From Phellopilus nigrolimitatus (lineage: Eukaryota; Basidiomycota; Agaricomycetes; Hymenochaetales; Hymenochaetaceae): a stretch of 64,000 nt of DNA. Below, piece by piece: positions 1 through 64,000 of the stretch. The position numbers were made by a program, and so were the translations under genes. The notes under the pieces are model-generated. The model was not told the origin of the DNA. It saw nothing but the letters and a program-made list of their open reading frames with translations, and did not search any database. The stretch covers positions 1 through 64,000 of the forward strand of contig JAJOHG010000060.1 of the NCBI GenBank assembly GCA_021029095.1. Direction: 5' to 3'. The number at the start of each line of letters is the position of its first letter. Positions within the stretch are counted from its first letter, which is position 1.

Positions 1-3000
1 TTCCGCCACTTCCCACCCACCCACCCGACTTCACGCCCGGTACACGCTTCACCGCCGAACGATACGCAGCCCTCAAATCCGTCCTCGAGAGTTCGGATTT
101 CTTGTGGCCGGAGGAGGTGAAGCTTTGCTTAGAAGTGATCCGCCTCGAGGAGTACGCGTTCGCTTGGGACGAATCGGAGAAGGGCACGCTCGACACCGAC
201 TACTTCCCGCCGATCCACATTCCGACAGTCGAACATGTGCCATGGGCCCTACGCATGATTCCGATACCGCCGGGCATATTCGACAAAGTCATCGAGATCA
301 TCAAAGACAAGATTTCGTCGGGCGTCTATGAACCGTCGAATTCCTTGTACCGCTCCCGATGGTTTTGCGTAATGAAGAAGGACGGAAAGTCGCTCCGCAT
401 TGTACACGATCTCCAAAAGCTGAACTCCGTTACCATTCGTGACCCCGCCGTTCCACCGAGCGTAGACACCCTCGCCGAGTCCTTCGCCGCCCGGGCTTGC
501 TATTCGGTCTTCGATCTCTTTGTCGCATTCGACCAGCGGAAACTCCACCCCGACACCCGCGACGTCACGACCTTCCAAACGCCATTGGGGACGTTTCGGC
601 TCACCTCTATTCCCATGGGATATACGAATTCGCAACAGATCCTGCACAGCGACGTCACATTCATTCTGCGGCTAGAGATTCCCGACCACACGGTACCATT
701 CGTGGACGACATCCCGATCAAAGGGCCGACTTCACGCTACGAACTAGCCGACGGTACATACGAAACCATCCCCGAAAATCCGCTCATCCGACGCTTCGTC
801 TTCGAACACCTACAGGCAGTCATCCGCATCATTCACCGTCTCGGGAAAGTTGGTGCGACGCTCTCTGGCAAGAAGATCACCTTATGCGCGCCGACCGGAG
901 TCATTGTCGGTCATACATGTACGTACGAAGGACGGGTCGCCGACGACTCTCGAGTCCAATGCATCCGCGACTGGCCCGCGCCGCGCAACGTATCGGAGGT
1001 CCGACAGTTTCTAGGTACCTGCGGTGTGGTCCGGATTTACATCAAGGATTATGCGCGCCTTACAAAACCGATCACTTCGTTGTTAAACAAGGACATCGAG
1101 TTCATTTTCGGGCCCGAGCAAGACACGTGCTTTCAGCGGATCAAAGAAGCGGTTATGAATTGCCCCGCCCTCCGCCCGATCGACTACCAGTGTGACCGCC
1201 CAATCGTCCTGTCGGTAGATTCTTCCAACGTCGGCTTCGGCTGCATTATATCCCAGTTGGGACCGAACAAGGAGCGCTTCGTCTCCCGCTTCATTTCCGG
1301 ATGCTGGAACGAGCGGGAGCGAAACTATTCCCAGCCGAAAGCCAAACTCTTCGGCCTCTTCCGATCGCTCCGCGCTTCGCGCCTATACATTATCGGCTTT
1401 CCCCACCTCGTCGTCGAAGTAGATGCGAAGTACATCAACGGCATGATCAACAACCGGGACCTTCAGCCGAACGCGACGATTAACCGCTGGGTCGCCGGCA
1501 TCCTCCTCTTCGACTTCCAACTCGTCCACGTACCGGGAGTTCACCATGCCGGAGCCGACGGAGTGTCCCGACGCCCACCCGCCCCAGAGGACCCCCCGCC
1601 CGACGACGACTACGAGGAGTGGATTGATGAACAGTACGGCTTTGTCGCTGCCACCGCACACGCAGCCGACGACGTGCCTGAAATCCCACGATCGGCTAAG
1701 GCCCGACGGCGGGATGAGCTTGTCAACCTTTATCGGGAATTCCTTGTGTCGAAGCGGCCGCCTGATGCATACAAAGGCGATGAGGGCAGACTCCGCGCCT
1801 TTATCAAGGCCGCGACCGGCTTCTACGTGCAGAACGGACTCCTATGGCGAAAGAACCGACACGACCGCCCGCAGCAAGTACCCGACATCGACCGGCGCTT
1901 TCGGCTCATCGAAGCGGCTCACAACGACCTAGGCCACCGAGGCTTCTTTTCTGTTCGGATGCATTTACACGACCGCTTCTGGTGGCCGTTTATGGACCGC
2001 GACATCAAGTGGTTCCTACTCACGTGCAACGAATGCCAAGTCCGTCAGATGAAGAAGTTTCATATCCCGCCGACGGTCCCGCCCCCGGCCGCTCTTTTCC
2101 GCCGAATACACGTTGACATCATGCACATGCCTAAAGCCGGCGGCTTCCAATACATCATTCAGGCACGATGCTCCCTTTCCGGATGGCCCGAATACCGCCT
2201 GCTCCGATCCGAAAGCGCTCGCGCCATTCAGGCCTTCCTATTTGACGAAGTCGTTTGCCGACACGGCCCCTTCATCGACATTGTGTCGGACAATGGCCCC
2301 GCCTTTCAACCCGCCATCAAAGCGATCAGCAAATATATCGGTCATCACATTCAGATTTCTCCGTACAATTCCCAGGCCAACGGCATTGTCGAGCGCGCTC
2401 ATCGAGATATCCGCGAGGTAATTACAAAGCTCTGCAAGGGCGATGACAGTAAGTGGCCGTCGGCCGCCCCCTTCGCTTTCTGGTCGGAGCGGGTCACGAT
2501 CAAGCCGTCCACCGGCTATTCGGCTTATTTTCTCCTGCACGGCGTGGAGCCGACCCTCCCACTTGACCTTATCGAAGCCACATACATGTCGCCTGCCATC
2601 GACCGCACCATTTCTCACTCCGACTTACTCGCCCGACGCGCCAAGGATCTTCAACGCCGCGCCGAGGACCTCGCTCTCGCCCACGAACGCGTCCTGGCCT
2701 CCCGCTTCAAAGCTGCGCAGCGCTTCCGCGAGGAATTCGACCACACCATCAAGGACTACGATTTCGAACCAGGTGCCTTGGTACTCGCCCGAAACACCAG
2801 GATCGAAAAGGAGTTAAACCGGAAATTCAAAAGCCGGTACTTGGGTCCTTTAGCCGTCGTCCGGCGCACGAAAGGTGGTTCCTACATCTTGTCCGACATG
2901 GACGGCTCCATCTACCGCAACCGATTCGCCGTGTTCCGCCTCATTCCGTACCACCCACGAACCGTGCTGGCCGTGCCCGTTCCGACCCACGTGAATCGGA

Positions 3001-3110
3001 CAGACGACGAACTCGACGAGCTAGCCACAAGGACCGATGACTCGACCACGGCCGACTTAGACCTCGACAACCAAGGAGATAAGGAGGATGGAGAAGATAC
3101 GGCCTCTTAA
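1..3110 (+). CDS. pol: Gypsy Pol of element 1 (reverse transcriptase, RNase H, integrase), 5' partial
   Basis: The frame is open from base 3, so the true start lies to the left; the TTG at 102 is not a start. Domains in order: reverse transcriptase with SVFDLFVAFD (about 504-533) and the catalytic box FVDD (699-710), RNase H with SVDSS (about 1213), integrase with an HNDLGH...CNEC zinc region (about 1920-2035), then acidic residues in HVDIMHM, VSDNGPAF and NGIVERAH. There is no chromodomain; the C-terminus is acidic. FVDD rather than YxDD fits a basidiomycete gypsy lineage in which F(I/V)DD is usual. In RNase H the position normally Glu in a KELxAI-type box is Lys (AAA at 1344-1346), which may disable the enzyme. 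There are no stops or frameshifts in about 1,035 codons. It converges on the antisense gene ending at 3266. Confidence 0.9.
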   Translation, partial: PPLPTHPPDFTPGTRFTAERYAALKSVLESSDFLWPEEVKLCLEVIRLEEYAFAWDESEKGTLDTDYFPPIHIPTVEHVPWALRMIPIPPGIFDKVIEIIKDKISSGVYEPSNSLYRSRWFCVMKKDGKSLRIVHDLQKLNSVTIRDPAVPPSVDTLAESFAARACYSVFDLFVAFDQRKLHPDTRDVTTFQTPLGTFRLTSIPMGYTNSQQILHSDVTFILRLEIPDHTVPFVDDIPIKGPTSRYELADGTYETIPENPLIRRFVFEHLQAVIRIIHRLGKVGATLSGKKITLCAPTGVIVGHTCTYEGRVADDSRVQCIRDWPAPRNVSEVRQFLGTCGVVRIYIKDYARLTKPITSLLNKDIEFIFGPEQDTCFQRIKEAVMNCPALRPIDYQCDRPIVLSVDSSNVGFGCIISQLGPNKERFVSRFISGCWNERERNYSQPKAKLFGLFRSLRASRLYIIGFPHLVVEVDAKYINGMINNRDLQPNATINRWVAGILLFDFQLVHVPGVHHAGADGVSRRPPAPEDPPPDDDYEEWIDEQYGFVAATAHAADDVPEIPRSAKARRRDELVNLYREFLVSKRPPDAYKGDEGRLRAFIKAATGFYVQNGLLWRKNRHDRPQQVPDIDRRFRLIEAAHNDLGHRGFFSVRMHLHDRFWWPFMDRDIKWFLLTCNECQVRQMKKFHIPPTVPPPAALFRRIHVDIMHMPKAGGFQYIIQARCSLSGWPEYRLLRSESARAIQAFLFDEVVCRHGPFIDIVSDNGPAFQPAIKAISKYIGHHIQISPYNSQANGIVERAHRDIREVITKLCKGDDSKWPSAAPFAFWSERVTIKPSTGYSAYFLLHGVEPTLPLDLIEATYMSPAIDRTISHSDLLARRAKDLQRRAEDLALAHERVLASRFKAAQRFREEFDHTIKDYDFEPGALVLARNTRIEKELNRKFKSRYLGPLAVVRRTKGGSYILSDMDGSIYRNRFAVFRLIPYHPRTVLAVPVPTHVNRTDDELDELATRTDDSTTADLDLDNQGDKEDGEDTAS

Positions 3111-3666
3111 GGAAAATCACGCACCCGTCACCTGTCGTGTAATATGTATCGACTATGTACTCTCCAGAATGGAATCAATTCCCTGCTCACAAAATCGGCC
3201 GCCTTAGTTTCGCAAGCCATGTTAAGTCTAATATACAAATCTCGGCCGATCTCCCGACAGCCCTTCTACCGCCTAGTGCTCCGCGCCTTTCCCTTTCCCT
3301 TCCCGACATACCCCTCGTCCGGTTCACCCCTCCGGCGCCCGGGCAGCAGCGCGTAGAGTCGCCGGACGCCGTCCGGCGACCGACGACGTCCCTCCATCTC
3401 CGCCTCGCCGCCTGCGATAACCTCCGCCAGTGCCGCTCGAACTGCACCGGGTTCCGCGTCGCACATCGCTTCCCACCACGCGGGTGCGGCTCCCAAGCCC
3501 GGCGGCGGCGGTGCCGAGCACGCCGCCAAGCGCGGTGCGCCCCCCGGCCAATCGCACGCCACCTTGCGCTGCCTGCACACCACACACGCACGGTACCCCT
3601 TCCGTACCTCACACTCACCCCTACGAGTCGCCCTCTTACCTCGCTTCGAACACGGGTTGCACGGCA

Positions 3667-3671
3667 CCACC
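3667..3671. repeat. Target-site duplication, left copy (CCACC) of element 2
   Basis: CCACC directly precedes the 5' LTR and recurs directly after the 3' LTR. Five bases is the usual length for Ty3/gypsy integration. Confidence 0.93.
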
Positions 3672-4177
3672 TGTTAGAACTTACCTTGCTTACCTCACGA
3701 TCCCCCTTACATCATTCCTTCCTTGCTTAGTCAGGCCCTTCACCTTTCCATTATCTTTCCCTTAGTTTATGGCCTGACCCCTTCCTCATTGTACGCGCCC
3801 CTCCTAGGCGCTCCCCGCTCCACGCTCCACTGCCTCATTCCATGCTCCACTGTACATGCCCCTTACGGGCCTTTCCCTCACGCTCCCCTCATGTCATGCT
3901 GCGCATGACTCCATAGCTCCGCTGACATCATAGTCAGCCTCACAGTATATATAGGTACATCGCTGGGACCTTAAGCCCCAGCTTGACCTCCTTGTTCAGT
4001 AGCTAGCATAGTCTTGCTATTCATCGCCCTTGCTCTTCATAGTCTTGCGCCCTGCGCTTCACAGTCTTGCCACAGTCATTGTCGCCTTGTCACAGTCAAG
4101 CCTCACGTCACTCGTCACGCCACTGTCCACAGTCACGCTCCTCGCTCCATTAGGCAAGACCCTGTTACTCCGTAACA
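3672..4177 (+). repeat. 5' LTR of element 2
   Basis: 506 bp, TGTTA...TAACA. It matches 10783-11288 with no difference found by eye. It holds the promoter at 3946-3989. ORFs inside it repeat exactly in the other LTR and are not genes. Confidence 0.95.
3946..3989 (+). promoter_or_regulatory. LTR promoter: TATA box and predicted transcript start of element 2
   Basis: TATATATA lies at 3946-3953. AGCTTGACCT at 3980-3989, 34 bases downstream, is the predicted 5' end of the RNA, because its reverse complement forms the primer-binding site at 4180-4189. The start is preceded by CCCC, as in element 3. Confidence 0.75.
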
Positions 4178-4179
4178 TT

Positions 4180-4189
4180 AGGTCAAGCT
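4180..4189 (+). other. Self-primer binding site of element 2
   Basis: AGGTCAAGCT begins two bases after the LTR end and is the exact reverse complement of 3980-3989 in the LTR. No TGG typical of a tRNA-primed site follows the LTR. This is the arrangement of Tf1-type self-priming, where the mRNA 5' end folds back as primer. Confidence 0.75.
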
Positions 4190-4612
4190 CTCTTTTGATT
4201 GTCGACGTATCAACGTCTAGACAAAATTTCTACCCTACCCAAACTCCCCGCTAACGCGGTCTGGCCCACCGATCAACCCTACCCAACTGCGGGAACCTAT
4301 CCACTCACCCTCAGAAGGAGATCGGACGGACGAATTGCCTGGAAAGTATTTCTTGAAGGAGGCGATCCACACACCGAACTTTTATACCGTTACCACGAAT
4401 TTGGAATCCTCCAAAACGTCCGACCCCGCGAACACTCAAGTCGACCCATTGAAATACCAACGCCACCACAGCATATCGACCCTGTTGACGTAATCACTCG
4501 ATCGTTATCTCAAACATCGCTTGACGACAATTCCACTGCACCACCTCACGTTCCTACTCGACCAAATACTCCACCACAGACCACAGTACCAACCGTCACG
4601 ACAAGCCCCACC

Positions 4613-5663
4613 ATGAGCACCAAAGAAATCGCATTCGCCAAGCCCCCTGACTTCGATGGCAAGCGCAGCAATGCCCAATACTTCTGGGATGCCTGCCAGG
4701 CCTATCTACGAGGCAACAAGGACATCTACAAGACCGATCTGCACAAAATCACGTTCGTCCTTTCATTCATGAAGACTGGTTCAGCCGCCACTTTCGCCAG
4801 CAATAAGTACAAGACATACACGGACACGGCAGAATATGGAACCTGGGCAGACTTCGCCAAAGCCTTCGACGCCCAGTTCCTCCCTGTCAATGCCAAACAG
4901 GATGCGTCATTTGCAATCGCCAATTGCAAACAGGACGACGATGTCGACGGCTTCATCGCTACATTCAAGAGTCTTGCCCTCCAAGCCGGGTTCACCCAAG
5001 AGGAACCCCTCATTGAATACTTTCGACGAGGTCTCAAATCCAGCATTGCAGACAAGATCTACAATCGAGGCGAACCCACTACACTCGAAGGATGGTACAC
5101 CGAAGCCAGCAAAGCCCAACAGAACCTACGACGCCAAGCTGAGCTCAAGCACGCGCGACAAGCGTTGGTCTGGGGCTTTGGTACCAGCCCAGGCAACAAC
5201 CTGACGAAGAAGACTGACCCTGAAGGCTTCCAACGCAGCTCCAGCGGCGCAGCCTGGGAGCCAACTTCTGGGAAGCAAACCGATCCTAACGCCATGGAAA
5301 TTGGACGAGTCTCTAAGGAGGAGAGAGATCGTCGCAAGACAGACGGACTTTGCTTCTATTGCGGAAAGAAGGGACATCTGGCGCGCGAATGCCGTCAGAA
5401 ATTCGACACTCCCAACAGTCGACGATTCGCCTTTGACAATCGAACCACAAGGGCTGGCAGCAACTACAAGATCATGTTCCATCGCGACCCCCCGAGGCGC
5501 AGCATCCGCAGCACCCCAGCCACAGAAGCGCCTGCCCAGCATGCCGAATCTTCGACACCCTGCTAAAGAACCCCCTTCGGCCCGCATTCGCGCCATCCTG
5601 GCCAACCTCTCTGAAGAAGAACGCAAATCCGCATTCGACAACTTGGACCTCGAGGGTTTTTAA
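4613..5663 (+). pseudogene. gag: Gag of element 2, with a one-base shift near its end
   Basis: ATG at 4613 sits in a good context (ACCATGA). A capsid-type gag region follows, then a zinc knuckle CFYCGKKGHLAREC (about residues 247-260). The first frame runs to a stop at 5566, but after the C6 run at 5489-5494 the next frame reads on to 5663 and ends EEERKSAFDNLDLEGF, resembling the end of element 3 Gag (TPEQKKAWAAEFNLL). One C too many in the run would explain this. The same frame is also open upstream from 4199 with no ATG for 138 codons of protein-like sequence, so a longer product from a non-AUG start is possible. Confidence 0.8.
5654..5660 (+). promoter_or_regulatory. Candidate -1 ribosomal frameshift heptamer GGGTTTT at the gag end
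   Basis: In the Gag frame the codons are GAG GGT TTT TAA, giving G GGT TTT, an X XXY YYZ slippery site directly before the stop. A -1 shift enters the pol frame, which has no stop from there through the protease. I see no obvious downstream pseudoknot, but I did not fold the RNA. Confidence 0.6.
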
Positions 5664-8600
5664 GAAGGCAGCCAGCATCGACGTCTGCACTGCCTAGTAT
5701 TTCGATTTCTCCTGTAATCATAGCCGAACATGCCCACAATTCCATGAAAATTCCCATTGGCATCCACTCGAGAAAAGAAATCGTCGAAACCACAGCCCTC
5801 ATAGACTCCGGCGCAGAAGGACAATTCCTCGACTCCACCTTTGTGGACATACACCAAATCCCCACCAAACCTCTGCGTCGACCCATTCAAGTCCTCAATG
5901 TTGACGGAACTCCTAATTCCGAAGGAGAAATCAGTCGTTTCACCTGGCGATTCATTGCGATCGGCGAAGAACTCATCCCAATTTATTTTCTCGTTACCTC
6001 CCTTGGAAGAGAAACCGCTATCCTGGGCCTTCCTTGGCTACGTCGCATCAACCCCAAAATTGATTGGGAGAAACGCACTCTGGACATCCCTAAGCAAAAT
6101 CCACGATCCCTATCTTTTGCCCGATGCGAATCCTATGCCCCACCAGAAGAGCGATCTTTTGTCGCAAAAATCACTCTCAACATCCGTGCAAAAGTAAACA
6201 CCGCCATGGATCTTGCACAACGTGCCAATGCTGCCAAGGAACAGAAACCCCTTGAAGAAATTGTACCAGCACACTACCATCAGTTCCTGAAGGTTTTCGA
6301 ACAGAAGGCATCCGAACGTTTTCCTCCAGTACGGACCTATGACCACGCCATCGTCCTAAAACCCGATTTCCAACCTAAAGACTGCAAAGTCTATCCCATG
6401 GCACCCACGGAACAAAAGGCTCTGGATGACTTCCTTGACGACAACTTGAAGAAAGGTTATATTCGCAAATCCTCTTCCCCCATGGCCTCACCTTTCTTCT
6501 TCGTCGGAAAAAAGGACGGAAAATTGCGTGGATGCCAGGACTATCGCAAACTCAACGAAGGAACAGTCAAAAACGCTTATCCAATTCCCCTCGTATCCGA
6601 ACTATTAGACAAAATTCAAGGGCGCAAAATACTTCACCAAACTGGATGTACGATGGGGATACAATAATATTCGGATCAAAGACGGCGACCAATGGAAGGC
6701 AGCATTCAAAACAAATCGAGGACTCTTCGAACCCATGGTCATGTTTTTTGGACTTTGCAATTCACCAGCGACTTTTCAAGCATTCATGGACTGATACCTT
6801 CCGAACCGTTCTGCTGGAAGGATGGGTCCTCATCTACATGGACGACATATTCATCATGGCCTCGGACATCCCTACACTTCGCGAACGCACCCGCAAAGTC
6901 CTCGCCATTGGACAAGATGCCGACTTATACTTCAAACCGGAGAAATGTGTTTTCGAAGCCACACAGGTAGAATATCTTGGACTTATCATTTCGGAAAACT
7001 CAGTTTCCATGGACCCTGTCAAACTAGCTGGTATCTCGCAATGGCCCACACCAACGAACAAAACCCAAGTTCACTCCTTCCTAGGATTCTGCAATTTCTA
7101 TCGCCAATTCATCGACCACTATGCAGAAATTGCGGCACCATTGGACGTACTAAAAAGGGAGAAAACCACCTGGGAATGGTCCGACGTACACGAGAATGCA
7201 TTCCAACGACTTAAAGGCAAATTTCTGGAGAAACCCATTCTCCAGATGCCTGACAAAACTCGACCATTCATCCTGGAAACGGACGCCTCTGGCGTAGCAT
7301 CGGCTGGTACTCTCAAACAACTCGACTCAAATGGCGAACCCCATCCATGTGGCTTCATTTCCAAACAGTTTGACGACACTCAACGACGCTACGAGATCTA
7401 CGATCGAGAACTCTTAGCGATTATCCGTGGACTTGAAGCCTGGCGACACTATCTTTTGGGTGCACCCCATAAGATAACCATCTGGTGCGACCACAAGAAC
7501 CTTACCTATTTCCGTGCGGCCCGCCGTCTCTCACCCCGCCAAGCACGATGGAGTTTATTTCTCTCCCAGTTCGACCACCACATTCAATACGCACCAGGAA
7601 AAGACAATACCACAGATCCCATGTCCCGACGCTCTGACTACCTGATCGATGGCAAATCAGAACCAGATGACCCCCCACTCTACCCGAATCCGTCTTCATT
7701 GCCACGACTACTGTCGACTTTAAGACCCGTCTAATTCTTCGCACTAAGGAAGACAACTTCGCCAATGAAGCTCTCAATATCATCCGATCAGCCGGTATTC
7801 CACCATTTCGATCTTCCCTTGCTGATTGGACAGAGAAAGATGGCATTGTATTCTTTAAACAGAAGGCCTACATCCCAGACGACATTGAACTTCGCCGACA
7901 TGCAGTACAACTGTACCACGACACCCCTGTCATGGGACACCCTGGGATTTACAAAACCCTCGCATTGCTCAAACAACATTATTGGTGGCCAGGAATGTAC
8001 ATCTTCGTCAAGAAATTCGTCAATGGTTGCGCAATCTGTCAACAAATGAAGATCAACACTCATCCCACCGTCCCACCCCTCCATCCGATCCCTGCCGAAC
8101 CCAATGCACACCCATTTTCCACAGTCTCCATGGACTTTATCACCGGCCTCCCAGAATCAAATGGTTATGACTCGCTATTTGTCACCGTCGATCATAACCT
8201 TTCCAAAGGCATTGTCCTTTCCCCCTGCAACAAAATGATTGATGCCCTTGGAACTGCCCAATTGTATCACGACAACGTCTACCGACGCTTTGGGTTACCC
8301 CAGAAACTCATCTCTGACCGAGGACCCCAATTTGCCTCCAAAGTATTCCAGGAGCTTTGCAAGAAGCTCAATATCACGTCAGCACTATCCACCGCCTTCC
8401 ACCCTCAAACAGACGGAGAAACGGAGCGAGTAAACCAAGAAGTCGAAGCGTACCTTCGAATCTATTGTGGACGCCACCCGGAAACCTGGGCTGATCACCT
8501 GCCTGATATCGAATTCGCACACAATCAACGCGAACATTCCGCCACAAAACGCTCCCCATTCTCACTCCTCATGGGATACGAACCAATTGCCATCCCCGCC

Positions 8601-9161
8601 GCAGACCCTAACTCCGATCATCCCTCGGTAGAAGAACGCCTTCGCTCCCTTAAAGCCCTCAGAGAAGAAGCACTTGCGGCGCACGAACTTGCCCACATGC
8701 ACATGGCTGCCCGCATGACCCGGAACTTTGTACCCTTCAAGAAAGGGGAGAAAGTTTGGCTAGAAGCCCGGAACCTTGACATCGCCTCTCCATACAAGAA
8801 ATTGTCCCCTAAACGCGAAGGTCCCTTTGAAATCAAGGACGTGCTATCCCCATGGTCTTATCGCCTGACGCTACCGGTCCGATGGCGAATCCACAACGTC
8901 TTCCATGCCTCCCTCCTGACTCGTTATGTGGAGACCGATACCCACGGACCTACCCACGCGGAGCCACCACCTGACCTTGTCAATGGAGAAGAAGAATACG
9001 AGGTTGACGCAATACTGCGTCATCGTTTCCCAAAGAACCGAAGACAATACCTCGTGTCCTGGAAAGGATGGTCATCGCTCCACAACTCGTGGCAGAAGGA
9101 ATCGGACCTCAAAAATGCAAAAAAACTTCTCAACGACTATAAAAAGACCCATCGACTCTAA
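5661..9161 (+). pseudogene. pol: Pol of element 2 (protease, RT, RNase H, integrase, chromodomain) with three frameshifts
   Basis: The protease has ALIDSGAEG (DSG at about 5804). RT has [11 protein letters not shown] (about 6640) and YMDD (Asp pair at 6841-6846). RNase H has LETDAS (Asp about 7282). The integrase zinc region lies about 7900-8045, with acidic residues in MDFITG, SDRGPQF and GETERVN (Glu about 8424). A chromodomain spans about 8990-9155 (EEEYEVDAILRHR, YLVSWKGW). The frame changes at an extra G near 6619-6621, an extra base near 6789-6792 (giving TGA), and a lost base in the C run near 7684. Frames before and after each join read as normal Pol, so these are copy-specific breaks or assembly errors. 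A chromodomain would direct insertion to heterochromatin, consistent with the nesting. Confidence 0.88.
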
Positions 9162-9193
9162 CACCGTCCATAAACTCCCACTTTCACTGTCTC

Positions 9194-10376
9194 ATGCCCT
9201 ATTTCCCATTCCACCTACCGCACCTACCCTCTGTCAACTGGACCTTTGCCCTCGAAATCGGAGAATCCACCCCTATCTTTCTCCAGTTCATCATCGACCA
9301 CACCGACTACCCCGACGACCGCCGCCTCGTAATCCGCCTCGGCATCGACGTACTCGAACAACAGATCCTCCACATCGTCTTCCGATCCATCCCACCTAGC
9401 CGCAGGCCCAACCGTCTATCCCGAGCCGTCCCTGCACGCAACGTACCCATACACTTTGTTCCCCCTGAAGACCTCATCCCCGACCTCGACCCTGTCCCTG
9501 TCTATCGCGATGCCGCCACAGAGATCCCCGAGACGCATGAACACCTTTGATCCGCTCCCGGCACCTCATACTCGGCTCCCCGTCTCTGGCAACCGGCCCA
9601 ACCTCGACTTCGCCAACGATCGCTCTTTCCTCCGTCATGTCTTCATCGATCCCGGTCTCGCCAGCCCCATCAGTCAAACCATCCGAGACTCTCAACGACC
9701 CGATCTCGTCCGCTGGCAGAAGGCCCATGACCAAGCCGAGCAAAACCTCGCTATCGCCAATCGTATGGGTGAACATATTGATGAACTGCGCGACGAAAAC
9801 GAGAAGGCAAAGTCTACGGCTCGCCGGCAAATTCGACAAATCTTAGAAGGAGCCCTCGATGCTGGTGTACTCGCTATCCTGGACGACTATCGACCCTCGA
9901 ACGACCGCTTTCCCATCGATGAAGTCACAGGTGCCATTGATCTCACCTCGCCTCCGCCTGGACTTCCGGTTCCTCCACCATCGACTCCGCCACCTCCCGC
10001 CGCACCATCACCGTCTCCGTCACCCCCCGATGAATTCATTGCCGGAACATCGCCACCAGTCACTCCACCCACGGCTCGTCCCTTCCGACGCGCAGTCAAT
10101 CCCTTCACGCAGTCCATGATGGGTGACGTTCCGTTCTCTCAGATGTCGCCTCAGGAGATCCAAGGACACCTTAACCGGCGCAATTCCCCTGAGAACTCCA
10201 CGGCAACTCCGCTTCGAGTTCGGACACAGTTTTCGCCTCGGGTCGTCAGGTGCTTCACATGCGGCCAAGACGGACATCGGCAACAGGATTGTATTCGCTA
10301 CCAATGTGGATGGTGCGACAGACTCGCCCCCGGACACTCTTCGACCAACTGCCCGCACACGAACCGTCATTATTAG
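9194..10376 (+). pseudogene. Third ORF of element 2: protein with two CCHC-like zinc knuckles
   Basis: It starts 32 bases after pol. The first frame ends at 9550; deleting one T at about 9547 joins it to the frame that runs to 10376, giving about 394 aa. N-terminal part: hydrophobic and Pro/Asp-rich, with LPVSGNRPNLDFAN just after the join. Middle: a short coiled-coil-like stretch (AHDQAEQNLAIANRMGEHI) and a Pro-rich linker. C-terminus: CFTCGQDGHRQQDC followed by CGWCDRLAPGHSSTNC. Nucleic-acid binding is expected from zinc knuckles. There is no signal peptide or transmembrane region, so it is not an envelope gene. Element 3 lacks it. Confidence 0.65.
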
Positions 10377-10769
10377 GGGCGGAACGTCCGCGATGACGTT
10401 AAACTAGGAGGTCGTTGTGGGAACAGATTCGTGAAACCCTCTGCTTTCAGGTGACGCTGACAAACCTGGTCCAACGTTTTGGGTGAGCTTTATTGCTTTC
10501 GTTAAACCCTTCTTGAAGTTGTAGGCTCGCTCGAAACCTTCTGCTTGTTGGTGATGCTGAGAAACCTTCACGGCTGGAGATTTTCGGAATCCGGCACGGC
10601 CATGTCTCGTCTCGTTTTGCTTTTTCTTGTTGAGTTTTCTCTTTTACTTTTCAGTTTTGACTTCCTTCACGCGCATTGTAACTGCTTATTGGCGTTTATT
10701 TCGCCTTATCGCGTTTTCTTTTCGCCTTTCCTTTGTTTTCTTTGACAGTTTCGGCGAACTGTCGGTCTT

Positions 10770-10782
10770 AAAGAGGGGGTAA
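10770..10782 (+). other. Polypurine tract of element 2
   Basis: AAAGAGGGGGTAA abuts the 3' LTR. Element 3 has almost the same tract (AAGGAGGGGGTAA). It primes plus-strand synthesis in this family. Confidence 0.85.
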
Positions 10783-11288
10783 TGTTAGAACTTACCTTGC
10801 TTACCTCACGATCCCCCTTACATCATTCCTTCCTTGCTTAGTCAGGCCCTTCACCTTTCCATTATCTTTCCCTTAGTTTATGGCCTGACCCCTTCCTCAT
10901 TGTACGCGCCCCTCCTAGGCGCTCCCCGCTCCACGCTCCACTGCCTCATTCCATGCTCCACTGTACATGCCCCTTACGGGCCTTTCCCTCACGCTCCCCT
11001 CATGTCATGCTGCGCATGACTCCATAGCTCCGCTGACATCATAGTCAGCCTCACAGTATATATAGGTACATCGCTGGGACCTTAAGCCCCAGCTTGACCT
11101 CCTTGTTCAGTAGCTAGCATAGTCTTGCTATTCATCGCCCTTGCTCTTCATAGTCTTGCGCCCTGCGCTTCACAGTCTTGCCACAGTCATTGTCGCCTTG
11201 TCACAGTCAAGCCTCACGTCACTCGTCACGCCACTGTCCACAGTCACGCTCCTCGCTCCATTAGGCAAGACCCTGTTACTCCGTAACA
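10783..11288 (+). repeat. 3' LTR of element 2
   Basis: 506 bp, same sequence as 3672-4177 as far as I can compare. It ends TAACA directly before CCACC. Confidence 0.95.
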
Positions 11289-11293
11289 CCACC
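11289..11293. repeat. Target-site duplication, right copy (CCACC) of element 2
   Basis: This matches 3667-3671. Removing the element with one copy restores the last exon of antisense gene A. Confidence 0.93.
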
Positions 11294-14199
11294 GGCGTCA
11301 CTGTCGTCAGTGCCGCTGGACATGGTCGCGGATTCTGTACAAGAATCTTCTCAAATATCAGCACACCTCTTCACGAGACATGGCGACCATTTACTGATGG
11401 GAGCAGCGATCCGTCGTCACCTTCCGACTCGGCCGACTCGGCCGCCTCTCTGCTTGGGCCCGGTAGCGGCGACTCCATCAGCCGCCCCTCCAACTCATCG
11501 GCCGACCATACCTCCCGCTCTCCCGTGTCGGATCTCCCTGACCCTCCCGTCGCGTTCTCCGTCCTCGTTGTCGCGGCCGCCTCCTTTCCCTCTCGTCAAC
11601 CTCAACTCTCGCGACAGATGCACGTACTCACAGGAGTGCGCCTCCCTCTCCCCGGCACGGCCGACGTCGAGCTCGTCGCAAAACCGACGGCCGCTTTCCC
11701 TTCCCGGCTCCCGCCAATCTCGTCCATCGCCATCAGTGCGGCGACCGCGTCCAGAACATCCCCGTCCGCGCCTGCGTTCCACGCACTGACTTCCAAGGCC
11801 GCCGACGCCTCCTGCAAGTCGCGCCGCTCCGCGTCCAGGGTCTCCCGGTCGACCGCCGCCAGCGCACCGTCATGATAACTCCAAACGGTGTTTACCCACT
11901 CCTACCAATACGGTTAGCGCGAATATCCACCGACCAACCCGACCGACATACCATTCGTTCCCGCACCTCCACAACCGACATGAGCAATGCTCCCGCATCG
12001 GTCAACGCCGCGCCTTCGGCAATACCCGCCCGTACCCCGGAAAAAGCGCCCCGCACCGCCGCCGCCGCCTGTTGCGCAGGAGTTGGGAGAAAGGAGGAAG
12101 ACATGGTTAAGACGATCCCACCCACGAATGTCCTCCTTAAATCCCGACTGTGCATCAACCCGCAACCATTCCCGCATCGACATCAAACTACGCTTTCCGA
12201 CTCCATCGACATCAAACTACGCTTTCCGACTCCGCGCTTCGATACATTCACCGGGCCCCGTACACCGGCCGTCCACATCGGCTTCTTCCGCAGCGCATCA
12301 TTTCTCTATTTCGGCCTCGCTATGCCGCCATGTCCATCCCGCCATCCCGTCCTTAGTACCGCCCCGCTCCCCGACAACGCCACACCCGCCGCTCCGCCTC
12401 GCTCAAGTTCGCACCCAGTCGCCTCACATCCGTTCAAATAAAACCTCGCATTCTATGTACTATTCCGACATTATATTATACACATGCGGACACGAAAGCA
12501 TTTTCAAAACCACAAAACACAAAAGCAAAAACACGATAACAAGACGAAATCCGACGCGACAACAGTCACTTCCCCGCTTTCTTCCCTTTCCCCTTTCCTT
12601 TACCCTTCTCCGTTCCGTACTCCGCGTCCGGTCGCGGCCCACCCAGCAGCGCATACAGATGCTCGTTCGCTTCCAACTTCCGACGGATCGCCCGGATCGC
12701 CTCTCGATGACCGCCCAGCTGCACGTACAGGCCGTCCATCGCGCGGGAATGGGCCGTGATCATTTTCTCGTCCGCCACGAGGTTCTCCAGCAACGCCGCC
12801 CACAGAACCCCGATGTCCCGCCGGTCCATTCGCGCCACGAACGTCCCCGCCGTGACCCTGTCGAAAACATCGCCTGCGTCGGCCGTGCCCTCACCGTCCG
12901 ACTCCCCTTCCGCGTCCGCATCGCTCTCCTCCACGACCGAAGCCGACTTGGCCGCGCGGCTGCGAGACCTCTTGACGACGTCTCCGTCCGCCGGGACACA
13001 CCCCTTCTTCTGGTGGGCGCACTTCTGGCAGACCTTGCTGCTCTCGGTGCGGTAGCACTTCGCGGCCGTCTTCTTGCAGTTTTCACACGGCGGGGTGTGC
13101 TCGGTCCACGTCGGCTCGTCCTTCGTCCCGCGCTCGGCCTTCACCCTTCCGGCGACCTGCTCATCACCCGTTAGCGCCTCCATCCACTATCTCGCACCCG
13201 GCCCTTACCTTAGCAACCCTCCCTTCCATACCTCCCACTCCCCGAGCCGCCACAATCACCCCACTCGCCGTTCCCGATCCGTCCGCCGCCGCCGCTCCGC
13301 CCACCGCATCCGCTCCACCCAACCCGTCCGCACCGTCCTCCCATCCGCCGCCCGCCTCCGACTCCGCCCCGTCCCCGAAACCACTCCACTCCCTCACCAT
13401 CTCCGTGTCCCCATCCGCATCCCTCGCTCCGTCCCGCTCCTCCCCGCCGTCCTCTCGGGCCGTATCCTTCGCCACGACGCCGGACACCGTGCCGACTGCA
13501 GCTTCCGCACCAGCATCCGACACTGCGCCGCCCCCGCCAGTCTCCTCTCCCGCGCCCTTCGGAGATTCCGCCCACTCGGCCGCCTCGTCTCTACCGCGGT
13601 CGGCGAGCCCACCCGCGCCTGCTTGTCCGCTCGGCCCTTCTCACACGGCGCCTCTTGCGACGCCGCACGCTTGCGGGCGACCGGCGCTTGCGTGACCACC
13701 GACGGCGGACCCTCCAGCTGTCTCAGTTAAACACCAATACCCACTCAAAAACCGTGAGCAGCCACTCACCGTCGGCTCCTCCTCCTCCGCCTTCACCACG
13801 CGTTCCGCCTCCGCCGCCGCGAGTGCCGCGTACTTGCGAAGGTCGCCCAAATCCGCCCCAGTGGCGCGCGCGCGTCCACGAGCCCAGTGTATTGCCGACG
13901 TAGGGCGCGCTTCATCCCCGCAACCCACTCGTAGTCGTCCGGCGTGAAACGATCTCGGCAGTCGTTTAACGCCGCATCCAGCGTCTTCTACCCGTCGGTA
14001 ACTCAACATTAGCGTCCCACCCTCAACCTCAGCAAACGACAAAACTTACCCAGCGGAAATCTGCCTGCCATACGCCCTCCAGGAGCATGGCCTTGTCGTC
14101 CTCCATGCTCCACTCCCGCACGCTCTCCTCGAACGCGTCGATCGCCATCCGAACCAGCCCCCCCCCAGTGGTCGCCAGAAACGCGTTCGGCGGCACGGT

Positions 14200-14204
14200 C
14201 CCGG
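14200..14204. repeat. Target-site duplication, left copy (CCCGG) of element 3
   Basis: CCCGG abuts the 5' LTR and recurs at 20841-20845. Confidence 0.92.
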
Positions 14205-14579
14205 TGTCATGAACGATCATTTTCATTTTCTTATTTCCTTACAAATCACGGCCACTTTAGATAATACGGACAATAGCGGACATTAGATAAGCTTATGTCA
14301 TAGGGCTAGACCATGACATCATAGTGACATCACTGACGACGACATCGCCTATGACATCATTAACCCCGCCCACTCCACTAGAGTAGCCATATTAGGCAGT
14401 GTACTGCTTGGTCTGTGCGCACTAAGTTTGGGTATATAAGTAGACTAGATATCTGTACTTAGACCCCAGTTTCGACCTAGTCAATACTCCTGGCTAGTGT
14501 GCGTTGCAATACATCTCCTTTACCTCTCTGATTGTTGTGTGACGTGGCGTGAACAGTTGGTTCTAGTCAGTCGCTGACA
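14205..14579 (+). repeat. 5' LTR of element 3
   Basis: 375 bp. It carries short TGACATCA-like repeats (about 14310-14360) and the promoter at 14433-14478. Confidence 0.94.
14433..14478 (+). promoter_or_regulatory. LTR promoter: TATA box and predicted transcript start of element 3
   Basis: TATATAA lies at 14433-14439. AGTTTCGACCT at 14468-14478, 35 bases downstream and preceded by CCCC, is the predicted RNA 5' end, matching the primer-binding site. Confidence 0.75.
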
Positions 14580-14581
14580 TC

Positions 14582-14592
14582 AGGTCGAAACT
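14582..14592 (+). other. Self-primer binding site of element 3
   Basis: AGGTCGAAACT starts two bases after the LTR and is the exact 11-base reverse complement of 14468-14478. Length and gap match the Tf1-type design. The leader from here to 15253 (about 660 bases) holds no convincing ORF. Confidence 0.8.
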
Positions 14593-15253
14593 TCCGTACC
14601 ACCTCACACATCTTCCTCTTACATCTTAAATCGTCTCATCCCTCTACTCTTTTTCAACATTCCATCCACTCGCCGTACACGCCGCGTTCGACGACCTGGA
14701 CTCCGACCGCGAGGTATCTCCTTGCGACCCGTTCTATCACTCAGGGCTGCGCGTAGGTCTCTTTGATCTTCAGTAGCTACATCCCATATTCCCACCAGCC
14801 GTCTGCCAGGGTCTTTGTTTCCTCTACGACCCAGGCGGCTGCCGCTTTGCCCTGCTGAATCTTTACTGCGTTTACTTTGGCGCGGCTAAGCTCTTCAGTA
14901 GCGCTAGAACTACGTACAGATACACGGCTGTAGGCTAGATCACCGGACCGTTGGGCACGTGCAGTTCTACTGTCGTGTTTTAAGGCAGCGAGAGAGCGTG
15001 TACTAGTCAGAAGACGCAATCACTGGCTGATACAACGAAGGGTGTCTAGTACGGCAGTCCCCCAGATCCCTAGAGTAATCAACTCAGTAGTATACAGTAG
15101 AGTATACAGTAGGCCGGCGTGCCTAGCAGAGACCACCTGGTAGTTAGTAAATAGACTTTCTACCGCGCACAAGAAAAGCCCACACTGGATCCCATTTGGG
15201 AAAGGAGGTCGACGACACCCCTGATTGACGAATCATCGTCAGAAACAGAAACG

Positions 15254-16387
15254 ATGTCGGGGAACCCAGCTACTGGATCGAGTTCTGGACTAGCGGGCAG
15301 TATGCACGCCCTAGGTACCGATCCAACCGGCAATCAGCCCCAACCACGACCACGTTCGCCGTCACCCGAAAGAGACCCCTTCATTGAAGGGCTTCTCAAC
15401 GCCAAAAAGAAAAAGACCCATGTAGCGAAACCTGACCCCTTTTCGGGAAAGGACTACAAGAAGTTCATACGGCAGGTCAAACTGTTCCTTTGGGCGAATA
15501 AGAAAGACTTCACCTCCGACGATGAAAAAATCGAGTTCACACTCTCATTCATGACGGAGGGACGTGCCAGTAAATGGGCGGAGAACTTTATCGATAAAGC
15601 CATCGCCGACGGAACAGATGACTATCCCGATTTTGGCGACTGGGACAGTTTCCTCAGACAGCTCAAGGATTCATTCCATGATGCCAACGAGGCACAGACG
15701 GCTCAGCGTAACCTATCGTCTCTACGTCAGGGCTCGACATCGGCTGAGGAATACTTCCAGAACTTCGACATCCTCCGCCGAATAGCTGGGTACAGCAAGG
15801 ACCACGACCAGTACCTCATCGAGCTCTTAGAACGACAGCTCAGCGAGTCGATTGTCACAAAGATTTATGGCTCGGAAACTCTGCCCACCACTTATGACGG
15901 GTGGAAGCGGAAGGCGATTCGCTTTGATAACCTTGAGCGTCGACTAAAAGAAGTACGCCGCCAACAGACGCCACAAAATCCCCCTGTCGCCAGAAAACCC
16001 GAACAGTCAACAACCCCTTGTACCACGCCTAATACCGCTCCCACCTACAAACGCGATAGTACAGGGACCGTCTTCACGGGCACAGGGCAGCCGATGAATC
16101 TTGATGAAGCAAGGCAAAAGGGGGTTTGCTACAAATGCGGATTGCCAGGCCATATTGGCAAGTTTTGTCCAAATCGTCAAAAGACGGAGGTGCGCGCTAC
16201 AACTTCTGACACGCCACCCAGTGGAGGCACGGGAACGAGCGTGTTCACTGGGGTAGAGGTGCGTGAATTGAAGAGTTCCGCGGACATAAAGCAATTTGTG
16301 TACGCGATGACGCCAGAACAGAAGAAGGCGTGGGCAGCGGAGTTTAATCTCCTTAAAGAGTCGGATTTTGCGGGACCCCAGAAGTGA
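15254..16387 (+). CDS. gag: Gag of element 3
   Basis: 377 aa from ATG at 15254. A capsid-type gag domain occupies roughly residues 55-240 (KPDPFSGKDYKKFIRQVKLF, later FHDANEAQTAQRNLSSLRQG), typical of chromoviruses. A basic linker follows, then a zinc knuckle CYKCGLPGHIGKFC (about residues 292-305) for RNA packaging. The C-terminus resembles that of element 2 Gag. It overlaps the -1 pol frame, open from 16357, by 31 bases. I find no classical X XXY YYZ heptamer in that overlap; the run TTTT in GAT TTT GCG (16364-16372) is the best weak candidate for slippage. Confidence 0.93.
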   Translation: MSGNPATGSSSGLAGSMHALGTDPTGNQPQPRPRSPSPERDPFIEGLLNAKKKKTHVAKPDPFSGKDYKKFIRQVKLFLWANKKDFTSDDEKIEFTLSFMTEGRASKWAENFIDKAIADGTDDYPDFGDWDSFLRQLKDSFHDANEAQTAQRNLSSLRQGSTSAEEYFQNFDILRRIAGYSKDHDQYLIELLERQLSESIVTKIYGSETLPTTYDGWKRKAIRFDNLERRLKEVRRQQTPQNPPVARKPEQSTTPCTTPNTAPTYKRDSTGTVFTGTGQPMNLDEARQKGVCYKCGLPGHIGKFCPNRQKTEVRATTSDTPPSGGTGTSVFTGVEVRELKSSADIKQFVYAMTPEQKKAWAAEFNLLKESDFAGPQK

Positions 16388-19300
16388 TTACGGCACTTCC
16401 TGGGGGAGGTTCGGTTTCGGTTTCGGACACGGTCACTGTAGATAGTTGTAAAAATAGTTTTCCTACTTCTCCAAAAAACGAAAAAAGCACACAAAAAATA
16501 AAAAACAACGAGAACGCAAAAACAGAAACTGTAGATAGCTCGCCGTCTGTTGATACAGCGGATGTTTTCCTTTCTTCTTCAAATAATAGTATTTATAAAA
16601 CCGAACCCAAAACCGTAAAAAACGAGTCTCCAAAGGCACGAGCCATCCCCTTTACTGCACCATGGGTGGTAAGGCGCCTAAAGGATGACAAACTCGAAAA
16701 TGCCCTAACAACGTTGCGAGTGTGGATGCATGAGAAGAGGCAAGAGGAAGCGAATGAAGAGACTGTACGTCAGATCATTGCGCTAGAAGACGAGGAGGCG
16801 GTGAAAGCGGTTAGAGGGCTGAGGGGCCCTAAAAGGTTTATCAGGGGATCCCGCGGACAGCAGTTGAATGTCGCGGTTTCCCTGCAGGCAACGGACACTG
16901 GTTCATGGTTTAATGTCGAAGCCCTACTTGACAGTGGCTGCACCGGCTCATGTATTGATCGATCCTTCGTACAAAAGAATGGAATTCGGACCCAAAACAC
17001 ACCAATTCCAATCCCAGTCTATAACGCCGATGGTACCCTAAACAAGGGAGGATCGATCACAGAGACGGTGGAGATGCGAATGATAATCCGAGATCATGCG
17101 GAACGCATCACCTTCGCAGTCACAGATTTGGGGAAGACAGAATTGTTCATAGGGCACGAGTGGCTAAAACTCCACAACCCGAGCATCGATTGGCAGAAAT
17201 CAACGATCACATTTGATAGATGCCCAGATGCATGTGGATATGTAGCCGACCTCTTGGACATTGATGCCGACCCTGATGATGACCAGGAACCTGAACTAGT
17301 TATGGAGGAAGGAGAAAGGCTCTTCGCATTCGACTGGGACCAATACGTCTCCTCACATGCTCAAAAAATGAGGCGATGGTCAGATTCGACCGAGACACTT
17401 GTGGACTCAACCCCAGATTATGTGACCGAGTTCAAAGATGTCTTCGATCAATCTGATTTTGATCAGCTACCAGAACGACGCCCGTGGGATCACGCTATAG
17501 AACTCACCCCGGGCTTCGCTCCAGTTGATTGCAAGGTCTACCCCCTAAATCAGGGTGAACAGAAGGCCTTAGATGAATTCCTTGAGGAGAACCTCCGTAC
17601 AGGCCGGATACGTCCATCAAAGTCACCGATGGCGTCCCCATTCTTCTTCATTAAAAAGAAAGACGGAAAGCTTCGCCCTGTACAAGATTATCGCAAACTC
17701 AATGAGATGACGGTGAAGAATCGATATCCGTTACCCTTGATACAGGAGCTAGTCGATAAACTGAAACAGGCACGACACTTCACAAAGCTTGATGTCCGTT
17801 GGGGGTTTAATAACATCCGGATTAAGGAAGGTGATGAGTGGAAGGCAGCGTTTAGGACGAATCGTGGTCTCTTTGAGCCGACAGTAATGTTCTTCGGATT
17901 AACAAATTCACCGGCTACCTTTCAAGGGTTTATGAACGAAATCCTGAAAGATCTGATCGACGACGGACATGTCATAGTGTATCTTGACGATATCCTGATC
18001 TTCACAGATGATCTTGATCATCATTGGAAACTGGTCCGTCGCGTCTTAGAGATACTCCGAGCGAACAAACTGTACCTCAAACCCGAGAAGTGTAGTTTTG
18101 AAAAGACCACAATCGACTATCTAGGGCTCATTGTCGGTGAAGGGAAGCTGAGGATGGACCCAGCGAAAGTAGCTGCTGTGCGAGATTGGCCGAAGCCCAC
18201 AAAGAAAAAAGAACTTCAGTCGTTCTTGGGCTTCTGCAATTTCTACCGGCGCTTCATTCTAGGGTTCAGCGCCCACGCGAAACCACTCACATCATTGACG
18301 GGCAACACAGAATGGAAATGGGAAGCAGCACAGGATCTTGCCTTTGAACGTCTCAAAGAAAGTATCTGCCAAGAACCAGTACTCGCGCTCCCTGTTGATG
18401 ATGGACAATTCCGCGTGGAAGCAGACTCTTCAGATTTTGCTAATGGTGCCATACTGTCACAGTACGTTGACGGAAAATGGCGACCGATCGCTTACCGGTC
18501 ACAATCACTCAGTGAAGCCGAACGAAACTACGAGATCTATGACAAAGAGATGCTCGCGATTATGTCTTCACTTGATGATTGGCGACAATACCTTCTCGGG
18601 GCTAAAGAACCATTTGAAATCTGGTCAGATCACCAAAACCTCCAGTATTTCAGAAAGCCCCAGAAGCTTAACCGGCGACAAGCGCGATGGGTAACAGAAT
18701 TAGCGGAATATGACTTCGTGCTGCACCACAAGCCTGGCGCCTTGATGACAAAAGCTGACCTCCTCTCGAGACGAGCAGGACATAAGACGGGGGAGGATGA
18801 TAACAGCAACGTCACTTTATTAAAACCCGAATTATTTTTGAAAGAAATCTCGTTCGAGTCACTAGACGAGGACTTCATTCAGAGAATAAAACGGGTGCGC
18901 AATAATAAAGACAAGGCGGTAGTAAAAGCACTAGCGGCGGGAGCTAAACTTTGGGAAGAGTACGGCGATGGTCTAATCACGTGGCAGGAAAGAATCTACG
19001 TCCCTAAAGATTCTAAACTGCGTGAGGACATTATCAGGGCACATCATGACAGTGCGATAGCAGGACACCCAGGGCGGTACAAAACACATGAATTGATTAC
19101 CCGCAATTACTGGTGGCCTGGTGTTCAGCGCGATGTCAGATGCTATGTAGAAGGATGTGACACGTGCCAAAGGACGAAGCCACGACGAACGCGCCCCCAT
19201 GCTCCACTCCAACCTAATGAAATCCCAAAAGAACCATGGGAAATTGTTACAGTCGATCTGATTGGCGAGGTTCCTGAGTCGAACGGTCACAATGCCATCT

Positions 19301-20454
19301 GTGTATTTGTAGATCGGTTCAGCAAACAGATACACGCTGTCCCGACTTCTATCACATTAACAGCAGAAGGCATGGCCAAACTCTATCGCGATAATGTCTT
19401 TCGGCTACATGGCATCCCTCGGAAATTCATTCATGACCGCGGCACTCAGTTCGAAGCGCGCTTTATGAAAGAGTTATACCGGCTACTTGGGATTGAAGGG
19501 AATCCGTCGACGGCTTATCACCCCCAGACTGATGGACAAACAGAACGTATAAATCAGGAGATCGAACAATATCTCCGGATCTTTATCAACTACCATCAGA
19601 CAGACTGGGCGGAATGGCTCGCTATGGCAGAATTCGCGTACAATGACAAAGAACAAAGTTCTACAGGCTCATCGCCATTCTTTGTCAATTATGGGAGGCA
19701 CCCTTTCAAAGGGACTAACCCCAGACGCGAACCCCTGAACGAGTCGGCTGGACAATTTGTTGATCGGATGAAGCGGATTAGGGAGGAGACGGCATCGGCA
19801 CTACAGAAAGCGGCAGAAACCATGAAGCGGTTTTACGATCGAACTAAGGGTGAATCTATTGAATACGCCCCAGGAAGCAAAGTCCTACTGGAAGCATCGA
19901 ATATCAAAACAGATCGCCCTATGAAAAAGTTCGACGACAAACGCTATGGCCCTTTCGAGGTAGAAAAGAAGATTGGGAAATCGGCGTACAAACTTAAGCT
20001 TCCAAGGACATGGAAGAAAATACATCCAGTCTTCAACGAAGTATTATTGTCACCCTACAAAGACCCGAGATACCCATCACAGCAACAGCCGCCGCCACCA
20101 CCCCCTGTTCTCAGTGACGAAGGAGAAGAGTACGAGGTTGAAAAGATTGTAGATGCGAAGAAAGTCCGAGGGAAACTCAAATTCCTAGTTCATTGGAAAG
20201 GTTACCCGGTGTCTGAGCGTACGTGGCAAGCCACTGAAGACCTGGAAAACTCCCAAGAACTGATCGAAGAGTTCTACAAGGAAAACCCCGGTGCGCCAAG
20301 AGGTATTAGTGCACTTGACTTCGCTTCCATACGCTTTACCACAATCATCGACGACAACATCCCGTCTATATCCCACGTCACCTCCGGCAAAAACCACATC
20401 GCCTCACGTCTATCCCTTAGAAAAATCCATGTCGAACGAGGACGTTCGCCCTAA
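16357..20454 (+). CDS. pol: Pol of element 3 (protease, RT, RNase H, integrase, chromodomain)
   Basis: The frame opens at 16357 inside gag in the -1 frame; the first GTG is at 16384 and no start codon is needed if it is made as Gag-Pol. Numbering from 16384: protease DSGCTGS at about 183, [13 protein letters not shown] near 470 and YLDD with Asp pair at 538, RNase H with EADSS (Asp 681) and IYDKEMLAI, integrase zinc region about 885-925, catalytic Asp 958, Asp 1018 (IHDRGTQF) and Glu 1054 (GQTERINQ), a GPF-type module (RYGPFEV), and a chromodomain at about 1247-1300 (EEYEVEKIVDAKK, LVHWKGY). All catalytic residues are present with no stops, so the enzyme set should be functional. It is separated from the 3' LTR only by the purine tract. 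Confidence 0.95.
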   Translation, partial: RVGFCGTPEVITALPGGGSVSVSDTVTVDSCKNSFPTSPKNEKSTQKIKNNENAKTETVDSSPSVDTADVFLSSSNNSIYKTEPKTVKNESPKARAIPFTAPWVVRRLKDDKLENALTTLRVWMHEKRQEEANEETVRQIIALEDEEAVKAVRGLRGPKRFIRGSRGQQLNVAVSLQATDTGSWFNVEALLDSGCTGSCIDRSFVQKNGIRTQNTPIPIPVYNADGTLNKGGSITETVEMRMIIRDHAERITFAVTDLGKTELFIGHEWLKLHNPSIDWQKSTITFDRCPDACGYVADLLDIDADPDDDQEPELVMEEGERLFAFDWDQYVSSHAQKMRRWSDSTETLVDSTPDYVTEFKDVFDQSDFDQLPERRPWDHAIELTPGFAPVDCKVYPLNQGEQKALDEFLEENLRTGRIRPSKSPMASPFFFIKKKDGKLRPVQDYRKLNEMTVKNRYPLPLIQELVDKLKQARHFTKLDVRWGFNNIRIKEGDEWKAAFRTNRGLFEPTVMFFGLTNSPATFQGFMNEILKDLIDDGHVIVYLDDILIFTDDLDHHWKLVRRVLEILRANKLYLKPEKCSFEKTTIDYLGLIVGEGKLRMDPAKVAAVRDWPKPTKKKELQSFLGFCNFYRRFILGFSAHAKPLTSLTGNTEWKWEAAQDLAFERLKESICQEPVLALPVDDGQFRVEADSSDFANGAILSQYVDGKWRPIAYRSQSLSEAERNYEIYDKEMLAIMSSLDDWRQYLLGAKEPFEIWSDHQNLQYFRKPQKLNRRQARWVTELAEYDFVLHHKPGALMTKADLLSRRAGHKTGEDDNSNVTLLKPELFLKEISFESLDEDFIQRIKRVRNNKDKAVVKALAAGAKLWEEYGDGLITWQERIYVPKDSKLREDIIRAHHDSAIAGHPGRYKTHELITRNYWWPGVQRDVRCYVEGCDTCQRTKPRRTRPHAPLQPNEIPKEPWEIVTVDLIGEVPESNGHNAICVFVDRFSKQIHAVPTSITLTAEGMAKLYRDNVFRLHGIPRKFIHDRGTQFEARFMKELYRLLGIEGNPSTAYHPQTDGQTERINQEIEQYLRIFINYHQTDWAEWLAMAEFAYNDKEQSSTGSSPFFVNYGRHPFKGTNPRREPLNESAGQFVDRMKRIREETASALQKAAETMKRFYDRTKGESIEYAPGSKVLLEASNIKTDRPMKKFDDKRYGPFEVEKKIGKSAYKLKLPRTWKKIHPVFNEVLLSPYKDPRYPSQQQPPPPPPVLSDEGEEYEVEKIVDAKKVRGKLKFLVHWKGYPVSERTWQATEDLENSQELIEEFYKENPGAPRGISALDFASIRFTTIIDDNIPSISHVTSGKNHIASRLSLRKIHVERGRSP

Positions 20455-20465
20455 GGAGGGGGTAA
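20453..20465 (+). other. Polypurine tract of element 3
   Basis: AAGGAGGGGGTAA abuts the 3' LTR; it overlaps the pol stop. Confidence 0.85.
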
Positions 20466-20840
20466 TGTCATGAACGATCATTTTCATTTTCTTATTTCCT
20501 TACAAATCACGGCCACTTTAGATAATACGGACAATAGCGGACATTAGATAAGCTTATGTCATAGGGCTAGACCATGACATCATAGTGACATCACTGACGA
20601 CTGACATCGCCTATGACATCATTAACCCCGCCCGCTCCACTAGAGTAGCCATATTAGGCAGTGTACTGCTTGGTCTGTGCGCACTAAGTTTGGGTATATA
20701 AGTAGACTAGATATCTGTACTTAGACCCCAGTTTCGACCTAGTCAATACTCCTGGCTAGTGTGCGTTGCAATACATCTCCTTACCTCTCTGATTGTTGTG
20801 TGACGTGGCGTGAACAGTTGGTTCTAGTCAGTCGCTGACA
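20466..20840 (+). repeat. 3' LTR of element 3
   Basis: 375 bp, differing from 14205-14579 by one substitution and two one-base indels. It ends TGACA before CCCGG. Confidence 0.94.
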
Positions 20841-20845
20841 CCCGG
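20841..20845. repeat. Target-site duplication, right copy (CCCGG) of element 3
   Basis: This matches 14200-14204 and lies inside the first exon of antisense gene B. Confidence 0.92.
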
Positions 20846-20915
20846 TCACAGAAGTCCCAGCCGCAGAAGCCCCAGTTTCCGGAAGAGAAGCAGAGCGCGG
20901 GGGCAGCGAAGACAT

Positions 20916-21513
20916 GGTGGTCAAAGAGAGAAAGGCGGGAGCACCGACCGTGCTTAAAACAAAAATTGCTTCCGCCCCCATCACTCGGCTAACCCGATTC
21001 GGCAACGCGCCCCCTTCCGTGCCTGTTGCCACCCGGCACTTGCCGACGGTTCCGGCGGCACGCCACACCTCCCGGTGAATCACACTACAGTGTCTAAGTC
21101 CCTCCGTCTGACTCGTCCCCTAAACGGTACCCGGACGTTTCATCGGTTACTTCTAGGCCCTGGCATGGAGCCGTCCTCGGCGGCCAATCGCAGCATCCCC
21201 TTTTCCTCCGCCACAGTCGGCGCATCTCGGTCAATCGCTCCTCGGCCAGTGCCGGATCGGATTCAAATCGGCCGCCTCTCCTCTCGGTCGGACACCCAGC
21301 GATCCAAATCGGATCGGCTTATCACCGGCCGTCCCACTTATCGGATGTCGGATAATCCGCTCCCTATCGGACACCCGTGGCCACTTACCCCCTTATCGCA
21401 CCCCCTACTCGCGCATCAGTCGGCACCCATCGGTTATAATGCAACACCGCCACGCCTCGGCCGCGGCTCACCTATATCAATAACCCGCTGCACACGTACC
21501 CCAGGGCACGAAT
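20916..21513. promoter_or_regulatory. 598-bp divergent spacer between antisense gene B and the sense 285-aa ORF
   Basis: This stretch holds no ORF I trust. It separates two divergent starts, so it may be a bidirectional promoter. Many short ATCGG/CCGAT motifs recur at 21240-21370. A TATA-like CCTATATC lies about 45 bases before the ORF at 21514. Confidence 0.35.
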
Positions 21514-22371
21514 ATGGCTGCGCTCGAACCCCCCATCCACATCCCACCCATTCCCCTTCCGCTCCCCGGCAACGCAGACGCCCCGTCTCCTGTCGGGCTC
21601 CCCTATACACTCCCGCTATTCCTTGTCCACGTCGCATGGGTCGCCCTCGTCAATCACCTTTCCGAATCCCGACTCGTTCCCCTTGCCATTCACTATGTCG
21701 GTCCCCGCTTCGCCGCCCAGTGGAGTAGCATCCCCCTCGACGACGACGCTCCATGGTCCTCCTTTATCCGCGGTCTCACCAGAGCCTACCCGGAAATCCT
21801 CCCCAGCATTGACCCGCAAAAGCTCTTCCACATGCAATCCGAAATCGGCCGCCTCATTCTTGAGGACATCGGGCACGATGCGACGCGCGCGTTTGAGGCG
21901 TTTTTCTGGATCGACGACATCATCCTTATCTTCGCAATCCAACTCGGCTACCCCTACCGCGCACGGAATACCCTATCTGCCAACTTCGTTCTCTTCGCCC
22001 TTTCGGCAGTTTTCCGACGAACCAGAGATCTCGAGAACCACGGCGGCCTACGTGCCGATGGCCCCTTCCCGGACCTTCCGCTTCCCGTCATCAACGGCCG
22101 CCCACACTATGATTTCGCCAACCCGCCGCGCGCCCGCCCCCTCGCCCCCGAGTTCAACTTACAATGGGACCTTCACGCTCGTCCCGTCTCGCCACCACCC
22201 ATCGTCCTTCCGCAACTGTTTCCCGACATACCCGATCTCCAACCTCCCGCCGTTCCCCCGCTCCCCGAGTTCCTCCTTCCGCCTCCCGCCCGTCTCGCAC
22301 AGCCCACCGTCATCACCATCTATGACAGTGACGATGAACGCCCCTCGCGGTCTCCGCCACCAAGACAGTGA
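21514..22371 (+). CDS. Intronless 285-aa ORF before the purine tract of element 1, unknown function
   Basis: ATG at 21514 follows the context GGCACGAAT. The N-terminus is Pro-rich, the middle is helical and hydrophobic (LPLFLVHVAWVALVNHL; FFWIDDIILIFAIQLGY) and could be membrane-associated or simply a folded helical domain. The C-terminus is Pro-rich and ends in an acidic TIYDSDDE stretch. LPVINGRPHYDFAN (about residues 190-203) resembles LPVSGNRPNLDFAN in the third ORF of element 2, which occupies the same place relative to its LTR, so the two may be distant relatives. Unlike the antisense genes it has no intron, as expected for a sense gene inside a retroelement. I do not recognise a family. 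Confidence 0.6.
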   Translation: MAALEPPIHIPPIPLPLPGNADAPSPVGLPYTLPLFLVHVAWVALVNHLSESRLVPLAIHYVGPRFAAQWSSIPLDDDAPWSSFIRGLTRAYPEILPSIDPQKLFHMQSEIGRLILEDIGHDATRAFEAFFWIDDIILIFAIQLGYPYRARNTLSANFVLFALSAVFRRTRDLENHGGLRADGPFPDLPLPVINGRPHYDFANPPRARPLAPEFNLQWDLHARPVSPPPIVLPQLFPDIPDLQPPAVPPLPEFLLPPPARLAQPTVITIYDSDDERPSRSPPPRQ

Positions 22372-22391
22372 CCGAGGACGGTCACGATTTT

Positions 22392-22404
22392 AGTGGGGGG
22401 GAGG
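22392..22404 (+). other. Probable polypurine tract of element 1
   Basis: AGTGGGGGGGAGG is followed at once by TGTACCAGTA, the usual tract-then-TG junction of a 3' LTR. Confidence 0.5.
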
Positions 22405-23214
22405 TGTACCAGTATACGACTGGGTACAGTCCAATTCTGCCACCGTAGGAGCGGCAGACGGAGTCCGACGTCGGCAAGCGGTGTTAAGAGGGAGGAACAG
22501 CCGGGAGAGTAGTAGGCGGAAGAGGGGTCGGACTAAGATGCGGAGGACTAACGGCCGATGACGCATTCCGCGAGCGGTCGGTCAGCCGATCAGATCGGAG
22601 GCGAGTTAGCCGACGGCTAGTGATTCGAGGGTTGAAGATAAGAAGGATTTGCGGGCCGGCGAGTGTCCTATTTAGAGTAGAGTATCGCATCATGTACGAG
22701 GGGGGGGGACCCGTTCTTCCTCTATAGAGAGTTCATTGCCCACTTCTCTTCTCTCTGTCCAATGTCGATCCGGTTCTCGTCTTCTTGTGACATTGCCCTA
22801 CTTCGTTCCTCTCAGCACTCCGACAGTCGGCCCCGCCCAGAAAGATCGAGTCGGCCCCGCGCCCGGCGAGGACGCGGCTGTTTCTGATCCGACCCAGTGT
22901 TGAGTCCGACTTCGGTTTGTTCCCTCCTGGCTAAAGCACTGTAGATTCATTGAACGGCGGACGTACGGTCCTTCGACTGTTTTCCCGCCCGGCACGAAAG
23001 GATCTCGTAAACCGCGGCACACCGGAACGACACTCACGGTCACTGTGTGCCGCGGGCAGCACACCGGAACTCAAAGTCCTCCGAGGAGGCAGAAGGACAT
23101 TGAAGGAGAGCTTGAGGCACACTGTGATGCTGGGCTTCAGGGGGAGCAATTGGGGATTTCATTCTTTCTGGTACTGTGTCTCACTTGCCAGTTTCTTTCG
23201 GTTCGAGGGGGAGT
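22405..23214 (+). repeat. Probable 3' LTR start of element 1, then remnant ending in a copia-like purine tract
   Basis: A 3' LTR probably starts TGTACC at 22405. Its end is unclear; TGTGACA at about 22786-22792 is a weak candidate. From about 22793 the sequence changes character. A hairpin occurs at about 23009-23056 (CCGCGGCACAC with GTGTGCCGCGG), and GCACACCGGAAC is repeated twice there. The stretch ends TCGAGGGGGAG at about 23203-23213, just before TGTTGGAAT, which looks like the purine tract and LTR start of a Ty1/copia element. No intact gene is seen. Confidence 0.35.
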
Positions 23215-23222
23215 GTTGGAAT
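23215..23222. repeat. 8-bp target-site duplication, left copy (GTTGGAAT)
   Basis: GTTGGAAT precedes TAGAGCCTGGCAC and recurs at 26625-26632 after the opposite end. Confidence 0.82.
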
Positions 23223-23568
23223 TAGAGCCTGGCACAAGTAGAACCTCGGGTTGACCCGGACCTGTTGGCGGGTCACCCGTGGCTTAAATTTCCCAACCTG
23301 GACCCGGCTTGACCCGGACCTGTTCGGACTCGGACCTACGGGTCCCCAAAAACCCACGGGTGCAGGTCACGGAGGTCAAGGGTCAGTTTGCGGATCTTCA
23401 CAGGTTTTTGTAACCAAAGCCGTGAACTCCTATCTTACTGAGCCAAACTACACGGAGGCATACCAGACAGCACCCAGATCGTCTCTTACTTAGTCAAGAA
23501 CAAGTCATTGACCTTCGAAGAGTGCATTGTGTGGGCGAGACTGCAATTTGAGTAAGCAAAATCCCCAC

Positions 23569-24190
23569 ACACTGTATACCACAAACCTACTGACGGCCCC
23601 ACCCGACCTGCACGAGCTGTACGCGCCGCATCCTGAGATTCGCTTGCCGCTGAATGCATGCATCTCGCCATCACCGTGCGCAAATGCGGACCCACCCTAC
23701 CAGTGCTGCACATTCAATGCGGTCCTGACGACCTCCGCACTGCTCAACAAGTCCAAATTGCTTTTTGGACTCGTCCTCACGCCATACCACTCGCTCAAAG
23801 AGGGCGATACTCCGATCCTGTGCATTACCGACACTGTCATCTCGTGCTGCCGCTGTTGCAGAACCCTTCGTGCAGTTCATCGACGGCGGCAACCAATGGT
23901 ATTGCATGCTTTGCATGATGTCCAATGAGGTGCCGCGCAGATTTTTGACTAGGGACAGGTGGGCACGCGCAGAGCTGGTCGAACTCGTTGCACCGACAGA
24001 ATACATGGTCCGCCCGCCCCAGCCTGTGTTTTCCTGCTTCTTCGTTGACATGATCTATGCCGCTGTCTCGACCGGTATAGTCGCGACTGCCTGTCGGTCA
24101 CTACTCGAGTCGCTCGATAGAATTCCGAACGATGACAATAGGACAAAGATCGCGATCATCGCTTTCGACGTCACCTTATGTTGCTTTACT
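23569..24190 (+). pseudogene. SEC24: Captured SEC24 fragment
   Basis: Two frames together read as the linker, zinc-finger and start of the trunk domain of the COPII cargo adaptor Sec24: APHPEIRLPLNACISPSP, LNKSKLLFGLVLTPY, then PFVQFIDGGNQWYCMLC, VAPTEYMVRPPQP and RTKIAIIAFDVTL. Several codons about 8 bases in total are missing before PFVQF, causing the frame change near 23865. Zinc-finger arginines are replaced (CCRCCRT where CRRCRT is expected), each explained by CGC to TGC. Neither end of the gene is present, so it cannot make a functional coat protein. Confidence 0.85.
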
Positions 24191-24530
24191 ATGCCGGTAC
24201 ACATAATTCGCGAAAACTGTACTTTTTCTATCTCTTATTTGAGCACATTAGCCGGGAACAGACAGGCGTTTTGGTGGGGACATGTTGGGCTGACTAATAC
24301 AGCTACAACATAAGTGGAAGACAATAACTTTTTTTCCAAGGAGTGCTAAGCAAAGAAAAAAGCACAAGCAGAACCAACTCATCGAGGGCTCTCATTCCAT
24401 ATATTTATTTTGTTGTGAAGTGCGAAAATAAATTAAACAGGTGCCTAGATGCATTGTCGATAAAACAAGGTGCTCGGATGTTTCCGACCCCTCTAATCAT
24501 TGACCCAGGTCGCACTGGCTGAGTGACATC

Positions 24531-25708
24531 TCACTCCGTCGGGCAGCAGCTCCTCCGGTGGACGCTTCTACGACGACCCGCACAACGACGCCTGGGCTGC
24601 GCAGGCGCCCGCCTTCGGCCACTGGAGTCCGCGCAGTGCCCGGTGGCAGCGCGAGCACTACGCGAGCAGGGGCGACGGCTACAGCGACTACTCGTACGAG
24701 CACGACGCGCCGCCGTCCTTGTTGCAATCTGGGTACAGCGAGTACTACTCCACGTCGAGCGAGCCGTGCGACGAGCCTGCGTTCTACGAGGCGGGCTATC
24801 ATGACAGGTCGGCCTACAGGCACAACTACCAGCAGCAGCGCTCATACAGCACCTATCTCGCAGGCCCGGCGTTCTCGCCTCGACACCGCCGCACACCTAC
24901 GCCCTCACCCCCGCCCGCGCCCCTCCCGTCATCCCCGTCTCCAGACTACATCCAGGTCGCGTCTCTCCCCTCCAGCCCTTCCCATCCGCCCCGCGCAAGT
25001 TGGTCATCCTCGATCTCAACGGCACGCTCCTTGTGCGCACCGCGCGCGGCGTGCCGCACCCGCGGCCGTACATGCCCGCGCTGCGCGACTTCCGCTTCAC
25101 GCCGCGCACGCGCGCGTGGCTCGACTCGATGGTCTGCTCCAGCGCGCAACCGCACAACATCGACAAGATGGGTGCGCTGCTGCTTCTTTGACGCGCTCTT
25201 CGGTGTGCCTCTTGCCGGCACCGCAGCGTGCGACGCAGACGAAGGGTTCGTCGCCGTTTGGGCACGCAACACGCTCGGCCTCTCACATGGCGACTAATGT
25301 ACGCTTCTTCTCCCCCTATCGTTCTCTAACTAGTTCTTACCTGCCCCTAGCGAAAAAAACACAAACAACGAAAGACCTCGCGAAGCCCTGGGCTCGCCTC
25401 TTCCACCCCCAGTACCTCCTCTGCCAACGCTCCCACTTCCGCGCCTAGCGCTGAACCCCCGCGGGAGCCGCACAGCGCGTACACGACATTTCTCCTTGAC
25501 GACTACCCCCGCGAAGGCGCACCTCCAGCCGTACAGCCACGTCTGCATCCGCGAGTATGCAGAGCAAGCGCGCGAGCGCGACGTTCGTCTCAAGGTGCGC
25601 GCTTTGTTTGCGCAGGTGGAGGTAAAGCCGGAGCCGGCGCAGACGCATGAAGCGCAGGAGGCGCTGGCGCTTGTGGAAGAGGCGGACGGGGAGGTGGAGC
25701 CGGAGGTA
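24531..25708 (+). pseudogene. Captured NLI/FCP1-like HAD phosphatase fragment
   Basis: A Tyr/Ser/Pro-rich N-terminal region (GRFYDDPHNDAWAAQAP; SGYSEYYSTSSEPCDEP) leads in a shifted frame to LVILDLNGTLLVRT, the DxDGT-type motif of HAD phosphatases in the DLNGT form common in fungal members. Further on come RPYMPALRDF and, after a probable intron and another shift, FLLDDYPREG and HLQPYSHVCIREY near the C-terminus. At least two frame changes break it. It ends at about 25708 in GTAAGT, directly before the oppositely oriented SMC2 piece, so the junction is chimeric. CTD-phosphatase-like activity is known for the family but not expected here. Confidence 0.7.
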
Positions 25709-25714
25709 AGTGTG

Positions 25715-26400
25715 TCGAGCTTTGGGATGATCTCTTCAGCGAGCAGGGATGTGATTTCGTCGACACGCTTCTCCTTCTTGCCCATGGTCTTCTTGGCCTT
25801 GTCCTTCTGCTCTTCAAACATGCGTGTGCCGGCCGCCTCCTCTACCATGCCCAGGATTTCTTGAGGTCGCATATTCAAGACCTGTTCGACGATGAGATAG
25901 CGTTGGATTATATCATAATATGCCTACCTTCGTGATGCGGCCCTGTATAATAAGGAAGTTCGGGTTGTTGATGTTCAGCTGCACACCTTGGAAAAGCGTC
26001 TGGATGGTGTGCTGCTGCGACTTGTGTCCGTTGAGCAAATACTTGGAAACGCTAGGCAGAGCTATTTGGCGCGTGACTGTGATCTGTTTGCAGTTCTCCA
26101 GTCCGACAGGCCTTTTGTCGCGATCTGAAATTGTCGAAGACGATCGTGACGCTGGCTTTCGTTATCCCGGCCTGACCACGCTTGTAAATGAGGTCCTGCT
26201 GGTTCTGAGCGCGCATCTGAATCATACAGTGCGTATTTCTTACTGAGGACACGTTCGTGATTCCGAGCACGAAGCAGATCGCGTCCAAGATGTTGGATTT
26301 GCCAGAGCCGTTGAGACGCGTAGAGCGCGCAATGGCATCCCAATCCGCCATACCCACATTTATCTCTGACTCCTTTGGAACCCTTGCCTGCTATGTACAT
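25715..26400 (-). pseudogene. SMC2: Captured 5' part of the condensin gene SMC2
   Basis: Reading the minus strand: [18 protein letters not shown] (Walker A of the SMC ATPase head), a short interruption where an intron would lie, [25 protein letters not shown], and then near 25870-25720 RPQEILGMVEEAAGTRMF and KKEKRVDEITSLLAEE at the start of the first coiled coil. This order is diagnostic of SMC2. Similarity stops after PKLDTL; hinge and C-terminal head are absent. The first Gly of the Walker A box is Arg. It is a gene fragment without function. Confidence 0.85.
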
Positions 26401-26624
26401 ATCATACTTACATATGATATACAAATAGATGTACCTTTGCTACACTTTCCTTAAAACCCGTGTGAATTACCCGCAGGTTTTGAAAAAACACAAATTCTCA
26501 ACCTGGACCCGCGAAAACCCGTTTCCCACGGGTCACCCGTGCACGGGTGATCCGTGAATACGGATCTGCAGTCCGAGTCGGGTCGCAAATACCCACGGGT
26601 TCCAGGGAGTCGTGCTACGCTCTA

Positions 26625-26632
26625 GTTGGAAT
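26625..26632. repeat. 8-bp target-site duplication, right copy (GTTGGAAT)
   Basis: This matches 23215-23222 exactly and follows the right terminal repeat. Confidence 0.82.
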
Positions 26633-27249
26633 TTGTGCGAACCCTCAAAAACTGTTTCAGGGTAACGGACATATCGGGTAGATTAGTAAGCACATAGCAT
26701 ATAGACTGACGGTCTGTATTTTGCAATCTATCGCGTTTGCCCACGGCCCACCACCGCCAACGGGACAAACGGAACCCACTGTGCGCGACTGCTGGCGACC
26801 TCGCCCCTCGTATTTCAACATGACTCACGAGATGCTTGCCTTCCAGTCCGAGCCCCGCTTCCATCTCCGCGTCTCCAAGCCCTTTGCCTGGTGTCGGTCG
26901 ACAGCGAAGGCGAAAGATGGCAGTCACGACGGGAGATGCCGGCTAGTTTAAGGCCGTCACTTCTCGGCCCGCAGAACCCGGCCGATACAGTGAAGTCATC
27001 CCGCCGGCGTATGACCTCGACCCACCCCGTCGACGCGCTGCTTGTTGGAATGACGAGCTCGATCGTTGCATCATCTTTGTTTATTTGTTTCTTATCGGTC
27101 CGTAGAGTATAAGTAGGTGCCGTGCATGTACGTTTTCTCTTATCCGTTTGCCTCAGAGCTCAGCAGGTCAAACGTGAATTCATTTGCTTTTGTCTACGTC
27201 TCACGGCACTAAGCTACCGAAACTTCAACACTGCTCGATTCCATCGCGA
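26633..27249. other. Probable continuation of the copia-like LTR; no gene seen
   Basis: Joined to 23214 across the hAT insertion this reads TGTTGGAATTTGTG, a copia-like LTR start. A TATA-like AGTATAAG lies near 27107. I see no clear LTR end and no coding frame I trust. Confidence 0.3.
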
Positions 27250-27431
27250 CCGCCCGTCACGCCCAGACAGCCTCCGCCGTGTGCAGAGCCCCCAAGACGA
27301 CTTCTCCGGTACCGCGAGCTCGGCTGCCCGTGCGGAACCACCGCGCGAGCGCCCGCCGGCCAGCGTCGCAGAAACTTTGGGTGCGTACTCTGCTCGCCTC
27401 CGTTTCTCTCCCGCTTCTGTCCGTCGAAAAT

Positions 27432-27835
27432 GAGATAGTGTGCGTCCCTTTTCTTTCGTTAAGTTCGAGATGCCGCTGCTGATGGAGACCATAGATTTAG
27501 ACTTATAGAACGAGGACATGCTAAAACTGTGCGGCAACCTGTCCGTTAGGAGCTTCGCCATCGAGGGCGCCTTAGAGTTAGTCGATCTACTTCCTTCTTC
27601 TTTCGCGTTGCTCATTCTGCTATCAAATACTTATTTACTTTGTTGGTTGTTGGCGTCATTCGACCAGGCGGTTGTACACAGGACGGACGGTCTCAGAAGG
27701 CAGCATGTCGACAATTTTGACCGGGCAAGACACTTTGGCGCAGCAACATGCGAGTTTCATTTTCTCTCTCTAGAGAAAGGCAAGTTGCAATGACCAGCCG
27801 CCGAGTCTCTTATCGGATACACAAAAGCACGTCGC
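27432..27835 (-). repeat. ~400-bp block inverted relative to unit B
   Basis: Flanks on both sides are collinear with unit B, but this block matches 34622-35045 only as reverse complement. It encodes a short conserved start, MSNAKEEGSRSTN...KAP, on the minus strand here; the counterpart MSNTNEEGTKSTN...KAP is on the plus strand at 34872. Confidence 0.75.
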
Positions 27836-29075
27836 GGCGAAGGCCTGGGTGGCGACACGGTGCGTGCGCCTGTCCTCCTTTCCCCCGCATCTCTTTGATA
27901 TAATTTACTTGCTATCTTCAATAGCAGCGCGAAGCCAGAGCAATTCCCCTCTCGCTCTATTTCCACATTTTCGCTTCGTTCCTGTCGTTAGCGAGACCGT
28001 ATCCCTCGATCGCTCCGACAGCAGCAATCTCCATTGCTGCGGCCACTTCCCTTCTGCTAAACATCGTCCGATGCAGGCGTGAGCCGCCTCGTATCTCCTT
28101 TCCCCTGTCACCTCTGAATCGGTGACTCGTTTCGGCAGCTATGGGCATGACAGGCGCAGACGCCATCGAGACGCGCTCGATCCCACTTCAGCCGCCTCCG
28201 ACTCGCTCACGAGCGTCGACCAAACATCGACGACCGCGCAAAGCCTTCAGATTGCGTCTCCAGCACTGCGAGCTCAGATACCGGTGTGGGGCCGCCGAGC
28301 GAACGTGTGCAGAGCGGCGTCGCAGAATATATGGGTGCGCTCTCTGCTTGTCTTCCGCCATACTCCCGCGTCTGTCTAGCAAAACTTCATTTTCGTATCC
28401 TGACGGCATCTGTTTTCTTTCTCTCACTGCAGACCCGCCGTCCACCGCCAAACCCGCCGTCTCAAGCACACCCAACGTGCCCCTTTCCACTTCGGCGCGC
28501 GCCCCACTCCTTAGCCTCGCGCACTTCATCCCCACCACCCCCAGCAGCGCGCGCGTCCCTGCGCGTACCGCTCCGTCGCACCGAGTGGCCCACCCCGCCG
28601 TTTTCGGTTATTACTCGAACACAGATGACGCGAGCATGCATCTAGCAGCAACAGCCGCTCCGCTCCATGGTATCATGTGCGCCGCTCCGGCTCCGGCCCC
28701 ACCACATTCCAAAGGCGTACACCGCTCCTGGGCGCCTCACGCGGTGTTCCCGCGGCGGACGGAGTGCCCCAACTCCGCGACGCCGTCTGCGCCGGTGCAA
28801 GCATTCTCAAAGAGCGACCGCGCGTCGACGCCGCCGCCAAATTATGAGACGCTGGAAACGGGCACGCGCCCCTACATTGGGTGTTGAGGATAAACGCGCT
28901 GCGCGCACGCAGAGCGTTGAGGCGGTGAGCCTTTCAAACATAACATTTCTTCGTGCGAGGATTGATTATACTCGAACAGAAACTAAAACGGGAGTAATTA
29001 CAGCTCACAGAACAATAGTCTCCGAAAATAGATGGGGAACGCGAGCCGCAACGCGTCTAGTACAATGAGGATGCT
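27836..29075 (+). repeat. Ser/Pro/Ala-rich gene-fragment family, copy 1
   Basis: It contains a probable intron (GTGCGCTCTCTGC near 28336 to CACTGCAG near 28433) between frames, then DPPSTAKPAVSSTP and NTDDAS. Related to 33490-34620, 35046-36400 and 44560-45240. Frames are broken differently in each copy; function unknown. From 28890 to 29330 I see no gene. Confidence 0.5.
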
Positions 29076-29332
29076 AATGCGGTCGGAGCACACAGTCAGC
29101 GTCAGCGCAAGAAGGGAACTGTACCGGCGCCCCTGTGTAGGTCTGATCTGAATCTACATCTGCCCGAAGGCGCTGCACAGAACGTGCGAAGTGGACGCTA
29201 GTGTTCGCGCCACTCGAGTAGGCGTCGTGTCCAGGGTATGGGCTTGTGTACGAAAATTTCCTTAGTTCTGATCGCGAGTACCGAACCTCAAGACGCACAT
29301 GCGAATCGGTTCGCTTTCACTCCACACCGCTA

Positions 29333-29847
29333 CAGTCAAACCTCTCGTTAAGCATCCTTGTAGTTAAGCATTACCTGTCATTAAGCATAGAAATTTGGGT
29401 CCACCGACTTGGTAGATACGAAAATAAGGGTCCATTAAGCATAATTGTAGCTAGGCATTAAGCATAGAGGCTTTTTGAAAAAATTATTGGGAATATGCTT
29501 AATGAGAGGTACCAAATACACTCAAACATTTGGCGGAATTTTAATTTTTTTTGTGTTTGGCAAGCTCATTGGCCGAGTTACAGCCACAATTGTTCAAGCC
29601 ACAGTCATAAAGTAATTCTCATTTTAATTTTTAGGCTAATAATGAGCATGTTCCCAAGTTTGAGGTTGCCAGAGTCTGAGCCCGAGCTACATTTCTCACT
29701 TATCCGGCAGTTATGTGATTTTGGGCAAGAGCAGAAACTAAAGTATTTCATTATGTAATATATGCAAAGCCGGCGATAAGCATAACCCTTCGTTAAGCAT
29801 GACCTGAGGTGTCCACCGAGGGCTATGCTTAATGAGAGGTTTGACTG
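29333..29847. mobile_element. pogo/Fot1-like MITE, 515 bp
   Basis: The ends are CAGTCAAACCTCTCGTTAAG and its inverted copy with one mismatch over 23 bases, flanked by TA on both sides (29331-29332, 29848-29849). TTAAGCAT recurs many times inside, and a partial terminal repeat lies at about 29490-29515. It has no transposase. CAGT...AACCTC ends and a TA duplication are typical of the pogo branch of Tc1/mariner. The matching place in unit B (about 36650) lacks it. Confidence 0.85.
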
Positions 29848-29849
29848 TA

Positions 29850-30264
29850 CTTGTGTTTCTCGTCGTTTTCCTGGCACCAACCGGATGTATTGGTTGCACT
29901 GATGAGCCAGCACAGCTCATCGACATTCGCTCCCGGTCCACTGTGGCAAGCCGAATGAGCAATACATGTGCACTGTTGGTGTATTGGGGAAACCACATCT
30001 ATCTGTTACGTTTTGACATATACATCTCTAGAGGGGACAATCACAGTGAACTTGAATGTATAACAAAGTAGTATTTCTTTACATTTCAATGGCAATTAAA
30101 TAAGGGCAGAATGAGGTACTAAAAGTGAAAAATAGCAAATAGAATAGGAGTGGATGTGTATTTGACTGTCCGACAGATCTTCTGCACAACTGTTATTATA
30201 TATGTTAGCAAAGCAATTTAAACAAATAGAACAACAAAAGCACCTTGAATTTTCCTTCACAAAT
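29850..30264. other. Spacer, no gene seen
   Basis: AT-rich 3' flank of the DUF6533 gene, similar to 36700-37066 in unit B. No supported ORF. Confidence 0.5.
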
Positions 30265-31872
30265 TCAGGAAAACTCGATGTTGCTCATGGTCGGCATCCT
30301 GTAGCTTGTCCCTCCATTGGCCCCCCTCTCTCCAGCTTCCTTCAGATGGACCAGCAGGTGACTCCCAAGGACACTAAGAAGACTTGTACTTCCCAGGGTA
30401 TTTAGGAGATAAGCCAGAAGAATATTTGAGATGTACAACTGGTCAGCCATTATCTGCATGACACTGCAAAATATGACCCTGTTAGAATGGTCAGCTCATA
30501 TACCACTGCTTATGCATGAAGAAAAAAGTACATAATAAAATAAATGGCCTGGTCTTGGATCAGCACCTTGACAAGGGTGAATTGGCTGAAGCCAGCTGTC
30601 TCCCTCCAGTGTTCTGCAGCTTTATAGATGCTAGAACCATTAGGATAATGGCATACAGCACTGGAGCAGCCCTGTTCCAACTTCCAGGTCAGTCCAAATA
30701 CTTTCCCAAGAACAGCAGTGCTAACCAGGATAAAGCTCCCCATACTTTCGGAGGTTTTCTATTGATTACAGAACCTGTCACACCTTTTGCAAGCTCCCCT
30801 ACAACAACTGAAACCTATGATTAGATAATGCCACTGTAGGACAAACAAATATGCTTACTCTCTTCATATAAGATGTCATATATAATGATACCCAGCAGAA
30901 ATGCTGCCTCCAGTCCAAATAGAGTCCTCAGGCACACAGCTAGCCTCTTATCTGTTGTTTATTAGACATTAGAAATTATTGGCAGTATTTGGAATGCTCA
31001 CCCTGGTGGTACAGTGCAAGTACCCTCATCAGAAAAATATCTGTCAGACAATTAGTGCAGGATGAGTGTTTGAGCATTCCAAGTAGGAAGACATTACAGT
31101 CAATCAAAAGGATGGTCATCAAGTCTTCCCTGAAATGAGCAAGATGATTTTCTGTGCAAAGTTCAGAAACTCACTAGCCATATTTTCAATCCAGAAAAAG
31201 CCGAGGCCTTTCAATATTATCAGTAGAGACTGGAATGTAGTACCTGGGAGCTTACACCTATGAATGAAGTTTAGAGTTAGCCACGGTAAGCTATAGTACA
31301 GTGATCAGGAATGGCTTGCAGAGTTTTATTTGCTTTAAGAGTCAGGTCTGAGGATGCTATGTCAGCGGACATTCTTGTTTTGATGTATCTCCATTGGAAT
31401 TTTAACTTACACCCTATAACTGAGATAGCTCCAAAAATTCCAATGTAGCGATTCTGCAATGTGTTAAAGCAGTTGATCAGAAGAAACTGTAAAATACCAT
31501 TTACTGCAAAGTAAATCAAGCTAACGAAGCTGCGAGGAGAGCTCTTCGTTCCATGGTAAGTAAGCGTATTCCTCGTGCTGATATCAAGCAAACGACACGT
31601 ACCCAAAAGTATCTGATCTAAATGACGCAATGATCAGTTTGGACATGAAGATGGTAATGTCAGCGCCTATTTACCTCCTTGTCCATGGTGATAACTAGAG
31701 ATAATATGTCATTTGAATCCGACATACCAGCGAAGAAGCAAAGCGCACCCGCATTGTAGACCAAAAGAGTTAGAATTGCCACTTGAGTGTATTTTTCGAT
31801 GTCTAGCTCTGTGATGAAAAGTGGCACAAGGCTTGGATCAACAGGCTCGACGTCAGAGCGTATAGAATGCAT
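30265..31872 (-). pseudogene. DUF6533 family membrane protein, copy A, with a one-base deletion
   Basis: Start ATG at complement 31872; exon 1 is 31749-31872. Exon by exon: KYTQVAILTLLVYNA joined to ITMDKE, IRYFW, SSPRSFVSLIYFA joined to NRYIGIFGAI, a run ending FLMRVLALYHQ, an exon RLAVCLRTLFGLEAAFLLG, then KAAEHWRETAGFSQFTLVKV and the C-terminus LGSTSLLSVLGSHLLVHLKE to EFS and stop at 30265. This is the pattern of the large Agaricomycete DUF6533 family of multi-helix membrane proteins of unknown role. Most introns are near 50 nt. Relative to copy B one base is missing near 30628 (TAGATGC against TAGAGTGC), breaking the frame before KAAEHW. A TTTAAAT box lies about 100 bases upstream of the ATG. 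Confidence 0.75.
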
Positions 31873-32016
31873 AGTGGAACGGGTGCAAAAAATTTCAACG
31901 AAGTTTCGAAAGGTAGATTGGGGAATGTGTCGAAAAAGCCCCTGACGCCAGAGGCATTTAAAGCGAAGAGTGCCAGGCAAAAGAACAATCGCTCTGATAG
32001 GATCGTCGAGGCCATG

Positions 32017-33489
32017 GTGAGGAGGTCGGAGACTCAATGATACATCATACCTGTCGATCGGAATCAGTGGTATTGAATGACGGTGATACTGATCATATAC
32101 ACGAGGAGTCGCAAAGCCATCGTGATGCGACCATTGAAGGGCTTTGGGTACCAAATTGTGCGGCATATATCTCCGCAAAGATATGTCTCCGCAACATTGA
32201 CAGCGTATCGTTAACAATCATGAGCGAAAGCCGCTAAAGAAATGCTAAAAGCGTGGAGAAGTACGCTGGCGAAACATCTGTCATGCGTGTCAGAAGTGCT
32301 TGATGGCCACTTCCTACTAACTCCGGTCTGGAAATCAACGTCTGTTGCGCATAGCTTCATCGTTTGGCTCAGGTTATAAAGAGCAGTCAACGGGACTTTT
32401 TCGGTAAAGGAAGATGTGCGAATACCGCTGGGAATGAGATGATCATATCAAATAATGTTGCGCAGAAATCATAAGATATGAAACGCACGCGTACTCCCCT
32501 CGATTGTGTGATCCGACTCAAATGTAAGCGGTTTTAGATAGACTCGTGAGATTCGCCAGCGGAAAAGAGAAGACAGGTTACCAGATACGAAATAGTACAC
32601 TGGGATCCTCACTGCACCGATTTATGCTTAATTCAGACAAGTTGAGACGTTGAAGACTGATGCTGATACAACAGAATTTTTGCGTTTGACGATTGCAGTT
32701 CATCTTTGATTACCAGTCAGCTGCTTTCCTTTACTCGCGATCAAACGAAACAGGGAGATCGGACTTACAAGGCGGGCTGTCCTTTCTAGTTGATGCCCAC
32801 AGCGCATCTGCGAGCCTTTGTAGCTTCAAGAAGGCGTCCTCCCGGATACCCATATGTAAATTGACGATATTGCAAGTAACAGGAGGATCAAGCATGAGGT
32901 GAGGAGAAGTCCGTGCAAGGTAAGAAAACACGAAAACGCCTTGTATTGAACGCGTATCCAACGATGCGGCGCGCTGGAGCACGTGTACGTAAATCTGCGG
33001 CTGGATGGGCTTTGGCATCGGGGAATTTAGAACGAGGCATAGAGGCGAGTGCGGTATTCAGATATGTATGTCTTGCTTCAGCGAGAATGCAGTCGAGCAA
33101 ATGTTTGCGGCAGCGTCCTGGATTGGCCAAGGAAAAAACAATGAGGTAGACGAGTTGCGTGTCAGGCCAAGGGCTCAGAGTCGGGCCACGATAGCGAAAG
33201 AGAAGTCTTGTACAAACGAGACGCACGATGCAATATGATGAAACAGCAGAAAACAGTGATTCCTCAGAAAGATATTTAACACACAGCAGGCGAAGCATAG
33301 CATATCCGGCAGTGACAGAAAGGTAGCTGTAGGCGTCAACGTTTCGCCGATGAGTTTCCTGCCAGTAAATGACTGTGCGACTGTGATCGACATGGGTAGA
33401 GCAGGAGTTCCTATCAGCGAAGATGCGAGAGAGGCCCCAAGAGGTCCAGAGAAGCATACGAAGCTGGCCGAAACGTTGGCTCAAGGCTG
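32017..33489. other. Unassigned stretch between units, no gene supported
   Basis: A 201-codon minus-strand frame (32888-33493) is open but has no recognisable domain or plausible splice plan. It may be a decayed gene. Nothing else is seen. Confidence 0.4.
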
Positions 33490-34620
33490 ACAAAACGGCC
33501 GATACACCTACTGTCCGTTATGACCTACATTCGACATCGACCCGCCCGTCGACGCGCAGCTCGATTCCATCGCCCGGCACTCTCCAACTCCGAGCGCACC
33601 GTTCCCACAGCCTCCGGCTGTTCGGACACGGATGACGCGAGCGCGCTTGCAACTGCAACTGCAACAGTAACAGCAGCGGCAGCCACCAGCCCGCTCCCCG
33701 GCACCGAGCGCGCCATTCCACCCGCCACCAGTATCGACCCCGCCACGGCCTCAGATGAGCGTGCAAAACGGGATGTGCCCGCTGCGGTTGGGGGCCCCGG
33801 CTCCGCAACGCCATCTGTACCTGTGCTAGTGTTTACAAAGCTCAGCTAACGGAACACACAGCCGACCGCCGCTGCGCAACGGGCAGCCCGTATGCCCGGA
33901 CGCCGCCGCGTCGTGCCCGCCGACTTGTTCATTCCATCCGAGCCCAAACAAACGCACACAGGAACAGAAGGTGGGAAGTTAGTGCACACTCGCTAGCTGG
34001 AGTTCTCACCGCCCTTGTCCTAGAAAGCAAAGGACGTACGGTGAGAGCAGGATCCTCCCAGTGCTTTCCCCTCCGCTTCGTGTCTCTCACTGGTGACAAA
34101 TAGGCCCTGACAGGTCCCAGCCTCAAGCTTCTCCACACGGCCTTCCAAACAGCGAGCTCATCCCGTCTGAGCCCAAAAAAAAAAACGCGCGAGGAAAAAG
34201 AAACCGACGAGTGCGTCTACGTGAAAAGTTAGTGCACACACACCGTCCTTGTCCTAGACATCAAAGGACGTACGGTGAGAACATCCTCATCCCAGTGCTT
34301 TCCCCTCCGCTTCGTGTTTCCCACTGGCGACAACTCCTAGTCGAGCGGCTAGGCCATGTCCTCCGACTCCGAGTTCTCTTGGCCCAGATTGCGTCGTCTC
34401 TACCCGCGCGGAGTACTTGCTGCATTTCCACCTCCCGCACGGCATGCAAGACGTCAAGCTCAATATGTTCCATCCTCAACTGTGTATCGTAGGATGAGCT
34501 GGGCCGACGTCGTCATCCTTGCGATGACGTCAGCACCGGTGACTTTCAGCCGGTAACTCAAACCAGCCGGGCGCAAGCCGAGCGCTCTCTCTGCGTGCCT
34601 CCGCTTCCGCCCGTCTCGAA
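33490..34620 (+). repeat. Ser/Pro/Ala-rich gene-fragment family, copy 2, with a ~250-bp tandem repeat
   Basis: SDTDDASALATATATVTAAA (about 33628) matches the fragment family. Within it a segment occurs twice, at about 33935-34105 and 34170-34335: AAGTTAGTGCACAC, then CAAAGGACGTACGGTGAGA, then CCCAGTGCTTTCCCCTCCGC. The stretch GACGTCAGCACCGGTGACTT (about 34523) recurs near 44596. Confidence 0.5.
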
Positions 34621-34621
34621 A

Positions 34622-35045
34622 TGAGCTCTTGTGAATTCGATATGAGGCTCGGCGGCTGGTCTCTCCACCCATTGTAGCCAACTAAACAAATAACCGTTTC
34701 AATTAGCTTGCTTTTCTCGAAAGCGGTAAAATAAAATTCGCACGTTGCTGTGCCAAGTGTCTTTCCCGGTCAAAGCTAGCGATACCTGCTTTCTGAGAAG
34801 GCCGTCCGTCCACTACCGCCTGGTCGAATGTCGCCAACAATCAACAAGGCAAATAAGTGTTTGATAGCAAAATGAGCAACACGAACGAAGAAGGAACTAA
34901 ATCGACTAACTTTAAGGCGCCCTTGGTGGCGCAGCTCTTGTCGGACAGGTTGACTCGACGCCGCACGGTCATATCTTTTTCTGCAAGTCCAAACATATGG
35001 CCCTCATGAGCAACGACATCTCAGACTCGAATAAAAAGTGACGCA
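34622..35045 (+). repeat. Block matching 27432-27835 in inverted orientation
   Basis: It starts CTCTTGTGAATTCGATATGA and ends near GTGACGCACGCTCGC. The left flank TCTCGAAATGAG and right flank AAGGCCTTGGTGGCGACACGG keep the same orientation as in unit A, so only the block is flipped. Confidence 0.75.
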
Positions 35046-36400
35046 CGCTCGCGCATCGCGGTGAAGGCCTTGGTGGCGACACGGTGCGTGCGCTCGTCTT
35101 CTTTCTCCTCCATTTCTTTTATATAATTCCCTCGCTATGTTCAACAGCAGCGCGAAGCCTGAGCGGTGCCCCTTTCGCTCTGTTTCCACATCTTCGCTTC
35201 GTCCCAGTCTCAAGCGAGACTGTGATTCTCGATCGCTTTGACAGCAGCAACCTCCATCGCTGCGACCACTCTCCTTCTGCTAAACACTGTCCAATGCGGG
35301 GATCAGGAAAGGGCGATGCCTCCTGGAGACGAAGACGAAAGACAAGGACCCATATTTGCGCTCTCGGCGCTATCCTGTGTGAGCAGCCTCGTGTTTCTTT
35401 TCCCCTCTCGCTTCTTAATCGTCGTTGTTATTCAGAAGCTGCGGGCACGACAGACGCAGACGCCGTCGACGCGCAGCTTGACCCAACCTCAATCGCCCGG
35501 CCTGTCAAGGCCGCCGAGCCGCCGAGCCGCAGTTGGCCGCCTCCGACACGCGCACGAGCGTCGACAATCCTGCAGAGCCTTCAGGACTTCATCAGCACCG
35601 CGGACTCTGCTACTGGCGCGGTGCGCACGCGAGCCGAGTGCAGTCGCAGAATACCTGGGTGCGCTCTCTGCTCGTCTTCCACCATATTCCCGTGTCTGTC
35701 TGTCAAAGCCTCGTCTTCGTAAATTGATGCCATCCCTTTCTTTCTCATGTTGCAGACCCGACGTCCACCGCCAAGCCCGCCGTCTCAGGAACAAAAAACG
35801 CGCCTTTCTCCACTGCGGCGCGCGCCCCGCTCTCTAGTCCCGCGGGCCCCATCCACACCACCTCCAGCAGCGAGCGCGTCCCCGCGGGTCCCGCTCCATT
35901 GCACCGAGCGACCCGTACCCGCTGCTTCCGGTTACTCGGACACGGATGACACGAGCGTGCCTGCAGCAGCAATAGCCGCCCCATTCCCCGGCACCATGAG
36001 CGCCGTTCCGGCCCCGGCCCCACACGTCCCCAAGGAGTACGCTGCTCCCGGACGCCGCGTGTGGTGTACCCGCAGCGGAAGGGGGCCCTAGCTCCGCGAC
36101 ACCGTCTGCGCCGGTGCAAGCATTCAGGAAGAGCGCGCGCGCGCCGACGCCGCCGCCGCCAAAGGATGAGCCACTGGGGTCGGGCACGCGCCTGCGCTGG
36201 TTGTCGAGGATAGATGCGCCGCGTACGCGCAGAGTGTTGAGGCAGTGAGCCTTTCAAACAGAACATTTATTCCGCGCGGGGGTTGATATACACAAACAGA
36301 AAGTAAAACGGGAGTAATTACAGCACACGGAACAAAAGTCTCCGAAACACAAGCCGCGGTAAATTGGGAACGCGAGTCGCAGCGCGTCTAGCAAAATGAG
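35046..36400 (+). repeat. Ser/Pro/Ala-rich gene-fragment family, copy 3
   Basis: Same order as copy 1: a probable intron (GTGCGCTCTCTGC near 35659 to GTTGCAG near 35756), DPTSTAKPAVSGTK, then GYSDTDDTSVPAAA in another frame. No intact product. From 36400 to 37066 I see no gene. Confidence 0.5.
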
Positions 36401-37066
36401 AGCGCTAGTGCAGTTGGAGCGCACACAATCGGCGTCAGCGCAAGAAGGGAACTGTGCCGGCGCCCCTGCGCAGGTCCGGTCTGAAATTGTATCTGGCCCG
36501 AAGACGCTACACGAAACGTGCGACGTGGACGCTAGTGTTCGTGCCGCTCGGCAGGCATCGCGCGCAGGGTGCGGTTTCGGTTACGAAAATTCCTCAGTTC
36601 TGGCTGCGAGTACCGAGCCTCAAGGCGCACATGCAAGTCGGTTCGCTTCTGCTCTCCCTGTGTCTTTCGCCGTCCTTGGCGCCAAGGGCATGTGTCGGAC
36701 TCGCTGGTGAGCCAGCACGGCCAATCGACATGCGCTCCCGGTGCTCTGCGGCAAGCCGAATAAGCAATACATATCCACCGTTGATGTACTGGGTTAACCG
36801 CATCTATCTATTACGTTTTGACATATAAATTTCTAGAGGCGGGTGATCGCACTGAGCTCGTTTGTATAAATAAACTGGTATTTCTTGGCACAGCGAAGAT
36901 TCTTTACATTGCAATGGCAATTAAATAATGAAAAGCCAGAAACAAAGAGGTAACAAAGAGAATAGGAGCGGTTCTATGTTCGACCATCTTCTGCACAACT
37001 GCTATTTTGTTAGTCAGCAAAGCTTAAATAGAACAATGAACACACCTTGAAATCCCCTTCACAAAA

Positions 37067-38680
37067 TCAGGAAAACTCAATGTTGCTCATGGTAGGCATC
37101 CTGTAGCTGGTCCCTCCATTGGCTCCCCTCTCTCCAGCTTCCTTCAGATGGACCAGCAGGTGACTCCCAAGGACACAGAGAAGGCTTGGACTTCCCAGGA
37201 GATTTAGGAGATTAGCCAGAAGAGGGTTTAGGACATTCAACTGGTTTGCTGTTATCTCAATAACACTGCAAAATATGACCCTATTAGAATGGTCAGCTCA
37301 TGTATTGCTGGTTATGCATGAAGGAAAAGTACATAATAAAATAAATGGCTTGGTCTTGGATGAGGACCGTAACAAGGGTGAACTGGCTGAAGCCAGCTGT
37401 CTCCCTCCAGTGTTCTGCAGCCTTATAGAGTGCTAGAACCATTAGGATAATCCCATACACCATTGGAGCAACCCTATTTCAGCTTCCAAGTCAGTCCAAG
37501 TGCTTTCCCAAGAACAGCAGTGCTAACCAGGACCAAGCACCCCACACTCTTGGAGGGGTTCTATTGATTCCACAAAATGTCACACCTTCTGCAAGCTCCC
37601 CTACAACAACTGAAACCCATGATTAGATAAAGCCACTATAGGATGAATAAATATGCTTACTCTCTTCATATATGTTGCTATGTATAAGGAGAGCCAGGTC
37701 AAACACTGCCTCCAGTCCAAATAGAGTTCTCAGACATGCAGCTAGCCTTTTATCTGTTGCTTATTCAACACTAGCAGTAATTGGAAGTATAAGGAATGCC
37801 CACTCTGGTGGTGCAGTGCAAGGACCCTTATCAGAAGAATATCTGTCAGACAATTAGTATGGGATGAATGTGTTGGATATTATAATTAGGGAAACTTACA
37901 GTCAATTAAAAGAATGGTCATCCAGTCTTCCCTGCAATGAGCAAGATGTTGTCCTGTGCAAAGTTCAGAAACTCACTAGTCAGACTATGGATCCAGACAA
38001 AGCTGAGGCCTTTCAATATTATCAGTAGAGACTGGAATGTAGTATCTGAGTGCTTACATCTATAAATGAAGTTTAGAGTTAACCACAGCAAGCTATAATA
38101 CAGCGATGAGAAATTGCTCGCAGTGTTTCATTTTCTTGAAAAGTCCCAGCTATAGAAGAAGTGTCAGTGGACATATTTGGTTTTGAAATACCCCCAGTGA
38201 AGTTCTGACTTACCCACTATACCAGAAAGGGCTCCAAGAATCCCAATGCAGCGATTCTGAAACCATATGTTAAAACATTTGATTAGAGCAAACTGTAAAA
38301 TATGTTTACTGTAAAGTAAATCAAGCTAACAAAGCTGCGAGGAGAGCTCTTCATTTTCCGCGCGGCAAGTAAGCATATGCCTGGTACGAATATCAGGTAA
38401 ATGACGTACCCAAAAGTACTTTATCTAAATGACGCAATTATCAGCTTGGACATGAAGATGATAATGCCAGCACCTATTTACCTCCTTGTCCATGGTGATA
38501 ACTGAAAGATAATATGTCATTTGAATCCGACATACCAACGAAGAAGCAAAACGTACACGTGTCATAGACTAAGAGAGTTAGAATTACCACTTGAGTGTAT
38601 TGTGAGATGTCTAGCCCTGAGATCAAAAGCGGTACGAGGCTTGGATTGACAGGTTCCACGTCAGAGCGTATGGAATGCAT
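37067..38680 (-). CDS. DUF6533 family membrane protein, copy B
   Basis: Start ATG at complement 38680 (MHSIRSDVEPVNPSLVPL, YTQVVILTLLVYD) and stop at 37067 after MPTMSNIEFS. The exon plan is that of copy A: a second exon ITMDKE after a 50-odd nt intron, SSPRSFVSLIYF, an exon ending before a ~45 nt intron with CTAAC, YGIILMVLALYKAAEHWRET intact here, QFTLVTVLIQDQAIYFIM, and NLLGSPSLLCVLGSHLLVHL at the C-terminus. The frame is unbroken where copy A has its deletion, so this copy may be functional, though I did not verify every splice site. DUF6533 proteins have several membrane helices and no known function. Confidence 0.65.
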
Positions 38681-38822
38681 AGTGGAATGGGTGCAAAAGA
38701 TTTAACAAGCTTCGAAAGGTCGACTCGGGGAATGTGTCGAAAAAGCCCCCGACCTCAGTGACATTTAAAGCGAACAGAGCCACGATAAAGAACAAAAGCT
38801 CTGATACGGTCTTCGAGGCATC

Positions 38823-41800
38823 TTCTCTTGATCTTTACTTCGCGCGAGCTGCTAACGGAGTTGGTATGCTGGTGGCAGTCTCAGACGACGTCATCAGAGA
38901 GTAGACGCGACGAACAGGATTCTACAACTCGAAGATCATAGTGCGTCGCCGTGATCGAGAGATACTTACTTCTTTGATCGAGTTAAGATGCGAGCCGCAA
39001 TCTTGATGCTGAGATATAACTGCAGGATAACAAGGTAGTATCTGCGTCGTAATAAGAAGCTCGAGACCGTATCAAAGTGAGATGCTACTATTTGTTATTC
39101 TTATTTCGACTGAGATGCGAAGGGACTCGACAGAACGAGACGCGAACTGCTCAGAGACCCGCGCCCTAAGAACATCTGAGGGTGTTTGGGGATCGCCGGA
39201 GAGGACTTTTTTACGGTGTTTATGAATAGAGCACGGAATTACGCGCCCTCCATGTGCGGATAAAAATGCCAATTTGATTTGCGGATTTCAAAAACAGTAT
39301 GTGAATAGCATGGATGGCCAGACACTCCCAGAACTCGATAAGTAGAACAGTCGCATTGAACTGAACACATACATAGCCGCGCTCGCAAACCGCATCCGAA
39401 GTCTACTTGTATTCACGGAATTTATTGGCAGAAGAACGGGGAGCCCACGCGCTATGCCGCTGTGCGAAATCTATCATTTGCATGAAGATGTAACAAAGAT
39501 GAATCGAGTTCAGACGCACGGGAGACCAGAAGATATGTGGACGCAACGTCCCAGCGCAGACTGAATGCAAATAAGCCCGCAAGAGGAGAAAGTGAATGGG
39601 CCGATCTGGTCGTTACAGCCTGAAGACAGAGCCGAAACGCGCGACAGTACATGTATGACACGTAGCTTGGAATTTAGGATCGCATACTCTGAATAACGAA
39701 TATCGCGGCGGCATCGAGCCAGAAAGGGGACCAAGTCAAGCATACTTTCGAATCCCGAGGTGAACAAGAGAATCGCAAACTTCGCGCACCGCCATGTTTA
39801 TTCCTCGCAAGCGTCAGCGGAACCCACTGCCCTCCTGGTCCGAGAGGATGTTTAAAACTTGACACACAGAAAATCAAATTCAGCGTGCTTGATCAAGCCA
39901 CCGAAAACACCCACATCCGCTCGAGGGTGCGCGTGCACCAACACCGTGCCGAATCCAATCCCAGCTGACCAATGAGCCACCCTCCTTAGAATACGCGCGC
40001 ACCTCGGGCTATCTTCGCCTTCTCCCCGCACAAGAATTTTTGTGCAACCGTTCGAGAAGCACCGCGCAGCGCGAGTGTCAGACGTTGCGTAGTGTTCATA
40101 CGAGCGAAGCGACGTGCCTGCTTCGCCGCGGATGGCCTTGAAGTGCCGAAGTCTCAGTGCATATCTGGGAGGTAATAATCAGTTAATGAAAATTTGGGCC
40201 AAGAAAACTTGCCCGCCGGAATGCACGACAGAATGACCTCTAGAGACTCACGTGGTGTCTCTAGTCTCAGCGCCCCGCATGGCTCCCTCGGGAAGCTGGA
40301 ATGAAGAGTCGAACAGCCCGCCAGAAATACACACTTCTCCACGGTCTGCAGGTCGATCCACGCTCAACTATCCGACTGACGCCAGTCCATGTCAACGAAA
40401 ATCAGAAAACCCCAATAGGCAAGGCACTCGTGGGGTGAGCTGTTGTCCAGCACGAGTTGACACTTGCAAGCCATAAGTCTAGTCGTGATAGCGAGAAGGA
40501 GGTCGGGCGGCGGGGGATGAGCGATGAACGAGATGGGCATGTTCGAAACGGTGCAAGAACTGCAGGATGGTGTGAAACGAAAAGCGAAGAAGAAATCATG
40601 CGCGCTACGCACCTTGAGTATCTGAAAGCCTCTCAACGATGCCTCACGTATTCTACAGCGAAGGCGAACGACGGAGAAGGCGAAACACCGACCCCAAGCG
40701 CTCAGCACTCGGCACGAGTGATGTCAGAGAGAGTCGAGCTTCGAAACACCCGTGCGTCGGCGCGCTTGTTAGCCACACGAAGATGGTATGCAGGAGCCAT
40801 GCGCGCTTTGTAGACATCGACCAAGTCGTAGAGAGTCACAGAACCGGAGAAGTCACAGGAAAGCGCGTACTGTACCGGCTGGACGAGCCGGGTGCACTCT
40901 ACGCGGAAGACGGTCTTGAATTCATGGGGAGCGGACGTGCTCATGAAGGGCTGTATATTCAGAGGATGGAATACAAGACGATTGCAGTTGTATAGAATCT
41001 GTGTCGACGTGCCGGGATACGAGATAATGAGCGCGCATCCAAGAAAGAGACGGATGGCGGACCTACAAATAACTATACTACTTCACCTTTTCCTTTATCT
41101 GCGCGTTTCGACTGCCGCGGTGTCAAACGATGTCGAGGGGTGCGGAAGAGATCGTGTCGTCTAACACGATGTCGTCGGTTTAGGGCCGGTCAGTATCGAA
41201 GCGAGATGCTGACGTGATCTTTGATCCGGCTTTACAGAAAAACAAAAAGAGTGCAGACGCGTCTATCTGTCCTACTACGCTGCTTTGCTGTTCCGTGCAG
41301 ATGCCCACTTGGCACTGTATCCGTCACTGGCCGCCGTCGTTGCGCTCGACACGGGCAGAGAGCCCATACAACTATATATTTATGTCTCGCAGCGTCCTCG
41401 ATGCCGCCCTTTTCTTTTTCTTTCTTGTTTCAGGCGTCGCTGTACGCAACAGTAGCAGCAACAGAAGCAGTGCCCGCAAGCGTTGATATCAAATAATTTG
41501 TTTCAAAATAGCAGCAAGCCCAGGTACTTCAAAATCCGCTATCGACGCGGCCTTGAATTGCGGTCTCAATTGCGCTTAGGCAACCTCAAAATTGGGCTTA
41601 ATTTCGCCACTCGACGTCTCCCGAATGGCCACAGTCTACGATTCAGAAGCTTAGTACAGATATAACTTGCACCGCGAATTTCTTCATCACTCAGTAGAAG
41701 ATTTAAAAATGTTTCAAGACAGCGAGGAGCGTTCCTATTTTACTTTTGTCGTATACTAAATTGTCTGACAATTTGCATACATAGGCGCGACACATCCTAA

Positions 41801-42190
41801 CCCGTTTCCAAAGCCGAGAGGCCGACATTTGATATGACTTGGGAGAACCTCTACGGAAGTATCGCGGAGCTGGGTACAATTCTTGCCTATGCGCTTTGCA
41901 GTTTCGCTGATTACAAATCAACAAAGGGATTGTGGTAATGGTACGTACGTCGGAATTTATGCTTCGTTTTCTGACTTGATAGATTGATTTTATGCTTTGT
42001 AGATTGACTTGATAGAAAGAAGACGACGACTCTTGAAATCGACGCTAGTTTTCATTCGTTGCAAGCGCTGAGACAATTGCAAAATGCTGCGAATAACATT
42101 AGGCCTCGATTCGTGGCTTCTCTGCGCCAGTTGTAGCAAAGGGCAGCTATGTGTGCTCGTACGAGGAATATGCGGCCATCGCCTGTCGAC
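38823..42190. other. 3.4 kb without a supported gene
   Basis: Short open frames only. Between 40360 and 41090 the minus strand has patches that read like protein (RFTPSCSSCTVSNMPISF; CALIISYPGTSTQILYN), and 41800-41930 on plus reads TWENLYGSIAELGTILAY, which may be an exon of the remnant at 42214. I cannot assign families. Confidence 0.4.
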
Positions 42191-42213
42191 AGCGGAATTA
42201 TGCCTAAGTATGC

Positions 42214-43035
42214 ATGCAACCGGGTTACGCTACGTATCCGATGGCTGTGTCGTCCGTCCCCCATCGTGCATCAGCGACTGCCTCAGCTTCTACCTCAGAA
42301 TCAAGCTTGACCTCGTCAGATGCTCCCTCTTGTCCTCCTTCTATTATTCAAGCAAAGCCGAATGGGATGTTGGCTGCGCCTTCGAATACTGCATGCTAAG
42401 TCCAAGGTGCAGTGGCAGTCGAAGACTGTCCTTCCGACTACCCCCGTCACCCCTGCGTCTGTGTCTGAGCCCGCGCCTAGTTTTATACAACTACTTCACG
42501 CTTGGAAGTCCTTCTGAAGAATCCCCGTGATTAAGAGACTCATCCAGTCAACGAATTATGTTGTGTCCAGGAGCACTGCAAGCGATGAGACGCCTCTGAA
42601 GCGGACGAGGGGCGAGTTAGCTGAGGCGTCCAAAGCGAAGCCACCAAACAGACAGATAGACGAGGCCGAAGAGTATCAAACAGACCCGTTAGGCCGCTTA
42701 GTTTTACAGTGACATGACACATTATTGGAGCTTAGAGATGACACTACATATTCGCCAGTCCTTCAAGAAACACTTTCTCAGCGGGTCGAAACCGTAGGGC
42801 TGGGAATTGATATCCCGGTCTCTACAGCGTCGTCTCCAGCGATAGGTCTAACTTGTGGTACTGAACTCGCATCTACGAGGTGGAGCCGACTGGGATGACC
42901 TGGTCTTTACTTCCTCGACTCCACCGCGTCCCAGAAAGACGATGAGAAGGCAGATACGTAAGTTCAAAATGCGTCCTCTTCTACTTTTGACTTTCATAAC
43001 TGTCTCACTTTGTATACATAGGAGCGATGCAGTGA
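42214..43035 (+). pseudogene. Unrecognised gene remnant, Ser-rich then charged
   Basis: Protein-like pieces in different frames run MQPGYATYPMAVSSVPHRAS, a Ser-rich stretch, PTTPVTPASVSEPAPSF, TPLKRTRGELAEASKAK, LLELRDDTTYSPVLQETL and ADWDDLVFTSSTPPRPRK. A plausible intron (GTAAGT at 42959 to ATACATAG at 43022) ends the last piece. There are at least three frame changes. No domain is recognised. Confidence 0.35.
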
Positions 43036-43385
43036 TATGTTAGAGGACAGCGACAGCTCGGAATCAACAGCCCGGCGAACGGCAAAGGGTCATTCTCGCG
43101 CAAGTTTGTTTTTTTTTCCTCAACTTACTTACTTTTCTTTACAGCTCTTGGCGTCGTGCAAGCAAATGTACTCATAATTTCAGTACGCGTGTTAGCGAGG
43201 TTCACACCGCATATGCAGGGGCGCGCCTCCGCGACGAGCTGTGTTCGTTCTCTCTTCTCTCATTGCAATGTTACGCCTATCGCCAATTGTGATCCTCAGC
43301 GGCGTCCTCACACAGAGAAAGAAAAGCATGCAGACAGCTTCACGGGCTACAGCACTTCAATTACGATAATTACGTTACAGTCCTA

Positions 43386-43940
43386 CTAGCTTGTGGCAAG
43401 GCTCGCAAGGAATTCAAAGAAACGCATGTCTTCGGCCATACCTTCCGCATATTGCACAGTCTTTTCGGCTTCGTCCAACTCCTTCAGCAGCCCCGGATTC
43501 ACCCGTGCTCGCCCTTCTGGACTACTCATACACTCGTCACCGATGCACCACAGCGCTCCGTCGAGCTCATGCTTAGCATTTTCAACAGCGGTGTTGGCCT
43601 CCTGCATTGCATCTCCCGTGGGTGCATGTGCTCTTGTCTCTGCGAGCGCTTCTTCTGCAGCCCTCAGATTTTCTTCTGTGATGCTTACAGCCTCCTGCAG
43701 CCATGGATCCACATGTGCATGCCCTTCCTGGCTGTGCATACTCTCTTCACCGATCTCTTGCAGCACTGTGTCGTACTTGCGCCAACAGATGTCCCTCACA
43801 AGCAAGGCGTAATCCTTCGCATGTCCAAACTCTTCTGCAGGGGAGCCAGGGAACCCGCGCTGGGCCCGCTGTGTGTATTCATCTAACCGCATGCTCTCAA
43901 AAGGTGAGATCGGTATGTCATTGTTCGGATTGGCTGCCAT
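43386..43940 (-). CDS. Coiled-coil repeat protein, 184 aa, two repeats, paralogue of 49740-50534
   Basis: Single exon, ATG at complement 43940. Two ~48-residue repeats start at about residues 54 and 122 and share (Y/L)DxxLxxIG(E/D)E, SxEGxAxVxPxL and an acidic, Ala-rich helix (EENLRAAEEALAET). They are predicted to form helices, possibly a coiled coil. There is no signal peptide or membrane segment. A TATA box (CTATATAAG, complement 44053-44045) lies about 105 bases upstream. The partner gene on the plus strand near 49.7 kb has three such repeats and a related promoter. I do not recognise the family. Confidence 0.7.
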   Translation of the reverse strand: MAANPNNDIPISPFESMRLDEYTQRAQRGFPGSPAEEFGHAKDYALLVRDICWRKYDTVLQEIGEESMHSQEGHAHVDPWLQEAVSITEENLRAAEEALAETRAHAPTGDAMQEANTAVENAKHELDGALWCIGDECMSSPEGRARVNPGLLKELDEAEKTVQYAEGMAEDMRFFEFLASLATS

Positions 43941-44044
43941 GTTGATCTCTGGAAGTGGGTTGTCGCAGGGGAAACAGATATGAATGAGGCTGGGAAGTGG
44001 GTGAGTAGCTGAGCTGATGAAAGAAGACCGACAACTTCAGTGCG

Positions 44045-44410
44045 TCTTATATAGAAAACGAGCCCGCAAAGTGAATCAGAGACAAACTTGCCAAGACACA
44101 AACTGCACTCACTGCTGCAGGTTGCATGTCCAGCACAGAATGCATTGTGTGTGCAACCTGGCAATTGGTAAACATGACATTTCCTGCAGAGCACGAGCAT
44201 TGCGTGCAATCTGGTAACTGGTAGACGGAAGATTGCCTGTGGAGCATGCAACACAGACAAAGTTGACATGTAAACTGCACTCGATGTTGCAGGTGCGTTT
44301 CCAATACAGAAAGCATTGTGTGCAGTCTGGTAACCTGTAGACACAAGATTGCCCGCAGAGCCTGGAGCATTGCCTGCAGAGTATGCAACATTGTTCCTGC
44401 AATCACATCC
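44045..44410 (-). promoter_or_regulatory. Promoter with repeated CCAGTTACCAGATTGCA-type units
   Basis: Read on the minus strand, GCAATCTT...CTACCAGTTACCAGATTGCACGC-like units occur three times (around 44340-44290, 44245-44190 and 44185-44130), and TGCAACCTGCAGCAGTGA follows. TATA at 44045-44053 precedes ACG(C/T)ACTG-like sequence. The same motif set and TATA context occur at 49440-49614 on plus. Confidence 0.55.
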
Positions 44411-44559
44411 TTGGCCGGAAAGTTGGCAGCGTTTCCAAGACGACACGATTGCATAAGTGTGTACCATTGCAGCTCCCTTGTCGTCAGTGCAGAATGCAGA
44501 ATGTGCATGCTACCACACCGGCTTCTCTGTCGAGCACCTTGCGACGCACTCTTTTCGAA

Positions 44560-45240
44560 TAGCGTACGGATGAGCTGGAGGACGTTCGTCGATGACATCA
44601 GCACCGGTGACTTTCAGCAGGTAACTCAGTACGGACGCCCAGCTCGAGCACGACAGACGCAGACGCCATCGACGCGCAGCTCCGAGTCGCGGTTAGCCGC
44701 CTCCGACACGCGCACGAGCGTCGACCACACGTCGACGACCGCGCAGACACCGCGAGCTCGTTTCAGGCGCGGTGCGGCCGGGCGCGCGCGAGCCGAACAG
44801 CGTCGCAGAATATCTGGGTGCGCTCTCTGCTTGTCTTCCGCCATATTCCCACGTCTGCCTCGTCTTCGTAAACTGATGACATCCCTTTCTTTCTCTTGTT
44901 GCAGACCCGACGTCCACCGCCAAACCCGCCGCCGAAGGCACGCCCAACGCGTCCTTCTCCAATGCGGCGCGTGCCTCGTTCACTATCCCCGCGCACCCCA
45001 TCCCCACCACCTTCAGCAGCGAGCGCGTCCCGCTCCATTGCATTGAGCGACCTATCCCCGTTACCCTCGGCTACTCGGACACGGATGACACGAGTGCCCC
45101 TCAGCAGCAACAACCACCCCGCTCCCCGGTACCATGTGCGCCGTTCCGCCGCCTCCAGAGGATGAGCCGCTAGGAACGAGCACGCGCCTGCACTGGATGT
45201 CGAGGATAGACGTGCCGGGCGTGCAGAGAGTTGGGGTATG
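44560..45240 (+). repeat. Ser/Pro/Ala-rich gene-fragment family, copy 4
   Basis: It starts with GACATCAGCACCGGTGACTT, has the shared intron (GTGCGCTCTCTGC near 44818 to GTTGCAG near 44905), DPTSTAKPAAEGTP and YSDTDDTSAP. No intact product. From 45240 to 45950 I see nothing supported; a 104-codon minus frame at 45451-45765 has no known domain. Confidence 0.5.
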
Positions 45241-45950
45241 CAGCGTGTCGACAGCGGCCGCCTACTTTTATCGGCTCGTTTATTACGTTTTACGGGCTAC
45301 TGGCGCTCTTAAGCTAGGAAATTGGCACTCTCTACAGCATGGCCGAAGGCAGATAGGTCAGGATTGAACAATTGACTCGCCACAACTATTGTTAGTGCAA
45401 GCTGATTGCGAGTGAGTAACCTGATTCGTCTTCAAGAATTTCTATAAAGTTCATCCGATAACTGATGGTATTGTCCATGAAGCTTCCGGATACATGCAAT
45501 ACTGAAGACCAAGTGTTTGGAATCTTGTACACCGCGGTAGATGGCGCCCGCATTCTCTAACATTAGGCAGGAAGTCTTCTCTCGGCGCGTAGACGGCGCA
45601 TCTTTCAGTCATTCGTGACAAATCCTTTCCGAGAAGCGTATGGCTGTTGACCGATGCCCGAGCCAAAACCCAATATAAACGAGCAAACGAGACTTTGTAG
45701 AAGTCATATCCAGTCAGCACTTTGTCTGATCCCGTGGAAGTTTTGAATCTCTGGAGTGTCATCAACGATCAAACCTAGTTAGGTATTGATCTAGCGGTAT
45801 GGGTATTGTGTTGCCCCCCGTATTCGACTTACTAGACCTTCCACTCCGTGATGCACTTATTTTAGACGTGGCGTGTGCTCTGGCGAGTATTGGTTTCTCA
45901 TCGTTCTCTTACGGATTTCTGATCACGAATCTCACTATCATAGATCGTAC

Positions 45951-48109
45951 ATGCAATCTACAAGCGATACGATATTGATACTCGTCATCTGTTCGTCAAC
46001 ATACTACTGCTCATCAGTTGCCCCTACTCTTCCTGCGCTCTTCTACATCAGTCACTTTCCAAAATATGCTTCCCTCTCACTTTTGAGCTTCTTCGTCTTA
46101 TTCTACTTAGCGTTGGCTACGAGCATAGTTGTCTATCGCCTCTCCCCATGGCACCCACTCGCACGGTACCCAGGCCCATTGTTCGCGAAGGTCTCAAAAT
46201 TCTGGGACTGCGTGGATGGTGGCAAAAGGAAAGAATCACGTTTATCATAAACAGCTTCACGATCGATATGGACCATATGTCCGTACTGGTGAGTTGATGT
46301 ATTTCTTCCCTTCATTGCGGTGTCTATAAAAGTTTTCCATCTGCAATCTCTAGGACCGAATGAGCTCTCTGTAGCAGATGCGAGTGCAATCCCAGATATC
46401 CTAGGCGCGGACGGCTTGACGAAAGGGCCGAGTAAGTAACCTATATTTGTGAGAATATCGAATTATTTTTTTATGCCCGCCCTTCTTGTCCATTTAGTTT
46501 GGTCTGGTCGTATTCGTCCAGGTACTACGCCGCCACTCATTGCGATTCGTACTGCACATGAGCATGCACGGAGTCGGAAGCCGTGGAATCGCGCATTCAA
46601 TACAGCAGGCATCAAAGGTTACGAGCCCATTATAATGAGGCGTGCTTTGCAACTTGTAGGAGAATTAGAGAAACGTAAGCCCGAGGTCGACTTAGCATCT
46701 TGGTTTATTTTCTTTGCGTAAGTAATCGATCTTGTCTCATCTTTGTCTTGTTCGAAAGAAAAGTGCGTATTGATTGTTCTCAACAGAACGGATTTCATGG
46801 GTGACATGGCGTAAGGATCAATCTGTTCTAAACTGTTTATCTTGAACCTCTTAATCATCTATTTTACTGCAGCTTTGGGGGCGGGTTCGAACTTATGCGC
46901 GAAGGTGGAGCCAAAGGAGTGTTTACAATGTTACAAGCTGCTTTCGAGTATGTGTTATCTCTGACAATGCGCAAGCATCCACCTAACAATTGCATTCAGA
47001 CCCCTCGCAGTCTTGCAGCATCTTCCGTGGCTATCCTATCTCTTTTTCAGTATTCCGAGCCTCGCAGGAAACATAGATCGCTTTCGCTCATTTTGTAGTG
47101 AGAAGGTTCGAATACGTTTGAGGAATGGATCTCTACTGAAGGACCTGTTTTCTTATCTCGTGAGCAACATCCTTTTGGAGATTTTCTCCGAGTAAAGTGT
47201 GTATTGATGCGCTTACGTCCGTAATTGCAGATTGAAGATGAAGATGGTGTCGAGAAGACGTCGTCCCGCGGAAGCAGAAATCATCTCGAATGGCGCGCTC
47301 GCTGTTGTCGCCGGATCTGATACGACCTCCTCGACGCTCGGCGGCATTTTTTATTATTTACTTACGCATCAGAGCGACTATATGCGCCTCCAGAAGGAAG
47401 TAGACTCGGTTTTCCCTCCTGGTGAGGGTGATCCATTCGACTCCGCGAAGCTCAATGAAATGGAATTCCTTAACGCCGTTATGTGAGATTATTTTCTCTA
47501 CTTGTATCGTTTGAGCCTCTTTACTGAAAGGCAGCGTGAAAGTAACGAAAGTATGCGCCTCCAACCTTCACTGGCCACCTCGTTACAGCGCGCTCCAGAA
47601 GCAGGAAGTGGAGGGAAATGGGTAGGGGACAGGTTCGAAACAACACAGTCCCGATTGCCGATTTTACTTATCTCCGTGGTGCTCACAGATTCATTACTGA
47701 GGGCACAGCTATCGTCGTTCCACTGTACGCTCTCCACCGCGACCCACGCTACTTCCATCCCTCACCTGACGCATTTTGGCCGGAACGCTGGCTTCGCTCG
47801 AGCGCTATGAAGGACTCACGAAAGAAAGCCTCAGGAATCTTGGCCAAGTCGAAGTCGGGTGACCCAGAAGTGATCACGAACACGGCTGCGTTCATTCCCT
47901 TCTCGTATGGCCCAGAAAACTGTGCAGGGCGTAGTCTTGCGCTTACAGAGTTACGCATGGTCGCTGCCCTGATTATCCAGCGCTTCGAGATCCGTCTCGC
48001 TGACTGGTTATGACCCATCTGAGTGGGAGGAAAAGTTGGAGATTGGTTTAATATGAAGACTGGCAAATTGCCCGTCGTGTTGGAATCGAGAATTTGAAGG
48101 ATGCTAGGC
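45951..48109 (+). pseudogene. Cytochrome P450 of basidiomycete type, frameshifted
   Basis: ATG at 45951. About nine exons with introns of 46-72 nt. N-terminal membrane helices (LSLLSFFVLFYLALATSIVV) lead to the Pro-rich hinge ARYPGPLF, then HDRYGPYVRTG, SRKPWNRAFN (helix C), AGSDTTSST (helix I oxygen-activation motif), NESMRLQP (ExxR), FWPERW, and the heme loop FSYGPENCAGRSLA with the cysteine ligand near 47922. All P450 signatures are present. Frame breaks: an extra G near 46203 in exon 1, an extra base near 47266 unless another acceptor is used, an extra T at 48005 giving an early stop at LADWL, and a missing base near 48043. It would have been a membrane-bound monooxygenase; substrate unknown. 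Confidence 0.8.
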
Positions 48110-49400
48110 TCAGCTTGCGTCACTAAATATGATTACATGCGGTCAATCTCTCTGTTCTCAAGATATATATTGTAGTTTTTCTCTTTTTCAGTAGAATGTT
48201 CCACATAAGCAGATACGAGTACAGTACATACGGTCGCTGTTCCGCTGGTGCAGCATTTTGATATGCGATTCGCCTGGGCACGAGAGTGAGTAGGAGTAAT
48301 ATTGGAGATTTGGCGAACGCGCAGAAATTGCTTTGAGGATACGGACGGATGGGCAGCTTGCACATATAAACTTTGCTGACTCACCCGCCTGCATGCCGTG
48401 CTCCGCGCGTCGCTTCCGCGTCGTCCGCAGCGCTGACGCGCTACTCGTCTGCAGCATTTGTTTTTACCCTCCCCGGCCCGCGTCCGTGCGTCGGGGCGGT
48501 CACGATGCGCGTGGTAACGTTGCTGGTTTTTGAACCGTCCGCATCGTTTTGTTCGCTCGCTCGGGCAGTGACCCCGATCGAAGTGGGCAGTTGCTCTCTG
48601 GCCTGCAGACGCAGACTCGCAGGAATACAAGACATGCGAGGCCTACCTGAACTATAACCTGTGTGTGCGTCGTTCGCTTCCTTCTCGAGTTCGCGCTCAG
48701 TACCTTCATAGACAGGACCGTTCTGTTATGAAGCATTAATACATTTTGTTTCTCGCCGACGCATGCCGTCTTGTGAATGTGTCTGCCCGCCAAACGGCTT
48801 CCACTCAAGGAGGCACCTAGCAAGCAAGGGCGCATCCGCACTACAGCTAAAGACTTTTCGCGCTAACACTTTCTTTTCAAACTGCCGATATCTTCCATAG
48901 CTGTCTGATGCTAGAGTGTGCCGCGCACTGTCCAAATACTGCATGTCGGCCTACAGTTCTGTCCCGTCACGAAACAACGTAGGCCATCTAACCCGTTCAT
49001 CTCGGCCACCATCTGTTCTATCAGGCCTCCGCGGCTGTGTTCAACGGGCAATTCCGCCTGCTGGTTTCTGCTTTAGCCAGCGATGCCGCGACGGCGCGAG
49101 GCACACGCGGAACACACCCTGTATCTCGTGCTCCCACGTTCGCCATAGTCTCTGTTCTCGTGCGGCACGGCGGCTTGAACGACGCTCGCGCGAAAGCCGG
49201 CCTCCTTTTCCGCGCGGAGAGCACGCAGCCTTTTTCGCCCGGAGAGGAGACCGCAGAGCAGAAGCTCTATTTGAGACATAACGATCCCAACGTCGCGATG
49301 CGCGTGCTCGCTGCCGCGCTAGGACCCAGCACGACGTTGCATGGGCTCATTGACGACCAGGGGTCCGCCATATTCATGCAATTTCGTCGTCTTGGCAACA
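48110..49400 (+). other. No intact gene; coding remnant near 49040-49400
   Basis: A frame reading FNGQFRLLVSALASDAA, FAIVSVLVRHGGLNDARAK, FSPGEETAEQKLYLRHNDP and VAMRVLAAALGPST looks protein-like and runs straight into the promoter of the next gene, so it seems to be a truncated exon. I do not recognise it. 48110-49000 holds only short frames. Confidence 0.35.
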
Positions 49401-49439
49401 CTGCCAGTTTTTTTATGCCAAGGACAATGTTGCAGCTAC

Positions 49440-49729
49440 AATGTTGCATGTTCTGCAGGCAATGCTATATACTCTGCAGTCAATCTTCCATCTTCCAGTT
49501 GCCAGATTGTACATGGTGCCTTCTATACTGGATACGCGACCTGCAGCAGTGAATGCATATTGTGTACTGGCAAATTTACCTGTACTTCACTTTGCAGCTC
49601 GATTGCTATATAAGACCTATCACACTGTCAGCTTGTCCTGCTTCACCACCCCTACTTACCAGAATCAAGGTGAGTACCATCGTGTCCTGTAGTGCTCCCA
49701 GCTGCGTTGATATCTGACTTGTTTTGCAG
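49440..49729 (+). promoter_or_regulatory. Promoter and 5'-UTR intron of the 264-aa coiled-coil gene
   Basis: CTGCAGTCAATCTTCC, CCAGTTGCCAGATTG and ACCTGCAGCAGTGAATGCA repeat the motifs of 44045-44410. TATA (CTATATAAG) is at 49606-49614. A leader intron runs 49670-49729 (GTGAGT...TTTTGCAG, 60 nt), ten bases before the ATG. Confidence 0.6.
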
Positions 49730-49739
49730 GAGTTCAAAG

Positions 49740-50534
49740 ATGACGACCGACCCGAATAACACTCCTCTTCAAACTGAGGTTCCAGATGCCGAAGATGAGC
49801 GGCTAACTGCAGCCGTCCAGCGCATGATGACTTTCTCCCCTGAAGCGATCATAAGCGTGATGGACCTCGCTCTTGTTGTATTTGTCGTCTGCAAGCACAA
49901 GCATGACATGGTGCTGCGGCGCATCGGCGAAGGGAGTCTGCGCAGCCAGCAGGGGCAGGAGCAAGTGGAACCGCAGCTGCGTCTGACTGTGAGCCGCATA
50001 GAAGAGAATCTGAAGATTGCAAAAGATGAGCTCGCGGAACGGACCCGCAGAGAAGAGCTCGAGTCGAGATTGCTTGCGGGCACCCGGAACATGAAACGGA
50101 TGACGCAGGCCATGGTTGCTAACCTCGAGCACGAGCACGATGCGATGCTGCGGCACATCGGTAAAGTGAGCTGTGAGGGCCAGCACGTGCATCCTGCGCT
50201 GCTGGCGCAGGCGAGATGGGCAGAAGAGCTCTTGCGCAGCAACACAAGATCGGCCGCGGAATTAGCCAGCAGAGAGGAGGTCGAGGCGAACGCGTTTGCA
50301 CGCACGCGTGAGGCGGTGCAACTGGCTCGGTCCGCGGTCGAGAACGTGCAGCACGCGCACGACGAGGCGTTACAGCGGATCGGTGAAGAGCAGCTGAACA
50401 GTCCGCAGGGGCGCGCACAGGTGGATCCGGGACTGCGGGAGGAGGCGAGTAAAGTAGAGAAGGATTTAGCGATTGCAAAGGATTTTCACAAGAGTTCTGT
50501 CGACGTTCTCGAGCTCCTCATGGGCCTGTGTTAA
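49740..50534 (+). CDS. Coiled-coil repeat protein, 264 aa, three repeats
   Basis: ATG at 49740, just after the leader intron. Three repeats with a ~75-residue period carry HD(M/A/E)xLRxIG at residues 55, 133 and 207, followed in repeats 1 and 3 by SxQGxxQVxPxL and a long charged helix (SRIEENLKIAKDELAE; SKVEKDLAIAKDF). A short hydrophobic stretch (SVMDLALVVFVVC) precedes repeat 1. Predicted all-helical; no recognised domain. It is divergently oriented from the two-repeat paralogue at 43386-43940, and both begin with a (T/A)xPNN motif. Three repeats against two suggests gain or loss of whole units. Confidence 0.75.
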   Translation: MTTDPNNTPLQTEVPDAEDERLTAAVQRMMTFSPEAIISVMDLALVVFVVCKHKHDMVLRRIGEGSLRSQQGQEQVEPQLRLTVSRIEENLKIAKDELAERTRREELESRLLAGTRNMKRMTQAMVANLEHEHDAMLRHIGKVSCEGQHVHPALLAQARWAEELLRSNTRSAAELASREEVEANAFARTREAVQLARSAVENVQHAHDEALQRIGEEQLNSPQGRAQVDPGLREEASKVEKDLAIAKDFHKSSVDVLELLMGLC

Positions 50535-51332
50535 GCTAGTAGGACTGTAACGTAGTTATCGTAATTGAAGTGCTGTAGCCCGCGGAGTCGTCCGCGTGCT
50601 ACATGTCTGTGCACTTTTTTTTAGATCTGTGAGTGCGCTGCTGAGGATTGCAGTTGGCGATAGCGATGGATGCGCATTTTTTGCGAAAGGAAAAAGAGAG
50701 AACAAGGCGCTTTACAAGCCTGATTGCCTAGAGATAGCGCCGTGATAACAATCAAGAGAGGATCAACGAGAAAAATGAAATAAGTACTGTATCTTCCCTG
50801 CGTGAGCAACTGTTCTTCAGAGAGGATGCATTCTGCTCTTTCTTTTCTTTGAGATAAGGCTTCCGCAGTCCTTATGATTCGTAAAGAGAGAGAAGTGAGA
50901 CGAAATCTCTTAAGACGCCTCGTGTAATAATATTTATTAACGTGCCGTCGCGTCGAGCGGTCTGGGCAGAAATGACCAATCTCTAACTTATATTTCAATC
51001 GTTTTCGAGCGCTTGACTATGGTGCAACAAAAATAGTTATAATCATAAACAGCCCGCTTCCGCCTGTGAAAAGAGGGAACAAATATAAGGATTGCTAAGT
51101 TTGCCCTCAGGGGCCCCTTTAATTTGATTCTTCGATTCGCCAGTGAGTTCTGCCAGCGATATAATCCTGTGTACGGGATCGAGTATCGCTTGATGATCCC
51201 AGCAGATAGTCTCCTATAATCATAGCTATTAACCAATGGAAATTCTCGGGGATAATTCAATACAATGTAGAGCCAACGAACGTCCCTTGACATGGAAAAA
51301 GTGATGTTCGAAAACCAGATCTGACCCTTACC
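50535..51332. other. Intergenic, no gene seen
   Basis: AT-rich spacer of two converging genes, with only short frames. Confidence 0.6.
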
Positions 51333-52518
51333 TCACCACGAGTTATGCCCACCACTGACAATAATACTAGAATATATATGTTAATAACAATCGCAACAAA
51401 GTCAACTGAATGACGCACTCGCTGCCAGTACAAAACGTCGACGCATCGGATGCAAGCCACGCTATGACACCACGTAGTTCATCAGGCCTTCCAAGACGTC
51501 CAAGCGGGTTTTGCGAGGTCAAATTATCGAATAGTAGCGGTCGGTCGCTGAGAAAGTTTGCCGTTAGACTAGATATAATTTATCAATTTATCTTTGTACT
51601 CGGGTGAAGAGAGACGAGCTAAATCTATACATACTCGGTATAGATGTATCCCGGCGAGAGTGTGTTCACTCGAATTTTCTTGGGACCGAGCTCGCAGGCC
51701 ATACTCCGTCCCATCTGTAGCACGGCGGACTTGTTCGTATTGTACGCGATCCAATGTTGATCCTGCATGAATTATCAGCATTGATTGAAGCGGTATTCAG
51801 TATTATGGAAAGCGAGCGATACCCTGTTGGTGATGCTGCCGCTCATTGAGGCGATCAGAACGATGCTTCCAGGCGAGCCGAGCTTCTCCATCTGGCGCGC
51901 AGCCGCCTGCGCAGTGTACAATACACCGTTCATGTTTATCTGCATGAGCTTCTCGAATTCCACCTCAGGGTAGTCCAGACACTCCGCGCCGCGCAGGACT
52001 CCCGCCGCAGCGACGCACACGTCTAACCGCCCTTCCTTTTCCGCAATTTTATCAACTACGTCCTTGACGGCTTTCTGGTTTGTGACGTCGACACTCGCGT
52101 ACTCAAGCCGCGCGTCCTTCGCGAGCCCGAGCCTTGAGATGTACGACTTCGTTGCTTTCCAGGTCTCGTCGGGCGCTGATGGGAAGTCGAAACAGTAGAC
52201 AGCGGCACCTGCCTCGGCAAGTGCTTCAGCCATCTCGAGGCCGATACCGCGACGGCCACCGGAAACGATAGCGACGCGGCCTTCGAGGGAGAACTCCTTC
52301 TCGAGTAAGGTGGCGCATGGCTTGAACAACGAGTTTGACGCAGCACGGAGAGCAGCTTGAACGCCAATTGATCCAAGCGGAGAGGCAAATTGAGCTCTGT
52401 GAGAGACGTGAGATATAGGAGTTGTCGAAATCGTCCGGCGCGCGCTGAGGTTGATGGAAATAGGTAAATATATGCTGGTGACTCTTGTAGAAGCCTGCCG
52501 CGACAGAATGTTATACAT
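51333..52518 (-). CDS. Short-chain dehydrogenase/reductase with mitochondrial-type leader, 335 aa
   Basis: Exons 51823-52518, 51635-51762, 51419-51568, 51333-51366; introns 60, 66 and 52 nt; all junctions keep the frame. The first ~70 residues are basic, Ser-rich and without acids, like a mitochondrial presequence. Then comes the Rossmann fold of a classical SDR: VAIVSGGRRGIG for NAD(P) binding, DVTN, AAAGVLRG, NMNG, a serine at ASMSGS and the catalytic pair YNTNK in exon 2, SPGYIYT, and the C-terminal WLASDAS...GGHNSW. Length and ending resemble the sorbose reductase/arabinitol dehydrogenase group of fungal polyol or sugar reductases; the substrate cannot be read from sequence. It appears intact. 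Confidence 0.88.
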
Positions 52519-55500
52519 CGGAACTCGAGGACGAAGGGAAGATATGACTGTATAGCCTAAATTCGTGCCAGAGCCTGTCGATAGGTGAAGTATACGAAGT
52601 ACGCGAGAGAGCGCAAGCCGTTATAAGAACTGCAGGTTCGCTGGAATACCTCCTACGTGCACTCAGCATGCCATCTTTTTATTCCCAAAGCTTTCGAAAT
52701 TCCGATCAGGTCAGCTGGTCCGAATGTGCGCTGTACTTGCTGAATTAAAATCTCGCAAACTGGAAAACAAGAAGAAATGGTGAGTTTGGAAATCGACCCT
52801 CCGCACGTACTGTTCGTAAGACGGACGAGATGAAAATAATTATAGACCTCTGCTATTCATAGACCATGGTTATTTACGGTTTTCCAAATTCTGCTGAGAT
52901 TACTTACAGAAGCATGTTACTTTCGAAGACCTTTGTCTGCATAGCGACACCGTCATGAACGGTTTGCTAACACGGGCGCGCAGACTACTAAAAGAGTCTT
53001 GAGTAACTGCATGATCACAAGGACAGAGATTAGTATATGAATCATCATTTGCGAACTGAAATTCAAGAGGATTGCCGCCAGGCGTTAGAGTTATTAATTG
53101 TCGAAATTCACAGTTACATGGAGCCACAATTACCCTATCCGAGCCGATATCGCTATTTTGTTTTCGCAGAAGCACATCGGAGAGTTTACTCACCAGTCAA
53201 TCACCTGTGAAATCCACTTTTTTGATGTCCATGACGCAGGTTCAGTAGGTGCTGAGGTTGTTCAGTCCAAGATTACACACTTTTCGAAATACTCAGCGGC
53301 AATAGCGCGGTGAAGAAGAATATACACGCACGAGCAGAAAGTACGAAGGTCTGCGAGACAGATGTCGTATAATTTACTATACGGCCAGATTGCTTCCGCT
53401 TATTGTCAGCGATTTGGGAGTTCTTCAATAGCGGAAGTCATACAGAAAGCAAAGACCAAATACAACGTGTCAGTTAGCGTACGATGTGCGTACGGAAGCG
53501 AGTCCAAAATGACCGGCCCTGAACACACTAGCCCCACGTGTATCTCTCTTCGCCCTTCCACAGAGCGATTTCAGGCTTTAGGCTCGATGTTCATCGTGCA
53601 GCGGCACGAACGCTCTTATTCGCGCTGATTCGCCCAGTGGAAGGAAGGATCATGCTTAGTAATTCTGGATATACCGGTGTGCGAAATCTGGGAGTCTGGT
53701 GTCGTGAGTTCGCCGTCCGTTTACCCCAAACCCGTGCTCATCTAAAGCACGTCGACATGAACAGTTTGAAAGCTAGTATTCAACGACCCGCGCTGTTCTT
53801 AACCAACCAATCAAGCCCTCTTTTCGTCAACCCACGTCTTTTCATGGACGCGTTTACACGCTAAATGTCTTCTTCAACAACGAGCTACAAGAACACCACC
53901 CAATTCATCCACAGCTCTCCATCTGTGCTGAGCTTCCGTGAAGTTGCCCGAGTCCGTGGTCATGTACGAGAGGCACGTCTTCAATTACTTACTTCTCTTG
54001 ACATCTTCGTCTTCCTAACTCTTCTTTCAAGACGTACATCCTGCTGCATCTATGTGAATGGCAATCAACTCTCCATACGAGGTTGTGAAGCTCGACACTC
54101 TGTAACCGGGAACGCGCATTGTTCGGAATTTCTTCGGATCATTGAGGTGCGTTGACACATGATTTCGTTTCTTCTTCATCTTCATCTCATACCAGTTCAC
54201 AGTTACACTGGTTTATCCGACCTGTCATTCGCGTCTGAACAGTCAAAGCGACAGGATGTGTGTCTGGAGAACACTATCGCGCACTCAGTCAGTACTACCT
54301 GCACGGGTTCGAAACGGACTGTGTCGTCGGGCTGCAGTACCCCAAAAACCTCCCGTATAATAGCCCGCTTCCAGCCGACTGCGGCGCTGAAGGGTTGGCG
54401 GACCATCGTGCCACTCGAGGCCCTCGACCGGCTCTTGTTCCTTCCCTGAGTTCGCAGAAGGGTATGCTAGTACCTCTGTCTTCGCGTGCGGCACTATCTG
54501 ACTTCCGCAATCAGGCGAACCCACACCCGGACGCCAGAAGGAGAACCACTCGCTGCGCTGCAAGCACCTGACTAGATATGCAAGTTCCGATGCCGAGCGC
54601 GACGTTTCTCGTTCGGTGCCCGTGCGCTAGGATGCGTCCAATGTGTGCTCACGTGCTGCGCGCGACCGCGTCTGCGACTTGAGTGGCGCCAGAACCGGAG
54701 GATCTCGCATTGCTCTCGAGAAGGCCCTCGACACTGCAGCAGCGGAAGGAAGCTCTCATCCACGCCCTTCGGAAAGTCCTGGTATGCTCGTAGATGGGAG
54801 CATGCCTGGCTCGGCGCGTCTTGGCCATCGCTGGACTGACTTTCCGTGCGTCCTTTGCAACTCAAGGTCGGCATTCTTTGCTTCCCTCATGATTATGGCT
54901 CTCACGAAGTCACAGTAGGTGCGCTGGGCATAGTCTCCCGTGCGCTCAATGCCGGTGCCGGCCTGACCCTAAACGTTATAGGGCACCAAACACATTCGCG
55001 TCGCCGATCTGGGCGTTGTCCCACTTCGCGTAGCCGCTCATGCACAGTGTGAGTTATAGATTTTTTTCTTCTTTTGGCTCTGGATTGACCGTTGACACGC
55101 TTCACGCGTTGTAAGGCCACCGCGCGTGCAATTGGGGACAGGCGGCCGATTTCATATTAGGGCAGATTCCAGAAGTAAGCGAGGACTCAGGCTGTCAACA
55201 AATAGTTGCAGATGAGGAGCTCCCGACCGTGCCTGCGCGCTCTTAGACGTGCGGTCGATTGAATGTGCACTTATCGCCCTAGTGCATACGTTGATTGTAT
55301 GGTCGCGCGGATTTGTCGATGGGATTCGGTCGGATGCCAATAAGCCGCAAAGTCTATTGTTGATACTAGTGCTTACCACAAGTGTCCGGTAACGGTCAGA
55401 TTGAATCAAGGCCTTTCTGTTGCAAAAAACGGAAATCATAGAACAGGTACCCGTTTTTTAATTCAGAAATGTTTTGACATGGATCATGTTATCATCTTGC

Positions 55501-56004
55501 TATGCGCGCTGTTTTCTCGCCCAAAAAATGTGTTGGAATCGATGACATGCTGAAAATGAACACGACGCATTTGTCACTAGTGACCGCTACCGGACGCTTT
55601 TGTTAAGCACGAGTATGTAAGCTCAAAAAACTTTCGTTTCAGAACGAAACATTTCGGAAAATGCCGATATATATAATCAATCACTATTATATAATACGAA
55701 CTCACTGAAGAATTATGAAGCCGATTCTGTTCCGGGTCACTCCATCGAACTTCAGACACAGTTTACTCCCTATCATACGATTTCATATCTGTTCCCAGTA
55801 CTGCTGAGACAACAAAGGGGCTATTCGATTCAAGTCGAGAGATGTCTCCTCGTACTTCTGGCCCCGAACGTTTATCACGAAGAGTTGAACCTGAAGACTG
55901 CACAAAATGACTCATAGCGAGTGTAATGACATTAGTACGTTACTAATCACATTGTCAATGCAAATATCGAGCTCGTGAAACGAAATAGAAAAGGTCAAAC
56001 GTTC
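52519..56004. other. 3.5 kb with decayed coding pieces only
   Basis: On plus, 53865-54155 is an open frame with an ATG (MSSSTTSYKNTTQFIHSSPS) and a possible donor at its end. Further pieces (FETDCVVGLQYPKNLPYN; ALDRLLFLPEFAEGYASTSV; KVGILCFPHDYGSHEVTV) follow up to about 55060 in changing frames. They may be one dead gene of unknown family. 52519-53860 and 55060-56004 show nothing. Confidence 0.35.
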
Positions 56005-57615
56005 TTAGTCGTAGAATGCAATCCAAACATCAGTGCTTGTATAGGCTGACCACATTACCGACGCACTCCGAGGATCAATGGCGACCCTTTTGACAGCCTC
56101 TGTGCCGTGCTCTAGCATATCCGCGAAGGGGACGACCAAAGTATCGCACCGCGGTCTCTCCCATAACCAGTCGTGTCTACCGGTAAGTGAGAACATAAAA
56201 AACTCTCGATACCCGGCATTGCCGGAGCAGCAGATAATTGCTCGTCCGTTCTGTGTCAACTGCGACAAGGAAAGATTGACGGAACCACGGGGAACATGGA
56301 GATTTCCGTGACTGAACTTTTCAAGCTCGACTTGAGACGGAGGTCGTGATTCTAAGGCGTCAGGCACAATACGGTATCTCCAGCCATTGTACGCGTATCC
56401 AGACGATTTTGACTCGTCCTTCACCACTTCCAAAAGCATAAGTCCAGTATCGCCGCTTCCTTGAAAATGTCCATCTGTGCACACGCTCATTTGTATGCTT
56501 TCCGGAGATGATGCATCCACAGGCAATCTGACCGCTGGGCTCAAGTCAAGTGATACGCTCAGTCCCGGGATCGAAGCCGCCTCCCATAATGCTGAAAGCG
56601 GGATAACAACCACAGAAGTACAATGGCTGTCTGACAGTTCGACATAGATCAGGTATTTGGAGGTGATTTCTGCACATAACATTTGCGAGTTCTGATTAGA
56701 CTGTCAGTGAAGAAAGAGTAAATATTTGCAGGCATAAAGGACTCACGGTTGACAACGAAGTAAGTCGCCCGGCCTCCCAATTTATCAACGTTAAACGCCT
56801 TTTCGAGAATACCAGAGCATTCCCATCGGCTATTCGTACTGATCTCTCCATATCGTCAGAACGGATGCTTTTTCTCGTCTCCAAATTGTATACGGCTTGA
56901 TGACTAAACACCAGCCTTGACCGCCATTCCTTAACAAATATTTTGTGAACTTCCAGGCGCTCTTGAGGGTAGACGGAGGTCGTAAGTCGAATGCGAAGGA
57001 CTAAGTAGATTGGAATTGAGAATTGCAAGCGCACCTTCATATGCGCTTGATAGAAAAACAACGAAGGTCATGTTTCCATCCTTGCAGTCTCCCGCCGCAA
57101 AATCCATGATACCAATTTCTGATTCGCCATAGAAGAGCGGCTCTGTCTGCGTGCAGTATCGATAGGTCCACTTCGTTGCGTTGGGATTTGTGAGGACGTC
57201 GATGCAGTTGATGCGGGTGGAGTCCTCATATAGAAAGATATACCGACCGTCGCCTGCTATCTTCCCTAGACGAGACGACGCAAGATCCTGAACGTCGTAC
57301 TTTGTATTTTGGGGGAGGCTGACTATCCGACACCAGTCGTGCTTGAACACGGCGTTTAAGGTGTTCGACATAATGTATTGAGACTCGGCTGTGATTGCGT
57401 CTGTATTCAGTCCAAGTACAGGAGTTCCTGACGAGGAAGCTGGGTCTGTGGTCAGGGTGCTCTTTTCGTGAAGCTTTGGCGTTCGATCAGGGAGATGTAA
57501 ATGTGAGCGTGAAAACTGAGGAAAAAAGTGAAGATTACGAGGGACATACCTCATCTTCAACAGTATGCGCAGGCTCGTCCGTTCGTGTGCTTTCCAGATT
57601 GACAGAGGCATCCAT
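56005..57615 (-). CDS. 471-aa protein, propeller-like, possibly related to F-box-associated proteins
   Basis: Exons 57550-57615, 57035-57473, 56747-56961, 56005-56700, with introns of 76, 73 and 46 nt that all keep frame. The start MDASVNLESTRTDEPAHTV is chosen because it splices cleanly to LHEKSTLTTD. No F-box is visible. The body consists of repeated beta-rich stretches with short hydrophobic strands (GDGRYIFLYEDSTRINCIDV; DGNALVFSKRRLTLINWEAG; GRAIICCSGNAGYREFFMFS; SASVMWSAYTSTDVWIAFYD), like the WD-like C-terminal half of Agaricomycete F-box proteins. There are no membrane segments or signal. Function unknown; substrate recognition without an F-box, or an N-terminally shortened relative, are both possible. 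Confidence 0.72.
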
Positions 57616-60425
57616 AAGGCGACAATTCAGAGAGATTTGACGAAAGAAAGCGATGAAACCTAAATGAAGCGTGGAGACGGGGGTAGACCAGAGAGAAGGA
57701 GAGAGACGCACGCTGTCTGGATATGAAAGAAAAACCCACGGCTCGCTTGGTGGCATTGTGCGTTTAAATAATAAAGTTCTAACTTCCGTAAGTCCACGCA
57801 GGAGCTGGTTGGACGCGCCCAAGATGGGACAATGACAGGAAGCATGGTCTGACGATTTTGTAATAAGTAACACTACATTTGCAACCTGAACTCAGTTCTC
57901 TCTCTCTCTTCTGATCAGAAGGCTTCCAGAGGGTGCCGAAGAGTAGCACTCATTATCTCTTTTTCCCATTGGTACATATCTGCAGACAGATTTATGTACA
58001 TGATTCTTCTTTCTTTGATAATTTATTTTCGTAAAAAACGTTCAAGAGACTCGCCGGGAATATACTCTCCGGGTCTTGATCGTTGTCACTGGTGGAGTAG
58101 CATCAGCATGCACAGAGAACTCGGTGGGTCATGACCAGTGCTGTATGGCCATGGTCTCAAGTTAAAATTGTCGTTGCGTTGAAGGCTGAACGAAATTCGA
58201 ATTAGAAAAGATCGGCGCTTCCTTTCCGAATGCAGAATGAGAAGATATTTGTCAGAAACCAGTGTATTCATTTGCGACGACTGCAACTTCACAACTTGAA
58301 GTTAACTACCAGTGCATTCTGAAGACCCGGAGACTATACCCTAATGGCACAGTCCGCGCCGCCTGTCTCTTATGACGTCTCGATTTAGATGCTATCTGGA
58401 GGTCCGTGAATAAGGGCTTGAGCATCGTCGATGCAAGCAGTGACGTGTTAACGACTCAGACGTGAGCTTGTAGCACTGGTCATACTATCACGGATTCTAA
58501 CTGTCCTATGCTATATGAGCCACTCAATACTCAACTCCAGCGGACCAAGAAGCAAGGATATTGTTAGATCACATACACTCCCTGCAGAGCATCTTTTTTC
58601 CTGTGCGTTCTTCCTCAGGCTTTGCTCGGTGTGTTTAGTATATTCTTGTCGCATTCACAGTGCATAATGTGGCCGCGCTGAGGGATGCTGTAGAGCCATA
58701 ATGGACTGTGTTCAATTATGTATGTCCTTCTGCTCTTCCGCGAGAACTCAGATGTTGACGTTCTCCCGAACAGCCATTTGGAGTTAGCTACGCTCCTGTA
58801 TCATATGCAAACACACAAACATATAATCCAGTCCTTTTATTGTATTTTCCCCGTGGTCCGACTCTTGAAAATAGCCTCTCCTCACGTTATACGCGTTCCT
58901 TGGGCTTGGTCGGATGAGTTCCTACGTTAATATTGGAATTCTCTTTATCGCGCTTACAAGGCGGTCCGCCGAACATTCTGCCACCATGAATAATGCAATA
59001 ACGGGAAGATCATACTTTATTCGCCTGCGGACTAGAGCCTGGACTCCTAGTAGATCCGGTGGGTTGCGGTTACTGTTGTTGTGATGGTCGTGTCGTGTAC
59101 ATTCACAGTATTCCCCGGTTCAGATATCGGGCCACTTCAAGTCGCACTCACCATACTATGATACACATCTTTCACCCCGCATCTTCTGCTCGTTATGAAG
59201 TACTCGCCGACGCACTTCGTGGCATTTGTTGATACCTTTTGTTAAGAAAAACCTCGTGAAAGTCGTACTTTCCACAACGCGCCAAGTGCGAAAAGAAGAA
59301 ATCATCGGAGACCAATAAGTGCCTCAAGGTAAAAACGATGAGACTGGGTCTCCATCGTCGAGAGATGATGTCAAAAGTACCTTCTCGGAACTCGAATCGC
59401 TGGGTGACAGCAGCTGAGACTCAGCAGGTTTAAATATATGTTATTTTCTAGGCTCGGAAAAGCAATGTGTATGTCACTGGTCTTCTTAATCTCGATGATT
59501 GTATTGTTGCTAACTCTTTGATTGTGGTATATCTGCAGAAAAACCGATAGACTTAACAGAAGCCTCGATCTCCTCCTTCGGGTGGTCAAAATCTGCCGAG
59601 AAAGGCCAAGGCCTCGCAACGAACAGATAAACTAGAGGAAACTTATATGTAGAGAGAGGTTGCGACTCCAGCATACCTTGTGTTTGATGTCTTACCTCTC
59701 TCGTCCATCAATACCCATTCTGTCGTCTAAATCTTGGTTTTTTCAGATAGAAGTCACTTAAATCTCAAGTAGAAACCTGATGCTGAGAATCGAAAACATG
59801 GGTCCGTTCAGATTCCTGGAGTCCTGCGAATGGTAAGCCTGAACATATGTTTGTCTCAGGCTTATTGATTACGAGGACGAGCTGAAATACTCATAACAAA
59901 AACCCTGGAAGTAATCGGCAAAGAGTCTATTTCTAGTCTGTGTAAGGACGATATAATGACCCTGTCTACCATAAAGCGCGATCGATTAAAGCACAAACTA
60001 CGGAGTTAATGGAGGAAGTTGAAAGCCGGTCCATAGAATGCGTGTACGAAAACGGAAAAGAAGGGTACGGAAGCTTATAGGCTTCGGAACGGATATCGTT
60101 TCTTCGGGGTTTCGATATTTAGACGCACATAAAAACAAACAGAGAAATGACGTCCAATTCTTGATACATTGCTTAACAGCCCACAAGTACAGATATTTCC
60201 GCGTTGAGATGAGAAAGTCCGTCCAGCATGATGATATGGACATGAAATTTTGCCTGTAAAGTTATCCCAGAGTCGCGAAGTAATCTGTATTCTATCGTAA
60301 CAAGCTAATATTTCGTACGTCCTACATGTAGCCTAAGAATATAAAACACCTAAAGCCAATGCCCTGGGGAAAATAAAATTGGACTTCTCCATATTATATA
60401 CTTGGAGTCCGCTTCATAGAACCTT
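57616..60425. other. 2.8 kb intergenic, no gene seen
   Basis: Only short frames without domain signals. A run of CTCTCT lies near 57900. The two flanking genes are both on the minus strand. Confidence 0.55.
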
Positions 60426-62350
60426 TTACAACCCCACAGCGCTCAGAAGTGCAGGGAAATTGGGTGTACCGAGGCCGGTGACTGGGTCCCAGCCGGTACG
60501 CGCGGTAAAGCCATTCGTGTTGCAACCTGGGTTGTCGCCTAAAGAATAGATCAGCAATTATATCCCATTGAATGAATAGAGAAGCACGAACCACTTGTGA
60601 CGTCGTTGAGCGCCGCCTTGCCGGCATCAGAATACAAAAACGGATTGAGGAAACCGAGTGGCGATTTCCCCGCGGCGACAAGGCGATCGTTTAGCAGCGC
60701 GACGACGCTCGCGAAGATCGGGCTCGAGCAGCTCGTTCCAGCAACAGTCCCAGACTCCCCGCCCACAATAATCTCCACGTTCTCGCCCTGCGCGGAAACA
60801 TCCGGGAATCCACGCCCAGAGGTGTTGAAGAGTCCGCTGTTAGTCGAGCCTTGTGCGGATAGAAACGCGCTGACGACAGATGACTGATACGAAGGTGTGC
60901 CGAAATAGTTCGAGAAACCGCCCGATGAGAAATCTGCCGCGGTTTCCGTGACGCCCGTCGTCGCGCCGACAGAGGTCATGTACGGGCAGCCTGATGGAAA
61001 GGTCGGCACGAAAGTCGTGCAGCTCGAGGACTGTGAGCCACCAACACCGCCATCGCCGGAGGCAAACAGAATAGATGTACCCCGAGCACCCAGCTGCATG
61101 TACGCGTTACACAGTTGGCTGAAAACGGGATTAAGTACGTCGAGGAATTTCAGCGAATATCGAACTCACTTCGCCAGCGCTCGTGATATGGTGTCCTCGT
61201 TCTGGCCATATGACGTTGTGAGCACGTGCGGTGGATTGGTCTCATTGAGCAAGAAGTTGATGATGTCTAAAAACCCCTCAAGATCACCATCCTGGAAGTT
61301 CTCGCCGACGGAAATGAATGTCGTCGGCACACCGCTCGCGACGCCAACTGTATATTGGATGTCGAGGTTTGCCTCGGTACCAGCATCACTCGCATCTTGT
61401 GGATTCGAGCCACCGTCAAGCGTCTGGAGTGCGAATTTGGTATCCGAGGGGAGATCCGACCGCTGGGCCTTCAAGAACGACGTCAAGTCCGCCTGGTTCG
61501 CGTACTGTTCGATGAAGCCTGAGACACCAAGTGTACTCGAATTCTCTGTCGCGAGCGTCGTCGGAATGCCGTATAGTGCCTGGAGACACGCCGGTGTGAT
61601 AGTCGAATCGCAGGAAGAAGGAACGCTCGCGCGTGAAGTGAGGTTTTGCTCCTTGGCGGTGGCAGAGAGCGGAGAGGATACCACGGGAAGGTGTGCGAAC
61701 GGGTTTTCGAACCTAAGGAAAGAATTAGGATCAGTCAGAAGTCAAACAACGGGAAAGGACATACGTGATTGTCGGGTGAACGAGGTCGAGATGACCTTGG
61801 AGCTCGGTAGGAATGGAGTAAGCGAGCGTGCGCACGGACTGCTTTCCAGTCTCCTCATGTTGGAACACGGAGAAATCCGCGTCAAACATTTCGTTTGCTT
61901 TGCTGACGGGAACAGAGAATGCGAGCCAATCGCCTGCTGGTGAGATGGATTTGGCAGTGACATTTTGAGCCGCGAGGAACTCATTCACAATCGAAACCGA
62001 TTCAGGAGCTGGCTTCACGAACTCTTCGACCTATAAGTAACACCTATTAGAATCTTATCTTCATGAGGTTTAGAGTGTAAAATCACCTCGTCTTTACTAA
62101 GGTGTTGGCCGTAAAGCGCGCTGTTTGGAGTGCTGACAGCGTAAAGCGAATCCTCAAGTCCAGCCATATCACTGTTCACAAGAGCAAGACGCAGGTTGAG
62201 CACCTGATCCGCAGGCGCGGCACCGATCTTGACAAAACCATTTGGCGCGCTTGCGCGCTGCTCATGCAGTACTAGACTGCGAGACACCGGATTCGCAGCG
62301 ACGGCGGCGACGAAAGCCACGGGCACAAGGAATCTGAAGCTCGAGAGCAT
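60426..62350 (-). CDS. Secreted sedolisin (S53) tripeptidyl-peptidase-type protease, 570 aa
   Basis: Exons 62087-62350, 61765-62030, 61170-61712, 60592-61118, 60426-60538; introns 56, 52, 51 and 53 nt, all in frame. The N-terminal signal peptide is MLSSFRFLVPVAFVAAVAA. A pro-domain follows to about residue 190 (YGQHLSKDEV and FSVPVSKANEMFDADF are typical). The catalytic domain has Glu290 and Asp294 in GTEANLD, oxyanion Asp380 in ASGDGG, and Ser487 in GTSCSSP, the full sedolisin set. The C-terminal GWDPVTGLGTP region belongs to the calcium site. Family members are acid proteases that self-remove the pro-domain and digest external protein; fungal ones often release tripeptides. It appears intact and likely functional. 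Confidence 0.93.
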
Positions 62351-62418
62351 GGCGGAACGTCTGGACTCGAGGATGGCCTGCGAAAAGGCTGGATAGAAAA
62401 CGCGGTCGAGAGTCCGAG

Positions 62419-62425
62419 ATTTATA
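62419..62425 (-). promoter_or_regulatory. TATA box of the sedolisin gene
   Basis: TATAAAT on the minus strand, 69-75 bases upstream of the ATG at 62350, in a usual position. Confidence 0.6.
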
Positions 62426-62429
62426 CCCG

Positions 62430-64000
62430 GGGAAGCGACATGGAAGTTAACTTTCAAGATACAGGCCGACGTTGCGACCATGCATGACAGGTGCTTCGGG
62501 AGCTAAGCCATCGGTGCAACGTCCGCCAAGTGAAGGTATCCACGCGCACAGTAAAGCACTGGCGAGAAGTTCATGTGGTTGGAATATTAGAAATAGAACT
62601 AGGCTTGCATCTGCGGGACCCCTGGGATCAGTCCAATGTTCCCGAACTAAGAAGTGGTCGATCATAAGACATACGCTGCGAGATTATTGTCGACCAATAT
62701 ACAAACAGATTTTGAAGCCTGTTTCATCCACCACGCACGGCTTCCTCTGGTGACTGCAAGGAGGTGTGAGGAGAGCTGCGGATATCTCACCGTTTTATCA
62801 TGTATTGGATGTGACATTGTGTCAATTTCACGAAGCACAAATGGGCTTCAGGGCCAAGACTGATATGAGGTCGTTTTTAAAACAGCATGACGGTAGGAAT
62901 AAAGAACGCACTTTATGGGGATAACAGAGTTGACACGATCTTCCAGCGTGAACCTGAAGTGATCTGTCAAATTTGTTAAACTGATCACAAAGCGCAGAAA
63001 CTCGAACCTAAAGCAACAGCATTCTTCTGACAAGAGTCGCCAAATGTCCGCTGTCGATGACTTCTAAATGGACAATGCTTGTAGGAATGTGAATAGGCTG
63101 AGCCCGAGCGTTTGTTTGTCACCGTTGTCCAGGCGAGCGATGAAGTTCGTGGTAACCCTGGCTGTTTTTTGTCGAAGAATGGCCAGTCTCAGAAGCTGCT
63201 CCAGGGGTCTCTATTCAGCGGGAATGGTGGAATGGTGGAAGTCGCAAAGGTCGGCACGATGATAAGGATAGATGCTGATGTGTGCGACGATGCGCGACAC
63301 CGCACGCACTGGGCTTCTGTGACGTGGCAGCTCGTTCTCACTGCGTCGTCCTCTCCCCGTCCAGCCGCCATACGAGTTTATCAAAATTCGAAATATTTGT
63401 TCTTCTCAGTCTTTTCGTTCTCACTGTATCTGTATTAGCATATGGATTTCATTGTGGTCATTTGCTTCTCTCCATTGGCTTCACCAAGTCAAACATCGCG
63501 ATAAGGCCTAAATTATCTTTCCTCGAAGTTCCTTACCGCTGCTTGCCGCGACGCCCATGCCCTGTTCTGTTGTTTTCTGATCTTCTGGTCCCGGGCTGGC
63601 GATGTCTTGCCGTTCACTGAGTGAATCTCAGTGAGCAGAAGTCGCAGAAGTCGTGTTCTTTGTTTTCAGAGTGCTTCTTCACGATAAGCGCAGGTGCACC
63701 TGACATGTGGACTCGACCCAACCTCTCACAAATGCTTCAACTCGCCGATATCCCAAACCGCCTAGCATTATAATATCAAGAATTCACGGGCCCGGAAAAT
63801 CAGATGCATTCGAGCACGGTGGCTTGGCATACGATATGCTATCTTATACGTCTTCCTGCGAGATTCCTATACCCAACTTTCCGCCGAGTTATTGACTTCG
63901 AGGACGTCTTCTGATATTATCTGAATGAAGTATAATCATCTAGCAGTCATGACTCTTGTCTATTCAGTGCGTGCTTCAAGCTCGTTCATATGCCGGAAAG
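62430..64000. other. Right end of the window, no gene seen
   Basis: Only short frames with no domain; upstream flank of the sedolisin gene. Confidence 0.55.

Follow-up and report, generated by a model that had tools for sequence, protein, structure and literature searches.

How did a stretch of the genome of Phellopilus nigrolimitatus, a wood-decay fungus and basidiomycete, come to hold pieces of several host genes in mixed orientation? We analysed a window of 64,000 nucleotides, the whole stretch of DNA considered here, in which positions 23223–26624 are a 3402-bp non-autonomous hAT element with exact boundaries. Its features are as follows (C with a number denotes a contig).

23215–23222, no strand: left target-site duplication (TSD) GTTGGAAT, present as one copy at three fetched empty sites (L050–L052)
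23223–23235, plus strand: left terminal inverted repeat (TIR) TAGAGCCTGGCAC, 11/13 match to the right TIR
23236–23413, plus strand: left subterminal region of the hAT frame, from genome matches and short repeats
23414–23552, plus strand: captured piece of the gene for the ubiquitin-activating enzyme E1 (UBA1), from a PF10585 match and host alignment
23556–24259, plus strand: captured SEC24 piece, covering the zinc finger and the beginning of the trunk, from Pfam, PDB and host gene matches
24288–24468, plus strand: 181-bp piece, 90% identical to C1:2433130-2433311
24544–25708, plus strand: captured HAD phosphatase fragment (FCP1/NIF-like), part 1, from a host gene match
25299–25350, plus strand: predicted GT-AG intron of HAD, retained, 52 nt, where the host reading frame shifts
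25709–26322, minus strand: captured fragment of SMC2 (head domain), from Pfam, PDB and host gene matches
25882–25927, minus strand: predicted SMC2 intron, retained, 46 nt
26217–26243, minus strand: predicted SMC2 intron, retained, 50 nt in the host and 27 nt in the element
26323–26388, plus strand: captured HAD fragment, part 2, with strand and order as in the host, C146 and C179
26389–26611, plus strand: right subterminal region of the hAT frame, from genome matches
26612–26624, minus strand: right TIR TAGAGCGTAGCAC, 11/13 match to the left TIR
26625–26632, no strand: right TSD GTTGGAAT, an exact 8-bp repeat of the left one

An earlier, sequence-only reading had given these coordinates, the 13-bp TIRs with 11 of 13 positions matching and the 8-bp duplication. 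The coordinates are exact and the repeats agree with the sequence, and the five copies and the TSDs of the wider family, both described below, rule out chance. Short hAT TIRs follow a (C/T)A(G/A)(A/G)G-like motif; TAGAGC is found at both ends of the element and TAGGGC in a relative on C1, as in hAT-type TIRs. Helitron identity was rejected on the 8-bp TSD and the TIRs, as Helitrons lack a TSD, have a CTRR 3′ end and insert between A and T. The same reading had seen no transposase, and indeed no such domain was detected by Pfam in the seven ORFs and six plus-strand frames scanned, the minus strand being represented by three ORFs in the right half. Within these ORFs and frames the element is non-autonomous, as are Pack-TYPE (here Pack-hAT) elements.

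At least five full-length copies, the window copy included, lie at unrelated sites (best 40 of 272 candidates scored). The other four are 98.7–99.4% identical to the window copy, the TSD is exact in four of the five and 7/8 in the fifth, and the flanks bear no similarity to one another. The joined flanks of the window copy match at least five genomic places end to end without interruption (best 40 of 120 candidates), and the three empty sites that were fetched each hold a single target copy; other elements with the same TIRs and an empty site, both of which had been proposed as checks, thus exist. Element bases 1–178 gave 40 matches, the five copies among them (best 40 of 149 candidates), and the right subterminal region gave 61, some of them second matches within one element (best 40 of 150 candidates, again with the five copies). 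As the genome searches scored the best 40 candidates in each case, these copy numbers are lower bounds. Being multicopy with TSDs of its own, the element was mobilised after capture, in the manner of Pack-TYPE elements. CpG transitions account for 29 of 44 single-copy substitutions among the copies, in a count that left out gapped columns and columns whose rarer base occurs in two copies. By this measure the copies decay mainly through CpG transitions, the pattern that cytosine methylation would produce, which suggests silencing. The cargo reading frames are broken and the element probably makes no protein; no RNA family at gathering thresholds and no tRNA was found in the window.

The captured pieces (UBA1, SEC24, the 181-bp piece, HAD and SMC2) together make up 84% of the element. 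The UBA1 piece scores 19.9 bits against PF10585 (E 7e-4), just under the cut-off of 21, and is identical to the host gene on C223 at 128 of 161 columns, with 22 gap columns (E 7e-41 in a two-sequence comparison). The SEC24 piece matches PF04811 (E 6.8e-10) and PF04810 (E 3.2e-8), and aligns to C57:410576-411323 with 82.0% identity over 750 columns, or 87.6% over 702 ungapped columns. The SMC2 piece matches PF02463 (E 2e-13) and is 93.4% identical to C287:22346-22981 over 637 columns; the PDB matches of the cargo are SEC24 and SMC2 chains. The HAD piece is 89.5% identical to C90:566031-567171 over 1173 columns and gave no Pfam match, either in the element or in the read-through host frames. An 873-residue frame on C83 was rejected as the HAD gene, having no Pfam match and not being the frame of the HAD motif. 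The gene was therefore identified from the homologs of its spliced C90 parent, which carry PF03031 (NIF/FCP1).

Four parents were found, with SEC24 on C57, UBA1 on C223, and both HAD and SMC2 on C90, separated by about 100 kb; the parental loci overall lie on C57, C223 and C90/C83/C287, and a single host locus as the source of the cargo was rejected on this distribution. As judged from these alignments, at least four separate host genes contributed pieces to the element. The sequence-only reading had counted three essential housekeeping genes: its SEC24 and SMC2 identities are borne out by Pfam and PDB chains and that of the HAD phosphatase by the PF03031 homologs, but UBA1 had been missed, and to call all three essential is not exact, as this goes too far for the FCP1-like gene. 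Its AT-rich linkers hold good only in part, one of them containing the 181-bp piece. It was right on mixed orientation, SMC2 lying on the minus strand and the other pieces on the plus strand, and on the capture of unlinked genes, as the parents on C57, C223 and C90 are not contiguous and the contiguous host locus that it had named in advance as contrary evidence was not found. The parental SEC24, SMC2 and HAD genes that it had proposed to look for were located and their breakpoints aligned. The identities to the parents (SEC24 82%, HAD 89.5%, SMC2 93.4%, UBA1 128/161) may hint at the order of capture; they are not taken as dates, because coding content and gaps vary from piece to piece.

Whether introns were kept had been another proposed check, and three predicted introns are retained in the SMC2 and HAD pieces, which were therefore captured from DNA. 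Transcript capture, or a retrocopy, was rejected for these two pieces on the same ground. The host stretch of SEC24 is one open frame and is uninformative on introns.

The HAD piece is itself interrupted. Within it lie 614 bp of SMC2, replacing about 110 bp of HAD, whereas two relatives, on C146 and C179, have the HAD piece but no SMC2: these share 0 of 595 SMC2 20-mers, and alignment likewise detected none. The junction between HAD and the right end is at the identical point in all three elements, and the SMC2 junctions, read by eye, have 0 and 1 bp of shared sequence. C146 and C179 are not perfect ancestors, because at one SMC2 junction the former misses 22 aligned bases and at the other the latter misses 19. 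The HAD stretch is a tandem repeat and the replaced length depends on the register, 110 bp against C90 and 100 bp against C146. On the sequence evidence, the element and these two relatives are the after and before of a nested capture. The steps fall into an order: HAD capture and the right-end junction, common to the three elements, then replacement of about 110 bp by SMC2 in one lineage, then the presence of that lineage at five sites.

The wider family was also examined. Both ends were resolved for 19 members; the 8-bp TSD is perfect in 18 of them and matches at 7/8 in the other, as expected for hAT elements. The left TIR is TAGAGCNTAGCAC or TAGAGCCTGGCAC in 11 of 12 relatives and TAGAGCATAACAC in the twelfth (C625:205557). 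One representative of each cargo type was scanned, the C1 element and the Plus-3 representative in five of six frames, singly; nine cargo types were examined, of which six contain at least two host genes, and twelve host genes were counted across the members examined. Left out of this count as sub-threshold were Plus-3 (22.6 bits, cut-off 27), HMG box (22.8 bits, cut-off 25.4), Vps36-NZF-N, AAA_23, AAA_29, AAA_21, SLT_4, DHC_N2, DUF5101, RsgA, AAA_16, GTP_EFTU, HMG_box_2 and VP_N-CPKC. PF10712, an antisense artefact of HSP70, was found in two frames (E 2e-14) and also left out.

An 8.1-kb relative at C290:62295-70399 carries UBA1, SEC24 and NOT1 pieces, shares its ends with the window element (left 332 bp, 98.5% identical) and has an 8/8 TSD. 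Its protein, read from frames joined by eye, is hAT-transposase-like: its best homolog, a PF05699 protein, shows 48% identity over 93%, and PF05699 is present in 40 of 58 homologs. Its own PF05699 score is 19.0, under the cut-off of 21.4; its minus-strand read-through frames gave no Pfam match at E 0.01, and the element was not among the matches listed in a genome-wide PF05699 search. A SEC24 tree groups the window element with that on C290 (support 0.925), and having no outgroup it does not give the number of SEC24 captures. The SEC24 pieces of the two elements are 78.5% and 84.2% identical with gaps and 89.0% ungapped, against 98.5% at the left end, so the element looks built from more than one template. 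Derivation of the SEC24 piece by simple deletion from the C290 element was rejected on the same comparison.

We consider it highly probable that this is a non-autonomous Pack-type hAT transposon that captured host genes serially and would have been mobilised in trans and spread by transposition. The hAT transposase of relatives such as the C290 element would act in trans. Capture would start during repair, whether of the excision break or of an internal break or stalled fork, when the new strand switches to other DNA, copies cargo and then returns to the element; the finished patchwork would spread by ordinary transposition. Template switching is proposed here from one before-and-after case. 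With next to no bases shared at the SMC2 junctions, insertion of a free DNA fragment at a break fits equally well. It is possible, though we hold it only tentatively, that the hAT family, with its transposase-bearing member, is a continuing gene-shuffling system, in which break-repair copying of unlinked gene pieces into existing elements yields stacked mosaics of up to four or more genes. If so, the window element, C146 and C179 record one step with base-level breakpoints. An excerpt of a review (PMC13317346) states that a yet undiscovered mechanism may exist for such a capture step. With parents, pre-step relatives, a transposase-bearing relative and empty sites in one genome, capture models can be tested on exact breakpoints.

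The model favoured for plant Pack-TYPE elements, going by excerpts of PMC8903248 and PMC13317346, is that two neighbouring relatives flank host DNA, lose their inner ends and mobilise the DNA between with their outer ends. Six family end matches clustered at about 48.9–73.4 kb on C290 would suit such a fusion, as would the C1 match of the 181-bp piece, which lies 449 bp from another, like-oriented family member. We nevertheless regard it as unlikely here: it poorly explains cargo from several contigs in one element, or an SMC2 piece set inside HAD in place of about 110 bp, with its source about 100 kb away on C90, and for that piece it is already disfavoured. Retention of the element for an effect of its cargo, by antisense or small RNA against SMC2, SEC24 or UBA1, or by a right-end SEC24 piece serving the transposon, is very unlikely. 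SMC2 is indeed antisense to the HAD piece, and SEC24 pieces recur within about 15 bp of the right-end sequence in several family members; yet the CpG decay suggests silencing, and of the eight other short SEC24 pieces in the alignment, seven have in common a TAG that differs from the host sequence and is read as an in-frame stop.

Broken cargo frames and mixed orientation might also be expected if retrocopies or broken gene pieces had landed by chance in an ordinary MITE-like element, with no capture system. This is highly improbable, given the introns retained in SMC2 and HAD, which are not retrocopies, and the two or more host-gene pieces carried by six of the nine cargo types. That the mosaic is an assembly artefact is barely credible: the assembly is fragmented (635 contigs) and contains haplotig-like duplicates, but five copies of the same content sit in dissimilar flanks with TSDs, and uninterrupted target sites were found.

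Rice Pack-MULEs, likewise TIR elements, take up fragments of host genes, and some of them give rise to chimeric transcripts; they differ from the present element in belonging to the Mutator superfamily and in their longer TIRs and 9-bp TSD. They are mentioned in the excerpted review (PMC13317346). Maize and rice Pack-TYPE hAT elements (PMC8903248) and gene-carrying Ds of maize (PMC3260210) resemble our element in non-autonomous hAT ends, the 8-bp TSD, intron-retaining fragments of host genes (Ds2-22) and filler DNA inside; gene capture is described in the Ds paper as rare among hATs, with two Ds2 and nine Ds-l4 elements carrying gene fragments. The present 3.4-kb fungal element differs in carrying four genes, in having five copies and in coming from a family whose members hold many different cargoes. 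Excerpts on animal Pack-TIRs (PMC8277862) likewise give hAT as the commonest carrier (208 of 370), propose gap filling and fork switching, and attribute multicopy cases to transposition; those elements are mostly single-copy, and neither a four-gene element nor nested captures are among the cases the excerpts describe.

Fungal hAT transduplication has precedents in the histone H3 elements of Pyrenophora tritici-repentis (PMC3538342) and Pseudocercospora fijiensis (PMC6710886). As excerpted, these too multiply a housekeeping gene by transposition in a fungal host, with an 8-bp TSD in P. fijiensis, but they are ascomycete elements with a single named host gene that was acquired from a transcript. 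A full-length transposase gene is present in the long P. tritici-repentis form, and a hAT domain in 277 of the 471 elements of P. fijiensis. Here several genes came as genomic DNA with introns into a transposase-less element of a basidiomycete. The TET/JBP-bearing hAT7 of rust fungi (PMC12730594, excerpt) is also a basidiomycete hAT with a captured non-transposase gene; it differs in an enzyme gene found across many transposon kinds, a 7-bp TSD and a transposase. PMC10853768, as excerpted, cites a Pack-TYPE paper and nothing further. No multi-gene Pack-type hAT in a fungus was among the literature matches listed (titles and starts of abstracts, with subscription papers and preprints mostly outside the scope).

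The kind of element is thus already known, as Pack-type hAT and as transduplication, and the earlier claim that a basidiomycete hAT of this sort is unusual holds for serial multi-gene genomic capture in a transposase-less fungal hAT, not for transduplication as such. A mosaic with one gene piece inside another, together with relatives bearing other cargo, is a readable record of gene shuffling, and suggests that Pack-type shuffling, which the cited papers describe from plants and animals, also takes place at scale in this wood-decay fungus.

The element at window positions 23223-26624 has moved. Its 3402 bp are bounded by 13-bp TIRs, identical between the ends at 11 of 13 positions, and by a perfect 8-bp TSD, GTTGGAAT, on both sides; the sequence-only reading had given the same bounds, repeats and duplication. 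We searched the whole genome of Phellopilus nigrolimitatus (56,438,583 bases in 635 contigs, the window lying on contig C556), a basidiomycete of the order Hymenochaetales, and found at least five full-length copies, the window copy included. The flanks of the five (up to 1.3 kb per side) have no mutual similarity at an E-value of 1e-5, and the TSD is exact over 8 bp in four and matches at 7/8 in the copy on contig C123. Pairwise, the copies differ by 1 to 38 substitutions, the C123 and C190 copies by one. CpG transitions make up 29 of the 44 substitutions private to one copy, the rarer base being taken as derived; PMC4352252 describes CpG signatures in transposons from three basidiomycete species, which are strong in one of them and, in two rusts, weak.

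When the flanks of the window copy were joined with a single target copy, they matched end to end at five other places (320 bases, 93-96% identity). The insertion site lies within a dispersed repeat, and these uninterrupted places are therefore related empty sites rather than the allelic one. In the three fetched sequences, 117 of the 120 bases surrounding the site agree and GTTGGAAT occurs once, so the duplication, which had been put forward for such a check, held there. The insertion is at the start of the repeat (window 23208-23222 and 26625-26799). Many of the 42 match rows to the joined flanks begin at query bases 142-146, where the TGTTGGAAT boundary follows a run rich in purines, and in sequence this start looks like that of an LTR. 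Two Ty3/gypsy-like retrotransposons, named by eye, lie at window 15155-20454 and 4199-9161, one with a 1365-residue open frame.

Captured pieces combined account for 2869 of the 3402 bases (84%).

Captured pieces, in element coordinates counted from window position 23223
192-330: UBA1 fragment
334-1037: SEC24 fragment
1066-1246: unnamed 181-bp piece, matching contig C1
1322-2486 and 3101-3166: fragment of an FCP1-like HAD phosphatase gene
2487-3100, antisense: SMC2 fragment

The mixed-orientation cargo of SEC24, HAD and SMC2 named by the sequence-only reading was recovered; the UBA1 piece had been missed. SEC24, SMC2 and UBA1 are essential in yeast. The SEC24 and SMC2 pieces are backed by Pfam and PDB comparisons, and UBA1, first signalled by a weak PF10585 match, aligns as DNA to the host gene on C223 (128/161 columns identical). 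Host parents, the search for which had been proposed as a check, are present. That of SEC24 is at C57:410576-411323, within a 403-residue open frame (zinc finger and trunk) with a Sec23_BS domain downstream. The HAD gene is present on C90 and C83 (94.3% identical over the main alignment), which look like two haplotypes, and SMC2 on C287 and C90 (98.5% identical). On C90 the HAD gene and SMC2 lie ~100 kb apart; with SEC24 on C57 and UBA1 on C223, a contiguous host locus in the same order was not the source. The spliced HAD parent has 261 homologs, and 106 of the 120 listed carry PF03031 by our count; among the names given are FCP1 homology domain protein, mitochondrial import translocase subunit and phosphoprotein phosphatase.

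Introns were kept, a point that had been raised for checking. The SMC2 piece retains two predicted introns, placed with the aid of an alignment to a solved SMC2 structure, one of 46 nt and one that measures 27 nt in the element against 50 nt in the host; the HAD piece retains a predicted intron of 52 nt at the point where the host reading frame changes. With these predicted introns, the SMC2 and HAD pieces were captured as DNA.

The search for other elements with the same ends gave, besides the five copies, further family members. The left end returned 40 match rows (best 40 of 149 candidates scored) and the right end 61 (best 40 of 150), each including the five copies. Both ends were resolved in 19 members, with an exact 8-bp TSD in 18 and 7/8 in one. 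Cargo was scanned with Pfam in a single representative of each of nine types.

Cargo types of the family (C, contigs of the assembly; L, stretches fetched from them)
Window element: UBA1, SEC24, HAD, SMC2
C290:62295-70399 (L016:796-8900), 8.1 kb: putative hAT-like transposase, UBA1, SEC24, NOT1
C146:62825-65335 (L011:1326-3836), 2511 bp: ribosomal S19e, eIF3a, HAD
C179:214935-218998 (L014), 4064 bp: HSP70, HAD, a further 2 kb
C608/C611:65834/C625:761942 group: septin, 124-bp SEC24 bit
C478:9372-12341 (L037): CHD1, DJ-1
C1 element (L028:366-2681): ubiquitin hydrolase
C154: SEC24, sub-threshold HMG box
C611:28866/C446/C301/C124/C625:205557 group: sub-threshold Plus-3 only

At least two host genes are carried in six of the nine types (the window element, C290, C146, C179, the C608 group and C478). 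Twelve host genes were counted, parents being located for the first four: UBA1, SEC24, the HAD gene, SMC2, NOT1, S19e, eIF3a, HSP70, septin, CHD1, DJ-1 and ubiquitin hydrolase. The HAD motif is DRNGA in C146 and DLNGT in the host and the window element. The C478 and C1 elements have ~700 aligned bases in common at 73%, right end included. The extra 2 kb of C179, which may be a nested repeat, opens with sequence resembling, by eye, a portion of the C123 copy's left flank. Short stretches measuring ~450-465 bp, each bounded by related left and right ends (C78:26117-26569, C168:82358-82821, C1:445432-445895) are like MITEs of this family.

The C290 element shares the family's ends and is flanked by an exact 8-bp TSD, and its minus strand appears to encode a hAT-like transposase. 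A search with the protein joined from its frames (7994 candidates scored) gave 58 homologs, of which the best shows 48% identity across 93% of the query. PF05699 is present in 40 of the 58, and one bears the name hAT transposon family protein. Against this reading, the joined protein itself scores 19.0 for PF05699, short of the 21.4 cut-off. A Pfam scan of the read-through frames gave no match, and a genome-wide PF05699 search found seven other places, C290 not among them. A 107-residue piece matches at nine places, its own included (65-100%).

The relatives preserve an order of capture. The junction of HAD with the right end falls at the identical point in the window element, C146 and C179, so the HAD gene was most likely captured once, in their common ancestor. 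In C146 and C179 the HAD sequence continues where the window element has SMC2, and neither shares any of the 595 20-mers of the SMC2 piece. Relative to the C90 host allele, ~110 bp of HAD are missing (100 bp relative to C146) and 614 bp of SMC2 are in place. Alignment to the parents, the course suggested earlier for finding breakpoints, mapped the junctions, with 0 bp shared at one SMC2 junction and 1 bp at the other (read by eye). Of the aligned bases, 22 are missing from C146 at one of these junctions and 19 from C179 at the other; as the HAD stretch is also repetitive, neither is an exact ancestor. Over its first 332 bp, a stretch that takes in UBA1, the window element is 98.5% identical to the C290 element, whereas the SEC24 pieces of the two are 78.5% and 84.2% identical (89.0% ungapped), and the window element thus looks assembled from more than one template. 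SEC24 pieces across the family (C290, C154, C36, C346, C235, C445, others) differ from the host by ~11-17%, ungapped, so SEC24 has been carried for long or captured more than once. Zinc-finger pieces equivalent to element positions 334-682 occur at C154, C36, C346, C290:53129, C619, C235, C445 and C446:34414; except at C619, no more than ~15 bp separate the end of the piece from right-end sequence, and the same seven share a change to TAG relative to the host (C619 is not covered in that alignment).

Excision of a hAT element leaves a double-strand break behind. Probably, if this break or another within the element is repaired from a further copy and the new strand switches to other DNA before returning, a gene piece takes the place of an internal stretch, the outcome observed for SMC2. 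Parts of PMC3260210 and PMC8277862 contain related proposals, for capture by maize Ds and, as gap filling and fork switching, for animal Pack-TIRs. Capture might instead proceed when neighbouring elements fuse around host DNA, the favoured model for plants in sections of PMC8903248 and PMC13317346. Such fusion may account for the 181-bp piece, whose C1 match lies 449 bp from a family member in the same orientation, and the six family end matches (three left, three right) within ~25 kb of C290 (~48.9-73.4 kb) bear on it. The SMC2 piece is not readily accounted for in this way, and we consider fusion an unlikely route, preferring template switching during break repair.

By the features tested, the element is a Pack-hAT. 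Maize, rice and animals already provide known cases of gene capture by hAT elements, and ascomycete fungi provide known cases of hAT transduplication of one gene. The sequence-only reading had called a multi-gene case unusual in a basidiomycete; among the papers listed in our full-text literature search, none was seen to describe a fungal Pack-type hAT carrying several genes, but the single-gene ascomycete cases narrow that claim. Pleurotus Helitrons, according to PMC4289320, do not capture fragments of host genes. In the histone H3 cases, as a section of PMC6710886 describes them, a transcript was captured, in contrast to the DNA with predicted introns here. What sets this element and its relatives apart is that captures are serial and nested, that single elements hold so many genes, that the relative with the putative transposase also carries captures, and that relatives lacking the last step, SMC2, have survived.
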